Shown here one piece after another: positions 1 to 64,000 of a DNA stretch of 64,000 bases. The stretch covers positions 11,607,832 to 11,671,831 of the forward strand of contig OZ038458.1 of the NCBI GenBank assembly GCA_964036195.1. The letters are read 5' to 3'. The notes below the pieces were generated by a model. That model was given only the letters and a program-made list of their open reading frames with translations. It was not told where the DNA came from and ran no database searches. The position numbers and the translations under genes were made by a program. Numbering within the stretch: the first letter of the stretch is position 1; the number at the start of each line of letters is the position of its first letter. This stretch comes from Sphaerolaimus hirsutus. Lineage: Eukaryota; Nematoda; Chromadorea; Monhysterida; Sphaerolaimidae.

Positions 1-849
1 GGACAAGATGTAGATATCAGTTAGTGCTTTCAACATGTCAATTTATGGATGGAAATCTTTAAGCGTTCTTGTGTAATCAAATTTGCAGCGACATCCATTT
101 GTAGCTTCACCTTCTATTTATCGTTGTGCTGTAACTCCTTTCATCAATTCAATTTGTCAATGGTCATTGCAACAAATGGCCATCGACAAATTGATTTTTG
201 GGCATCACCGTGAAATTGATTTGTCAGGGGACCATTTTTCATCAAACGTTTTTCATTCAAATTCGAATTTAACATCTACCATATGAAAATTTATTCATTC
301 AAATTCGAGTATTGAACATTTATTTTCAATAAAAAACTTGAAAACATGAAAATAATGGATTTATCGGTGACGTTTTATTTGTCGTATCACCTTCTATTTA
401 TCGTTATGCTGTAACTCCGGCTTAATGACTGCACCTGCGTGAAATTCAGTGTGAAATATGCATGATTACTCCCAATTTCATTAAAATGTCGATTTCCCAC
501 ACTTGTCGATTTCCAGAATTGACCACACATTTCCTAACGAAACAACTTCGGCAAATAACCCAGTGCCGTGCGGGCGCATGTGTCAACACGGGCTTCATTT
601 GACATTCATTCCATTCAAGACAGCCGCCAGTGGGGGGGGGGGGGGGTCGCCGACTAAATATCATGCGATTTGATGGGGACCGTGTAAAATGAGACACGCG
701 TGGGTAGGTTATGCTTTAATTATTGACCAATAGTGACTCGTGTATCAATTGTACGCGTGGAATTTTCGGGAATGAGTAGATCGCTCGCTGTCTGACAGTT
801 TCACGTTTGCCACTGATTTTCATTTCTCGGGGATTCACATTTTTCTGCT
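1..849. other. gene-free left edge
   Basis: No convincing coding exon is seen. The left part contains short imperfect inverted copies of a TTTATCGTTATGCTGTAACTCC-like stretch (about 117-140 and 399-419). A run of about a dozen G lies near 638-650. Several short reading frames here lack any recognisable composition or splice context. Confidence 0.5.
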
Positions 850-3800
850 TCACATGGACACGTGGCGGGTGCGCTTGTCGCCCTGGGGGCAGTCCCAGTC
901 CCTGTAAAATGCCCTGTAAAGTGCCAAATGTCATGCAAAGTGTCAAAAGTCATGTAAAATGCCCTGCATTTTGCAATGCATTTTCCATGACTTTTGACAC
1001 TTTGCATGACATGTGACACTTTACGGGGCATTTTACAGGGTCTGGCAGTGGCACCAGGTCGCTGCGCTGCAGCTGCAGCTGCAGCCGCGGCGGCGCGACC
1101 ACCGACAGCACCTTCTCGTTGTCGTAGTTCAAATTGGTTTCGGGTCTACGCGCAAACGACTCGCACGTCCAGGTTTGCGCCGGAGTGTCGGGCTGGACTG
1201 CGTGTGCCTGGTGTGAAATTTAATTAGCCCGACAGGTTATTACGGACAGTAAGGTGCCCCACACGCTGGATGTCAACTGTTTCGGTGTCAACTCGATTTT
1301 ATGACACTGTAAGTCTCATGACAATTTTTAAGGGTACATGCGGCAATGTCGAAGAGGAATTTATATTGCCATGTGCATTTCAACACGGTTTCGCAACCTA
1401 TGAACTAAAGATTTTTAAAAAACGGTCGGCCCAGTTGACATCCGGATGTTAACCGGGCCGACCGTTTTTCATAAATTTTTAGTTTATGGGTAGCGAAACC
1501 ATGATCAAATGCACATGACAATATAAATTCATTTTCGACATTGCCGCATGTGCCCTTAAAAATGGTGCTGCTACCTAAATTCAACCAAAATCGAGTTGAC
1601 ACCGATACAGTTGACTAGTGATGTAAAAAGCGCCGGAGTTTTGGCGCCAAGCGCCAAAAGCGCCATGGCGCTTTTCCATGTCCGGCGCCAAGCGCCAATG
1701 GCGCCAGACAATTTTAGCGCCAAGCGCCAAAAGCGCCATGGCGCTTTTCCAGACCGTAGCGCCAAGCGCCAATGGCGCCAGAGAGCAATGGCGCCAAGCG
1801 CCAATAGCGCCAGCGCCAAGAATTTGTCGGCCGATTTCTGATTACCCATATGTATTTACATTGTATTTTGTACCTATATGGATTGAACTGGATGCTAAAC
1901 ACACAAAGCTGTTCCTCCATTTGTTGAACGATACATGAAAAATTGTGCACCAAATTTACCCGCAGTGAGGGATATAAGCAAAGTATAAAAGTATACCGTG
2001 GAGGACGTTTTGGTTTTTCGCCCAGTTCTGATAAGCATCCCAAAAATGAGCACCTTTCAGAAGATATAATTTATGAAAATTATGAAAATCTCTGAAAAGC
2101 TCCAAAAAATGTTTTTTTACATATCTGGAAAAACCTGCAACATTTATGAGTAGCGAAATTTGGGAATTTGTTTTTTCTTATTATTGAAACATATAAATCT
2201 CCAACATTTTTACATTCCTTGATGTGATAAGCATTGATTTTTTGAGCAGTATAGGATTTTTTATTTTTAAACTTTGGCCAGGATTTTCCAGAGAAATTGA
2301 ATTATATTTTCTATTTGAGAGACTTTCTGAGATTAAAAAAATATCAGAAAATATACAAAAAGCACATTTATTTTCATTTTTTCTCCAGTTTTTCCCCAGA
2401 AAAATTAAATTTTATTTTATTATATTATATTTGACTAATTTTTCTTAAAATGGCCCATTTTTAATGCTAGATGTGATTGATTGTAAAGTGTTCATTCAGC
2501 ATGCTATATATTTTTATTCGGGGTGAATTACCTAAGTTTCAATGGATGAAATCTGCTATTTATTTATCAATGGAAAACGGATATGTGGTGAACCATAACT
2601 GTTAGGTGAATCCGAATATATTGGATTGAACAAAAAACAACAATTATTTCATATTTTGATGGCATATTTGATGCCATCCGTCGAAAATGTACATACCGCA
2701 AATCCTTGAATAAGACCCCCCCCCTCGAATAACTCCCCCCCTTGAATAAGTCCCCCCTGCTGGCGGGGTGAGGAAAAAATAACTCCCCCCCTTGAATAAC
2801 TCCCCCCTCTTAAATAACTCCTACTTCTGATGAAAAGGATACAATACAAAACTATAGAAGAATAGTAGCAACAGCAGATAAAAATGTGTATGCAGTGTAT
2901 ACACATTGTTTTGTTGTTGTTGGACAGTGAAATACCTGCATTACACGAGTTTACATGCTGCATCCATACAATGAATTAAGTCCAAGTTTCCTGAGGAAAT
3001 AATAACTCCCCCCCTCGAATAACTCCCCCCCTTGAATAACTCCCCCCTCCAAAACGTCTGACGAAAAAATAACTCCCCTGGGGTCTTATTCGAGGATTTA
3101 GGGTAGGTAGATGGTATGGCGCTTTTCTGGCGCTTTTAAAAGTGTTAGCGCCAAGCGCCAATGGCGCCACGGAATTATAGCGCCAAGCGCCAAAAGCGCC
3201 ATGGCGCTTTTGAAGTTCTTGGCGCCAAGCGCCAATGGCGCCACGGCAAAAAGGCGCCAAGCGCAAAAAGCGCCATGGCGCTTTTTGGTTTGGCGCTAGT
3301 GCCAGGCGCCAGCGCCATGGCGCTTTTACATCACTACAGTTGACATCCAGCGTGTGTGGCGCCAAAGATGCATTGTACACACAAGCTGCCGCGTCGTAAA
3401 TATAATCAATTTTGTTTACAGGCCTGTGGTCCGCCAGATGCAGAATTGTTCAATTCAAAGGTATTTACGTATTTTATGATACAATGCGCCAGGCTATGCG
3501 AAAAACATGTCGGGCTGATAAAATTTCGTCCCTGCTGCTGCTGCTGCTGATGGCGTTGCTGCTGCTGCTGATTGTTTTGTTGCTGCTGCTGATTGTGCTG
3601 CTGCTGCTGCTGCAGATCGTGCTGCTGCGGATTGTGCACTTGTTTGGGCTTCTCGCCGCTCATGGACAGTCGACGGGTGGAGGAGACCATCAGCGACGTG
3701 TTCTCCACCAGCGAGCAGGCAGAGGCCGGTGCGCTGTTGTGCCGACGGCGACTGCGTCCGCGCTCACCGTGCACCGCCGGCTGGTTCAGCAGGTGGACGC

Positions 3801-6800
3801 GGCGCTCCCTGGCCGCCACGGCGCCGGCCAGCTCGCGGCAGAACTTCACGGATGCGAGCGGCCGTGCACGCGTCGACGCTGCACCCGTGCCAGCGGGAGG
3901 GGCCGGCGGCGCGGGCGGCACGGCCATCATTGTAGTTCGTGTCGCGCTGCAGAGAATCCTGTTTTAGACAATTGTTTATTTGCGGTAACATTCTGTGAAA
4001 TTGATGAACTGACGCATGCTCGCTCGGCACGGCAGTGGGCACTTTGCTGGCTTGCCAGACTGCGCCGGCGCACGGCAGGTCGTCGCAAAGGCGCGGCGCC
4101 ACGTCGCGTCCTATCAGGGGCAGTCTGCGCTGAGTGTTGCCCAACGGCCGCACCACCGGCTTGTTGCCGCCGCCATTCAGGTTCTTTGTCGCCGCGTGTG
4201 CGTGATGCTCGGCCGGATGGTCAGTAGAGGTGGAGCTGACGACGATGGCCGGACGCGACGCGTGAGCCACCGGGGCAAGTCGCTGCTGCTGCCGGCGAAC
4301 GTGCCGCTGCGGGAAAATTTGATGTTCGTTTGAACTACCATTTATACCTCGATTAAATCCCACTCGAAGTACCACCAGGTCTGAGCGACCTGGGGAAATG
4401 ACAAAACCCCACTTGAAATACCCCCCATCTTGAATGATGTACATCATGTATGCAATGTATTAGGTTGTAAACTAAATAACCTTAATTTTTTGCGATTTCA
4501 CATTCATGCATCCCATTCTGTTGTAAACACCTTCCCGATTAGGGTGTCAACTTTCCGTTTTCCGTTTTCCGTTTCCGCTTTCCGCAGGCAAATTTTTTTC
4601 CATTTCCATTTCCGTTTTCCGGCTGCTAAATTTTTTTTCCGTTTCCGTTTTTCCGGCTCATTTTCCGTTTTCCGGCTACAATTTCAGTTTTTCCGCCTTT
4701 TTTCCGTTTTCCGGCTCCATTGTCTGTTTTTCCAACTTTTTTTCATTTTCTGGCTCAATTCTCTGTTTTCTGTTTCAGCCAAACTGGTAAACATGCATGC
4801 AGGTTCTCAATTATGTGAATTGTTTCTATTTCTAGCAAGATTTCTGCAAATTTTTTGATTTCTGGATAAATTTCTACAAATTTTCTTCCATTTCCGGCAA
4901 AATTTCAGCAAATTTTTTTCCGTTTCCAGCATAATTTCAGCAAATTTTTCCGTTTCCGTTTCCGTTTTCCGGCCCTTCATTTTTCCGTTTTCCGTTTTCC
5001 GGCAGGTTCAAGAATTTTTCCGTTTCCGTTTCCGTTTTCCGGCAAGTGCAAAATTTTTTCCGTTTCCGTTTCCGTTTTCCGCCAAAAAGTTTTTGTTGAC
5101 ACCCTATTCCCGATCAAGTCCGGCCGCCTATTTTTTTTTCACTTCGCAGGCCATATCTCCAGTTGTGGGAGGGGTGGAAAACTAAAACTTGGGTGGTATA
5201 TAGGCGCAACCCCTCACTACCCCGCATGAATAAATGGGGCAGCGGCGACTCACTATAGAGGGGGTCGCCATATACGTGAAAAAAATTTGCAGTGTTTTCA
5301 CTGTCCCGCACAGGTCCGGCCCCCGGTTGATTTCTTACACTGCGGGTCCCGTATCTCCACCTGTGGGAGGGGTATAAATCTACAATTTTGGGGATGTGTT
5401 GCCAACACCCCTCCCCTACTATACACTGGTCAGGCGGTCTTTAGCAACTCACCACAGTGTGGGGTGAGTTGCTAAAGACCGCCTGGCCAGTGTATTGTAG
5501 GGGAGGGATGTTGGCGACACATCCCCAAAATTGTAGATTTATACCCCTCCCACAGGTGGAGGTACGGCACCCGCAGTGAAAGAAATCAGTAGGGGCCGGA
5601 CCTGTGTGGGACACTAAAAAAGCTGCAAAAATTTTTTGCACTCGGCGACCCACCCTGTAGAGGGTCGCCGCGACCCCTTCAATTCATGCGAAGTAGAGGG
5701 GGGTTGCGCCAATATCTACCCCAAGTTTTAGCTTCTGGCGCGTCCTAGAACTGTAGATGGGACGGCAGAAGTAAAATAAAAAATTGGGGGCCGGACTTGA
5801 TCGGGAAGGTGTTTACATTGGCGGATAATTATGTCGTTCGAGTATGTTGGGCTTTGGGGTTGGGGCGATGACGAAATCTTTTTGTTTCCTCGAACAAATC
5901 CCCAGTCCCGAGATAACTGGGGTCTATAAAAACGTGGTCATTTTGAATGGGTGATCTGGATGTTGGATGGATCTTTGAAGCTCCACACATCAGCCATTTC
6001 TGGGCTGATTTGGGTCGATCAATGCTTAAAATGATCACAATAACCTAGAGATTCCATTGTGATCTTCAGATCATCTGTACATTTAATTAGATTTCCTGTA
6101 CAAGAAAATATTGCGAACTCTTGTATGAAATTATCATTTGAAAATGCATTGAGATAACCTGAGATATCATTTTAATCAAAATTTCATTGGTGAAAATTGG
6201 CTGAGAAACGCTCGAGAGTTTTGACGTTGCACACATCATTCTTCATGTGGTTATTTATGTGGATGGGAGGCTAAAGTTTGAAGTGCTATAACTTTTGATT
6301 GGAAATAGATATTGAACTCATTCTTTTGGTATACAACTTCATGTGGTCTAAAGTATACGATAGCATGTTCAGATAAATTTATTTTACGTGTTTAAAAACC
6401 GGGTCAGATCGGTATAAGGAATTTAGACATCACTAATACGACCTCAAAAATGGAATCTGACGGTTGTCCCGATCATTTTAAGTGTTGAACGGTCCAAATC
6501 GGCCTAGAAATGACTGAGTTATTAAGCTTCTAACTCAATCAGCAAGATCGGCAATGCAAAATGACCACGTTTTTATAGACAACCCTTATCTCAGGACTGG
6601 GGGATTATTCAAGGAAACAAGATCATTCCGTCAAAGCCCCAACCCCAAAACCCAACATACTCAAACAACATTAATATCCGCCAATGTACAAGAGAATGGG
6701 ATGCATGAATGTGAAATCGCAAAAAAATTAAGGTTAGGTATTTAGTTTACAACCTAATACATGGTTCGGCTGAAAACTCCCCGGGCAGTGCTCGCCATTC

Positions 6801-8444
6801 GCGCTAGGGGTAAGCTACGGTCATAAAATTTCGACAGGTTAAGATATCAGGTGTTTTGAGTTTTCACCCAAAATTTAACCCCTCTAGCTCCACCCACTGC
6901 GGAACTGTGGGGGTTACAATTTCGGGCAGTTTGTACTGATGTACACATGGTGCTCTAGCTCAATGCTGCTTTAAGTTGTGATCATGAAACTTTGGCTATT
7001 GTAAGCCACCAGTGTTGGCAATGTGCCAGCACTAACCAACATTAGCTATGATATCATAAGTCAAGTTCATATTGTCATTACTGTCACTACCAAATTCATC
7101 ATTCTGCCTCTCCTTCTCAAAAAGTGGTTAATGGTCAAAAATGTTAGTGGTCAAAAAGTGGTTTCGTCATCCTCATGCACACTGCTGTTGAACACAGTTA
7201 ATGTGTCCACTACAGATTAGTAATGAAACATAGGGAAATTTTGCATTACAATTTGCATTACAACATGATCTCAGATGATCACCAAAAACATCCATCAGTT
7301 CCCACGTTTCTTGCACATCACCCTGATCTGCATATTAATTTTACTTTAATAGCAATGATGTTGATAAGTGTTGAATATTATCAGCACATTACCAACACTG
7401 GTGGCTTACACTAGCCAAAGTTTTATGATCACAACTTAAAGCAGCATTGAGCTAGAGCACCATTTGCACATCAGTACAAAATGACCGAAATTGTAACCCC
7501 CAGCGTTTCACAGTGGGTGGAGCTAGAGAGGTGAAATTTTGGGTGGTGACTCAAAACACCTGATATCTAAACGTGTCAAAATTTTATGACCGTAGCTTAC
7601 CCCTAGCGCGAATGGCGAGTACTGCCCGGGGACTTTTCAGTCGGACCATGTACATGATGTATTCATTGCTGCCAAATAGCATTGCAGCCACGCATATATT
7701 ATAGTCGGCGTAGATATATCCCATTATATGTAATTACAAATAATTCCTGTTTGGTCTCATTCGTCAACAGTTTTGCTATGTTTGTCTATTCTTTACTACG
7801 ATCATTCACGAAATTTTGTGATGAAATAACAACCCCCCTCCCTGAATAAGCACCCCTCGAAATACTCCCGCCTCAAAATGTGCTGGTGAATTAATAAAAC
7901 CCCTGGGGGGATTTCGAGTAAATACGGTAGGTACATTGTACATTCTTCACGACCTGCAGTTTCAGTAGCTCACCTGCAGCGCGGGCCACTCTCCGTCGCC
8001 CACAGCAGCGACACTGGTGGCGCTGCCGTGCGGCACGCGCGCAGTGTGCAGGTTGACCGAGCATCGAGTGAAGTGCGGCAGCCAGTATTTCACTGCCTGA
8101 TCGCCTGCCACGCACAGATGCAGCGGACCTGCGCTTGTGTACCGACGTCACACCACTGAAACATCAGCTGCGAGTGAATCAAAGTACACACCGACGATCT
8201 CCGGCATGGTGACGGTGACAAACAGCTCAGTCCTGATGCCATTGACACCATCTTTGCCCGACTCCACCTTGGATACATGGCGCCGGCGCACTTTTAGCTT
8301 GATCGACTTTGCCAGCGCCAGATCGTACGGGCGCGCGTGCAGCGGGTTGTCATCCCGCGCCACATACAGCTGCCGCTGCGACAGGACGCAGAAGCGCTTG
8401 CGCCACCGACCCCACACTTCCTTGTGCAGGTAGCCGTACGCCTC
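850..8444 (-). CDS. PH-domain and Gln-rich protein (5' end missing)
   Basis: Six exons chain on the minus strand with GT-AG borders and matching phase: 8444-8192, 8128-7974, 4306-4014, 3946-3469, 1207-1055 and 882-850, giving 454 codons without the start. The first two exons encode a pleckstrin-homology-like fold: GYLHK in the first strand, WRKRFCVL in the second, a late LCVAG strand and a Trp in the closing helix. Such domains bind phosphoinositides or proteins at membranes. The rest is low complexity: basic and Ala-rich, then Pro/Ala-rich, then Ser/Arg-rich with a possible kinase site (RRLSMSGEK), then a Gln tract encoded near 3529-3635, and a tail ending HVSM. I do not recognise the family. 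The join between the PH exons and the Gln-rich exons rests only on strand and phase, across a 3.7-kb stack of nested repeats. The last intron is exactly an introner-like element, followed by only ten codons and a stop. Confidence 0.5.
883..1054 (-). mobile_element. introner-like element forming a complete intron
   Basis: On the minus strand the interval opens GTGCCACTGCCAGACCCTGT and ends GGGACTGCCCCCAG, so its ends are both terminal inverted repeats and splice sites. Removing it joins CTG to GGC in phase 0 and leaves a stop ten codons later. The interior is a near-palindrome of CATTTTACA, TGTCATGCAAAG and similar motifs. GTCGC occurs next to both ends and may be a 5-bp target duplication. 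Confidence 0.75.
1253..3361. repeat. foldback element carrying a later insertion
   Basis: The left end (CACGCTGGATGTCAACTG near 1262) is repeated inverted at the right end (CAGTTGACATCCAGCGTG near 3337-3354). A perfect hairpin of AACGGTCGGCCC and its complement lies at about 1420-1475. The element is interrupted at 1616-3336 by a TAGTGATG-type insertion. A related simpler copy lies at 11035-11247. Confidence 0.6.
1616..3336. mobile_element. hAT-like MITE, TAGTGATG family, copy 1
   Basis: Ends are TAGTGATGTAAAAAGCGCC and its inverse GGCGCTTTTACATCACTA. The 8-bp sequence CAGTTGAC sits directly outside both ends (1608-1615 and 3337-3344), an exact target-site duplication of hAT type. Both flanks are arrays of GCGCCAAGCGCCATGGCGC; the interior is AT-rich and includes a CCCCCTTGAATAA-type repeat at about 2695-3105. 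No transposase reading frame is present. Confidence 0.85.
3529..3635. repeat. CTG/CAG trinucleotide tract
   Basis: An imperfect (CTG)n run on the plus strand reads as a Gln-rich stretch on the minus strand, broken by His, Asn and Arg codons. It lies inside an exon of the PH/Gln-rich gene. The interruptions suggest an old, stabilised tract. Confidence 0.85.
4455..6765. repeat. nested foldback elements
   Basis: The outermost arms (4455-4523 and 6690-6764) are near-perfect inverted copies sharing TTAGGTTGTAAACTAAATA. Inside are an element bounded by ACACCTTCCCGATCAAGTCC and its inverse (about 4524-5813), which carries a further insertion at 4540-5106 and an inverted pair around 5310-5620. Next comes a long-arm foldback beginning ACATTGGCGGATAAT (about 5814-6687). 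Only non-coding sequence is seen. Confidence 0.65.
4540..5106. mobile_element. hAT-like MITE with TTTCCGTTTTCCGG array
   Basis: Ends are TAGGGTGTCAAC and GTTGACACCCTA. The exact 8-bp duplication TTCCCGAT flanks both ends (4532-4539 and 5107-5114). Nearly all of the interior is degenerate repeats of TTTCCGTTTTCCGG. It is inserted in one end of an older foldback element. Confidence 0.88.
6766..7655. repeat. long-arm inverted repeat
   Basis: Arms of well over 100 bases are inverted copies: the CGGGCAGTGCTCGCCATTCG region near 6783 pairs with CGAATGGCGAGTACTGCCCG near 7610. The CAATGCTGCTTTAAGTTGTG region near 6961 pairs with its inverse near 7430. It is AT-rich in the middle with no gene seen. 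Together with the neighbouring elements it fills the large intron between the PH and Gln-rich exons. Confidence 0.6.
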
Positions 8445-8775
8445 CTGTGGAAATGCACATGTTCGCGGTCTTCCCGATAGCGGCGAAAATGCAGTATGCC
8501 AAAAAAATCAGAGAATTCCGGTCAAGGGTCGGCTAATCATGGAACAGTGTGATTTAGGGCTGTGATAACCTATCCAGTATTTACATAGTTGCCATGAAGA
8601 TACTAGAACCATAGCGCGAGAATGAACTAAGTGGCAATCCACTTAGGGTTGTCCCATTTGTGCGACCTTTAAGATAGCGCTCAAACCCCAGGCAAGAATT
8701 TCAGAAATAGTCTGACCTAATCGGAGAACAGCACCATGGCGTTCTTATCGGTTCAATTAAACCCCACCACTAGAC

Positions 8776-8950
8776 CTGGTGCCAGTTCCGCAAGTGGAGA
8801 AGTGATAAGTAAAGTTGCAAGCGAAGTGAAATGGCAAGTAAATTGTCAAAAGCGAAGCTAAATTTCTCTTCGGTTTTGCCATTCTCAATTCACTTCGCTT
8901 TTGCCAATTCACTCTTCCATTTTACTTCTCACTTGCGGAACTGGCCCCAG
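8776..8950. mobile_element. family-B element (CTGGTGCCAGTTCCGC ends), copy 1
   Basis: Left end CTGGTGCCAGTTCCGCAAG, right end CTTGCGGAACTGGCCCCAG. On the plus strand the ends would act as GT donor and AG acceptor. The interior is an inverted repeat of AAGTGAAATGGCAAG-type motifs. Whether it is spliced here is unknown, since the flanking reading frames are not convincing. Confidence 0.65.
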
Positions 8951-9369
8951 GGTCACGTTCAAACAAGCACCACGGCCAGCAGAAAAAAACTCGCACACCC
9001 AAGATAGCGCGGTGCCGGGCACCACGACCGCCGCCGGCCTGGCGTCGACCCACAAGCCAGCGAAGCAGGGCAACAGCTGATTCATTTCCAATGTTCGCCT
9101 GGATTTATTTTGAGCGTGCTGAATGTGAAATGGTCAAAATCATCGCCAAGGGAGATAAATGTTGTCGACGCTTTTTCAGAGCTTTCCCAGCTTCTGTGGT
9201 ATTCTGTTTTTCTGGGGTAGTTATTGTTCTTGTGAGTTATTTATGTGATGCGTTTGAGTGCTGCTTTTTGGTGGTTTTATGGCATTCCAGTAGACATTGT
9301 ATGAAGGAACACAAAGCGCGATTCATTTCACCGGTGGATGAACAGGCTCTTTTAACAGAAAGCATGTAA

Positions 9370-10022
9370 AAAATCTTTCAAAACTTCTGCAATATCACAA
9401 CATTGGAGTGAGACACGTTGCATCGAGTTTAAAGTGAACAAATGGAAGCCATACAAAATGCAGTCATGTGCCAAGTGGCTGCAAGCGTTCGAATGTCTAA
9501 CACATATAATGCGTTGCAAGTAAACACTATAAAAATGCACGAGCAACTGCGTGGGCTACCTAGCATCTACAGAAACTTTTTACGCAAGTCGACCACAACC
9601 TCGATAAGCCAATCGAACATTATTTGTACAAAATCTATTGAAAATATCCAAACGCATCTAGGTATTACTGTCACAATGCCCTATATTTTGTACTCTCTGC
9701 TAACGAAAATAAACTGTGAATATAACGAGAACTAGGTATACAAACTACCGCTGCAAAAATTAGTGTGGGATAAGGTAAAAGTACAGCAGTGAGCAGAATG
9801 CAGTTGGCACCGCAGATAGTAGAAAAATGGAGGTTAAGTGTTATAGGGAAGGCTATAGATAGACAAAAATAATCGATTAGCGTAAATCCTTCTGATAACC
9901 TGTAGCCGAGAGATAAATTCGAACTCGAGCGCAGAAGTCAAGCTACACCTCAACGTAAAATGAAGTGTCATTTTAAAGTTTTCCTGACACTGCAAATTAC
10001 GTTGGGCTGTAATCAACCTCTA
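9370..10022. other. gene-free stretch
   Basis: AT-rich sequence downstream (on the minus strand) of the second MPC2 exon. A further short MPC2 exon could be hidden here, but no candidate with the expected basic C-terminal tail was found. Confidence 0.4.
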
Positions 10023-10993
10023 TCAGGTCTCTCTACTGGGAGTGTTGATAATCATCGGCCTTCTCACCCATTCGATGTCTGCAATGCAATATCCAATTGA
10101 AATCCGAAACCAAACACAAACAAAGAATGCTATATGCACAAACGCAATGATGCGGCTGAGCTGAATGATGCCGGTCAGCGCGACGAAACAGTTCACGGAG
10201 CACAGATAGTAATTCTTCGGAACGATCACCAGACAGTAGCGCGCCCAGATTGTGCCTGCGCCGAAACGCATATAAAATTCGCATCAGTTGCATATGGTTA
10301 TGACAAATATCAGTGCGAGACACACATTGATGCTGCAAAAAAGGACGCAACCAGGTGCCAGTTCGCAAGCGGAGAAGTGAGAAATGAAATGGGAAGTGAA
10401 AAGCGAAGTAAAATTTTGAAGTGAAGTTATTTCAATAGGGTAACATTTTAAACTCCAAAGTTCTGACGCAAGCGAAAAATCGGCAAGTTTCTCACTAAAT
10501 AATCATTACCAACATCAGAAACAATGCTTTCTGAGTAAGAATTCATACTTTACGTTTTTTATGTCACATATTTTTACTTCTCCACTTGCGGAACTGGTTC
10601 CAGGTCTTTTGGGTGGGGGGGGGGGCTGTCTACAAAGCCAGACGAACGGGGGTACCGCCCCGCCGGCTACATCTACGTCATACAAAGCGGGAGCCCACCG
10701 GAAATGGGAAAGAAAAAAGAGAAACGCGCAAACAAAAAGCACAAGTGCACCAAAAACCGACCAGTAGCCATGAGCGCACTGGACTGGGAAACACTCAATC
10801 TCTCCACCGGCCGGGCCAAGTCAGCCACGCCGGCAGCGACCAGCGCCCATTTGATAGTCGGCGCCCAGAAGAACACAGTCTTGGGTCCGGCGGGGTGGTG
10901 CCACACCGGGCGCAGTCGCTCGGGCAAGAAGGGCACCACGGCCGCGTCGCCGATCCGGCACAGCGACTGGTACAGGGTGCGCGTGACCGGCAT
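10023..10993 (-). CDS. MPC2: mitochondrial pyruvate carrier 2
   Basis: MPC2 pairs with MPC1 in the inner mitochondrial membrane to import pyruvate. Exon 1 (10993-10762) starts at ATG with MPVTRTLYQ and carries the family hallmarks LPERLRPVWHHPAGPKTVFF and ADLARPVERLS. Exon 2 begins at 10255. The splice ACTG/GCACAATCTGG restores MATGTIWARYCLVIVPKN, the usual MPC2 core, in phase 1. After GIIQLSRI the frame stays open to a stop at 10023 (154 aa in all, against about 127 in mammals). The last 30 or so residues do not look like MPC2, so a GT donor near 10133 and an unseen last exon are possible. The intron (10761-10256) contains a family-B repeat. The start is the first Met that leaves the usual short N-terminus; a repeat (11035-11247) lies just upstream. 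Confidence 0.9.
10351..10603. mobile_element. family-B element, copy 2, in MPC2 intron
   Basis: Left end CCAGGTGCCAGTTCGCAAG, right end CTTGCGGAACTGGTTCCAG. It lies inside the MPC2 intron in the orientation antisense to splicing, so here it is a passenger rather than the intron itself. Confidence 0.65.
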
Positions 10994-11034
10994 CGCTGAG
11001 TGCGTCGCGAAAGGTATTGTCACGACAATGGCGC

Positions 11035-11247
11035 CACACACACTGGATGTCAACTGGGCCGATTTGTTTTGATACAGATTTTAGTCGATGGGTTGCAAAA
11101 CAGTGTCCAAATGCATATGGCAATATTAATTCCTCTTCGACATTGCCGCATATTTATACCCTCAAAAATTGTCCTGCGACCTAAATTGAACTAAAATCGA
11201 GTTGACCAAGTAGCACCGAATCAGTTGACATCATGTGCGTGTGGCGC
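11035..11247. repeat. foldback MITE (CACACTGGATGTCAACTG ends)
   Basis: Left end CCACACACACTGGATGTC pairs with the right end near 11222-11245 (CAGTTGACATCATGTGCGTG). It resembles the outer element at 1253-3361. It sits directly upstream of the MPC2 start codon, within 45 bases. Confidence 0.55.
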
Positions 11248-11280
11248 CAATGACAGGAATTTTGGTCAGAAAGGTAAGAT

Positions 11281-12101
11281 TAGTGATGTAAACAGGGGAC
11301 ACGCCAGGTCCGCCACCTAGCTTCTGAGTCGATGCCGGTGGCCATATCTCCAGCTGTAGTGGGGGATTTATTCGATATTTTGAGGTTATATACTAGACAT
11401 CCCCCCACTACTTTATGCGAGCTGGGGGAGGTCGGTGACCCACCTGAGTGTGGGCACCCACCAGTGCCAAACCTGGACAGCGAATTCTCAAAAATATCAT
11501 TTTATTTTCCAGCAGTCCACTCTCAGGGGGGTCGCCAGGGGGCTCAACTTTCCGCGAAAAGTAGTGGGGGGAGTCGTGTACACCCCCTCAAAATTTCGAT
11601 CAATACCCCCCCCCCCCAACAGTTTCAGTTTAGCAGCCCGTTATATTGATACAACACGGGGTGGCGGACCTGGCGTGGACAGCGATTTTTTCAAAAAAAA
11701 TATTCATGTGTACGGCGGCCCACACTCAGGTGGGTCACCGACCTCCCCCAGCTCGCATAAAGTAGTGTGATGATGTCTAGTATATAGCCTCAAAATTTCT
11801 AATAAATCCCCCCACTACAGCTGGAGATATGGCCCGACACCGACTCAGAAGCTAGGTGGCGGACCTGGCGTGTCCCCTGTTTAGAAGCGCCATGGCGCTA
11901 GCGCCAAAGCAACAAGGACGACGGCGCCCTGTTGCTGTTGCGCTATTGGCGCTTGGCGTCATGCCGCTTGGCACAATTTTTCCCGGCGTCGGGAACAAAA
12001 TGATTGGCGCTTGCGCTTGGAGCTATTTTTGCCCGGCGTCAAGAACAAAATGCCTGGCGCTAGCGCTTGGCGTCAAAGTCCTGGCGCTCTTTACATCACT
12101 A
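11281..12101. mobile_element. hAT-like MITE, TAGTGATG family, copy 2
   Basis: Starts TAGTGATGTAAA and ends TTTACATCACTA. The exact 8-bp duplication GGTAAGAT lies at 11273-11280 and 12102-12109. Its left part is interrupted by another inverted-repeat element (about 11293-11881, ends CAGGGGACACGCCAGGTCCG and inverse) that contains further arms at 11332-11570 and 11650-11860. The right part retains the GCGCC-type array. Confidence 0.85.
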
Positions 12102-12109
12102 GGTAAGAT

Positions 12110-13463
12110 ACAGCCTTGCGACACTTTCAATGTTTTCCGGACATTCAACGTAGACTGGGAAGGACTACAAATAGTACTCAGAAAAAGTCTCCCAAGAAAA
12201 GTTTTGTGTTCGGTGCCGGTGCAAAAAAAGCTAACAGCTGCCATGAAATCTTCTTACCACAGGTTAGGTTTGAAACTTGTTGACAACCAGGCTATTTCTC
12301 GGCAAAACAACACTCTATATTCAGTTATGCAGGAAGTGAGGAGATGAGTAAAATGTTGATTGAAAAATGAAGGTACTCTGGGTGATTCACAAGTGCTATA
12401 TAGCAACAAAACACACAAGAAGTGCATATTTAACACAGCAAAGTTAATCTGTAATGTTTATGTAACTAGGTATTAACGTCTTTATTGTATAAAAATTTGA
12501 ACAATTTATAATAATACAATACCGCAACAGCGCCAGATTCAACAAAACTATAAAGAGATCACATCACGCCAACAAACAAACAACCGCAAGGAATCTAAGA
12601 GAGTATGAACTTTTTGATGCAGATGCCGTTTTCAAATGCAACTTAATCGCTCAATCTCGAAATGACATTCAAGCCTAAATTATTGAAGAAGTGTTGAGCA
12701 CTATCGGTATATCAAGATTGAAGGAATTACAAAACGATGTACCAATGTGCCTACACACTAGTTTTCACCGTGACTTCGTGTGAAAACTGAAACTTCTGAA
12801 AGTGCACATTAATCAACACGGTTAAATTATTTGATTAAATTTAAATCTAAATTTAACTCAATGAAAGTTAAACTTTGAAAATTTGAAAACTAAAACACGT
12901 ACAGCATACAATAAGAGTAGGCTGGATGTCGCCATGTCGCCATTTCAGTTTTCACGTCAGTCACGGTGAAATTTAGTGTGTGTGGGGCCAATCCGGCACT
13001 TTTGTGTCCTACTGAGAAGTGACAAATTAGAAAAATACTGGTAAATAAATGTTTACAGGACATGTCTGTAACAATTGAAGCCCGACAACTTTTTCCTATT
13101 GAATATCGATAAAGTTTAAAAAAAATATCGAATATCTATATCGAAAAGTCATATAGGCCCAAGTCCAACCCTAAATATAACCATAAAGTGTCAAACTCTG
13201 GCGGCACGTTTAAAAAGGGGCAAGTGACGTTCAATTTTTTTTGGAAAAGGGTAAAAAAATTGCGGGACTAATTCTAGAAAGTGCTTAAATAAATGTTGGA
13301 GCAATCGACTTTTGTGGACTTGTCAATTGTCACCTGACACTGACGGTACATAGGAACCTTTTATGTACCAGAATACCATACGATATGTTTCGTCACTTGA
13401 CAGAATCCTGATTGTCCCCGTACTGCAGAAGGCACGCTCAGTGTAAAAAACAACAATAAGTAT
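12110..13463. other. gene-free stretch downstream of NHP2
   Basis: AT-rich sequence with no exon that I can support. A 12108-12347 plus-strand frame is open but has no recognisable family. This is the 3' side of NHP2; a clear minus-strand polyadenylation signal was not identified. Confidence 0.45.
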
Positions 13464-14957
13464 TCACACCACCCCTCCAGGCGCGACCACAGGCAGCGGC
13501 AACTTATCAACGGCGCCATATACCTCATCATACAAGTCCTCGTAATCATCGTGTCTCTTTATCAGCGCGACCACGTTGGGCCGCTTGTGTCCGGCCGCGA
13601 GGCCCAGGTGCTCCTTGCTGGGCGTGTACACGTACGGCACCGACAACTCCTCGCATAGACCGGCGATGTGAGAGTAGATGTCGATAGGATAGACGTTGCC
13701 TGAGGTTGGTGGATGTTAGCTACACCATGTTATCCTAGGGGGGGGGGCTACCCCCCCCCCCCCCCCGCCCACATTCGCCGACTATCCATCTATCCCGGAG
13801 GCCGCTAAGCTACCTATCAATCCCAAGTTTTGGCTACTACAATCTGAAACCCCCCCAATCGTTCAGCTAACTACCTATCTGGAGCGATTTTTAAGAAATT
13901 TTGCCCAATTTTCGCTCAAAATCCTTAATTTTCATATCATTTTATCGTTTTTCACCTTCAAAAATCGCGGCTTTCGCCTATACACACGTTTATATACCTA
14001 TTTTTAGTCGTTTTAGCTTATTTCGGTTACTTCCAAACTCAGAATACCACTAGGTTGGATTGCCAATCCCTTAAAAAAAGTTCAGTTCCAGTGCGGGGAT
14101 AAAAGTTCCCCAATCCGCACCCAATTAAGTATTGGAAGTGGGCTTTATAAATAGTAATTTTCTAATAAATTTCTGAGTGAGAATGAACTCTAAAATTTTA
14201 ACCATTTTCTAGCGATTTTGCTCCTTTCTGATTTCTATGCACTGCAAAAGCCTATAAATTTTGCCCCGGCGAGCCCCTCCCCCCCAAAAAAAAATTTTTT
14301 TTTCAGTTGTCCATCCCTCTGAAGGAGAGATTTGCTTTCTATCCAGCCCCCCGGAGGGCGAAAATCGTGGAGACCCCTGCATCCACCTCATATCCAGTTC
14401 CAGCTATCTAAGATATTCAAAAAAATATTTCTATATCTTTTTGCACCATTTTCATCTTCTGAATCGCTAATCCGAATACGTTTGCTTATTTTACTTTTGA
14501 AGTGTCTGTATCCATTTTCAGGCATTTTTTACCTAGTTTACTGAGTATCAATATTTTTACTCTCTACAACTAGAAAAAGCGAATAAATTTAGTTCCCAAA
14601 AATTTGCTTTACGTAACTCCCGCGAGGGTCAAAATCGTTTCGGCCCCTGCCGTACGTACGCTTAGAACGAACGTCCAGTTGAATCGTTCAACCTCGAACA
14701 AGAAAGAAACAAGACAATCACAAACCGGCCAAAACAACGACTCCAATCTGCTTTCTATTGAGCGCTCTCTGGACATCCTTGAGTCCCTGCACAAGCCCTT
14801 TGTCTTTTTGCTTGGTCGCTTTTTTCACGAGCTTGTAAATCTTTTTGGCAAGTTTTCTTTTCGCAAGCGGCTGCGCGATGGCATTCACATTCTCACACTG
14901 CTGATCGTATTCGTCCGCATCGGTGCTGGGCCCCGTGATCGGGTCTTTATCGCTCAT
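13464..14957 (-). CDS. NHP2: H/ACA ribonucleoprotein subunit NHP2
   Basis: NHP2 is the L7Ae-type RNA-binding subunit of box H/ACA snoRNPs, which guide pseudouridylation of rRNA and take part in telomerase RNP. Two exons, 14957-14726 and 13699-13464, join through GCCG/GCAACG in phase 1 to give 155 aa, close to the human 153. Family signatures are AIAQPLAKRKLAKKIYKLVK near residue 35, the VVVLAGNVYPIDIYSHI core across the splice, then VPYVYTPSKEHLG, AAGHKRPNVV and LPLPV near the C-terminus. The start chosen is the Met giving MSDKDPITG. An open frame continues upstream for 20 codons, but a CCCCCAG acceptor just before the Met suggests a 5'-UTR intron. The intron (14725-13700) holds a poly-C-rich inverted-repeat element of the GATAGATAGCTGG type. 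Confidence 0.95.
13730..14395. repeat. poly-C/G-rich element in NHP2 intron
   Basis: Begins with a G run followed by a long C run (13739-13767) and includes CTATCCATCTATCCCGGAGG and, in inverse orientation near 14310-14370, CTCCGGAGGG-like and GGAGACCCCTG motifs. The same family occurs complete at 41615-42141 and again at about 37347-37725. Borders are approximate and no target duplication was found. Confidence 0.5.
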
Positions 14958-15451
14958 GCCCGACTGGGGGAACGGGGAATTTGGATCAGTGCCAATATTT
15001 TGTTGAGGATCGATCAAATGATGAATGTGCCCGAAAAGCTACAAAATTACTCACTTTATCTAGATCCGCCATTGCCTAGCGGGCTAATCGACGCAGCTGT
15101 CTTCGGCGATTTGGAACACGAAGTTTGGACTTCGGAGCTTTTTTTCTTTTTTTTAAGCACGGTTACGGCCCACATAAACGTCATTGAAAAGTTTCATTCT
15201 AAAAGTACATAAGTAAAAGTGCCGCGCAAAACATGCCACCATTTTGAAGTTTTATGTAATATAATGTGTCTAACTTTATGTAATATAATGTGCGAGAGCA
15301 TAAATGAGCGGTACAATGTGCGCGACGAATATGTTGTAAATTGCATGGGGTGGTTTTCCTCCAGTGTATTTATTATTCTGTACAACCCAACTGGCCATTG
15401 CGCACAAGTGACAACATCGTCTCATTCGTTCCACTTATTTCGAAATCGAAA

Positions 15452-16155
15452 ATCATCGGATCGGGGACCTTATGTGAAGTTGGCTTCTGTCCAAGTTTGT
15501 ATTGTATGGATATGATCAAGTATTGTACTGTAGAACGAGAGTAAAAGACACCGAGTATTTTGTATTTTTGTTCGATTCACCGCTAATGGCCGCGGAATGT
15601 GATCAAACGACCGGAAATGGTCGCTAAGGGAGCGCAGAAATTCCTGTGCGTATTGGCACCGACGCAAGTGCCACTGTTACTCCGCGCACTCGCGCAGCCT
15701 ACATCAAAAAAAACTGTACGCAAATTTTGCTCGGCCACGCGCGTCGTTTTCCCTATACAAACTTGTGATTTTTACTAACTTTTGGAGCCCGATAACGCGC
15801 TTGAAAATAAGAATTGTGGGTTGAGCATACGCACAGATGGTCAAAATTACGTGCGTTCTCTGTCAAATATAAGAAAACGTCGAAATTTAACTGTCATTAA
15901 CTGTCAATAGAGCCCGCACACAAAAAAAGTTGAGCCTGACGGAAAATCCGCAATTTCCGAGGGACGGCCCGCGCGGGCATTTACACGAAAGTGGGCGGAG
16001 TCTATATAGAGTGGCGTTGCGCAGCAAAATATGTGCGCGCACTGTAGCATGCCACACCGGTTAGCCATCGTTCACGGCGGTATACAAACGAGTGTATCTA
16101 AAAAAGTTTTTGGACAGCTGCCAACTTCACATAAGGACCCTCCCCGAAATCATTC
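15452..16155. repeat. inverted-repeat element
   Basis: GGGACCTTATGTGAAGTTGG near 15465-15485 recurs inverted as CCAACTTCACATAAGGACCC near 16119-16140. The interior has no recognisable gene. Confidence 0.5.
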
Positions 16156-16385
16156 AGCAGTCGATTTAGATTTAGCTGAGTAGATTTAGCTGACCCAATT
16201 TCCGAAGCTCGTTAAACTTCATTTTCAGATGCAATTTTTTGGCTGCCTGTCAAAGTGGGCCAATTTTATATGGTCTTCGAACAATATCCTTCACATTTCA
16301 TTCACACACACAGATATTGTAGAACTTTATTTTAGAGTAGGTAAATTAATACCACCACAATTTCTCCTCACGCCGCATTGGCGGC

Positions 16386-16888
16386 CCGCACACTAGTTGC
16401 CACTGTTGACGTTGTGTGTCAACTGGTCTGTGTCAACTCTGATTTCGGCTTCTCATGTCGCACAGCGATCTCCTAATGCACATGCTGCAATGTTGTTAAA
16501 CAAATGTTACGTCAAGTGCATGGAACATCGCTCGGCGACACGTGAAGCCGAAATCTGGGTTGACACAGACATGGGGGCAGTCGCAAGCCCTGTAAAGTGT
16601 AAAGTAAAATGTCAAATGTAAGGTCAAATAAAGTGTCAATCAAAACAGAAAAGAGAAGATTTTATTAGTGAACTTTGCATGACAATTGACAGTTTACTTT
16701 GCATTTGACTCTACATTTGACACTTTACTTTGCATTTGACTTTACATTTGACACTTTACTTTGCATTTGACTTTACATTTGACACTTTACTTTGCATTTG
16801 ACTTTACATTGGACACTTTACTTTACACTTTACAGGGCTTGGGACTATCACCAGTTGACACATGTGTGCCAACTAGTGCGCGGGCGCC
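16386..16888. repeat. MITE with nested introner-family copy
   Basis: Outer ends CGCACACTAGTTGCC and CCAACTAGTGCGCG enclose a copy of the introner-like family (about 16571-16854). That copy has GGGGGCAGTCGCAAGCCCTG on the left and CAGGGCTTGGGACTATCACC on the right. Its interior repeats TTTGACACTTTACTTTGCAT several times. It is intergenic. Confidence 0.6.
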
Positions 16889-16896
16889 ATTAGCAC

Positions 16897-18779
16897 ATGA
16901 AGGGTGTGCTTCTAAAAGTACCGATCTACGAAAAATCGATTTTGAGATAATCGCGATTGAATGTTTGGAGTATGCAATACCCATACATGGGTATTGGGTA
17001 TAGGAATTTTGGGTATGGGTATTTAAGGTATATTGTTGGGTATCCACATGCATGGGTATAATCTTTGATTATACACGTAACACTAGCTATATAAAATTTT
17101 GTAATAGTGATGCCATTAATTTACTGTAGATCGGTACTTTTATATGCACAAACTGTAGATTGGTACTTTATGAAAGCACAAATAGTTGCATTTCATGTAC
17201 ATCGGTACTTTTAAAAGCACATTTAAGAAAAAACACATTTTTATGGCAGATCAGTACTTTTTGAAGTACAAAATGTAGATCCGTTCTTTTAGAAGCACAA
17301 ATCTTTGAATTTATAATGTACATGGGCACTAAAATAGTATTTTTGCTAATCAAAATTTCTATTTGCACATGTAAATTGAATATTTGTTTGCAAATTGAAA
17401 TTTTGATTTGCACATGTAAAATGAATATTTTTTTGCAAATCGAAATTTCGATTTGAACATGTAAAATAAAAATTTTGAAATTTGCATGTGTAAAATGAAT
17501 AAATAATTTTGAAATCAGCTGATTGAAATTTTTATTTGCAAAAAATATATATCTTACATGTGCAAATCATAATTTTTTAAATTGTCATTTGACATGTGCA
17601 AAACGAAATTTCAATTTGCTAAAAAATGTTTATTTGCACATAAATTATTATTTTATCTTTTTTGATTTTGAAGCACTTTTCTGTGATTTTTGCTGTTAAA
17701 AGTACCAATCTACAGTGCTGAAAATGAAAGTTTCAAATTTGTGCAAAAAGAAGTACCGATCTACATGTATATTGGTACCTTCGGAATTACCAATTTTGTG
17801 ATTATTTGCAATTTTTAGGCACTTTTTCTGGTGTGTGTTTTTAGAAGTACCGATTTACAGCAAGAATGGATTTTGTTTGTGCAAAAAGAAGTACCAATCT
17901 ACATGCAGATCAGTAAGTTCAGAATTCCGTTTTGGCTTTATTTTGATTAAAAGTGACCTTTTTTACAAGGTGTACTTCTAGAAGTACTGATCTACAGCAC
18001 AAAAATAAAATTTCAAAATGTGTGCAAGTAAAAGTACTGATCTACATGCAGATCAGTTCATTCAGAATTACTCATTTTGGCTTTATTTTGATGAAAAGCG
18101 AACTTTTTTCAAAGGTGTGCTCCTAGAAGTACCGATCTACAGCAGAACAACAAAATTTCAAAATTTGTGCAACTAAAAGTACAGATCTACATGCAGATCG
18201 GTACATTCAGAATTACTCATTTTGGCTTCTTTTTTCAATTTTCAGGACTTTTTCCAATGTGTGCTTCTAAAAGTACCAATCTACAGCACACAAAAATAAA
18301 ATTTTCAAGTTTGTGCAAATAGAAGTACCGATCTACATGCAGATCGGTACTTTCAGAAGTACTGAAAAAATTGTGCATTAGAAACTACTGATCTAATATC
18401 AGTACTTTTAGAAGCACAAGTTTATTCAATGTAGATTGGTACTTTTATCAGTACAAAAAAAGCACAAAACATGTTTGTGCTCTTAAAAGTGCCGATCTAA
18501 CATTGGTACTTTCAGAAGCACAAAAAATAATGTGCAGATCGGTACATTTAGAAATACTAAACATTAAAAAGCTTGTAGATCGGTACTTTTCAAATTTCAG
18601 TAACTGTATTTTTCAATTTTTTCACATTTTTTGACCCCCCATATCTCTAAATTGATTTTCACCCCCCCACTTTTTATAATTTTTTTTTAAGCGCTTTTCA
18701 ATGGGGACCCCAAAAATGGTCCTAACTCAAAATGGAAAATTTTGCAGATCGGTACTTTTAGAAGCACACCCTTCACATG
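16897..18779. mobile_element. element with GTACCGATCTAC subterminal arrays
   Basis: Ends are near-perfect inverted repeats of over 30 bases (GAAGGGTGTGCTTCTAAAAG and its inverse), with ACAT outside both as a possible 4-bp duplication. Dozens of copies of AAGTACCGATCTACA and its complement are scattered in both orientations, spaced by about 40-120 bases. No protein-coding capacity is seen. Confidence 0.7.
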
Positions 18780-18790
18780 GTCAAAAGCGA

Positions 18791-18970
18791 TCACTGCAAG
18801 CGGGACAACGTGCCAACAAAGAGCATTGGCGCATCTCGCTTATCATTGCGGCGTATCAGGAACATGAAGGGGCGGTCGGCCACGAACACGGGCACCGGGT
18901 CTACTATGGCTGACATTTCCGTCATGGCGAATGCCGTCGCCGCGGCCGCTTCCGTTCCCCTTTCGTTTAC
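18791..18970 (-). CDS. serpin alternative last exon B (Met-P1 loop)
   Basis: Begins after an AG with VNERGTEAAAATAFAMTEM and ends with a stop after TLSRLQ (59 residues). Counting 14 residues from the hinge Gly (P15) puts P1-P1' at Met449-Ser450, as in alpha-1-antitrypsin, which suggests an elastase- or chymotrypsin-like target (inference). It is phase 0, like exon A, and ends with the expected ADRPFMFLIRR and FVGTL strands. Its acceptor has a weak pyrimidine tract. Confidence 0.88.
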   Translation of the reverse strand, partial: VNERGTEAAAATAFAMTEMSAIVDPVPVFVADRPFMFLIRRNDKRDAPMLFVGTLSRLQ

Positions 18971-21900
18971 CTGGCCATTTCAGAATGTACATGTAAAATT
19001 TTCTAGACATTCTAATTTTCGTGATTCCATTTTGTGCGAACTTTTTCTTTCGATGTCCCGAAGTGAAGCATTTCAGAGCTATTTAATCGCGACAAATATT
19101 GGCTCTACACACGCTAGTTGACATTGACACCAAATGTCAACTGGTTCCATTCCCAATTCAAAGCTTGCGTTTGAATGTCATTCGTCGGCTCGTCAGCGAG
19201 CCTTGCATAGGGATCGGAACCAGTTGACATTTGGTGTCGATGTCAACTAGCGTGTGTGGGCCCATTGTCGAGCTATACACGAACATCCTCTCCTAAAAGT
19301 TCAGTTCCATCAATACTCCTTTGGGGATCGTTAAAAATAGAATCATTACAATACATTCGCATCAATTTCACTCAATATCCCCACAAATAGTGGCACATTG
19401 AGTCTATCATTTCTTTGTATCACAAAAACGAAGGGCCTATCTGCTCTGAAAATTGTTTTCTGTACGATTGCCGCCCTAAGTCCCATAACGAATGCGGTGG
19501 CTGCGGCCGCTTCTGTTCCCCTTTCGTTCACCTGCAGGAGATGAGCAAAATTTTTTCCCATATCCGTGCAGCGCAATGTAAATTTTCATGCACCACCTGG
19601 TGCCAGTCCCAGACCCTGTAAAATGTCAAATTTCATGCAAAGTGTCAAATGTCATGTAAAATGCCCTGGAAAATGGCAAACGTTTGACGTTCTACAGGTT
19701 TGGGACTGCCCCCAGTAATACTTGTAAAAGGAATCGGCTGCCTCTAGGTGAGGATTTTAAGTTAATGTGAGTCTGATTCTATTCTAAAACAGTATGCTAT
19801 CTAGGAGCCAGAAAAACATTGGATTGGGCAGCTTTAAATTCCTAGTACAGTTTATCGAGCTGTCCAGAAAAGTTTATGGCTAATTTAATTCCATCCCAAA
19901 TGTTTCTAAATGAAAATTTCAAATTGAGTCTATTGGAATCATATTCTGCACACCTCCTGTAGGCTTTTTAAAGTAACCCGTCATTACAAACCTCAATAAA
20001 CGCCTTGTGAACAGCCTTGGTAACATAAAGGTCCTTTTTTCCTGTCATGCGTGAGAAGTCGGCGCTCCTAGGACTGAACATGTCCGTCATGCCCAACTCA
20101 GCCAGCACCCTCTTCAGGTCCAGTGTCTCCGTCATTTTGAACTTTGGCAAATGCACGTGAACCCGGGGGCACTCTCAGACCCTGTAAAATTCTTTGTAAA
20201 ATGTCAAATGTCATGCAATGTGTCAAAAGTAATGTAAAATACCGTATAAAATACAATATGTAGTTTGCTATTTTATAGGGCATTTTACATGAATTTTGAC
20301 ACTTTGAATGACATTTGACATTTTACATGGAATTTTACAGGCTCTGGGAGTGGCACCTGGGCTGTGCGCTGCTGCGCCTTGTCCACCCAGCGCTGCATAG
20401 CTGCAGCGTCTGTGAGTGCCGCGTCCAAGTTGGTGCCCTCCTTGGGCAGCACGACGTACATGGACAGGCTGCGGCCCTTGTAGGGCAGACCGAGCACCTG
20501 CACCGACTGGTCTTCGTAGTAGGGGTACTGGCCCTCGCGCGACATGAACTTGACCGGCTGCCTAGATCCAGTGGGTGGTCTGAAGAAACCCTGTGCAATG
20601 ATGTGAGTGGTGGGTAGGCTTTTGCGCTTGACACCAGCACATTTCATCAAATAGTAAGTGAAAAACTGACGTCATAGGTGACGCCTCTATTTGCTGAATC
20701 GAATGGGGTCAACCAATCTCCTTTAAAATAAATAGCGTTAACGAGGACCATTCTCGTCAAAGAAGTCAGTGTTCCTGGCTGCAGTAAATCCCTGATTTTA
20801 TTGTTGGTTTTTTCCTCCACCCAAGTGTTTATCTGACTTCTGATCGCTTCAAATTTTCTCACAAAATCGACCACCATTGCTTCTCCCTGCAAACACCCAG
20901 TGACCGCTCGCACAAAATCATCCAACATTTCCATGTCTTGTTGTGCAAAAATCGCATTTGCCGTGCTCAAATTATAGCCTTGACTTGGTGCATTGATATC
21001 GTCCATGAGCTGCTTGAATGCCGATAGTTTCTGCACCAGAAAGCACAATTTACTAATTAGCGCCATCAACAATCATTTTTGCCAGGTGCCAGTCCCAGAT
21101 CCTGTAAAATGCCATGTAAAATGTAAAATGTCATGCAAAGTGTCAAAAGTCTTGTAAGACACTTTGCATGATATTTGACATTTTACAGAGCATCTACAAG
21201 GTCTGGGACTGCTCCCAGATGTTCAGATTCCGTGTCGGTTAACTCAAAATGCCCTATAAGCTGATTTATATAATTCCGAAATTTCGGTTGTAAACTAAAT
21301 ATTGAATGTGTGTAGGCAAATCTATAAATATCTCCCCAACCATCCACTTCAGTAACGTTTCATCAACCTCAGTATGACTGCGCACGGACGGCGTTAGCGA
21401 CGCGTCGATCTGCGCCAGCGTGTTGCTCTGCGCGCCCGCTTGCACCATGGCCAGCGCGAGCGCGACGGACATCGGCGACACGAACACGTTGCCCGTGGTT
21501 GATGTCCGCCGCGCCACGTTGAACAGCGACCAGCTGAAGGCTGACACGTCGCTGTATAGAGCCTGTGAACGTCGCACCGTGTGCGTAAATGTTTACTCTT
21601 GTGTAGTGATGTAAAAGCCCCATGGCGCTGGCGCCTGGCGCGAGCGCCAAAGCAAAAAGCGCCATGGCGCTATTGGCGCTTGGCGCTATTTTGCTGTATC
21701 GCCATTGGCGCTTGGCGCTACGCCCATGAAAGACGCCATGGCGCTTTTGGCGCTTGGCGCTATTTTTGACTGGCGCCAGGAACAAAATGTCTGGCGCTGG
21801 CGCTTGGCGCCATTTTGCTCTGGCGCCATTGGCGCTTGGCGCTAGGGGTCGGAAAAGCGCCATGGCGCTTTTGGCGCTTGGCGCCAAAGTTCTGGCGCTT

Positions 21901-22740
21901 TTCACATCACTACTCTTGTGAGATGTGTGGCCCTACGACGGCGTAGGTTTATGGTGTGTTTTAAACTTCACACCAAGCAAACTTGTAATCAAGAAATGCA
22001 TCACTTCACATAAAAACTTCAATCAAACAAACTTCTCCTACTACCAAGCTAAAATTTTTCATTTTTTTACAAAAATTGCATGCTTCAATTATCATTGGCA
22101 CACTTCCAACGTGAGACATAAAAAAGTGCGAGTGCAGAGCGTCAAGTCCGCCGAGTATACCTGAACGGTGTTCGAGCTGGCGGGCTTGTCGCACTGGGGC
22201 GGGGCCGCATTCCGCACGCCCACCGGCGCCATGCTCACGGCCGTGGCTCTCCCCGTGCTGGCCGTGGCCGCCGTGGACGCGGGCGGCAGACAAGCGCCGC
22301 AGTCGCGTTGACACCGCAGCCGCACGTCCGGCCGGAACATGGGGCAGAAGCGCTCGAAGCTGCAGAACCGCCGCATGGCTAGTTCGCATTCTGCGGTGGT
22401 GTGGTGGATGCGATATATTTGCGAGAAGTTTTTGTGCGAGTGCCATTGGGCCTACACACGCTAGTTGACATCGACACCAAATGTCAACTGGTGCCGATCC
22501 CGATTCAAAGCTTACTGAGGAGTGGACGAACGACGTTCAAATGCAATCTTTGAATTAGGAACGGAACGAGTTCACATTTGGTGTCGATGTCAACTAGCGT
22601 GTGTGGGGCCATTGTATGAATACATTATGGATTTGCAATGTACCTATGTGAAATAGCTGTGCATTACCTGCTTTTATTCCTGGTAGATTGAAGACCGTGA
22701 ATCCGATCGAAAACAGACAAACGAAACTTGGCAGCTTCAT
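18791..22740 (-). CDS. secreted serpin with alternative loop exons
   Basis: Serpins trap serine or cysteine proteases by a bait loop. Seven phase-matched exons: 22740-22668 (signal peptide MKLPSFVCLFSIGFTVF), 22390-22161, 21562-21341, 21030-20671, 20590-20357, 20162-19992, then one of two last exons, 19531-19346 (A) or 18970-18791 (B). The products are 491 or 489 aa. Exon 2 encodes a Cys-rich module with Cys at 26, 34, 40, 51, 55 and 58, spaced like a ShKT-type domain. The serpin fold starts near 105 (SAFSWSLF, GNVFVSPMSVALALAM), with ANAIFAQ, VNAIYFKGDW and VHLPKFKM. The hinge GTEAAAATAF is of inhibitory type. Exon 3 and exon 4 joins are in phase 0. Intron 5 is an introner-like element whose 3' end reads CCCCCGG instead of CAG; using an AG nine bases upstream would add three codons. 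Confidence 0.93.
19105..19259. mobile_element. MITE with CACACGCTAGTTGACAT ends, copy 1
   Basis: Ends ACACGCTAGTTGACATTGAC and GTCAACTAGCGTGTG, with an internal inverted pair CCAAATGTCAACTGGT. It lies between the two alternative serpin loop exons. Closely related copies lie at 22452-22606, inside the same gene, and at 30811-30964 in the globin gene. Confidence 0.75.
19346..19531 (-). CDS. serpin alternative last exon A (Arg-P1 loop)
   Basis: Begins VNERGTEAAAATAFVMGLR and ends with a stop after EIDANVL (61 residues). Counting from the hinge puts P1-P1' at Arg449-Ala450, predicting a trypsin-like target protease (inference). The first 14 residues are identical to exon B, after which the loops diverge. 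The acceptor CTCCTGCAG and phase 0 match the donor at 19992. It has its own stop, so A and B cannot both be read in one message. Confidence 0.92.
   Translation of the reverse strand: MNERGTEAAAATAFVMGLRAAIVQKTIFRADRPFVFVIQRNDRLNVPLFVGILSEIDANVL
19597..19715. mobile_element. introner-like family copy (not an intron)
   Basis: Left CTGGTGCCAGTCCCAGACCC, right GGGACTGCCCCCAG on the plus strand, only 119 bases long. It lies antisense inside the serpin intron between exon 6 and loop exon A. Confidence 0.7.
20163..20356 (-). mobile_element. introner-like element forming serpin intron 5
   Basis: On the minus strand it starts GTGCCACTCCCAGAGCCTGT immediately after the exon-5 CAG and ends CAGGGTCTGAGAGTGCCCCC just before exon 6. 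The exons on both sides are fully serpin-like right up to it. The expected final CAG reads CGG, so either the splice site is non-canonical or the AG nine bases upstream is used. Confidence 0.7.
21083..21218. mobile_element. introner-like family copy in serpin intron 3
   Basis: Left CAGGTGCCAGTCCCAGATCC, right GGTCTGGGACTGCTCCCAG, with an AAGTGTCAAAAGTC hairpin core. It is antisense to the gene and occupies about half of the intron between exons 3 and 4. Confidence 0.65.
21604..21912. mobile_element. hAT-like MITE, TAGTGATG family, copy 3
   Basis: Ends TAGTGATGTAAAAG and TTTTCACATCACTA with the exact 8-bp duplication CTCTTGTG at 21596-21603 and 21913-21920. The interior is entirely GCGCCAAGCGCCATGGCGC-type repeats. 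It lies in the serpin intron before exon 3. Confidence 0.88.
22452..22606. mobile_element. MITE with CACACGCTAGTTGACAT ends, copy 2
   Basis: Same architecture as the copy at 19105-19259 (internal CCAAATGTCAACTGGT pair). It occupies most of serpin intron 1, between the signal-peptide exon and the Cys-rich exon. Confidence 0.75.
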
Positions 22741-25240
22741 CCTTCCACAAAATGTTGTTTTTAGAATAAATATATCGCGGTAAAACTGAATAATCACGTT
22801 AATAAATCCTATTCTGTCGGTGTGTGGGATTTTATGGTTTCTTTAAAGACGTTCAAGTGTTTCTTCTCGACGATCGCCACTTCTGTTTGTTTACCTTGCG
22901 CAGCGTCACAATCACAACAATACAAGGTGAAGGAAGTTTACAAAAATACTGCCAAAATTGTCAGGCTGGCGTTCGGCGGCAGTGTTGTAAGTTGTCCCAC
23001 TCACTAGAAAGATTAATGTGTCGTAAAGTTCGATTTTGCATGGAATGTGGTGTATTTATGTGCAACCATTTCAGTTTTGTTATCGATAGATTTTTAGTGT
23101 TGGCAATGTTTAATGCGCATAGGCATATCTTTTCACGTGTTTTGTTTGTGTGAACATAATGCCATTCAAAATTTGACGGCCGTAAATTTACATATTTACA
23201 CGAAACAGTCACTGAGGCCGTGGGATAGCATGACGCGGTGAAACGTTTTTCGGGGAAATAGGGACCATGCAGGTGTCAAATGTGATGCATAGTTGTTAAA
23301 ACGTATTTACGTTTACTCGATAAACACATATACTTGAGTACTGAGTAAACACGTTTACGTTTCCGCCAGAGAAAAATACCCGTATTCACCTTTACGCGTA
23401 CTTTTTGAAAGTACGTGAGTAGAGAAAATGTAATTACGAAAAATATAATGGGGTGCATAAAAAGCAAAAATTACTCAAACGAATTGAAACGGCTGCGAAA
23501 GTGGCAGCGGAAATTATCGAAGTTGTGACGGGTAGGGAAACCAACAACTTTTACTTTTATTTTTAATCACTTTTATCCTGGGTACAAAATCCAAAAATAC
23601 TTACTTTTACGTTTTCCCAGGGTAATAATAATGGCTTTTACATTTACTCACATTTTACACAGTGCAAAAGTATGAATACTACTACTTTACGTTTTCCGTA
23701 CTCAGGGGTGAGTAAAAATAAAATACTTTACATTTAATGTACTCAGGAGTGAGTAATAATAAAATACTTTACATTTACGCTTACTTTGAAAGTAGTTCAG
23801 TACTTTAAACAACTCTGATGGAATGTTGTGTTCTAAATATAAATACAGGTAGAGGAATAAATCTGCGTAACAAATTCCGCATTTTAATCATTGCCAATAA
23901 TTTCACTGTTTGCAACGTTATTTTGCAATTTGTTGAGATCTAATAAAAGAACATGATACCCCGTTTTTCAAGTGATAAATAAATACCGGGGGTGGCACTG
24001 CGGGGGTGGACCGCAAACACACAAACAATCCGTGACCCACTAATACAGGACCTTTTTGTTGCAATCAGTGTGTTGACAGGGTCAAAATTTCTGAAGAGGT
24101 GTCAATTTTTGTCTTTGCAACCAATTTACACACGAGAGAGCTGGAAAACGCCTTCATTCTGGTACAGCCGGTGACTTATTATGCAGTTTTGGAATGATAA
24201 AATGTTTACGACTTTGAGTTTTGAGCTTTGAAATTTTTTTGAGTTGTGATCAGTAAGCATCACTTGTCTCTGGTAATCCAATTTCGACAAATTCATCAGT
24301 TTCACTTAGTAAACAGCTCGATATTAGCACGCAAGACGAACGAACGTGTCCGTGACTCGATGCTCGAACAGAAGCATCGGGAAAGTGTACATTAGGAGGT
24401 AATTCAGTACGGGTGTACCAGCCAAGGTAAATATACAGTGAGCTATGTAAAACAGCGCCCCCAGCCCATTGCACTCATGCATAGAATAGCACTACTGGCG
24501 AACTCCGAAGGTCGAATGATGAAACGATCATGTAACAGGAAAAACGGAGGTCAAAAATGACGAGTATTGACTTTTCGTTTCACTTTTTACTTGTCTTTTT
24601 ACTTCACTTGCCACTTAAAAGTTATCTTTCTACTTTTCCACTTGCGGAATTCACCCCACGGCACTGTCCCATCGCGTTTGTTCGCAGCGTGTATCAGTGG
24701 TCGGTGTCTGGTCGGCTGCTACCATCGGAAGTGCATTTCCATGCGCTTCCCCTGCGCCCGAACCGCTGCCATTTAAATCACGCGTAACGTGCCAAACAGG
24801 TGATTTCAGTCAACGGCACCGAACGATACGGATACATGTTGGGCGGGTTTTGCGAACAGGGTTTTTTTCTTCGTGCAGATGAGACCATTTTATATTTTAC
24901 ATCTGTGTTCGTCATTGATAGCTATTGTGGTTATATTGTCGTTCAGAGTGCACAGTTCAGAGTGAAACAGCCCGGACATCCACATTCGTATGCAAAACAT
25001 GAATCAATGTTTGATTAATCACACCGTTAATTGATTCTTGGCGATTCTGCGTCTTCTCAATTCACATCAGTTCACTTCATTTCAATTCAGTTCACACAAG
25101 CCAACTCCCGTGGATTGCAGATAATCCACAGAGCCTGGGTGAGATAAAGAACTTTGATTATAATATGCAAAATACCTAGTGAACAACTACTCACAATTTT
25201 GGCTGCTGTCTGTCTAAAAAAATGTCTTGACACTTGACAG
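22741..25240. other. gene-free stretch upstream of the serpin
   Basis: No coding exon is supported. About 23285-23818 is a degenerate array of GTAAACACGTTTACG and AGTACTTTTACG motifs with ends resembling AGTTGTT and AACAACT. A similar array lies at about 53750-54165. One CACTTGCGGAATTCACCCCA sequence near 24643 looks like a lone family-B end. Confidence 0.45.
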
Positions 25241-25345
25241 TGATGTATCCAGGATTTTCGAGTGAGACTGCTTGTTTATAGAGCTTGGCGAATGAGGGGG
25301 ATCAGCCCCCCCCCCCTCTAAAATTTACCTACATAGTGACAGGAT
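25240..25345. repeat. fragment of CAGGGACGTATCC-type element
   Basis: The stretch GATGTATCCAGGATTTTCGA followed by GACTGCTTGTTTA and a C run matches the left half of the complete element at 36179-36622. Another partial copy is at about 49806-49950. Confidence 0.55.
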
Positions 25346-25620
25346 GGTGCCATTCATTTTACCATGTCATAGTCAACGATGGAAAAAACACAGAAATTGA
25401 ACACAGAAACTTATTATACCTCAAATTAACCCCCCTCAAAATGGACTGGTGAAATAATAAGCCCCCCCCTCGAAATACCCCCCTCCAGGATGATGTACAT
25501 CATGTATCCAATGTACATGGTGTATTTATTACTGCTAATTTGCATCGCAGCTGCACATAGACTGTACTAGGTTGTGTAGCTAAAAATATCTACATGTTTA
25601 TTTCAAATATATCCTGTTTG

Positions 25621-26301
25621 TAGGGTTGGCCGATGTTTTTTTTAAACGTTTTTTATTTAAAAAAACGTTGTTTTAAAATAAAAAAAACATGACGTCCGAA
25701 ATGTTTTTTTTTTTTTAAAAAACATCGGCCGAAATTTTTAGTACTAAGCACTAGGTATTTTGCAAAAATTTCGCGCGCAAGCGCGCAATTTCACACACAA
25801 ATTGACATTGGTGGTTGTTTTCATTGGTTATGTGGCATTTTTAGTATCAAAGTATCCATTTCTATATGCTACCATGGGTTAATAAGCCGTAATATGTTGC
25901 TGTAGTATATAATATTGAGGTAATGTGCTTCCATGTACCTCCACAGTGTGTAACATCACTCCCAAAGTAACAACCTCCTTTTATAACCTTGTTTGATCAC
26001 TATTCCGTGCCAAACTTTACGTGAAGTCACGAACATTCGACTATAAGGCGATATATGAACGATATGTCGACGAAAAATGGATATTTTTGACACAAATCAC
26101 CACTTATAATGCTATCCCATGGCTCCACAGACATTATATGGTCATATATAACATCACAGTGTATTGCCACTGTCTGATATACCTATATATGTTGACACAA
26201 GGTCATATCTGGGAGCTTTTAAAAAAAACGTTTTTTATTTAAAAAAACGTTAAAAAACAAAAAAACATCGAGTTAAAAAAACGTTTTTTTTTCCAACCCT
26301 A
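25621..26301. mobile_element. hAT-like MITE, TAGGGTTGGCCGATG family, copy 1
   Basis: Ends TAGGGTTGG and CCAACCCTA with the exact 8-bp duplication CCTGTTTG at 25613-25620 and 26302-26309. Subterminal A/T repeats alternate TTTAAAAAAACG and CGTTTTTTA. The interior is shared with the copy at 41364-42538. Confidence 0.9.
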
Positions 26302-26639
26302 CCTGTTTGTACGCATTTATAACCTGTTTTGGGTACGTAAATGCCTACTATTTTCCATGATCCTTACAAAACTTTCTGACGAAATAATAAACCCCCATGG
26401 GGGTATTTCGAGGTAATATGGTAGTTATAGTTCAAATCAATTCTGTAGTCTTCCATACAGTGCACATCCATTGAAGAATTTTGGAGTACTGTGTAAATTG
26501 TTGTTTCTGGGCATTTTGTTGCTGGTGTTGTGATGTTGATGTCCTCATTGTGGACATTTTTATGGACTTTTTTGACACTTGAATGAATACACAAATGTTA
26601 TGTGCGGTTAAAACATGTGCAAAACCAATATTTTATAAG

Positions 26640-26885
26640 AAAACCACTGTTTCCAGATCGAAATGCTGTAAATCAAAAATTTTTGGGGGGAAACTCGAAT
26701 TTTTTGGAGAAAAAAAAACTAGTTTTTTTAAGAAAAAAACTCAAAAAAACTCGAGTTTTTACAAAAAAACACAGAAATAAAAACAGAGTTACTCAAGTTT
26801 CTTTAAAGAAAAAAACTCAAAACACAGGTATTCATTTTCGAAAAACTCAAAACACAGAAAGTGTTTTTTTTGGGAGAACTTACCC
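26640..26885. repeat. AAAAACTC/GAGTTTTT simple-sequence array
   Basis: Degenerate AAAAAACTCAAAA motifs in direct order. It looks like the interior of another array-bearing element, but clear ends were not identified. Confidence 0.4.
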
Positions 26886-27436
26886 ATCGTTGGTCATAGT
26901 AACTGCCAGTAACTGCTGTGCATCTGAATATACATATTTTCATATACAGTGACAAGTGCACCATCCAGTGCATTTTCGGGGATTTGTGTCTACAGGGACA
27001 AATCTGCTTATAATACCATGTGTGTGGTGGGAAGATGCACACTTGGGTGCAAGATTGTTATGCAAAATTTTCAAACTTGAAGTTGCATTTCATTGGATTT
27101 TTAGGTCTCTTCAGGATGGCAGCAGAACCCTCCATCAACCCATAACTCGTCCCTGGAAGCTTGTGTAATGGTCATCCCTAATTCTTCTTCACAATGCATT
27201 GCCGTCACATGTGATGATTGCCACGAAATTAATTACATGACATTATTCACCAAATTACGTTACCATTATCTTCAAAGCATATGTTCTGCTCAGTATAGCC
27301 ATCTAACATCTAATTAGATGTGGAACAAACAACACCAGAAAAATAAATATTTACTCAACCATTTTTAGAGATTTTATCAAGAAAATATCAGATCTTTTTG
27401 GCAGAAAATCTAACCCAACTTATGGATGCCAACATA

Positions 27437-27897
27437 CCGTATTTCCTCGAAATACCCCCCCCCCCCTCGAAATACCCCCCCCCCCTCGTTTGACCCCCCC
27501 CCTCTCGGGACCACTATGAAACAATCACCCCCCCCCCCTCGAAATACCCCCCCCCCAAATTGAGTGTAAAGGGAACGTACATGACAATTACTGTAGTTTG
27601 TGTTCTGTGTACTGCAGAACACACGTTAAAACAATGTCGGTGTCACGTTAGAACAGTGTACATACCATCTACATACTAATATTAGTCTACAGAACCTTAT
27701 AAATGGCAGTTTTTGTTGCATTTTTCGACGTCTGCGTACGTTTCAGACGACAATTTCGTACTTGGTTTTCAAAAATTTTCTTGTGAAACAATAACCCCCC
27801 CCCCCCTCGAAATACCCCCCCCCTCGTTTAACCCCCCCCCTCTCGGGACCACTATGAAACAATCACCCCCCGGGGGGTATTTCGAGGAAATACGGTA
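27437..27897. repeat. element with TACCGTATTTCCTCGAAATA ends
   Basis: Left TACCGTATTTCCTCGAAATA and right GTATTTCGAGGAAATACGGT are inverted; both subterminal regions are CCCCCCCCTCGAAATAC repeats. Related pieces lie near 7827-7935, 25425-25500, 26385-26427, 35148-35515, 50458-50824, 50935-50986 and 61573-61970. Confidence 0.7.
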
Positions 27898-27920
27898 TAC
27901 CATTTTATCAGAGATTTATA

Positions 27921-28115
27921 TATACTCGGCGGACCGCAAAGTATGCGCAGAATCCTACCATAATTACATGAATAAAATCTTGTTATAAATTTCAAAATTT
28001 ATTTTTTTCCATGGTAAGAACGAAATATTATGATGAAAAACTGTATAATTTGTGGTTATTTCTTCAGATTGGTTATGGTAGGTTTCCATACTAAATGTGA
28101 TGTCTGCCGAGTATA
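27921..28115. mobile_element. MITE with TATACTCGGCGGAC ends, copy 1
   Basis: Ends TATACTCGGCGGAC and TCTGCCGAGTATA, with CCTACCATAA and TTATGGTAGG just inside. The outermost bases would fit a TA target site. Other copies are at 29220-29407 and 37900-38103. Confidence 0.7.
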
Positions 28116-29219
28116 CCGAATTATATTTCACTGGGAAATAGTGAAGAAAAATATAAAAAATATAATTTTGTATATAGTATATTTTGTGATATTCTCTGAT
28201 ATTTTACCAATATTTATCTCCCAGGATTTTTTTTCAATGCTAGTCACGAGATTCACTAAGAGGATAGAAGGGCACTCTCAATAGAAGGGTGTGCAGAGAA
28301 TAGACGGGAACCAGTGACAAAGATGAGTGTTCAAAGCTGTAAAAGTGATAATTTTGCAATGTTTTCCACTTTTAGAACTAGAAACATCATGGAGCACGTG
28401 CAGCACATGCAGTGCAAATATTTTGATGTAGATAGGGAAAAATTTATCTACCGATATACCTTATAAATAAATAGTAAATACATAGGTATTATTATTAAAA
28501 TACCTAGCACAGAAACAGGCCCTAGCCGACACGTTTGACCGCCGAGTTAATAGAAGTCATTTTTGATCAAGTTACTGCGTTAATTTTGTTCCGCACTGTT
28601 GAGCAGGCCACCTTAACTAACGCCTTATCACATTATTTAAATTAGAACTTTGCAATACCACACGTGAGCGCTGTTGAGTGTTGACCATGCAAATCAACGC
28701 ACTTTCATTAAATCGTTTGCAACTGTTTGCACGGACAAAAGATTTTCTCACATGCAAATACGGCCGGATATTCAAATACATAATTTACATAGAGACCACG
28801 TTTTCATTTACTGTATTGCACTGGCCAGAACGGTGATAAACCCCCTACCTTAAAAAACTCGGCTTCAAATTTAAACACAGCATTGCTCAGTTTCGCACAG
28901 TAAATGCAAATCGGTGCAAACGAAAGTGACTTTTTATTTCTATTGCGGTCAATTGAATTCAGATGAGTGTCCGCAAAAAACATCTTTAGGTACCTATTTA
29001 CTTTTAGAACTCTTGCCAACCCCCCGGGTTTCCTTACTTGATGTAAATAAATGCGTATGCTATGCATCCTATTGAATTTAAGCGGCTCGTGCAAATGTTT
29101 AATTAAAATGCACGCATACCTATTTATATACCTAGGTATGCTTCTCGTAAAGCACCACTCCCCATCACTGATTGCTTATGAAGTGGTGTTTGTTCAATAT
29201 TTGTTAATACATAAATAGG
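28116..29219. other. gene-free AT-rich stretch
   Basis: No coding exon, RNA gene or repeat structure that I can support. Confidence 0.4.
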
Positions 29220-29407
29220 TATACTCGGCGGACAGCGCACCTAGTTTGAAAACCCACCATAATTTAATAAAATCTTGTGATTAATTTCGTAATTAATTAT
29301 TCCATAGTAAAAACGATATATAATGATGAAAAAACTGTAAATTTTGTGGTTCATTATTCAGATGGGTTATGGTAGGTTTACATACTAAGTATGATGTCCG
29401 CCGAGTA
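29220..29407. mobile_element. MITE with TATACTCGGCGGAC ends, copy 2
   Basis: Ends TATACTCGGCGGAC and GTCCGCCGAGTA, same interior motifs as the copy at 27921-28115. It lies 150 bases upstream of the globin start codon. Confidence 0.7.
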
Positions 29408-29557
29408 CATGTGTGTACATTTTTACAATAGGTATAATCAATCAGGTATTTACTAGACTGTTAATTAGAAAAACGTGCAAGCATTCCTCCCACCGACAGA
29501 AACGAGCAGAAGTTCACTGGTGATCTAAACACAAGTGAACGAAGAAAAGCCACCGCA

Positions 29558-32500
29558 ATGGCGCTGCCGCCGTCGACGAACACCAAGAGCAATGGCAACG
29601 TGAGACGTCGGTCGAGCAGCAACGCGGCCGACTGCAGCGTCGATCGAATGCACAACGATCAGCAGAAGCCGACCGCAGTGCGAGCTGAGAGCACGATCAC
29701 GCCGCTGCCGCCCATCAACGACAAAGAGTTCGGCGCGCAGCTGGTGCCGATCCCAGACCCTGTAAAGTGAAAAGTAAAGTGTCGAATGTCATGAAAAATG
29801 TCATGCAATGTGTCAATTGTCATGACAAGTGTAAAGTAATGTGTCAATTGTCATGAAAAATGTAAAGTAATATGGCAATGGTCATGCGAAGTTAAGTAAT
29901 GAAATCTTTTCTTTTTTGTTTGTTTTAATAGACATTTTACATGACATTTGACACTTTGCTTTACACTTTACAAGGTCTGGGACTGCCCCCCCCCCGGCCG
30001 ACCTGTCGCTGAGCCCGCGCGACCGCGCGCTCGTGGCGCATAGCTACGCGCACGTGGCGCTGCGGCGGCAGGAACTGGGCGGCAAGATCTTCCACATGAT
30101 ATTCGAACAGGCGCCGGAAGCGCGCGGCCTGTTCAGGTTCGCCGACGGCCAGGAGAACGCCGACGCGGCACAGTTGGCGAAAAGTGCGAACTTCCAGTTC
30201 CACGGGCTCAGATTCGTCCAGGTGATAATCTACCAGCTGCCAGTTCCGCAAAATGAGAAGTGAAATGGCAAAGGCGAAGTAAAAGCGCAAAGGCGAAGTG
30301 AAATGGCAAGTGAAATGGCAAAGGCGAAAAAATTTCGTCTTATTTTTTACTTCGCTTTTGCGCATTCACTTGCCGTTTCACTTCGCCTTTGCGCTTTTAC
30401 TTCGCCTTTGCCATTTCATTTCTCACTTCTCATTTTGCGGAACTGGCCCCATGACATGTCTGATAACGTGGTGAAACGGCAAACAACGTGTCGCGCAGGC
30501 GCTAGAAACGTGTGCAAAGACACTGGATTGTCCGGAATCGCTGGCAGCGCTGGCCGACAACTTGGGCCGGTTGCACGGGCGTCTGGTCGGCCGCAAAGGC
30601 TTCAAAGAATACTTTTGGCACGTGTTCATCGAGGCGACCCTCTTCCACATCAGGCGATGCCTCTACACGTGGGACATTTCTGCAATGGGCGACGTTTGCG
30701 ACAAGGGTCGATTCAGCGTGGAAGAAGTCGATCGAATCGCTACCGCGCCGTGCAACAAACCCGCAAAGTTTGGCAACGGCGCCGCGTGAGTGACAGTTCA
30801 CAATGGGCCCCCACACGCTAGTTGACATCGACACCAAATGTCAACTGGTGCCGATCCCGATTCAAAGCTTGCTGACGAGTGGACGAACGACGTTCAAATG
30901 CAATCTTTGAATTGGGAAGGAAACCAGTTGACATTTGGTGTCGATATCAACTAGCGTGTGTGGGGCCAATGCGGGGCGCTGCAGATTAATGGCACTGCGT
31001 GCAATCGCGAAAACTTCGCAGGAGTCTGGCGTCCATCAAAAACGCAGCGTCCAGGTCGCAATCAGCCCATCATCTGGGAGTGTTGGCAGCCAGCAGCCAA
31101 AGCAGCACACCGCACAGCGACCGTTCCATGTCGCCGCCGGGCGCCAACGACTCCGGCGGCAACTGCGAGCACATACCGGTAGGCACGGCAAACATTGCGT
31201 TGCGCCGCTGCTCACACAATAACGATGCGATTAACATATTAAAGCATCCACGATGAACACATGCGTACCGTTTCGACCGGACCAAATGGCAAATAGAAAG
31301 CTTTGCGCGCTAAATATAAGCAAACAAGTGTGTGATGATAATCAAGAGCCCCGCGCAGGCGGCGAGCGGAAGTCACGTCGCCGGGACTGCACACCTGGCC
31401 GCGGTGCTGCGTCGCCGACGCCGGATGCCAATCCGTACGGCTCTGCGGACGGTCGCCGCCGGCAGCGGCAAGGCACAAGGTCGGTGCTCACGGATGGCTC
31501 CGAACTTTCGTCCAATTCAGGCACCGAATACACTCTTCAATTTCAAGTTCAAATACTATCTTCCCCTCCGGGGGAGAATTTACCGTATTCCGTCTAATAG
31601 AAGGGCGCCCCTCTATTATTTTCGTCAACTTTTCAGCCAATCCTTTTCAAGTTTTGCCAAGGCTTTTCAAAGTGTTACGTCACAGACATTTCATAAAATG
31701 ACGATACATAGAGTTCATTCAACATTTGATGTTAAAAAGCACAAAATCAATGAACCAAAGCCACTAAATCACAGCGTCCGCAGATAGTTTTGTTTTCAAA
31801 TGCATTTGGCACAATTCCAGCACTGTGTAGTTTCTATTGAAGACTGCCTTTTTATTTTTTTCATGGCCCAAATTGAGTCGAAAAAGTGTTTTTTCTATTA
31901 GAGAACTGCCCTTTTCTTAGAAAAAATATGGTAGCTACATATCTATCCAGCCCCCCCCCCCGAGGTTCAAATTTCAAGTTTACCTATAAAGAAAAGTTTT
32001 TTATAAATGTTCATATACCTGTTCAGACTGCCAACGCTCGAAAAACGGTCCTTCCTGAAAAGGCACTGGTTGAGGAGTAGGTAACCACCTAAACACTGAA
32101 AATGTGGCCAGTTATCAACCCCGGAAGGCAAACGAGAACCCTATGTTGACATAAAAATGCGACTACCACACAGTTTCGTTCCTACTGCCATACCGGTGGT
32201 AGCCAGAAACCCCTGGTCGCTGTGCACCGGAACTCCTCAGTGGGCAAGTGCCACAGCGCTTACTTAACCTTAATCGAGACCCCCCGCCTATGTCGCAACC
32301 GTGTCACATTCAATTTTTGTATTCATCTGCATGCTTCTAGCGTGCACATTGTTTATGGCCTTGCATGCAAAATCCCCATTTTTTTGTAAAATGGTCTCAT
32401 TTTTTAAAAATTAATGACATTTCAGAATAAGATAAAACATGAATAAAATTAGAATGCAAATTTTAATAATAATAAAATACAAATTTAGTTTAAATTTTTT

Positions 32501-33626
32501 TACTAAAAGCAACCCTGGAGCTGAGTCAAAGTGGTGCACACTTGAAACATACAAAAAGCTCACGCTGCCGCGCAAAGGTTTGGTGGAACTGTTTCCTTGT
32601 GATGCAGTTTTCCGCGTTTATAGCCTATATGAATTATATTGGTATACATATCCATGGTATAGTTGGCAGACATGATACTATACAATGAGTCGCATGATGT
32701 CATATCATGCACGCTGTATCCAACCCGTAGAACTCTGTTTTGGTGACTCGTGCTTACGCATATACGGAATGAAACTATTCAATTGTGCCCACACAATTCA
32801 AACCCCAGTCAAAGTGTAGTTGAGTTTTTTGGCATGATGCCATCCAAGCGTCGTCTGGATCTGAATAAATACAAAGCGGGAACGTTTTCTGAATTCAAAC
32901 TTTTGAACGTAACAAGTTTTCGTCAAAATGAATCGATAGCGTGTAACTTTTCTAAATATGAATTAGATTAAACGTAGGTAAACGTATAATCAAAAATTTG
33001 CAGCACCTATCGGCACAAAAATTGGAGTAAACGAGTGCGTAAAGAACAGCACATTTTTATTTTCCTTCTTACTATCTTTATATTTTCTTTTTTACTAAAT
33101 TCCTTTCTTGTTCGCTCTACAAGAACAAAATATAACTTTCCAATTTTGTAGAATGATATGTCTGTCGACTATACATATTGACATATTCACGACCCACTGT
33201 GCACCGTTTTTCTACCGTATTTAAGATGTACCGCACTTCACTGTTCAGTAAGATGTTGAATTTCATTGACGCTCAGCGAAGGGAAACATAAGTGGACCAA
33301 ACCTGTGTAATATCATGTCTGCCGACTATACACATACCTGATATACTTCTTGCGATAGTGCAATGTGAAAATGACAAGAAATATGATATTATTTATCTGC
33401 GTTCAAAAGCATACACACGTTTGGCTGCAGCGTTCACTTTCTGTTGGCTTTAGCCATTGTCGTGGTTTAACTCCGTCGTCCCGTTCGCACAGGCACTGTG
33501 GCTCTGCACGACAGCGTGGTGGTGGCCTGGCGCAGGCTGCTTTTCGCCTTCGTGGCGCGCATGCAGCTCGCCTACAAGCAGACCGCCAAGCAGAGGCGCA
33601 CCAGCTTCATGCACACGGACATTTGA
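29558..33626 (+). CDS. globin with extended N-terminus and GH insertion
   Basis: A heme-binding globin. Six exons chain in phase: 29558-29743, 29997-30221, 30499-30785, 31022-31178, 31359-31479 and 33493-33626, giving 369 aa. About 60 Ser/Asn/Arg-rich residues precede the fold. Helix A is LSPRDRALVAHSYAHV, the CD1 Phe lies in LFRFADG, the distal His E7 in QFHGLRF, the proximal His F8 in LGRLHGRLVG, the G helix in FKEYFWHVFIEA, and the H helix SVVVAWRRLLFAFVARMQLAY is in the last exon. Between G and H, exons 3-5 add over 100 Ser/Gly/Arg-rich residues. Those exons fit by phase and splice sites but not by homology, and may be wrong. Intron 1 is an introner-like element ending CCCCCCGG rather than AG. 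Intron 2 carries a family-B repeat and intron 3 a MITE. The start is the first in-frame Met. Subfamily is not assigned. Confidence 0.82.
29744..29996 (+). mobile_element. introner-like element forming globin intron 1
   Basis: Begins GTGCCGATCCCAGACCCTGT directly after the exon-1 CTG and ends AAGGTCTGGGACTG followed by ten C and GG, where globin reading resumes with GCC-GAC. Phase is 0 on both sides. As in the serpin, the expected CAG end is changed (CCGG), so the exact acceptor is uncertain. Confidence 0.65.
30237..30450. mobile_element. family-B element, copy 3, in globin intron 2
   Basis: Left CTGCCAGTTCCGCAAAATG, right CATTTTGCGGAACTGGCCCC. The interior is a strong hairpin of GGCAAAGGCGAAGTAAAAGC. 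It makes up most of globin intron 2, but the splice sites used (GTGATA at 30222, GCGCAG at 30498) lie just outside it. Confidence 0.65.
30811..30964. mobile_element. MITE with CACACGCTAGTTGACAT ends, copy 3
   Basis: Very similar to the copy at 22452-22606, including CGAACGACGTTCAAATGCAA in the middle. It lies in globin intron 3, 25 bases after the donor. Confidence 0.75.
31480..33492. other. last globin intron, no other gene seen
   Basis: A 2-kb AT-rich interval. It includes a compact GC-richer block at about 32060-32300 that I could not assign. A pair of inverted TGTCTGTCGACTATACA-like ends lies near 33160 and 33315-33335, resembling a diverged TATACTCGGCGGAC MITE. Confidence 0.4.
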
Positions 33627-34601
33627 AAACTAGAGATTATCTTGCTTGCTCCCTTCATTTACAGCTTGTTTCAAGTTGAAATTTGATATCATTTAGTCGT
33701 TATTCCGCGAGCCACGCACTTGCCAAATCAGTCTTTTAATCACTCATGTCTGCCGCTACAAAAGTCAAGCCTATACGCCAAGCTTAACAGCGCCAGCATT
33801 ATATGCATATTTTACATGTAGTAATTGATTGAACTTAATTTCTTGTTAATTTTAATTAACTATTTCACGTCCATTTGAAAGAGCCATCGCGGAAGTAATC
33901 AATTCAAAGTGCCGCAATCACGTTCATCAGATAAAACCTCACGATCAACAGGTAAAATAAAATTTAACGAATAAATAAATACAAGTAGAAGAAAAAGGCA
34001 CACGCAAGAATTTACACCAAAATGCACATAAAAATTTGAAGTCAATTCCGTCTGCATTATTGCATAAGGATAAAAATCACTGCCACGCCGCCGGGGACAC
34101 ATGGGAATGACTGCGGCAAGAAAAGGTCACCCAGAATTGTAAAGGCGGGGGAGCCACCAGTACAAACAGGTGCGTATCGTCAAAATCACATCAAAAGTCA
34201 CAACCGCGGACGAAAAAAAATGTGCAGTGTGAGGAGACTCGTGTATAAACGCAAAATATTTACCTAACAATCAATGATCGAACAGCCAACAATAAATAAA
34301 ATCACCAAAGTGTTCACCTTGACATTACAAAGTTTGTTAGTTTACAGTTAAAATTCGATTATGCATGTGCACCATTACTACTACTGAAGGCAAAATAGTA
34401 AATCCACATTGCAATGTTACTGAGAAATTTACAACTACACATGAATACTAGACGTGCAACATGTAGAAGCTACAAAATACGAAAAAAGTCCACTGATCAT
34501 AAAGTTGGAATGCTCCGCCCAAACACAACATCGACCAACAAGTAAAACAGAATCACAAAATGGAAAAGACTTTACCCAACCCTAAAAAATCCCCAAAATC
34601 C
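33627..34601. other. convergent intergenic spacer
   Basis: AT-rich spacer between the 3' ends of the globin (plus) and PDIA3 (minus) genes, with AATAAATAAAT near 33969. No further gene is seen. Confidence 0.4.
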
Positions 34602-37600
34602 TCACAGTTCAGTCTTCTTGCCCTTCTTTCTCTTGCCGCTCCTATCAAATCCTTTGAGCTCTTTGCTGGCGTTTTGGGAAATGAACTTGACAAACGCGTC
34701 CAGCTCCCTGCCGCTGTTGTAGGGAATGGGGGAGCCGCCGGCCGGCACCCAGTAGATTGTGGGGAACCTGGGGGAGGGCACGGGGATTTGTGTGAAATTG
34801 GAGTAATTTTGAAAATATTGACGTTCGGTAAACTTGGCGGACCGCAAAGTATGCGTCCAAAGTTACTTATGTCTTAGTTGATAACATAAGTTAGAGAACG
34901 ATACTGACGCATTTTCACAAAAAAAAAAAAATAGTTATAAAAAAATCAAGCAAGACGATTATTTCACTAGATTTACCACCCAAGTAGAAAACCAAACAAT
35001 TGTTGTGATACTCACCCTGACACCGAGAAGCGAGGGTCGACATCGTTCGCGGTTGCATCCATTTTGGCGATGATAACGTCCTCACCTGTCATCTGCATTA
35101 CCGGAGAAAACGGTTTGCACACCAAATTACAGAATATATCTGTGGTATAATCTCGAATAAGACCCCAGGGGAGTTATTTTTAGTCAGAGCTTTTGAGGGT
35201 TTTTTTTCTTTTAGTCAGAGTTTTGAGGGGGGAGCTATGTTTTTCCTCAGAATCACATTATGTATCTGCTGTCGCTGCCGTAGGCTAATGTTCTAATCTG
35301 TCGTTTCACACCATACAATGCACTGCAGCCCGGACGTAGATTTATTTGGTCTGTCCGACTTCATTGGTTGTAATTTACATCACCCCAACATCTTTTTCAC
35401 CTATCACATAATGGGATTTATTCAACGGGGGAGGGGGGTAGTGTTTCCTCACTCGGCCGTCACGGGGGTATTCAAGGGGGTCCTATTCGAGGATATTATT
35501 ACGGAAATAAACGAGTAACAAAACGCAGCGCAACTAGCCTTCTCGCCCAGCTCATCATAAATCGGCGCCAGACTCTTACAGTGGCCGCACCATGGCGCAT
35601 AAAACTCAATCAGCATGTCTTTCTTTTCTTCCAAAAGCTCCTTCATGTTCTTGGCGACGGCGATGGTCACGGGGCCGTCCTGTTTGGGCACCGGCTCGGA
35701 CTTCATGTATGGGGTCACTTTGCCCTCCAGCACACCCTCGGCGAATGAGCGCAGGGATTCCACACTGGAAAACGGGGTAGCAAAATTTCAAAAGATAATG
35801 TAGCAGTTTGAAAAAGTCCCACGATTAGAAAATTATTTACGAACAGGGCAAACCGATTGAAACACAGATAACTTTACCGCACTCCCAAATGCTCCAGCTG
35901 TCTACCTATCACATAAGCTCTCCATATATCTAAAAATGCACAACATTTTTGCTCTGTTTTGCCCTACTTCAACCTCAAATTCTTTAGCTACTTATGCTAT
36001 TTACTTATTTTTAATAACTCTTTACGTGTTTCTGTCTATTTTTAGCATTTTTCTCCCTTTTCTGCCTTCTACACCTGAAAATCTCTACACAAACCACACC
36101 CAATAAAGTTTGCAGTTAATATATCACTCTGGGGGAGCGATTACTACCTATCTGAAACCCCGCAGTAATCAATAGGACCAGGGACGTATCCAGGATTTTC
36201 GAGCGGGGGGGGGGCTGCTTGTTTACGGAGCCCGGCGAACGGGGGGGGCTCACTCAGCCCCCCCCTTGAAATTTCGCCTACATAGTGACGGAATGGCGCC
36301 ATGGCGCTGGCGCCATTCATAGGCGCCACGCCATGGCGCCATTGGCGCTGGCGCCAGCGCCAGAAACCGCTGTATATGTATTAAATACACGTTCATACAC
36401 AGCGGAGGGCACACAATTTCATGGATTTGTGTCACCGGGGACCGATCCGCTGACAATTATGTGTTGGAGGGGAGGTCGCGCGCCAGCGCGCGAAATTTTT
36501 TGCACCTACCATGAAAAATGTATAGGAAAAGTTGCTTTTCCCGGGATTTTTTAGGTTTCACCCCGGGAGCGGGGGGGGGCTGCAGCCCCCCCCCCCCGCC
36601 CCCCCCCCTGGATACGTCCTTGAATAGGACCCCGGGCTAACAGAGATAAAATGATTAATATTGTTATTAAACTCAAATGCATTTGAAACAGATCCACCCA
36701 TTTTGGAAATTGAAACTGTCAACTAGTGTGCGATGAATCTAACCTGAATTCGTCGTTCATGGGGAACTTTTCACCAGCGGGCCCATAAGCAGCAACGAGC
36801 ACTTTGGCATCTTTGTTTTGGAAACCAAATTGGTCAGTTTCTCCAGAAAAGTCATCTTTATGGGCAACGCAAAAATGAACTTTGCGCTTGAATTCCTTAG
36901 CGACCTTCAGCACACGGTTGCGCCAGTATGCCGTACCTGTAGAATTGGAATTATGTTGTCAATTTTATTGGGAAGACACCGCAATTGCAGAGAACATCGG
37001 CTAATAATGTTCACCTACCTAACGAGATGCTGCTTTAGCGCATTTTTAGATATTTTCGCATTTGGGATATTTTCAAGTAACGCTCGAAAAAAACACACAG
37101 CAGAGGACCCCCCTCTCAGATTCTCAAATCCCAGTCTCGGAGGCCATAATTCATGTTATGTCAGCATTACAGAACCACAAACCTTTGGGGTCCTTGACCC
37201 AGTCCATATTGTAGTAAACAGTGACCAGTGGGCGCGCCGCAAATTCATACCCGTTATCTGATGTGCGTTCGCCTGCCAGACCCTGGCTGAAATGCAATTA
37301 GAAAATGGTAAAGGCCTCTTGAAGTAATTAGTGTTCACGCCGCACAGCAGGGGTTACCCCCCCCCCAAATCCTCCAGCTATCTATCTATCCCGGAGGCAA
37401 ATTTTTGGTCTACTATCCCCAACCCCCTCCAAATCATCCAGCTATCTACTATCTGGAGCGATTTTTGAGAAATTTTTCCTCTATTTTTGTTCAAAATCGC
37501 TAATTTGGATCCCTTTTTATAGTTTTTTTTACCTTCAAAATAACTAGTTCATGCGTTTTATAGCCTATTTTCAGCTATTTTGTGTACTATATATGCTTAT

Positions 37601-39737
37601 AAAAATACTTTTAGCATTTTTTCCGCTTTTTTCCTTCTATACCTTAAAACCCTCCCCTTCAAAATATTTTTCTTCAGCTATCCCTCCGGAGGAGAGATTT
37701 ACTATCTATACAAACCTACTGCATAGAACAACTCACATTTCGGTGTTGAGGAACTTCTTGATTTTGTCGGTGTCGTAGTTGCCATCATAGCGCGCATGGG
37801 CCTCCTCGAACTTATTGGCCATACGCGGCGGCCGGAACGCGATTATGTCACTGAAAAAGTCACCTACTTCAATTCACGCTGACAAATCTATAACTTAGGT
37901 ATACTCGGCGGACATCACACTTAGTATGGAAACCTACCATAACCCATCTGAATAATAAACCAAAAATGATAGTTTTTTCATCATAATATTTCGTATTACT
38001 ACGGAATAATTAATTACGAAATCTATCGCTTATTTATTTATTTTATTCATTAAATTATGGTAGAATTCTGTGCACACTTTGCGGACCGCCGACGCCGAGT
38101 ATAACTTGATAAAAGCCGCTCAAACAAACTCAGTAGCGTCGTTCATCTTGATCAGTTCCTCGGCGCTCGTGTGCGCGAACCTGAAGCGGTCGCGCTCGGT
38201 GTCGGCCACCTTCATAAACGAATCGCGCAGTTTCGTCTCTTCCTTGAAGAAGCCTGCAGAGAAAAATGATTGAATGGATAGTGATGATTGAATGGATAGT
38301 GTAAGTTATTTATAAGACTGGTACATACCGATAACACTGGCTTCGTCATTTTTGACGAACTTTTCGAAATCTGCTTTAGTTTTCAACTCCTTCGAGCTGG
38401 GTCCGGCTTGGCCCCGCATGTACTGCGATGGAAATGCAGTGTTTATTATCTACGTTTAGGCTTCAAACGGGATTGACCTTTCGGGATCGGGGTCACGGGA
38501 TCGGGATTGGCATTTTTTCGGGATTGGGATTAGGGTCTTGGGATCGAAATTTTGGCCAAAATTCTAGCACTCAAAGGTGTTCACAAAGGTCTCAGAACAC
38601 CCTTGAGTGCCAGACAATGGGCATAAAATAGACGCTGAGGTTCCCGTTCACATTTTTTGTTGCAAAAATGTTTTTTTTCTCCACGTTTTATCACTTCCAC
38701 TTATGTTTCCGGGATCGGGATCACGGGATTAAAAAATTGTCGGGATCGGGATTCAGTTTTTCCAGATTTCGGGATCAGGATTGGAGTCTCGGGATCGGGA
38801 CCGCTAAATCCCGAAAATTCTCAGACTCGGGGTCGGAATACCGTTTGAACCCTATCTACGTTGCATATCCGTGGATACAAATTTGGAATTTACAACTTTC
38901 TGTTGTGATTTACAGTTTGGAGGTCCTTTACAGTTTGTATTTACAGTCTCTTTTATACTCAAAATCTCAAATTTTTGTACGTTTTGCCAATTTTACCATC
39001 AAAATTTACAATCCCTTTATTTAGTTACCATATTTAGCCTGGTAACGTCGAGCATTTTTTGCAGAACTTTTACGTTTTTTTTCTGACATGCAGGGAGTGT
39101 TGTGCGAAATTGCACGGGGCGGAAGTGGCCACATTCACGTCAGTAAGTGGCGCCCGAGTGACAAAACAGCATCAAACACTAGTACGAAAAACAGTCGTTA
39201 CTCTTTCAACCCAAAAACGAACCTTTACAATACCATCAGCTTCCCTGGGACCCTGATAATCGGCGGACACCTCGCCATTCCTGAATATCTTGAGCGTGGG
39301 GAAGCCACTGACGCCGAACTTGTCGCAGGTGTCCTTCTCGGACGTGCAGTCCACCTTGGCCAAACCGACGGGCGGGTCGTTGGCGGCTAGTTTCGTGGCT
39401 GCCTTCTCGTACTCGGGCGCCAGACGCTTGCAGTGACCGCACCTGGGGGTCACACGAGATGTGAATAGTGAAGAGAATTGCAGAAGTATTTGTGAGATTG
39501 AAGCATTCAACACATCAAAACGGAGTGGAGTTCTCTAAAATACAACTCAGTGGATAGAATATAAAATGAACCCCATGCGGCCACAAACCAAGGGGCATAG
39601 AACTCCACGAGCGCAATATCCAGCTTCGCGATGCCATCGTTAAAGTTGGCGTTTGTAAATTCGAGCACGTCGCTGGAGCTGCACAACAGCGGCGCGCACA
39701 GCGCCAACACAACGGCGGTCACGCTAAGCGGCGACAT
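34602..39737 (-). CDS. PDIA3: protein disulfide-isomerase A3 (ERp57)
   Basis: ER thiol oxidoreductase that folds glycoproteins with calnexin and calreticulin. Ten exons fit exactly by phase: 39737-39589, 39442-39223, 38422-38329, 38253-38130, 37850-37737, 37286-37183, 36936-36744, 35764-35535, 35085-35016 and 34767-34602, total 487 aa (fly orthologues are of similar length). A signal peptide ([18 protein letters not shown]) is followed by domain a with the CGHC site at 51-54 (split by intron 1 after the Trp codon). Domains b and b' carry SDIIAFRPP-like, RTSDNG and [13 protein letters not shown] blocks. Domain a' has the second CGHC at 392-395, then [10 protein letters not shown] and [12 protein letters not shown]. 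The C-terminus GFDRSGK...KKTEL is an ER-retrieval signal of KDEL type. All key residues are present. The exon-8 donor (GTTGCG) is weak but restores the conserved frame. Confidence 0.97.
35148..35515. repeat. TACCGTATTTCCTCGAA-type element in PDIA3 intron 8
   Basis: Left CTCGAATAAGACCCCAGGGG and right CCTATTCGAGG are inverted, with GGGGGAG and AGTTATTTTTAGTC-like internal repeats. It fills most of the intron between exons 8 and 9. Confidence 0.55.
36179..36622. mobile_element. hAT-like MITE, CAGGGACGTATCC family
   Basis: Ends CAGGGACGTATCC and GGATACGTCCTTG with the exact 8-bp duplication AATAGGAC at 36171-36178 and 36623-36630. It contains G and C runs of ten or more and a short GCGCC block (36294-36362). 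It is located in PDIA3 intron 7. Confidence 0.87.
37347..37725. repeat. GATAGATAGCTGG-type element in PDIA3 intron 5
   Basis: Starts CAGGGGTTACCCCCCC and contains CCAGCTATCTATCTATCCCG, then near the other end TCAGCTATCCCTCCGGAGGA. It resembles the complete element at 41615-42141, but no clear target duplication is seen. Confidence 0.5.
37900..38103. mobile_element. MITE with TATACTCGGCGGAC ends, copy 3
   Basis: Occupies about three quarters of the 279-base PDIA3 intron 4. Left TATACTCGGCGGAC; right ACGCCGAGTATA, with a second GCGGACCGCC just inside. It may have inserted into or created most of this intron. Confidence 0.65.
38455..38852. mobile_element. hAT-like element with GGGATCGGGATT array
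   Basis: The exact 8-bp duplication TATCTACG lies at 38447-38454 and 38853-38860. The inner ends GCTTCAAACGGGATT and CCGTTTGAACCC are inverted. The interior is GGGATCGGGATT and similar repeats. It lies in PDIA3 intron 2. A short relative is at 56209-56292. Confidence 0.8.
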
Positions 39738-40167
39738 GTTCAATTCCAGCGTCTCTCTATTGATATTGGCTGGGCTGCAGTCACGGAAACACGTCGGCGG
39801 CGGGGTCAATGAACGCCGGGTGCCTTCTTTTCGCACGCAGTGAGATAGACTGACGTTGGCAATCGATGATTGGTGCGCGTTCCCGAGTGAGACTCCGCCT
39901 ACATTTCGCAATCTGCCTGATTGTCAAGGCTAAAACGACTGAGAGGGACGAAAGTCACCTTACAGGTCTGCTAGCGATTATATGAGCTATGGGAAGTCTT
40001 GAAACGGTTCTACGATGCGCAATATTATATAGCTGGGCTTTTTACTATCACATTTTATGTGATTGAGCGCCTTCCTGCGACGAACGTTCAAAGTTGAAAA
40101 TATCAACGGTATCCAAAAAAAAATTTCTTCTCAGGATCTGTTAACGACTGTTGGTTCAGCGAGATTG
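39738..40167. promoter_or_regulatory. divergent PDIA3/EEFSEC intergenic region
   Basis: The two start codons are 430 bases apart and point away from each other, so this interval should hold both promoters (inference from layout). No specific TATA box or response element could be assigned with confidence. Confidence 0.45.
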
Positions 40168-43100
40168 ATGGAATCTATCAACTTCAACGTTGGTATTTTG
40201 GGGCACGTTGACAGCGGTAAAACATCGTTGGCCCGTGCGCTTTCCACCACAGCTTCCACCGCTGCATTTGACAAAAACCCGCAGGTGGGCACGCCCGACA
40301 ACGCATATTTCCCGTTTTGGCACTTGTCCAACCATTTGTCAACCCATTTAAATGGTTTGTTTTGCCGTTGCAGAGTCGCGAACGCGGCATCACGTTGGAC
40401 CTCGGTTTTTCCACATTCGAATGGGTAGTCGACGATGTAATGAGAGCAGACAATGAAGCACTGCGCCCTTTCTCGACAGTTCAGGTACTGGGTGCGGTGA
40501 TTTTGCAACACTTTTTTCGGGATTGTGCTCAGTATACGCTAGCATCGTGCGACGCACGTGTGTCATATGTACACCAATACACCATGTAAAATTGTCAGTG
40601 GACAACGAATTAGGGTACCTTTTCTAATCTGAGTCTAATCGGTTAGATTCGAGCGTTTGTTTTGGTGGGGGAATAAAAAAATTTACAACTCTGAGTTGTT
40701 TGGATCCACAGCAAAATTTTGGTGTGTTACCCTGAAAAGAAAAGAATGCCTACATGCAAATTGCCAAAAGTGACACTTTCCAGCCACAATCCAGGAAACG
40801 TTGAATGCATAACTAAGGCGGTGTTTACACGGATTTGTTGTGACGACAAAAATTGCGATTTTGTCCACCATATTTTGGGATGAAAACCATTTAGTAGATA
40901 GATCGGATGCCTCAATTTATCATTATTTGATCGACCCCATTACACGGAACAATAATTAATTTTTATAGATTACGCAATAATGCACAATAGATAATGTATT
41001 TTTCTTGTTGTCGTAGGTTTGTCGGAGGGTTTGTTCTACGCGGCCTCGCTAGCAAGACCGTGTAGAACAAATGCGGCGACAACCTCCGACAACATGAAAA
41101 AAGTGTGATCTAGTGTGCGTGATAAGGGAAATTATGGAATTTGATTTTTGCCCCAGGCAGTGAAGCTGGCACAATCACAATCAATTGAGGTATCACACAT
41201 GTAATATATTTCACGTTGATTCCACAATAACAGTTGAAAAATTATATTTTTTGTCGTCACATAAAATCCGTGTAAACACCGCCTAAAGGTTCCAGTGTGG
41301 TTCGCGATTAAATACCAATTGAAATAACACCAGGCCAGGATAATTGAATAATTATAGTGTAACTAGGGTTGGCCGATGTTTTTTTTTAAAACGTTTTTTA
41401 TTTAAAAAAAACGTTTTTTTTTTCTTAAAACATGACGTCCGAAATGTTAAAAACAAAAACAAAACATCGACTGAAATTTTTAGTACCAAGCACTAGGTAT
41501 TTTGCAAAATTTTTGCGCGCAAGCGCGCAATTTCACACACAAATTGACATTGGTGGTTGTTTTCATTGGTTTTGTGGCATTTTTAGTATCAAAGTATCCA
41601 TTTATATATGCTACCAGGGGTCTCCAGGATTTTGGCCCTCGCGGGGGCTGGATAGATAGCAAATCGCTCCTCCGGAGGGATAGATAGCTGGAAAAATTTT
41701 CTGGGGGGGGGGCTGGCGGGGGCACAATATATAGGCTTTTTCAAGGTTAAGAAGGCAGAAAGGGGAAAAAATCGCTAATAATCAGTTAAAAGTAGCCAAA
41801 AGTAGGCATAAAATGGCTAAAAATAGGTATATAACCATGTATATAGCCGGAAAGCACGATTTTGAAGGTGAAAAACTATAAAAAGGTGCGAACATTAGTG
41901 ATTTTGCATGAAAATTGGGGCAAAATTTCTCAAAAACCACTCCAGATAGATAGATAGCTGAGCGATTTGGGGGGGGGGGGTCTTTTGGGGTAGTAGCCAA
42001 AAATTTTGCCTCGGGATAGATAGATAGCTGAGCAGCCTCCGGGATAGATAGATAGCTGAGCGGCCTCCGGGATAGATAGATAGCTGGCCGATTTGGGGGG
42101 GGGCAGCCCCCCCCCCCCAGCCCCCCCCTAGGAGACCCCTGTATGCTACCATGGGTTAATAAGCCGTCATATGTTGGTGTAGTATATAATATTGAGGTAA
42201 TGTGCTTCCATGTACCTCCACAGAGTGTAACTTCACTCCCAAAGTAACAACCTCCTTTTGTAACCTTGTTTCATCACTATTCCGTGCCAAACTTTACCTG
42301 AAGTCACGAACATTCGACTATAAGGCGATATACGAACGTATCGACAAAAAATGGATATTTTTGACACAAATCACCACTTATAATGCTATCCCATGGCTCA
42401 ACAGCCATTATATGGTCATATATAACATCACAGAGTATTGCCACTGTCTGATATACCTATATATGTTGACACAAGGTCATATCTGGGAGCTTTTAAAAAA
42501 AAACATCGAGTTAAAAAAACGTTTTTTTTCCAACCCTAAGTGTAACCTTAAATAGTTTCGCAGGTCACCCTCGTGGACTGCCCGGGGCACGCGTCCCTAA
42601 TTCGCACGGTGATTGGCGGCGCGCAAATAATTGATCTCGTTCTTTTGGTGATCGACGCTTCTAAAGGAATGCAGACTCAAACCGCTGAGTGCCTTATTTT
42701 GGCCGAAATCACCTGTCCATCGCACATGATTCTGGTGTTGAATAAGTGCGACTTGGTGGCTGAAACTGCTTTGGAAAAGATGCGCAAGCGCGTGAGAAAA
42801 ACCTTGGAGCAGTCGTTTCCGAATTTCAGGTAGTCGCGTCAGAAATTCGTTGTTTTTTCATTCAAAATTTTTGTTGCCTGTGTGTTGATCAAAAATTGTT
42901 GATCAAAAGATCAAAGATTGGCGATGTGTTGATATCAAACTGATTTATCTCCCTTTTTGAACACATAATCAGCATTGGGATCGCGTACGCCGACAAAGGT
43001 CCCGATCCCGACTACCCAATATTGTTTTAACCATGATTAGGTACTAGAACCTTTTGAAACTGAACACACCTTTACTGTAATGAGTTAATATGTTGGAGGA

Positions 43101-46100
43101 CCGTCTACTCTTTTTTGCCTGGACACTGCCAATCACCATTAACTCACACCCAGCTCATGCCCAATGGTAGAAGTATCGGCGGCAGTGGGCGGCGACCACA
43201 GCTCCACTGGTCTTGACAAGCTGACCGCCAGCATGCAGCGCGCCTTCTACGTTCCCGCGCGGCACGTCGACAGGCCATTCGTTATGGCCGTCGACCATTG
43301 CTTCGTGATCAAAGGTCAAGGCACCGTAATGACTGGCACTGCGCTGGCTGGCCGGATCAAAGTTGGACAGGATGTTGTCGTACCCTTGTTGAATGAGACT
43401 AGGAAGGTTGGCGCTTGTTGTGCTGGGTTGGAGATGGCTGGAGTAGTGTCTTTATTGTGTTGTGTAGTTTTTCAAAAAGGGATCAAAGGCGCACCGCACA
43501 CTCAAAATTTTCAAGTGCAGTTCGAACGTTTTTGAGTTCCGCCAAGGCGGAACTCCAAGTGCAGTTCGAACGATTTTTTAAAGGATTTTTAGGGCATTTT
43601 TTGGACATTCGAACGGAGTCCGGACGAATTCGTACACTTTTCGCTGATTTGTGTGTCATAACATTTCCACGCAGCAAGATAGGTAGATCTAGGCTTTGTC
43701 TTCAAAAATGAATAGAGAAAATTTTTTTTAATATCCACTTGTTTTAAAGATATTGAAGTTCACCGTGTGGCATATTTGTGTAAACTTAAACTGAATTCCA
43801 CCCTCTAGAAAGTGTCCCAATGTTTTCTTGCCCAGATGGCGCACCGCACACTCAAAAGAGTGCGGACATTGTTCAAACGCTTTGCGCTTTCCGAATTAAT
43901 TCGGCCCGTGCACAATTCGAGGCAATTCCGCCAAGCATAAAAAGAGTGCGGACATTGTGCAAACGCTTTGCGCTTTCCGCCCTTTCTGAATTAATTCTGC
44001 CCCTGCACAATTCGAGGCAATTCTACCATCGTCAAAGTGTTCGAACGTTTCATGTGCGGAATTGAAATCGAGGGCGGTTCGGACGTTTTTGAATTCCACC
44101 CCCGATTTAAATTCCGCCCTTTTGAATTCCGCCCTTGAAAAAGTGTTCGAACTGCAACTGAAAATTTGAGTGTGCCGTGCAACAAAGAAACTTTTCATCC
44201 TGATCTGGATCAAATTGTAGACTTTCTTGAACATTTTCGGTTGGTGAGTAATAGGTGAATACATTTCTAACGCGCTGTTCCTGCATGCAGATAAAATCGA
44301 TACAGCGATTCCGCCGCTCCGTTGAATCTATTTCGGCAGGGGAGCGGGCGGGCATTTGCGTGCCAGCTTTGGATGCAACTGCGCTAGAAAGATGTCTAAT
44401 TTGCGATGCGACTCAGCCACTGAAACCTCTTCACGCTGCCTTGGCCAGTCTCGAAATCGTTCGCTTTTTTAAAAAGGTTTGTCAATTTCTACGCATTAAA
44501 TACCGGTCGACCTAACAAACCGTTGACATAATTTGAAGCCGATCGACGGCAAAACCCGTTATCACGTCAGCATCGGGCACGACACGGTCATGGCCAGAAT
44601 AACGTTGTTCGAAGTCAACGGCGACACGTTTGACTGGAGTAGGGATCATATGTGGCTACCCGAAGTCAGCCATGAGCGGATGAAGTCTGCTGATGGGGAC
44701 GCTACTTGCGAGATTGTGGCTTGTCTAATGGAATTCGATCGCCCAGTCTTTTGCCAGGACAGGTATGTGGACAAACGGGTCGTGTTCACTTCAAGCTTGC
44801 ATTTGTCTATTGACTAGAGTCTTATTTTTATGTGGGAGAAGTTGTCACTTCTCTGTTTAAGTGCCAAAGCGCTGTCCACGTGTTTTTTATAAAATCATAT
44901 TTTTGAATATGAATAAGTGGTTTTGGCGACCCCCATTTATGGGTATAACTAAAAAAAATAACTATATAAATATATAAATAGTAATAAATGTATAAATATA
45001 TAAAATATATAAGTAAATAAATATGTAACTATAATTACCCGTGACTGAAAATATAAATAATTCTTTGCACAGGTGCATTTACATAGCATCGCGACTAGAC
45101 GCCGACGTGCACACCAACCAGTGCCGGATCGCTTTCCACGGCCGCCTGCTGCACTCGTTCCACTCTAAAAGTTACGCCGCTACCGATTTGCCAAATTTGA
45201 GGTTGTACAAGAATAAACTCAAAATTGGAGTCATAGAAAGGATGCATGATGAGTCCACAGTTATCGTGCGCGGCTTAGTAAAGAAGGAAACAAAAGTGGA
45301 ACTGTTTGCTGGATTGAAAGTGAACTTGAGCACCGGCGAGCACGGAGTCATAGAGTCTTCGTTTGGACAGAGTGGAAAGGTTGTTATTTTTCGTTGTTTT
45401 TCACTCAGTGGAGGGCATAGCGGATTTTGGGGTTAGCATTTTGGGGGGGGGGTCAGCCGGTCAGCACGCGTTAATAACTCGGGAACCGCTTGGCGAAAAA
45501 TGTTGAAATTTGGATATGTTATGGTTTCAGGTCGGCGCTAGTATTAATTCCGACGATTTTTTTCTACGACCCCTCAGACCGAAGATAGGGGGGGTCTATA
45601 AAAACACTGTAATTTGCGTTTTTTTGGGTGTCGCCAAGAACATGCAAACTTTGAACATCAATAGCTCGGTCATTTGTGAACCGATTTTAGTCATTAAAAT
45701 GTTAAAATGGTCACAAATGTTCGGAGAGTTCATTTCTGAGGTCGAATCGGAGATACACATTTGTTTATATATCGATTTAGCCCGATTTCGAAATGCAAAA
45801 TTTCCGCAAAAGTTTGCTTTTTGAACATACTATCCTATTCTCCTGATCGAGAGAAACCCAATGAAACAAAAATGAGATCGATATCTCTCTCCTATCAAAA
45901 GTTATAGCACTTCAAACGTCCCATCCATGTAAATAACCGCATGAAGGTCAATGCGTTCAAATTCAAAACTCCATATCTCGACCATTTATCAGCCGATTTT
46001 TACCAATGAATATTTAAAATGATCAGAATAACCTGAAAGTTCCATTTGTATGCTCAGCTTATCTGTATCCTAACTAAAATTTCCCACACAAGAAAATAAT

Positions 46101-47171
46101 GCAAACTCTTGTATGAAATTATCATTATGAAAAAGCATATTGACAATTTGAACATACAACTGGACTCTTTAGGTTTTTCTGATCATTTTAAGTGTTCATT
46201 GGTCAAAATCGGCTGAGAAATGGTCGAGATATGGAGTTTTAAATTTGAACGCATTGACCTTCATGCGGTTATTTACATGGATGGGACGCGAAAGTTTGAA
46301 GTGCTATAACTTTTGATCGGAGAGAGATATCGATCTCATTTTTGTTTCATTGGGTTTCTCTCGATCAGGAGAATAGGATAGCATGTTCAAAAGGCAAACT
46401 TTTGCGGAAATTTTGCATTTCGAAATCGGGCTAAATCGATATATAAACAAATGTGTATCTCCAATTTGACCTCAGAAATTAACTCTCCGAACATTTGTGA
46501 TCATTTTAACATTTTAATGACTAAAATCGGTTCACAAATGACCGAGCTATTGATGTTCAAAGTTTGCATGTTCTTGGCGACACCCAAAAAAACGCAAATT
46601 ACAGTGTTTTTATAGACCCCCCCCCTATCTCCGGTCTGGGGGGTCGTAGAACAAAATCGTCGGACTTGATACTAGCCCCGACCTGAAACCATAACATATC
46701 CAAATTTCAACATTTTTCGCCAAGCGGTTCCCGAGTTATTAACGCGTGCTGACCGGCTGACCCCCCCCCCCCCCAAAATGCTAACCCCAAAATCCGCTAT
46801 GGTGGAGGGGCCTGTCATTAGCGGGGGGGCCTTTCAAACACTGACAAAAGTGAAACACCGTTTTCACTTCACTATTTGCCTATATGAAACCCCATAAATC
46901 AAGCCAAGAGCAATAAATCAAGAACGTAAAAATTTGATGCATAGTCCAAATTTTTGTTGCAAAAAACGGCTGACGTTATTACGGTGTACACACCTTGCAG
47001 CTGCGTGTGCGTGTTCCCGCTGGGCTGCAGCCATCGACAATAGAACGACTTCCTGTCGCTGGAAAGAAAAACAAAACAGCCGCCGCTGGCGGAGATAAAA
47101 TGGAACAAATTCGCATCGAGCTGGCGTTCAAAAGATTCATATTTGACGCTACCAAAAAGATGATTCAATAG
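40168..47171 (+). CDS. EEFSEC: selenocysteine-specific elongation factor eEFSec
   Basis: GTPase that delivers Sec-tRNA to UGA codons with SBP2 and the SECIS element. Eight exons join in phase: 40168-40284, 40374-40484, 42564-42829, 43154-43406, 44291-44476, 44539-44762, 45073-45379 and 47001-47171, giving 544 aa. G1 is GHVDSGKT (12-19), then SRERGITLDLGF (effector region, from 40), G3 DCPGH (81-85) and G4 NKCD (136-139). Later blocks are GVLG-like MESINFNVGILG at the start, VDHCFVIKGQGTVMTGT, GHDTVMARI, SRLDADVHTNQCRIAFHG, KKETKVELFAGLKV and FGQSGK. The tail FKRFIFDATKKMIQ ends domain IV as in vertebrates. A polyadenylation-type AATAAA lies at 47291-47296. Introns 2, 4 and 7 are swollen by repeats; others are as short as 62 bases. 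Its presence implies that selenoprotein synthesis is retained. Confidence 0.97.
40813..41286. repeat. inverted-repeat element in EEFSEC intron 2
   Basis: AAGGCGGTGTTTACACGGAT near 40815 recurs inverted as ATCCGTGTAAACACCGCCT near 41266-41284. Additional inner inverted motifs (TTGTCGGAGG and its complement) flank a central hairpin near 41050. Confidence 0.6.
41364..42538. mobile_element. hAT-like MITE, TAGGGTTGGCCGATG family, copy 2
   Basis: Ends TAGGGTTGG and CCAACCCTA with the exact 8-bp duplication AGTGTAAC at 41356-41363 and 42539-42546. The interior matches the copy at 25621-26301 nearly base for base (for example ATATATGTTGACACAAGGTC), except for a 527-base insertion at 41615-42141. It lies in EEFSEC intron 2. 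Confidence 0.9.
41615..42141. mobile_element. hAT-like element nested in copy 2, GATAGATAGCTGG array
   Basis: Ends CAGGGGTCTCC and GGAGACCCCTG, with the exact 8-bp duplication TATGCTAC (41607-41614, 42142-42149) of a sequence present once in the empty relative near 25866. The interior has GGGATAGATAGATAGCTG repeats and long G/C runs. Confidence 0.92.
43487..44180. repeat. inverted-repeat element in EEFSEC intron 4
   Basis: GCACCGCACACTCAAAATTT near 43491 recurs inverted near 44160-44178 (AAATTTGAGTGTGCCGTGC). Internal repeats GTTCGAACG, CAATTCGAGGCAATTC and GAATTCCGCC occur several times. It is not coding. Confidence 0.6.
45416..46801. mobile_element. hAT-like foldback with arms of about 650 bases
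   Basis: Ends CATAGCGGATTTTGGGG and CCCCAAAATCCGCTATG with the exact 8-bp duplication GTGGAGGG at 45408-45415 and 46802-46809. The two arms are nearly identical inverted copies, leaving only a short centre near 46100, so a transcript of EEFSEC intron 7 would form a very long duplex. Confidence 0.9.
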
Positions 47172-47538
47172 GTGTGTTCATAGCGGTGGTTATGTAATAA
47201 AAAATGCATTGAACACTGCTTTATCGGGTGATATGTCATAAACAATTTTCACTGTTCACTCATGGCTGTTTTTCACTTTCCTTGTGCTCAAATAAAGTGC
47301 CAGATATATATTTTTATCTCTGATTTTTTGTTTCAGTCCCTTGGAGTCACTCGCTCTTTTAATGCAACGTCAGAATGTACTTAGTGATTTTGATGGGTGA
47401 GCATTGCGTTCAATCTATTTCCTTTTGTGCAGTTGGCCATGCCGCTGGTAACCACGGCTATTTCCAGTGTCTCATTTGAACTAATTCCGCCTTACTCAGT
47501 ATCACTCCGTGGCAACCATCTATTGTGTCGCACGCAGC

Positions 47539-50500
47539 ATGAACCGCGCCGCGCTGCAGACCCGCGCGCTGCTGCGAACGCTGGCAGCGGGTTGCAATGC
47601 GTGCGGGCCCGCCGCCGCGGCAGTTGCGAGCGCGCCGCGCGGCAGATTGCATTTGCGCGCGGAGACCATTGCGTGCGATCGGGCGTTGTTGCATGTTGCC
47701 GCGTCGCAGCTGTTGTTGGCCAGGCGCCGCGGCCGGCCGAGACAAGTTCGTTTCTTCAAGCGGGTCTTGGGTGCCCTTGCTGCTGTCCGTTGCATTGTTT
47801 ACGTAGATTGATAGAAAGGTCCCGATACCCTGGATTTTTGTCTTTGCTATTCTACTGTTCGTACCTTTGTAAACGAGGTCATTGAGGTAAAGCATAAGCT
47901 GAGAAGTTCAGCCCGCTACTATACTTTGTACCTTTTGTCCATACTTCGGTTGAGATGGTTAATCAATCCCTGCTAAAGCTACTCCATCTTTTTTTGTGAA
48001 AGGTAATTTTCTACCGCTATTTTCTATCAATGGGTTTGTCAAAAAATGCCTCTTCACAAAGTCTAACGCTAACTTAGGCTCCGCCCAAGTGTTTGTGTAT
48101 GTGTATTTGGCTCCCTGTATGTGTTTTACCTCTCAGGAAACTTTCGACGAGTCCGACAGCGACGACGACCTGTCCTCCGACGTGGTGCGCGTGCAGCTGG
48201 ACGATGGCATGCCCGCGGATTACAAGAGCATCAACGTCAAGGTTGGACCTATTGTTACTGAACGACTGAATCAGGTGTTCAGGTGGTAGCGCCCTTCTTT
48301 CTCAGGTTGTATCTATGAGGGCGGACGCCATATTGGCCAAGCTTTTGCCTATTGGAAGACAGTGAGTCTTTGGTTCATTTCATTAAAGTAAGCCCCGGAA
48401 ATTGGCATGGTTGCAACGATAATCGTTTCTCTTATTCTTTTTGCGAAATTTTTTACCAAATCTTTGTATCGCATAGGTATTGAAACCAATATGGGGACTT
48501 TCATTCCAATAGTTCACATCCACATTTTTCGAATTTTCAAAATCGCATTTTAAAGTTTGGCGTTGGCCCGACAGCGCCATGTTTGGGAGACAAAGCTTGC
48601 CCTGGACTTTTCGGATACCTCGGGAATTTCTCTACGATCTTTGTAACTACAAATTTTGTCGGCCAGCAAATATTTTGGGAGTTATATCATATTTTGCAAA
48701 CCACCCAAAATATGGAGTAAATCTGAAAATTTGAAATAAAATGTTGAATAACGTTCTAACGGTGCATCGCAGTGCAAATCCAATTACACCACTAAAAAGC
48801 CCATGTCGAAAAGTACCCCAACCTAAATTGTCAGATCAATATGTATACCCGTATTTGATTTATAGTGGAAAATATGTTTCGAAATTCACGTGTGCATTTT
48901 TCGAAATGAACCTTTTTTTGTATGGGAATTCCGGTCGGCTCTTCCCGAGCGATCCGCAGCACATGTGCATTTTTGGAAATGAAACTATTTTTTTGATATG
49001 TGAACTTAGAAATGAAACCAGCAGCCAGAGATGTGACTTATGCATTTTCGATGTGAAAGTCCCGTTTTTCATAGGGCAGTGGTCGTGGCTATGTAAACTT
49101 TCGATATGAAAATCGCGAGTTTTCTGAAAATCGGTACCAATGTATCTCGGGAACTAAATGGACTATAACGCTGATTTTTTCTAAAATGTGAAAAACGATA
49201 CGTGAAAGTAAAATCCATGGTTAACTCAATTTTTCTGATTTGGCACTTGTTAACTTTTGGAATGGAAGTCCCCATATGGTTCATCGACACCACAATGTCG
49301 AGCACTTTTTGTTGAAAATGTTGAAATGTAATATCATTGCAAACCTAAAAATTAACCTTATCAGTGTACACTAGGGTTGGGAATTTCAAAATTTTCGGTT
49401 CCGGTTCTCGGTTCTCGGTTCTAAAAAATTTCGGTTCGGTTCTCGGTTCTCGGTTCCTCAAAATTTTCGGTTCCGGTTCTCGGTTCGGTTCTTAAGTTCG
49501 GTTCCGGTTCGGTTCTTTCGGTTCCAAATTGTCAAAAATTTCGGTTTCGGGTAATGGAAATGTCGGGTATCGGGTAATGAATAAATCGGGAATAAGAAAA
49601 TAATAAGCTGAACAAAGGAAAAAGAACATAAAACAATTCCCCCCTAAAACTTTGCCCCTGTAGTGGCGGAATGGTGTCATGGCACTCGCGCCATTCATAG
49701 GTGCCATGCCATGGCGCCATTGGCGTTGGCGTAGGTGCCCCAGACGGCCAAAACTCGGTGTGCATGTAAACCCAGTGTGCATGTAGACCCCTTGCTTCGG
49801 GGGCCAGGTACATATCCAGGATTTTTGAGCATGGTGTCTGTTTGTTTACTGAGGAGTGGTGTACGCTGTATGGGAGGGGGATTCAGCCACCCACCCTAAA
49901 AGTTTACCTACATGGTGACGAAATGGCATCATGGCGCTGGCGCCATGTGCATTGGTGCCAAAAATCTCTGATATGTATATAAATACATGTACATATAGAG
50001 AGACTGGCACCCCACTTGCTGTATTTTATAGAGAATTAACAGTATGCTTACCAATGTACGTCTAAAATATCAGTGTGATGGAAAAATGTGGGAAAATGGG
50101 CCTAAATGCGCACCAGGTTTACATGCACACTGGCACAGACCCCCACAGACTGCTGTATATGTATTTTACATACATATACACATTTGAGGCGGGATCGTGA
50201 ATAGTGATGGAATGGCGCCGTGGCGCTGGCGCCCTTTAATGGCACCAAAGGCGCCAGCGCCATGGCGCCATTGGCGCTTGGCACCCTTTTCTCTGGCGCC
50301 TGGCGCCATTATTTCGAATGGCGCCATGGCGCCCTTGGCGCTTGGCGCCAATTTGGCGCCCGGCGCCATTGCTTTGGATAAATTACGCGAATAAATGTGA
50401 CCAAATAAAACATTTTTGGACATTTTATCGTAGATCGTGACACAAAGCAGTCAATGTACCGTATTTCCTCGAAATACCCCTGTCTGGAATAAGGTACATC

Positions 50501-53500
50501 ATGTACACAATGTACATGATTTATTAATCAATGTTAATATGCATCACAGCCACACATAAAACTAGTTTGTGTAGCCATCTACGTTGATATTTACATCTAG
50601 GTAAATATATCCTGCTTTATCACTTTTATTACCAGTTTTGGGGATGTAAAAGCCCATCTTTACTACGACCTGTCTCGAAAATTTCTGGGGAAATAATACA
50701 ACCACCCCTTGAACAAACCCCACCCCCTCGAAATGCCCCCCTCGAACTATGACACTCTGCACACAATGAACATTGCACTGTATGAAAAATAAACCCCCTA
50801 TGGGTATTTCGAGAAAATACGGTATAGCTGCGATGTAAATTGGCAGCCATTAAAACATCATATTGATTGCAAACTTACCTTATTACAGACGGGGGTGTCG
50901 AGTGGGTGTTATTTTTCCAGCTCGCTCAGAGCTTGGGGTATTTCGAAGGGGGTTAAGTCAAGGGGTATTTGGAGGAAATACGGTAACATATTGCTCTTCT
51001 AAAAAGCTTCTGTTATGATAAATGTGCTAAAATAGTGGCTTTTATCGTTGGCGCCATATTTCCTGGCGCCCTTTGGCGCCCGGCGCCATTTTTCCAGATG
51101 TCGCCGTGGCGCCATTGGCGCTTGGCGCCATTTTCTCTGATCCCTTTGGCGCCCGGCGCCATCATTTTGAATGGCGCCATGGCGCCATTGGCGCCTGGCG
51201 CCATTTTTCCTGGCGCTTTTCCATCACTAATCGTGAACACATGAGGCTGCGCGGCCGGTGAGATGAAATCACCGGTCGCGTGAAGCAAGAATTGCGCGCA
51301 AAATTTTTACAAATCACCCTAAAAATGATGCCGGAAGTTACATTTCCATGCATCTTCCTACTCTCACCCGGGAAGGGGGGTGCGGCCGCCAATTATTGTA
51401 TAAAATTTCGGTTCTTTTGGTTCTTTCGTTCGGTTCCGGGTCTAAGTGCCGGTTCTCGGTTCCGGTTCGGGTATTTTTTTCGGTTCCGGTTCTCGGTTCT
51501 CGGTTCCAAAATTGTGCTCGGTTCTCGGTTCGGTTCGGTTCGGTTCGGTTCCCCAACCCTAGTGTACACGATTATTACCACAAGCGATTGTATCATTTAT
51601 ATGCACCGTATATCCCTCAATTAAATTTCATCTCGAATAACTTTCCAGTGTAACAATGGTTGGGTTGGAATGAGTGTTTAAACCTGAAGTGCCTGAACAT
51701 TTTTACTGTGGTTGTACTTTACGGTTTTCACGTATTCACTAGGTATGTTGCAAAATTTTTGGAAAGAGTCGATGTAAAACCACCTCGAGAGTCTAATGTG
51801 AATCGAAATTGTGCAAAAAAACATTCGGGGAGGTTATTCGAGCACCTATTTCCTTGTCAAGCATGTTCAAGCTCGACCCTTCACACCAAAGCACACTATG
51901 TCAATGTAGAGTGCGAATGCTATGAGCGTGATCTTGCACTTGACGGTCATGTCAACTGGAAACAGCACCGTGTACTCGTCCGCGTAGGTGAACTCGTATT
52001 CATCGATGCGGTTGGTGGCGTACTGAACCTGTTCACACAGGTGTTTATGGTGTAAAAAGTAGTGGGAGAATTGATTTGGTAAACTAGTGTTGTGGGGCTG
52101 TTCCTGCACCTGTGTGCCAACAGTCACACACCCTGTAAAATGTGAAATGTCATGCAAAGTGACAAAAGTCATGCAAAATGTCAAACGTACAAATGCAATA
52201 AAATCCAATGAAATTCAGCATTTTACAGGGCTTCACTTTAGACATTATATTTTACAGGGTCTGAGAGTGACCCCTGGTCACTCACAGCAGTGGGGTCATC
52301 GCTATCAACCCATTGCTTGATCATCCTGCCGATCAGGTGCTGGCCTTCGTGTGATAGTATCTGTGCGCATGTTTGGCACCGGTCAAAATGAGAAATGTCA
52401 ATTAGTTAGAGGCACACAATCTCAAACACACATCAAAGGCCACGGGCCCTGTTCCAAAGCACCTAGCCAAGATTGGCGGCCCATTCAACCGCATGACCGG
52501 TATGCCGCTGCCGTCGCACAACTTGAATGCGTCCGCACAGAACCCCACCGGTGCCACGCTGCCCATTATCACTTCTCCACTTTTCACCTCGATTTTCTGC
52601 ATAAACTAATGAGTTCAGCGATCGAAAGTGAGAGTGAATGGTGCCTGTTTAGTATTTACCGTGCGTTTGAGTTTGCCGTAGTGGCACTGCGCTTGGAATA
52701 CTTCACGGTTCAGGGTGTCCACGGCGCGCAGCTGCAGCGTGCCGCCGCCTCTCTCTGCATCGCGCATGCATTGTGTTTAAAATGTCCTTAAATTTTCATA
52801 AAAAAATCTGCGCTTTAGGTGCAAACCCTGCGTGACGCGATAAAGTTGCAGCCCGGTGTGCGTGAGCACCGCGTAGGCATTCAGTGGGCCATCTCGAGCT
52901 GTCCGCTGTAATGTTTAAATACCGCACGTTTTAATTAACGCCAGTATCTTGAATCGTCCACAAATAGCACATACCACTAGACGCAGTCTGACTGCATCCA
53001 AATAGGCCAAATGCATAGCAGCGTCCGGACAGTCTAGCGGCCGCGGCATGTTGTCTCCCACCAGCGCGTTGATTTCCTTCGGCATGCGCTCATTGGCGCC
53101 ATTTTTCTTTGATGTCGCTGACGTCACATCTGATTTCTTTTTGGTGGAGATTGAGTTTTCCTTTGCGACATTGTCCGCCTTGGCGCCCTTTGTTTTCTTG
53201 ACCGCAGGCATTGGCTATGGGGTACTGATAGGGTTCGGGTGACGTGCATTTGATGTGGATCGTTTCTATATTTGTCAGCATTTGATGTCAACCCAACATT
53301 CGGTTCGGTGCCCGATGGAGTATATTTTGTTCACATCACCCGAACGCTACCTTTTAAACTAATTGTATTTTATGTCGATAATCTACGCTTCTCTTTTCGA
53401 TGAATTCTTTTATTTTATGAAGTACTTGAGGATGTGTATTTTTGTAACACTCAGGAAAATTGAGGAGGAAATCATCGTGGGCAAACTGAGGCACAACTTG

Positions 53501-54537
53501 CAGCGCATCGAGAAAAAGTCAGAAGTGGTCTGTTATCATTGCGACGGCATTGCGATATTTGGCATTTTACATAAGTTGGAAATCAGCCGTCTTCAGTTTT
53601 TTCTCTTATTGGTGCGACGGCTAGATATCTCAGTAGATGATACTTTCATTCAATTATTTGAGGGAAAAATGTGTGAAAAACCCGAAAAAGTGAGACTGTG
53701 TGCAGCCGAGTTGTTAGAATTACTGAACTTTTTTATAAGTATATGTAAATGTAAGGTTTTTTTACTCACCACAAAGCAGAGAAAATGTAATATACTTTTT
53801 TACTCGTACTCATGCGTAGATGTGAGTAAAATACTTTTCCCCGGGAAAGTGTAAAAGCGAGTACTTTTCCCCTGGAAAACGTAAAACCTACTTTTTTACA
53901 TGTGAGAGTGAGTCTTACACTGGAAGACATAACAGATTTTTTTGTGATTATTTGGTATTCTTGAGTAAAATGATTGGTTCTTCAAAATTTTCTTATTTGA
54001 GCAACAGAAAATTGTGATTTTAGCAACAAAATATACATTTTGTCTGTACGCGTGTACATTCAAAATGTACGCGTAAAAGTGAGTACATTACTTTTAAGTA
54101 TATGTGATAGTATTTATCGCGTACTCGCGTATTTTTCTAGTAAATGTACGTACGTTTTCACAACTCTGCTGTGCAGTGTTTCTGCATTGTCGAACGTTTA
54201 CTGAAATTTATGTAAATATTGAAAGTGAGCCACCGAAAGTGTTCGCTGCACTTTGGCTGCGGGCGGTGTTTACCATTTTCTCTAATCGTAAATACTGTAC
54301 ATTCCTTCACAGCACCACGAACTACCCAATCAAATATCTCTCCCTTCTCAGCTATCCGTGGGCGACATAATCGACCATCTACTGAGTCGCAGCGGCGACA
54401 ACCCGCGCCTGGTCGAGGTCGACCGCTACGTGTTGGAGCAGCTCGACACACGGCCCGACGGAAAGGGTCGATTCAAGTTGAAATTGAGAAAGTGGTCCAG
54501 GATGCTTGTCGATGATTATGACGATTTTGTGGGGTGA
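47539..54537 (+). CDS. MTRES1: mitochondrial transcription rescue factor 1
   Basis: MTRES1 (C6orf203) is a mitochondrial RNA-binding protein with an S4 fold linked to mitoribosome rescue and mitochondrial transcription. Five exons join in phase: 47539-47745, 48137-48241, 48306-48361, 53455-53524 and 54352-54537, giving 207 aa. The N-terminus (MNRAALQTRALLRTLAA, rich in Arg and Ala without acids) fits a mitochondrial presequence. An acidic linker DESDSDDDLSSD leads into the S4 region: SMRADAILAKLLPIGRQKIEE, GKLRHNLQRIEKKSE, then LSVGDIIDHLL, and a C-terminal FKLKLRKW matching the vertebrate VVLRRWKS block. Intron 3 is 5.1 kb and hosts both a large repeat (49372-51561) and the whole scramblase gene on the other strand. 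ATTAAA at 54570-54575 is a likely polyadenylation signal. Confidence 0.92.
49372..51561. mobile_element. hAT-like element with CGGTTCTCGGTTC arrays
   Basis: Ends TAGGGTTGGGAATTTC and GGTTCCCCAACCCTA with the exact 8-bp duplication GTGTACAC at 49364-49371 and 51562-51569. Both ends carry arrays of CGGTTCCGGTTCTCGGTTC. The middle has been hit by later insertions, including a complete TAGTGATG MITE (50202-51229) and pieces of two other families. Confidence 0.9.
50202..51229. mobile_element. hAT-like MITE, TAGTGATG family, copy 4
   Basis: Ends TAGTGATGGAATGGCGCC and GGCGCTTTTCCATCACTA with the exact 8-bp duplication ATCGTGAA at 50194-50201 and 51230-51237. GCGCC arrays lie at both ends, and a CCTCGAAATACCCC-type repeat (50458-50824) in the middle. 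Confidence 0.88.
51867..53211 (-). CDS. phospholipid scramblase family protein
   Basis: Scramblase-family (PLSCR) proteins are membrane-anchored, lipid- and Ca-binding. Six exons chain in phase: 53211-52975, 52905-52827, 52754-52660, 52596-52432, 52360-52286 and 52028-51867, total 270 aa. A Lys-rich N-terminus (MPAVKKTKGAKADNVAKEN) precedes LAYLDAVRLRL. Then come NAYAVLTHTGLQLYRVTQ, LQLRAVDTLNREVF, IEVKSGEVIMGSVAPV, the HEGQHLIGRMIKQW block, and the C-terminal EYTVLFPVDMTVKCK followed by a hydrophobic segment LIAFALYIDIVCF, matching the Asp-rich and membrane-inserting end of PLSCR1. The Cys cluster used for palmitoylation in human PLSCR1 is largely absent. The whole gene lies inside intron 3 of MTRES1 on the opposite strand. 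Intron 5 contains an introner-family copy, although the splice sites used lie outside it. Confidence 0.92.
52110..52276. mobile_element. introner-like family copy in scramblase intron 5
   Basis: Diverged ends CTGTGTGCCAACAGTCAC and CTGAGAGTGACCCCTGG around ACACCCTGTAAAATG and CATTTTACAGGG. The flanking donor GTGAGT at 52285 and acceptor at 52029 are independent of the element. Confidence 0.6.
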
Positions 54538-55839
54538 TTGGTTGATCATCAGATTTTGCCATTGCTCCGATTAAAGTTTTATGAAAAGAGAGTAAAACGC
54601 GTGTACAATATTGTTGAAGTTTGTTGACTGCTCGTCTATGTAGACTGGCACAGTTCCACCATACGGCTGGAATACTTTTTCAATCACTTTCGCGCTTTTT
54701 TGGTGATTCAGTTGCTTATTTGTTCACGTGCGAGGAGTTATGTTTATTTGTATCAACTAGGAAGCATCATAAGTTTTGCGGTGCCGGTTGGCTCCCATTT
54801 GACCGCTTTTATGACTCAATCTGAGTCACCGCACTGGAAAGTTGTGCATTGCGCCCTTGTCGCGTTCGCTGGCCAGATCTGAATTGAACACAGTTCTCTG
54901 GCGGCGCAGAAACGTGAAAAACGTTGGCACTTGTGCGTATTTATGCGTACTCTAGATGTTTTTGCGTCGCGCCGCTGAACAACTTTTCCCTCCATTGTTT
55001 ATTTTTCTAGACGCAGAGTGCACACCGCCCAGTGTTTATAAAAGGAGGAAAATTCTTCTTTTTTTTGTCCATTTCAGATAAGCGATTGGGTGGAAAGCTT
55101 TGGCGCTGTTTATGGGCTTTTAGGAGTTTGCAGCTAATATCGGAGTATTTCCCGTCTGCTTTTTGCATTGGCTTTTTTCGAGGATGTTCGAGGGCGTTCA
55201 GAGGATTGTGTCAGGCAGCAACTTGTTCGGTTGCTGGATTCCCAGGCACCAAGCTAATGTGGGTTTGCGAGGAATTGTGTGATGTCTTGTCCTACGTGAT
55301 TGTGACTACGTATTGTTTATTGTATTGCCCTTTGAAGTGACTACACGTCAATGCCATAGTTAAATGAATATTGACGCTGTGTTGAGTCGGCAAAAACAGA
55401 TTGTGTTCCCTGGTGACAGACCCGCACCCCGTATAGTGTCAAATGTCAAGCCAAATACAAGCGAGAGATTTTATCACTGAAATTTTGACATTTTTCATGA
55501 CATTTGACAAATTTGTAAGAGATTTTGCATGATACTTGATTTTACAGGGTGCGGGATTGCACCCTGGAAGTGGCTACACTTGACAACAGACAGATAAATA
55601 GTTCCAGTAATAAGAACTTGTTAGTGCCCGGTACATTTTTATTTTTCAAAAATTTGTCGCTCGACAAAATTGCAGTTGAAGCCCTGTTGCATGCAAACTA
55701 AAAAATTTATCCGTAATTTAGCATTTCACCTGACACTTGATAAATTATTCGGACATTTTACACGGAAATTCGTCTAGAAATTTATCCTATGGAAACTTAT
55801 AAGTTCATCATAAATTTATCCTATTGCACCCCTGCGCAG
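54538..55839. other. spacer holding an introner-family copy
   Basis: No coding exon is supported, though the missing first exon of the CDC42 effector gene might lie here. An introner-family copy at about 55410-55566 (CTGGTGACAGACCCGCACCC to TGCGGGATTGCACCCTGG) is intergenic or in a 5' intron. Confidence 0.45.
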
Positions 55840-56094
55840 CGCCGAATCGATCGATCAGCGATCAGCGGGCCGACGCACTTCGTCCACGTGGGTCACTTGG
55901 GCGCCGATTCGCTAATGGCCCACGGCGAACACGAGTCACCCCAAGTTGGCGCGTCGCCAGGTTACGTGCAGCCGGCCAAGCTGAGCGAGTGCATGGCCTC
56001 CAAGGGCGGCTACGACGTGCTCCACGGGCTGCCCGCTCAGCCGCCCTTGTTACGAGGCAGGTATATCGATTTGAAGCCGCAGGCCGCCTGCTGA
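55840..56094 (+). CDS. CDC42SE: CDC42 small effector (CRIB protein), last exon
   Basis: CDC42SE/SPEC proteins bind active CDC42 through a CRIB motif and act on actin at the membrane. After a CAG acceptor at 55839 the exon reads RRIDRSAISGPTHFVHVGHL, matching the family block [20 protein letters not shown], including the CRIB Pro and His residues. MASKGGYDVLHGLP further on matches the QSKGGY motif. The exon runs 84 codons to a stop. A GGCAG/GTATAT site at about 56059 could instead splice to another exon. The short first exon, expected to carry a palmitoylated CFNCC-like start, was not found. Confidence 0.85.
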   Translation, partial: RRIDRSAISGPTHFVHVGHLGADSLMAHGEHESPQVGASPGYVQPAKLSECMASKGGYDVLHGLPAQPPLLRGRYIDLKPQAAC

Positions 56095-58139
56095 ATTCTA
56101 TCGGGTTGTGAAATTGTAGTCTGGAAAGCTCAGTTTATTGCCTTTTTAAATATATATATATACGCATCTATCGCTTTTTAATTCGTTCCGTTGGCGGTAA
56201 ATATAAGTAGGGTCCAAACGGGAGCCCGAATGCCGAAATATTTGGGATTCTGTAATTTCGATCCCGAAAAGTAAATCCCGTTTGAACCCTAGGTATATGT
56301 GGGGAGACTTCTTGTTTGGTCGTTTCTTACCGGTACTAGCTTTACGACAGCAGTGCAAAAGACTGGTGCGCCGTGTGAATTATCGACATTCTGAAAACAT
56401 CGTAATGTTTGGCGATAATTATGTATGTTGTACTTAAAGGTTGTGAATTCATTCTACACGAATCAGGTAGTTATGCGGGGGCCTCGGAGACCCCCGTAAA
56501 CGTACATGCACTTTTTGTATGTTTTAGAAAAAGTGCATTGACAAGGTACACAAAAAATGGTAAAATTTGATAATCACGTTTTTCAATCACTAGTGCTTCG
56601 CATTAGGTTTTTTTTGCTAGAATTAGGCAGTTTTCTAAAAAAAGTATCGTTGTTTAGGGACGTCTAAACTGTTTGATACTACCATTTGTGATTGCAAACG
56701 CTGAAATGCCTCGCTCACGCTGCTTTTATACTCGGGTTATGGCTTCTGTTACAATTCCGGCAATTCTTACCTATTCGTTCAATCATACATTTCTATTATG
56801 ACTGCTATTGTTCATTGTGATTTGCCGTATTTGCTTGAATTGATTCCCCTATTGAATTGAATTGAATTATTTTTCGACGGACTTTTTCCAGGGGAGGGGG
56901 GTATTCAAGGGGAGGAATTATTTTTTCGTCAAATTATTTAGGCATGTTTATATCAACTTATTTCACGAAATATGCTGTATTAACAAAATAACATGCAATT
57001 TTTTTCAAATTGGACACAAAAAATTGTGTGGGAATATTTCGAGTGGAGTAGGGGAATTTTTTCACCACTCGTCTAACAGGGGGAATTATTCAAGCAAATG
57101 CAGTATATTCCATGCATAAATATGTTACTATTTAGCTGAGAGTGATGTTGTCATATTTTGCTGCCGCTAGTAATGCATTTTGATCAATTTTCAGCAAAAT
57201 ACGACGATTTATGCGCTAAAAGCTGTGTAAATTTTAAAATGCTTTGGAATCCAAAGCTTGCTGGTCATCGATTGATGTTGACCTTGATTTTTATTATACG
57301 CGAAGCTGGATGCATTGCATAGATTTTTGTGTGCCGCGTTTAGTCATGAAAGCGGTTGTGCTGAATGGTTGTAAACTCATTTGACAGGTCTTTGAATTAT
57401 CACCCAGACGTGTAAATGTCCATCGAGGCTTGCGATTGGTGCTAAAAAAATTTGACATTGAGGGGGCCGGAAATGCTTGTATTTATATGATATGAAAAGT
57501 TTTCGACAAGCTCAATCATAACTTTTGTGAGCTCATTTCATCAGCTAACATGACTCAGCGGACATTTTAACTTGTCCATTTTTATTTCACGTAAGTCAAG
57601 CCCGTTAATTCACACGTCTGTGGGGATTTGCTGTGCATGGTACTTCAGATTTTGATGGTGTTGATCTACAATACATCATACTACAACATTTCATTTCGGT
57701 TCTTCTTTTCAGTTTCATATTTTCAGTTTATCTTTGTTGTATTTATTGACCTTTGAAATTTATTCGATTGTGTGTAAAAGCGATGCATGTTCCCAGTTAC
57801 TTGATTTTCTTGCCGAGTTAGTCAAGTGACTTTTTATCGAAATTTCTTGATGCAAATTGAATGCAAATAAAAGTATTTTCAGCAACCGAATTAAACATTA
57901 AAATAACAATTGTTCATACGCTGAAACAGTGAGCGCATAATCCCGCATAAATTATCTAAGAAATCTGATTATCGCGATATCACCGTTACTGTGTGGGAAT
58001 AATACATATTTTGAAGATTGAAAACATCATGATCATAAATGCTTCAGAATACAAATTCACTCACCTATAAACATTGCACACCAGTAAACGCTGTGAACAG
58101 AAATGCAAGAGTAATATCCCTATCAATTCAGCGGGCGCG
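56095..58139. other. gene-free stretch before calumenin
   Basis: AT-rich. A short inverted element at 56209-56292 has TAGGGTCCAAACGGG and CCCGTTTGAACCCTA ends. A GGGGGAATTATTC-type repeat lies at about 56880-57110. Nothing else is recognisable. Confidence 0.45.
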
Positions 58140-61100
58140 TCACAGCTCAGCGGGGTCGTGCCGTCTCAGCTGCGAGCCGTAAGCTGTGGCTTGACTGCCC
58201 ACGAACGCGTCGTAGTGCTCGTCCGCCTCGTCGAAGCTGATCTTGCCGTCCTTGTCGTCGTCCACCATGTTGATCAGGTGGTCCGTTTCTGCCTGGGTTC
58301 ATGGTGGTGGGTATTTTGCGCGGTGTTTGTATTTACATGCAGTGTTTGATAACATTTCTCCTAGCCTCTGTTTTTGCTATAAAAAGAATAGCTAAGTGTG
58401 ATGCAAGGGGCAATCCCGGACCCTGTAAGTGTTAAATGTAATGCAAGGTGTCTATTGTCATGACAAATGTAAATTGTAAATTCAAATGTTAAAGTGTCAA
58501 TTGTAATGCACAGTTAAGTAATAAAATCTTTTTTGTTCGGATTGACATTTGACACTTCACTTTACGGGGTCTGGGATTGACACTGAGTTGGGGAATAGCT
58601 CTAACTTGACTGAAATGCATTTTCACGACGACAGACTTGGAATACAAAACGCAAACAGGTATTTTTTTACACATCCGTCGAACCAACATTTAGAATTTTC
58701 ACCCACTTTTCACTGCTCGATTTGTTACCTATGTTGATGTTTTTTGCTATACTCGGCGTACGTGATACTCTGCCCTCGCACTGCTTTATGTCTCGTGTTG
58801 GAAGCGTGCCAATGATTATTAAATCATGCGATTTCCGTAAAAATATGAAAAAAATTCATCGATGTGAATATGTTAATGAATAACATTATAACAACAATCA
58901 ATTTTTTCATCTTTTTATGAAACTCGGACGCGTTAACCATCGTTGGCACACTTCCAGCGGGAACCACGCGTGCAGGGTGTAAAGTAACCGGAGTATAGAT
59001 GTTTCATTTTTTAAGTATTCTGCATCAGTGTCACGCTGAAACTTCAGCCCAAGACGCAGTGAAAGAAAAAGACGCCCACCTGAGAAGGATCATATCCATC
59101 GGGCGCCACCCAGGACTTGACCTCCTTCCTGTCCAACTTCATGTTGCCGTCCTTGTCCCAGTGGCTGTTGAACGCGAGCCGCTGGCCCGTGACCCACTCT
59201 GGTTCCTGCACCGTGTTCGGGTCCTTGCGCCACATGCTCGAGATGTATTCCTCCTCCGAGAGGTAGCCATCCTGGTTGACGTCTAGTTCCCCCATGGTTT
59301 CCTGTGGGGGTTTTTGAGCCATGTGAATAGCCACATGCCTTGAAAAGAATTTGATTTTTTTTATTTATGGGTGTATTTAATCTTTGAAATACATTTTTCT
59401 GGTTGCCGAGGCTATTGTTGTGAGCTAAATAAGTGTGTGAAGCATTTTTATTGTGGGTTTCCAAAACTCAAGCGGGGGAGCAGGGAAAGCGCACACCAAC
59501 CGATCAATGCATCTACCATCTTAGCTTACAGGTCCCATATGTAGAAACACTTTTTACGTTTGAAAGAACACTGACTTCTCCATTGAAAAAAATATCAAAG
59601 TACTTTCCAGAAGCACCTCATGTTGAGTTCTGTATAAAGTGATAGGTGATCGAAGGCAGAGCAATAGGTTCTGCCGTCCAAATCTTAATTCATTTCGTGT
59701 TTCGTGTTTGTATAATTCTGAAAACTATGTTTGTGTTTCTTGCCCTCGCATTTATCAACAATCACTGTGCTATCTGCTGAAACATATTCTATACGGGTTA
59801 CCGTATCAATAGCCGTCATGCCCAGTGCACATGCAAAAATGTCGTATTTAAAATGGAAGTCTGGAAAAATCAGTCCGTCGTAGTGATGGAAAAGCGCCAA
59901 GAAAAATGGCGCCAGGCGCCAATGGCGCCATGGCGCCATTCAAAATAATGGCGCCACAGAAAAGGGCGCCAAGCGCCAATGGCGCCATGGCGCTGGCGCC
60001 CTTTGGCGCCATTAAAGGGTGCCAGCGCTGTGGCGCCATTCCATCACTAGTCCGTGGCAGACAGGGAGTTGGGTGAATTGTGGGAGCAACGTCTCGCAAC
60101 GCCAACATTTTGGCGTTGTCATAATCAACGCTACATACACGCATTTATGATCCATGTCACAGCTAAGATAAATATTTGACAATTGATCAGCTCACGCCAC
60201 GTACCCATTTGTCATTAACAGCACACATTAATATTAAATCAAACTTAGATCTCGCGTCCGAAGTGTGCTAGGGTAGAGCAAAAAAGGCTGTACCCCTCAA
60301 ATAGTTAATTTTTGAGTTTCTTTATATGTGTGTTCGTTCTCTTAAAAAGAACACTTTCTGTATTTAATTGTCGCAGCATCAGTAACAGCTGGACTTTCTA
60401 GTGAAACATATTTTTCACGGGTTTAAATAGCCTTATAGCAGCGCAGGGCTCATGCTGAAAACCTGCAATCCTGCACATGATATTCTCAGCCCATGGGAAG
60501 GGACTGTTGACAAACGTATTTTTTGATCAGAGTTAGTGGTGATTCCGTTGTGAAAAAGTTACACGAAATTGTGACTTCAACGCTCGCGCTGCTGCGCCAC
60601 CATTAGCGCTGCGCACACCAGTACACCACCGACATTCGGGAAACCCATAAATCTGCAATGAACAAATTTGACATAAGGAGGTGTCTGTAAACTACAGTTG
60701 ACGGCGATAAAAATAACTCATTGTGGTAAACTCAAGGTGTTCAATGCGGATTTATGAGTTTTCTAAATTTCTACGGTGCACAGTTCGCACTCACCTCGAC
60801 AACGACTTTGTCCATGTGGTGGCACTCGGTCGGGTGTATGGCACACTTGTATTCATCAAAGGTCAGCGCTCCGTCTTTGTCCAGGTCGGCCTCCTTCCAC
60901 CTGCGCTCGTCGATCACCAGCATCTTTTCCATGTAGTCCGTCATCGGGTTGTTTGGGTCGTCTGAGAGGTGCAGACATGTTTAATTGGTGTGTGGGGATG
61001 CCTCAGATTTCTTATTTGCGCGCGAGTTGGTAAATTTGCAAAATGCCAAAACCAAATTGAAAAACCGTGACTTTCGCATTTTATCTGCATTCATTACTTC

Positions 61101-62823
61101 ATTTGCAATTATATATGTATACCGTATTCTAATAGAACGGCATACGCCCAATAGAACGGCACTCCCACTAGAGCGCCAGGTTTGGTATGTTTTTACGCCC
61201 ACGAAAACAATTGAACGGCAGCCTCCAATGGAACGGCACTTCCCTTAGAACGGCAGGTAAAAATTGACCGAAAAAAAACGGCGCTCTTCTATTAGAAGAA
61301 ATACGGCAGGCATATCCACTTTCTATCTCATGCGGCCACACACCTTCGCCATAGACCCTCTTCTTATACTCTGTCCATTTAATCTTGTCATCCTCGACGA
61401 TTTCCTTGTACTCGGACCACTGGTGCGCGCTGTCGGTGTACATGTCGCGCAGCCGCATCGTTTCCAGATGCTCGCGCAGCTCGGACGCGTCCAGCATGCC
61501 GTCATTTGAGGTGTCCATCGTTTTCAGCAGTTGACTGTGGGGATAATGTTGTGCTTGAAAGTAGGTATCGTACCGTATTTACTCGAATAATTCCTCCGGG
61601 GAATTATTTTTTCGTCCGACCTTTTTTGAGGGGGGAACTTTTCAGGGCGGGATTATTCATATGTTGGAATTATTATTTCATCGAAATTTCCAAGCATGTC
61701 TCTATCACACTACATAAACACTATTTTCTGTCTCTGTTGGTAGTGCACATTCCATTGCATCTTGGCACACCGGATTTGCGCTCATTAGCGCCGCTGCTTT
61801 TGTATTCGATTTAACGAACTTGTTGCAACTTATTTGCTTGTGTAGTATTTGATTGAATTACTACAATACAATAATTCAATCAAATACTACACTTGGTCTG
61901 ACTTCATCGATAGTTCGTTTAAAGATATGTGAATTTCTTATTATAGGGGGGATTATTCTAGTAAATACGCTAATTTTGCTGTATAGTCTATTCCTGCACT
62001 TGTAGGGAGCGAGTGGGAGCCCGCAAGCTGCAGGGGGCAGTCTCAGACCCTGTAAAGTGTAAAGTAAGGTGTCAAATGTCATGTGAAATGTCATGCAATG
62101 GGTCATTGTCATGAGAAATGTAAAGTTAAGTGTCAATTGTCATGCAAAGGTCAGTAATAAAATCTTTGTTTGTTTTGATTGACATTTTACATGACATTTG
62201 ACACTTTACGGGGTCTGCGATTGGTACCAGGTGCAAATCGACGCTATGACTGGTTGCAATACCTTAGATTGTTTGTTAGCAACGTTGAAATATTCACATG
62301 ACAGATAGAAGCCGCATGGTAATGAAATGTTCCCTTTGGTTTCAACACAGGAATGGTAATATTCATGAGAAGTTTAAGGTTGTATTTGATGACGAATTTG
62401 GGGAAGAGAATGTGTTTGAATATTAAAAGTGCTAGTAAAAGTTGCCATGTATAACGTGTGATTGTATTTATGATATCTTATGAGTGCGTACACGTATACT
62501 TTTAAGCCTCGAATGTTTAGCTTTCACACAGAACCAACGCTTTTCCAAGCAGTCGCACTCACCGCAGTTTGCTCTTGGCCTCCGCTGGCTTCAGTTCATC
62601 CCATTTGCCCGCATCCTCTTTACCTAGAAAAGCTTCATGGTCGAAATTGGCATCGTGCTCGCCCTTCTCGTTCAGATGAGGCTAAGCGTGGTTAATCAAG
62701 TTGGGGGGTTTACTGGGTTTATTTTACATTTGTTGTCTTACTGTAACTCACCGCCACGTGTGCCCACGAAGCCGCAACCACCGTTAGAACTGTGGCGGCT
62801 GCCAAAAGTTTATGCGTGCTCAT
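58140..62823 (-). CDS. CALU: calumenin/reticulocalbin (CREC EF-hand protein)
   Basis: CREC proteins are low-affinity Ca-binding proteins of the secretory pathway. Six exons fit in phase: 62823-62752, 62681-62563, 61534-61344, 60961-60795, 59301-59080 and 58292-58140, total 307 aa (calumenin is 315). Signal peptide: MSTHKLLAAATVLTVVAASW. FDHEAFLGKEDAGKWDEL is the family entry block. EF loops are DTSNDGMLDASE, a degenerate one near VEDDKIKWTEY, DLDKDGALTFDE, DVNQDGYLSEEE, DKDGNMKLDRKE and DDDKDGKISFDE. EPEWV and FVGSQATAYGSQLRRHD are family landmarks. The C-terminus is HDPAEL, an altered form of the HDEL/HDEF retrieval signal. All donors are GTGAGT or close except at exon 3 (GTGTGT) and exon 5 (GTGGGC). 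Introns contain a TAGTGATG MITE and two introner-family copies. Confidence 0.95.
58407..58586. mobile_element. introner-like family copy in calumenin intron 5
   Basis: GGGGCAATCCCGGACCCTG on the left and GGGGTCTGGGATTGACAC on the right, with TGTCATGACAAATGTAAA-type core. It is a passenger inside the intron between exons 5 and 6. Confidence 0.6.
59881..60049. mobile_element. hAT-like MITE, TAGTGATG family, copy 5
   Basis: Ends TAGTGATGGAAAAGCGCC and GGCGCCATTCCATCACTA. The flanks GTCCGTCG (59873-59880) and GTCCGTGG (60050-60057) match at seven of eight bases. At 169 bases it is the smallest copy, made almost only of GCGCC repeats. It lies in calumenin intron 4. Confidence 0.82.
61573..61970. 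repeat. TACCGTATTTACTCGAATAA-type element
   Basis: Left ACCGTATTTACTCGAATAAT and right ATTATTCTAGTAAATACG are inverted. A central hairpin GTAGTATTTGATTGAATTAC lies at 61842-61891. It is in calumenin intron 2. Confidence 0.55.
62031..62230. mobile_element. introner-like family copy in calumenin intron 2
   Basis: CAGGGGGCAGTCTCAGACCC on the left and GGGGTCTGCGATTGGTACCA on the right. It is oriented so that it could splice on the minus strand, but it lies inside a larger intron and no coding sequence abuts it. Confidence 0.65.
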
Positions 62824-63467
62824 TTTTAGCCAAAACTGTCCTTCAGTGAAGTTGAATGTCAGTTGCACGAAAGTGAAAACTTCTAACTGCCAGAACTGTC
62901 TAACTGCCAAACTGTGCCACGTGTACTCGTGTTGAAGGAAGTGATGTTTGAGCGATATTACAGTGGGTCGGCGGAATTCACATGCGTCGGGGAGCGAACT
63001 TATTGCGCGACGCACACGCACTCGCTCGATATCGGCGCAGCGAAGTGTGCCATTGCCGCCGCGCGTTCACTGGCCGCTGTGCGGTCATGAATCGAATGGT
63101 GCGTCGTACACAAATGCGATGTTTAATGAATACCTGTACGTTATACACTTTCTTTGCGAAATAGGATAGAGGTACCTAGGTATGTAGATTCCTTTGAATA
63201 ATTTTGGTGTTAGAAATGTATGTATTTATTTATTGTTACACACTTTCATATTTTTCTGCTTCTTTGCGGTGGTAAATTGTAATAATGCTATCCAACTGCT
63301 TTTTAGGAGTAAATCTTCATATTTATATAGGTAAAATGATTGCAATTTGTACATAGGTAGGTATTCAGTGACAGTGTACTGTGATAATATAAACGTTTAA
63401 AATTAATTGTAGTACATGCATGAACAGGTAATCAGAACTGTTATGTTATTTATCCGACGCAGTGCAC

Positions 63468-63591
63468 TCATTCATCATCACACAGTGAAAAAATGTCGAA
63501 CTGCCCCTCTGTATTCAGTCGTTTGACAAACCAGTGAGGTTGGGTGGCATCAAATTCGCAAAGTAGTGCCATGATCCAGCAGGTGTCCACG
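63468..63591 (-). CDS. last exon of an unrecognised gene
   Basis: After the acceptor CTCTCCACAG the frame reads VDTCWIMALLCEFDATQPHW and continues FVKRLNTEGQFDIFSLCDDE to a stop, 40 residues. Aromatic and acidic composition and codon usage look like real coding sequence, whereas the surrounding DNA is AT-rich. The rest of the gene would lie to the right of the window. I do not recognise the family. Confidence 0.6.
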
Positions 63592-63639
63592 CTGTGGAGA
63601 GAAATTTGATTACAAGAAAGTGACGCAAACACCGTAAAA

Positions 63640-64000
63640 ACAGAATGCGCACACTAGTTTACTGCCAGAATGACCCTGCGCACACTAGTTTTCACACGAA
63701 ATTTCGAAAACTCATAAATGAGGTTTGAACGTGTTTGAGTTTTCCACAATGAGTCAGTTTTAATCTCTGTCAACTGTAGTTGACGCTTACCTCATTGTAG
63801 AAAACTCAAATGCGTTCAAAGCTGATTTGTGAGTTTTCGGAATTCCGTGTGAAAACTAGTGTGCGCAGGCACATTGTGGTAAACTCATAAATCGGCTTTG
63901 AACGAATTTGAGTTTACTGGAATGAGTTATTCCTAATCCCCATCAACTGCAGTTGACAGACACCTTATTCTGGTAAACTCAAACGCGTTCAAAGTCGATT
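63640..64000. repeat. inverted-repeat elements at right edge
   Basis: CACACTAGTTTTCACACGAA near 63669 recurs inverted near 63845-63868 around a TCAACTGTAGTTGA centre. A second similar unit (AATCGGCTTTGAACG to CGTTCAAAGTCGATT, centre TCAACTGCAGTTGA) starts near 63890. Related sequence is near 60680-60780. Confidence 0.6.

Follow-up and report, generated by a model that had tools for sequence, protein, structure and literature searches.

Active intron gain is thought to be rare in animals. According to the sections of a survey drawn on here, introners are DNA-transposon-like repeats with target-site duplications (TSDs) and/or terminal inverted repeats (TIRs) whose insertion creates introns, and most of them leave mRNA length unchanged; some bring one splice site and take the other from the TSD, as in Chrysochromulina, where the 5' site is the element's own and the 3' site is recruited (PMC9860276). 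The same sections of that survey (Gozashti et al. 2022) place introners in only two animal groups (PMC9860276). Among DNA transposons, the NuwaI group of the PHIS superfamily is characterised, in the portion of its description cited here, by a CWG duplication, by its occurrence in animals only and by terminal repeats that usually start with GGG (PMC4482050).

Here we examine a stretch of 64,000 nucleotides (the window), in which a first-pass annotation had proposed that one repeat is at once a TIR element and a whole intron. This repeat, at 886-1054, is very probably a copy of a non-autonomous, intron-making DNA transposon, that is, a MITE with the target signature of NuwaI-type members of the PIF/Harbinger (PHIS) superfamily, for which a transposase would act in trans, insertion would take place at CWG with its duplication, and the intron would receive its GT from the element and its AG from a CAG target copy. 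It would thus be a short mobile element, present in thousands of copies, whose insertions become new introns and are apparently cut from the message.

The element at 886-1054 and its family

The intron had been annotated at 883-1054, which is nearly exact: the element proper occupies 886-1054 and the remaining bases, 883-885, are duplicated target, the predicted intron being the element plus one 3-bp target copy. The features of the locus are as follows.

886 to 1054, minus strand: putative introner copy, a MITE of 169 bp with its GT end at 1054 and its GGGGC end at 886
883 to 885, minus strand: acceptor-side target copy, CAG, which would give the AG of the predicted intron
1055 to 1057, minus strand: donor-side target copy, CTG, unlike the CAG of the other side, which places the element in the CTG/CAG class
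1055 to 1219, minus strand: upstream open exon piece (..TNLNYDNEKVLSVVAPPRLQLQLQRSDL), with a good coding score in sense
850 to 882, minus strand: end of the downstream in-phase frame, GDKRTRHVSM-stop, read from sequence

On the minus strand the element reads ..GCGACCTG / GTGCCACTGCCAGACC....GGGACTGCCCC / CAG / GGCGACAAG. The annotated terminal inverted repeat is borne out by a near-palindrome with arms at 879-968 and 972-1061 that are 87% complementary; together with 15-nt flanks, 886-1054 is predicted to fold into a single long hairpin of -130.5 kcal/mol, and in the paired-end search each end carried one mismatch. The interval 883-1054 does run from GT to AG with one phase open on both sides (..LQLQRSDL^GDKRTRHVSM-stop), as had been noted, and GTCGC is indeed present at both borders, where it represents a family-wide weak palindromic preference around the CWG target. 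A TSD of 4-6 bp, hinted at by GTCGC on both sides, was rejected on the first copies examined, in which the duplication is CWG alone. The assignment to a PH gene found no support: the Pfam PH match, at 8148-8507, scores 20.2 bits, under the cut-off of 25.1, and its link to the same gene is unsupported. The two ORFs over 886-1054 gave no Pfam family in a profile search, and an Rfam search of the window gave no match. The coding score is 16.8 in sense and 10.9 in antisense, and in a frame test over 75 nt the best frames of the two sides disagree, the downstream piece having just 33 nt including the stop. On these results, 886-1054, which belongs to the CTG/CAG class, is likely, though not proven, to be an intron.

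The window had been said to hold about ten related copies. We found eight with two ends (seven by paired-end search and 19600-19712 by eye), and ten is a fair figure if fragments are counted. The other seven are listed here.

20166 to 20356, minus strand: copy within a serpin coding exon, CAG on the donor side and CGG on the acceptor side
29744 to 29989, plus strand: copy adjoining a reading frame that we take to be globin-like, flanks CTG / CCC
19600 to 19712, plus strand: short copy found by eye, flanks CTG / CAG
21086 to 21215, plus strand: copy without coding evidence, CAG / CAG
16574 to 16851, minus strand: related copy of the CCCAAGCCCTG subfamily, from the paired-end search
58407 to 58583, minus strand: diverged copy, from the paired-end search
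62034 to 62227, minus strand: copy without coding evidence, CTG / CTG

Beyond the window, the genome searched comprises 348 Mb in 762 contigs (among the matched loci are at least 11 contigs of 24-34 Mb). A genome-wide search with the 23-base GT end gave 3,151 exact hits, against 0 for a reversed control, and the introner family numbers about 3,000 copies in this 348-Mb animal genome; a search with the whole element yielded 2,287 first-look candidates, 40 of which were scored. At positional loci, a partner lies no more than about 520 bp away for 80 of the 86 distinct exact ends. The six unpaired ends were considered as ends of an autonomous element, and no larger element was recognised at them. 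From 120 fetched loci, some overlapping, and the window, we assembled 131 distinct two-ended copies (33 from similarity-chosen loci, 92 from positionally listed loci of contig C1 and 6 from the window), 29 of 160 raw pairs having been dropped as duplicates, for a total of more than 7 mismatches over the two ends, for a short flank or for want of a GT-type first end.

Symmetric ends, our first assumption, had to be dropped, as one end is GTGCC and the other GGGGC. The inverted repeat of the family is asymmetric (GTGCCANTCCC / GGGGCANTCCC): the GGGGC end, GGGGCANTCCC, has the GGG start, and the other, GTGCCANTCCC, begins with GTG. A GTGCC-type end is paired with a GGGGC-type end in 113 of the 131 copies and 18 have two GT-type ends; the median length is 180 bp. 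At L070:65, a copy labelled antisense, a GT-type end stands on both sides and the orientation label is arbitrary. The consensus, built from 96 copies, has 186 positions; the median divergence from it lies between 0.064 and 0.103 in those four classes that hold more than one copy, and similarity among copies reaches both borders, which are formed by the ends of the element together with one target copy.

Element ends that would flank a cognate PHIS transposase gene: GTGCCANTCCCAGACCC / GGGGCANTCCCAGACCC

Since the flanking triplets of the 75 positional copies with GT and GG ends are CAG/CAG in 19, CTG/CTG in 22, CTG/CAG in 7, CAG/CTG in 2 and other in 25, the target duplication is a 3-bp CWG, with C favoured before it and G after it. 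The two target copies are identical CAG or CTG in 41 of these 75 and CTG/CAG or CAG/CTG in 9; of the 86 copies that CWG flanks at both ends, 53 have C at -4 and 47 have G at +4.

The asymmetric inverted repeat and the CWG duplication resemble those of NuwaI transposons of the PIF/Harbinger (PHIS) superfamily. A zebrafish Harbinger has a CACCWGGT-type target. That the host is an animal is indicated by a FAT4-type cadherin and by a COX1 on a 14,754-bp contig (C762), in which TGA as Trp and AGA at Ser positions, presumably conserved serines, fit a protostome-type code. The genome has 163 DDE_Tnp_4 matches, from which the families L127/L130 and L128 were inspected, and no transposase with introner ends was found among these, L128 being undelimited. 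The abundant Harbinger family L127/L130 is unsupported as the mobiliser, its right end, the only one reached, being unlike the introner ends. By eye, the Harbinger-type transposase gene L128 has a related copy at 57-248, in an open frame.

Insertions in coding genes

In the mechanism that we favour, a transposase supplied in trans would insert the element at CWG and three bases would be duplicated. In one orientation, the first two bases of the element (the GT of GTGCCA) would become the 5' splice site and, at a CAG target, the second target copy (..GCCCC / CAG) would become the 3' splice site; removal of the element and one CAG from CAG / GTGCC...GCCCC CAG / would then restore the original sequence and frame exactly, and the near-perfect inverted repeat could let the RNA form a hairpin in which both ends meet. 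That the copies are actually spliced, that the hairpin has a role and that a Harbinger-type transposase mobilises the family are steps that we infer, splicing of family copies being suggested by the proteins.

What we consider the best evidence that the element may have made introns comes from a P450 gene and its paralogues.

C16:21012186-21015360: P450 gene (locus L026), with copies at 274-439 and 923-1101 of that locus

In the paralogue on contig C15, whose protein is 64-70% identical, both places are uninterrupted, single stretches (1-97 and 93-197) spanning them; the single stop in stretch 1-97 falls after KKG, where the exon ends. In a P450 paralogue on C2 (47%), residues 95-198 are continuous over the second insertion place. 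The 3-bp duplication is plain at one place, where the paralogue DNA GACCCAGACTAC stands against GACCCAG / 166-bp element / CAGACTAC in the C16 gene or, in a longer reading, C15 GACCCAGACTACTTC against C16 GACCCAG, the 166-bp element and CAGACTACTTC. At the other place C15 has ACTGCAAGGGTAACC and C16 has ACTGCCAG, the element and CAGGGTGACC, with AAG in C15 where C16 has CAG. The coding frame, continued into the element, runs into a stop inside it at both places. Once joined, the ORFs give Pfam p450 matches of 2.1e-31 (94 residues aligned to 94 profile positions) and 9.7e-30.

After removal of the element and one target copy, a Pfam family match crosses six junctions in four genes and the frame is restored (p450 twice, serpin, Oscp1 twice and CHGN). 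The serpin copy at 20166-20356 has a Serpin match of 2.2e-40 through its junction; the other two genes each have a copy of the CTG/CTG class.

C1:3592100-3593100: OSCP1 gene, the second copy in which is at 1347-1523 of locus L059, CTG/CTG
690 to 853 of locus L077: CHGN copy, CTG/CTG, with a Pfam CHGN match of 4.5e-15 after removal

The Oscp1 match (9.9e-42, 89 residues on 89 profile positions) spans two junctions left by introners and that of one ordinary intron. As a control, the second OSCP1 exon was continued into the element, where its match scores 43.0 bits and stops three residues beyond the junction; the same exon when joined scores 63.1 bits. A single locus matched OSCP1, and its three matching pieces take in residues 1-96 of 109, so no intact stand-in for the gene was seen. 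In the FAT4-type cadherin (L110, 1.7e-23) the element lies between DQ and NDNAP and the match stops at the junction; the matches to an LRR (L045) and a second cadherin (L109) do not cross their junctions. We picked the ORFs for the Pfam searches by eye, starting with recognisable ones; four of the first 10 had no credible family (L078, L047 and L106, and L063 with a weak unrelated match).

These genes bear on the alternative that the element entered pre-existing introns, which it now fills and did not create. Some copies do lie inside longer introns, such as two related elements, seen by eye, in the intron that separates the two exonic copies of OSCP1. However, the P450 paralogue is intronless at both places, with a precise 3-bp duplication at one, and the element with one target copy makes up the whole interruption in OSCP1, P450, serpin and CHGN, and we regard this alternative as extremely improbable compared with intron creation by insertion.

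Coding context was scored in 123 non-training copies with a weak codon model built from 8 exons (715 codons, or 902 after one ORF was added). Among the strong-scoring non-training copies, 36 of 43 are in sense, the strand on which GT comes first (p = 9e-6), with 9/11 in the CAG/CAG class, 7/7 in CTG/CAG, 12/15 in CTG/CTG (p = 0.035) and 8/10 in the other class; another choice of window and threshold left 18 sense and 1 antisense above the threshold. When no threshold is applied, the sense excess is significant in CAG/CAG alone (25/32, p = 4e-5; CTG/CAG p = 0.09, CTG/CTG 0.38, other 0.93). The frames of the two sides agree, in small numbers, for 3/4 CAG/CAG, 4/5 CTG/CAG, 5/8 CTG/CTG and 1/5 other copies in sense and for 1/4, 2/3, 3/3 and 1/4, respectively, in antisense. 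One antisense case, L108, has CAG / GCAGCAG...GGCAC / CAG on the gene strand and would be GC-AG.

Since 80 of the 123 scored copies are without strong coding context, many members of the family may simply be MITEs that lie outside exons. Extended to the whole family, the argument would be that the element is an ordinary MITE with an accidental GT start and CAG end, that its exonic copies are disruptive or mis-read sequence, and that no splicing takes place. Those 80 copies fit such an account, as do the fixed ends, which make every intact CAG-target copy GT..AG by construction, and the small frame-agreement counts, which are mixed in both orientations. Yet it is highly unlikely in view of the sense bias (36/43), the P450 paralogue with neither insertion, the collinear families over six junctions, the two copies carried by the sole OSCP1 locus matched and the CAG excess at the acceptor-side target copy, which is described below. 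The introner interpretation given to the family in the first-pass annotation therefore appears sound: exon copies are mostly in one orientation, protein families are restored on removal, and a paralogue is without both insertions.

Copies at CTG targets

CAG-target copies have GT-AG borders, but the CTG copies of OSCP1 and CHGN do not, nor does the CGG copy of the serpin. AG is absent at the border of CTG-target copies, which still interrupt conserved exons in sense, as in the second OSCP1 copy and in CHGN. Exact removal would imply GT-TG borders for these two and GT-GG for the serpin copy (CAG/CGG), in which an alternative AG would add 9 nt in frame. Internal splice sites, with donors at 0, 6, 18 and 30 nt and an ACAG acceptor lying 19 nt short of where the second target copy ends, were rejected, as they give +1 frame shifts.

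Genome-wide, exact counts of CAG:CTG are 1,907:1,667 on the donor side and 1,581:1,017 on the acceptor side, a CAG share of 53.4% against 60.9% (chi-square 34.1, p = 5e-9), the two sides counting partly different copies. We read the acceptor-side surplus of CAG as probable selection for AG after insertion at CTG, since two target copies drifting alike should not give differing ratios. Among positional copies with unlike CWG triplets on the two sides, 7 are CTG/CAG and 2 are CAG/CTG (p = 0.18). The median divergence of coding copies is 0.056 for CTG/CTG (n=7), 0.066 for CTG/CAG (n=4) and 0.073 for CAG/CAG (n=13), and since the CTG/CTG value is the lowest of the coding classes, some CTG/CTG coding copies may be young gene-breaking alleles.

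It is conceivable that CTG-target copies leave the message other than by a plain GT-AG at the border, whether through spliceosomal GT-TG splicing, through a hairpin-guided process, as suggested for the introners of Amoebophrya, or through an acceptor that changes the protein, and we hold the case for and against this to be evenly balanced. In its favour, the second OSCP1 copy and the CHGN copy are CTG/CTG and lie inside collinear family matches, inner sites (GTAAAA..TTTTACAG) would leave 37 extra nt and a shifted frame, strong-scoring CTG/CTG copies reach 12/15 in sense at p = 0.035, and just one of 30 CTG/CTG copies (L053:1501) has a frame open through the whole element. Against it, the numbers are small and p is 0.38 when the threshold is removed; the CTG/CTG copies, with their lowest median divergence, could be young disruptive alleles; and a convincing Pfam family was found in just 2 of 15 sense CTG/CTG ORFs, that is, in 2 of the 10 sense ORFs searched first (none in 8) and in 0 of a further 10, of which 5 were sense and 5 antisense. 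In both OSCP1 and CHGN the frame would also survive the use of an AG 21 nt downstream, with a loss of six residues, and we consider such a canonical acceptor unlikely. Yeast without Prp18 uses non-YAG acceptors, according to the part of the study cited here (PMC10711555). The presence of Prp18 in this genome, where two Prp18 exon matches were found, also weighs against relaxed acceptors, and loss of Prp18 as their cause is unsupported.

A more specific proposal is that one family gives rise to two kinds of intron, GT-AG at CAG and GT-TG at CTG, both removed exactly, and that a later T-to-A change in the acceptor copy would turn GT-TG into GT-AG; the element at 886-1054 (CTG..CAG) would then be a matured case and the genome-wide CAG surplus on the acceptor side the footprint of such changes. 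We put this forward tentatively and think it rather less likely than not, the more so because an in-frame AG lies downstream in both homology-supported CTG cases. If true, introns would have been caught while gaining their canonical acceptor, and if CTG-target copies are spliced at borders that have no AG, they would offer many natural tests of the need of the animal spliceosome for AG and of the maturation of new introns.

Relation to described transposons and introners

The view that this family had gone undescribed agrees with our search of the open-access literature, in which no description of it was found. Thousands of copies, an insertion-free paralogue, a superfamily signature and splice sites of traceable origin together make intron creation directly testable here. 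As for the transposon, the family shares with NuwaI the CWG duplication, the animal host and, at one end, GGGGC, and it differs in that its other end starts with GTG and in being a MITE without coding capacity; the portion of the NuwaI description used here makes no mention of intron formation (PMC4482050).

Compared with known introners, as covered in the cited sections of the survey, the present family is like that of Chrysochromulina in carrying the 5' site and recruiting the 3' site from the TSD, whereas the Chrysochromulina introners have 4-bp TSDs and no TIR and the present ones a 3-bp CWG TSD and a TIR; it also differs from the introners of Gozashti et al. in that its copies are split between target copies with and without AG (PMC9860276). 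A closer parallel in form is found in Amoebophrya, whose introners, in the part of the report cited, have hairpin inverted repeats, direct repeats of 3-5 nt that overlap the borders and many non-canonical borders (PMC7789003). Amoebophrya is, however, a dinoflagellate, its introns have RNA-seq support whereas the present ones are known from DNA alone, and it has no family-specific inverted repeat whereas the present genome has one clear family (PMC7789003). Among animals, Fritillaria borealis is similar in that introns outside the GT/AG rule are removed by its U2-type spliceosome, but according to the portion of that study drawn on here this species is a tunicate in which less than 10% of introns keep the rule, whereas in the present family the donor is GT and the acceptor alone varies (PMC13326754).

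Introner copies in coding and coding-like sequence

The conserved exons of the OSCP1 gene, for which a single locus was matched, contain two introners, one at a CAG target and one at a CTG target:

Locus L059 (contig C1), 1347-1523 and 2170-2358, minus strand: introner copies in conserved OSCP1 exons

The ordinary OSCP1 intron between these exonic introners holds two more related elements, as read by eye. Two copies also occur in a gene that we take to be SMYD-like, for which a Pfam search returned no family:

Locus L047 (C1), 1145-1875, minus strand: gene with two introner copies

The copy with CAG on its donor and acceptor sides (CAG/CAG) has coding pieces on both sides, and the CTG/CTG copy comes after the second coding piece, where there is no obvious continuation of the frame. 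An antisense copy was found in a frame for which the Pfam search likewise returned no family:

Locus L108 (C1), 466, antisense to the frame: introner in an open coding-like frame

The GGGGC end of this copy is altered, and the gene strand reads CAG|GCAGCAG...CAC|CAG, a sequence in which the copy is possibly a GC-AG intron.

Harbinger-type transposase genes

Locus L128 (contig C6), 57-248: related introner copy in a Harbinger-type transposase gene, read by eye

Inspection by eye places this introner within the acidic part of the transposase open frame (..SFDDESDPL^DDSSDKDSG..). Since the E-value of this transposase is common to 10 DDE matches among those listed, a transposon may be spreading the introner as its own intron.

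Loci L127, L129 and L130 (contigs C4 and C3): abundant Harbinger-type family

Judged from the 99% identity of two copies across 6.5 kb, and from a 633-base shape common to many of its matches among those listed, this family looks recently active. Its right end is unlike the introner ends.

Other repeats and the mitochondrial COX1 match

Window 1272-1615: palindrome of 344 bp, with 172-nt arms joined head to head without a spacer and 83% complementary
Window 45443-46770: long inverted repeats nested in one another, with arms of 330, 165 and 155 nt that are 88-98% complementary
Window 1636-1812, 3162-3338, 21602-21892, 50242-51207 and 59894-60015: GGCGCCAAGCGCCAATGGCGCC-type repeat clusters

The palindrome is a further MITE-like element, and the repeat clusters are scattered across the window in both orientations. 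Mitochondrial COX1 (locus L131) matches two 'plasmid' records at 67%: NZ_CP087955.1 (Wolbachia of Corcyra) over 93% of the COX1 length, and NZ_CP053901.1 (Proteus from duck) over 89%. Both records may be mitochondrial DNA deposited under a plasmid label.
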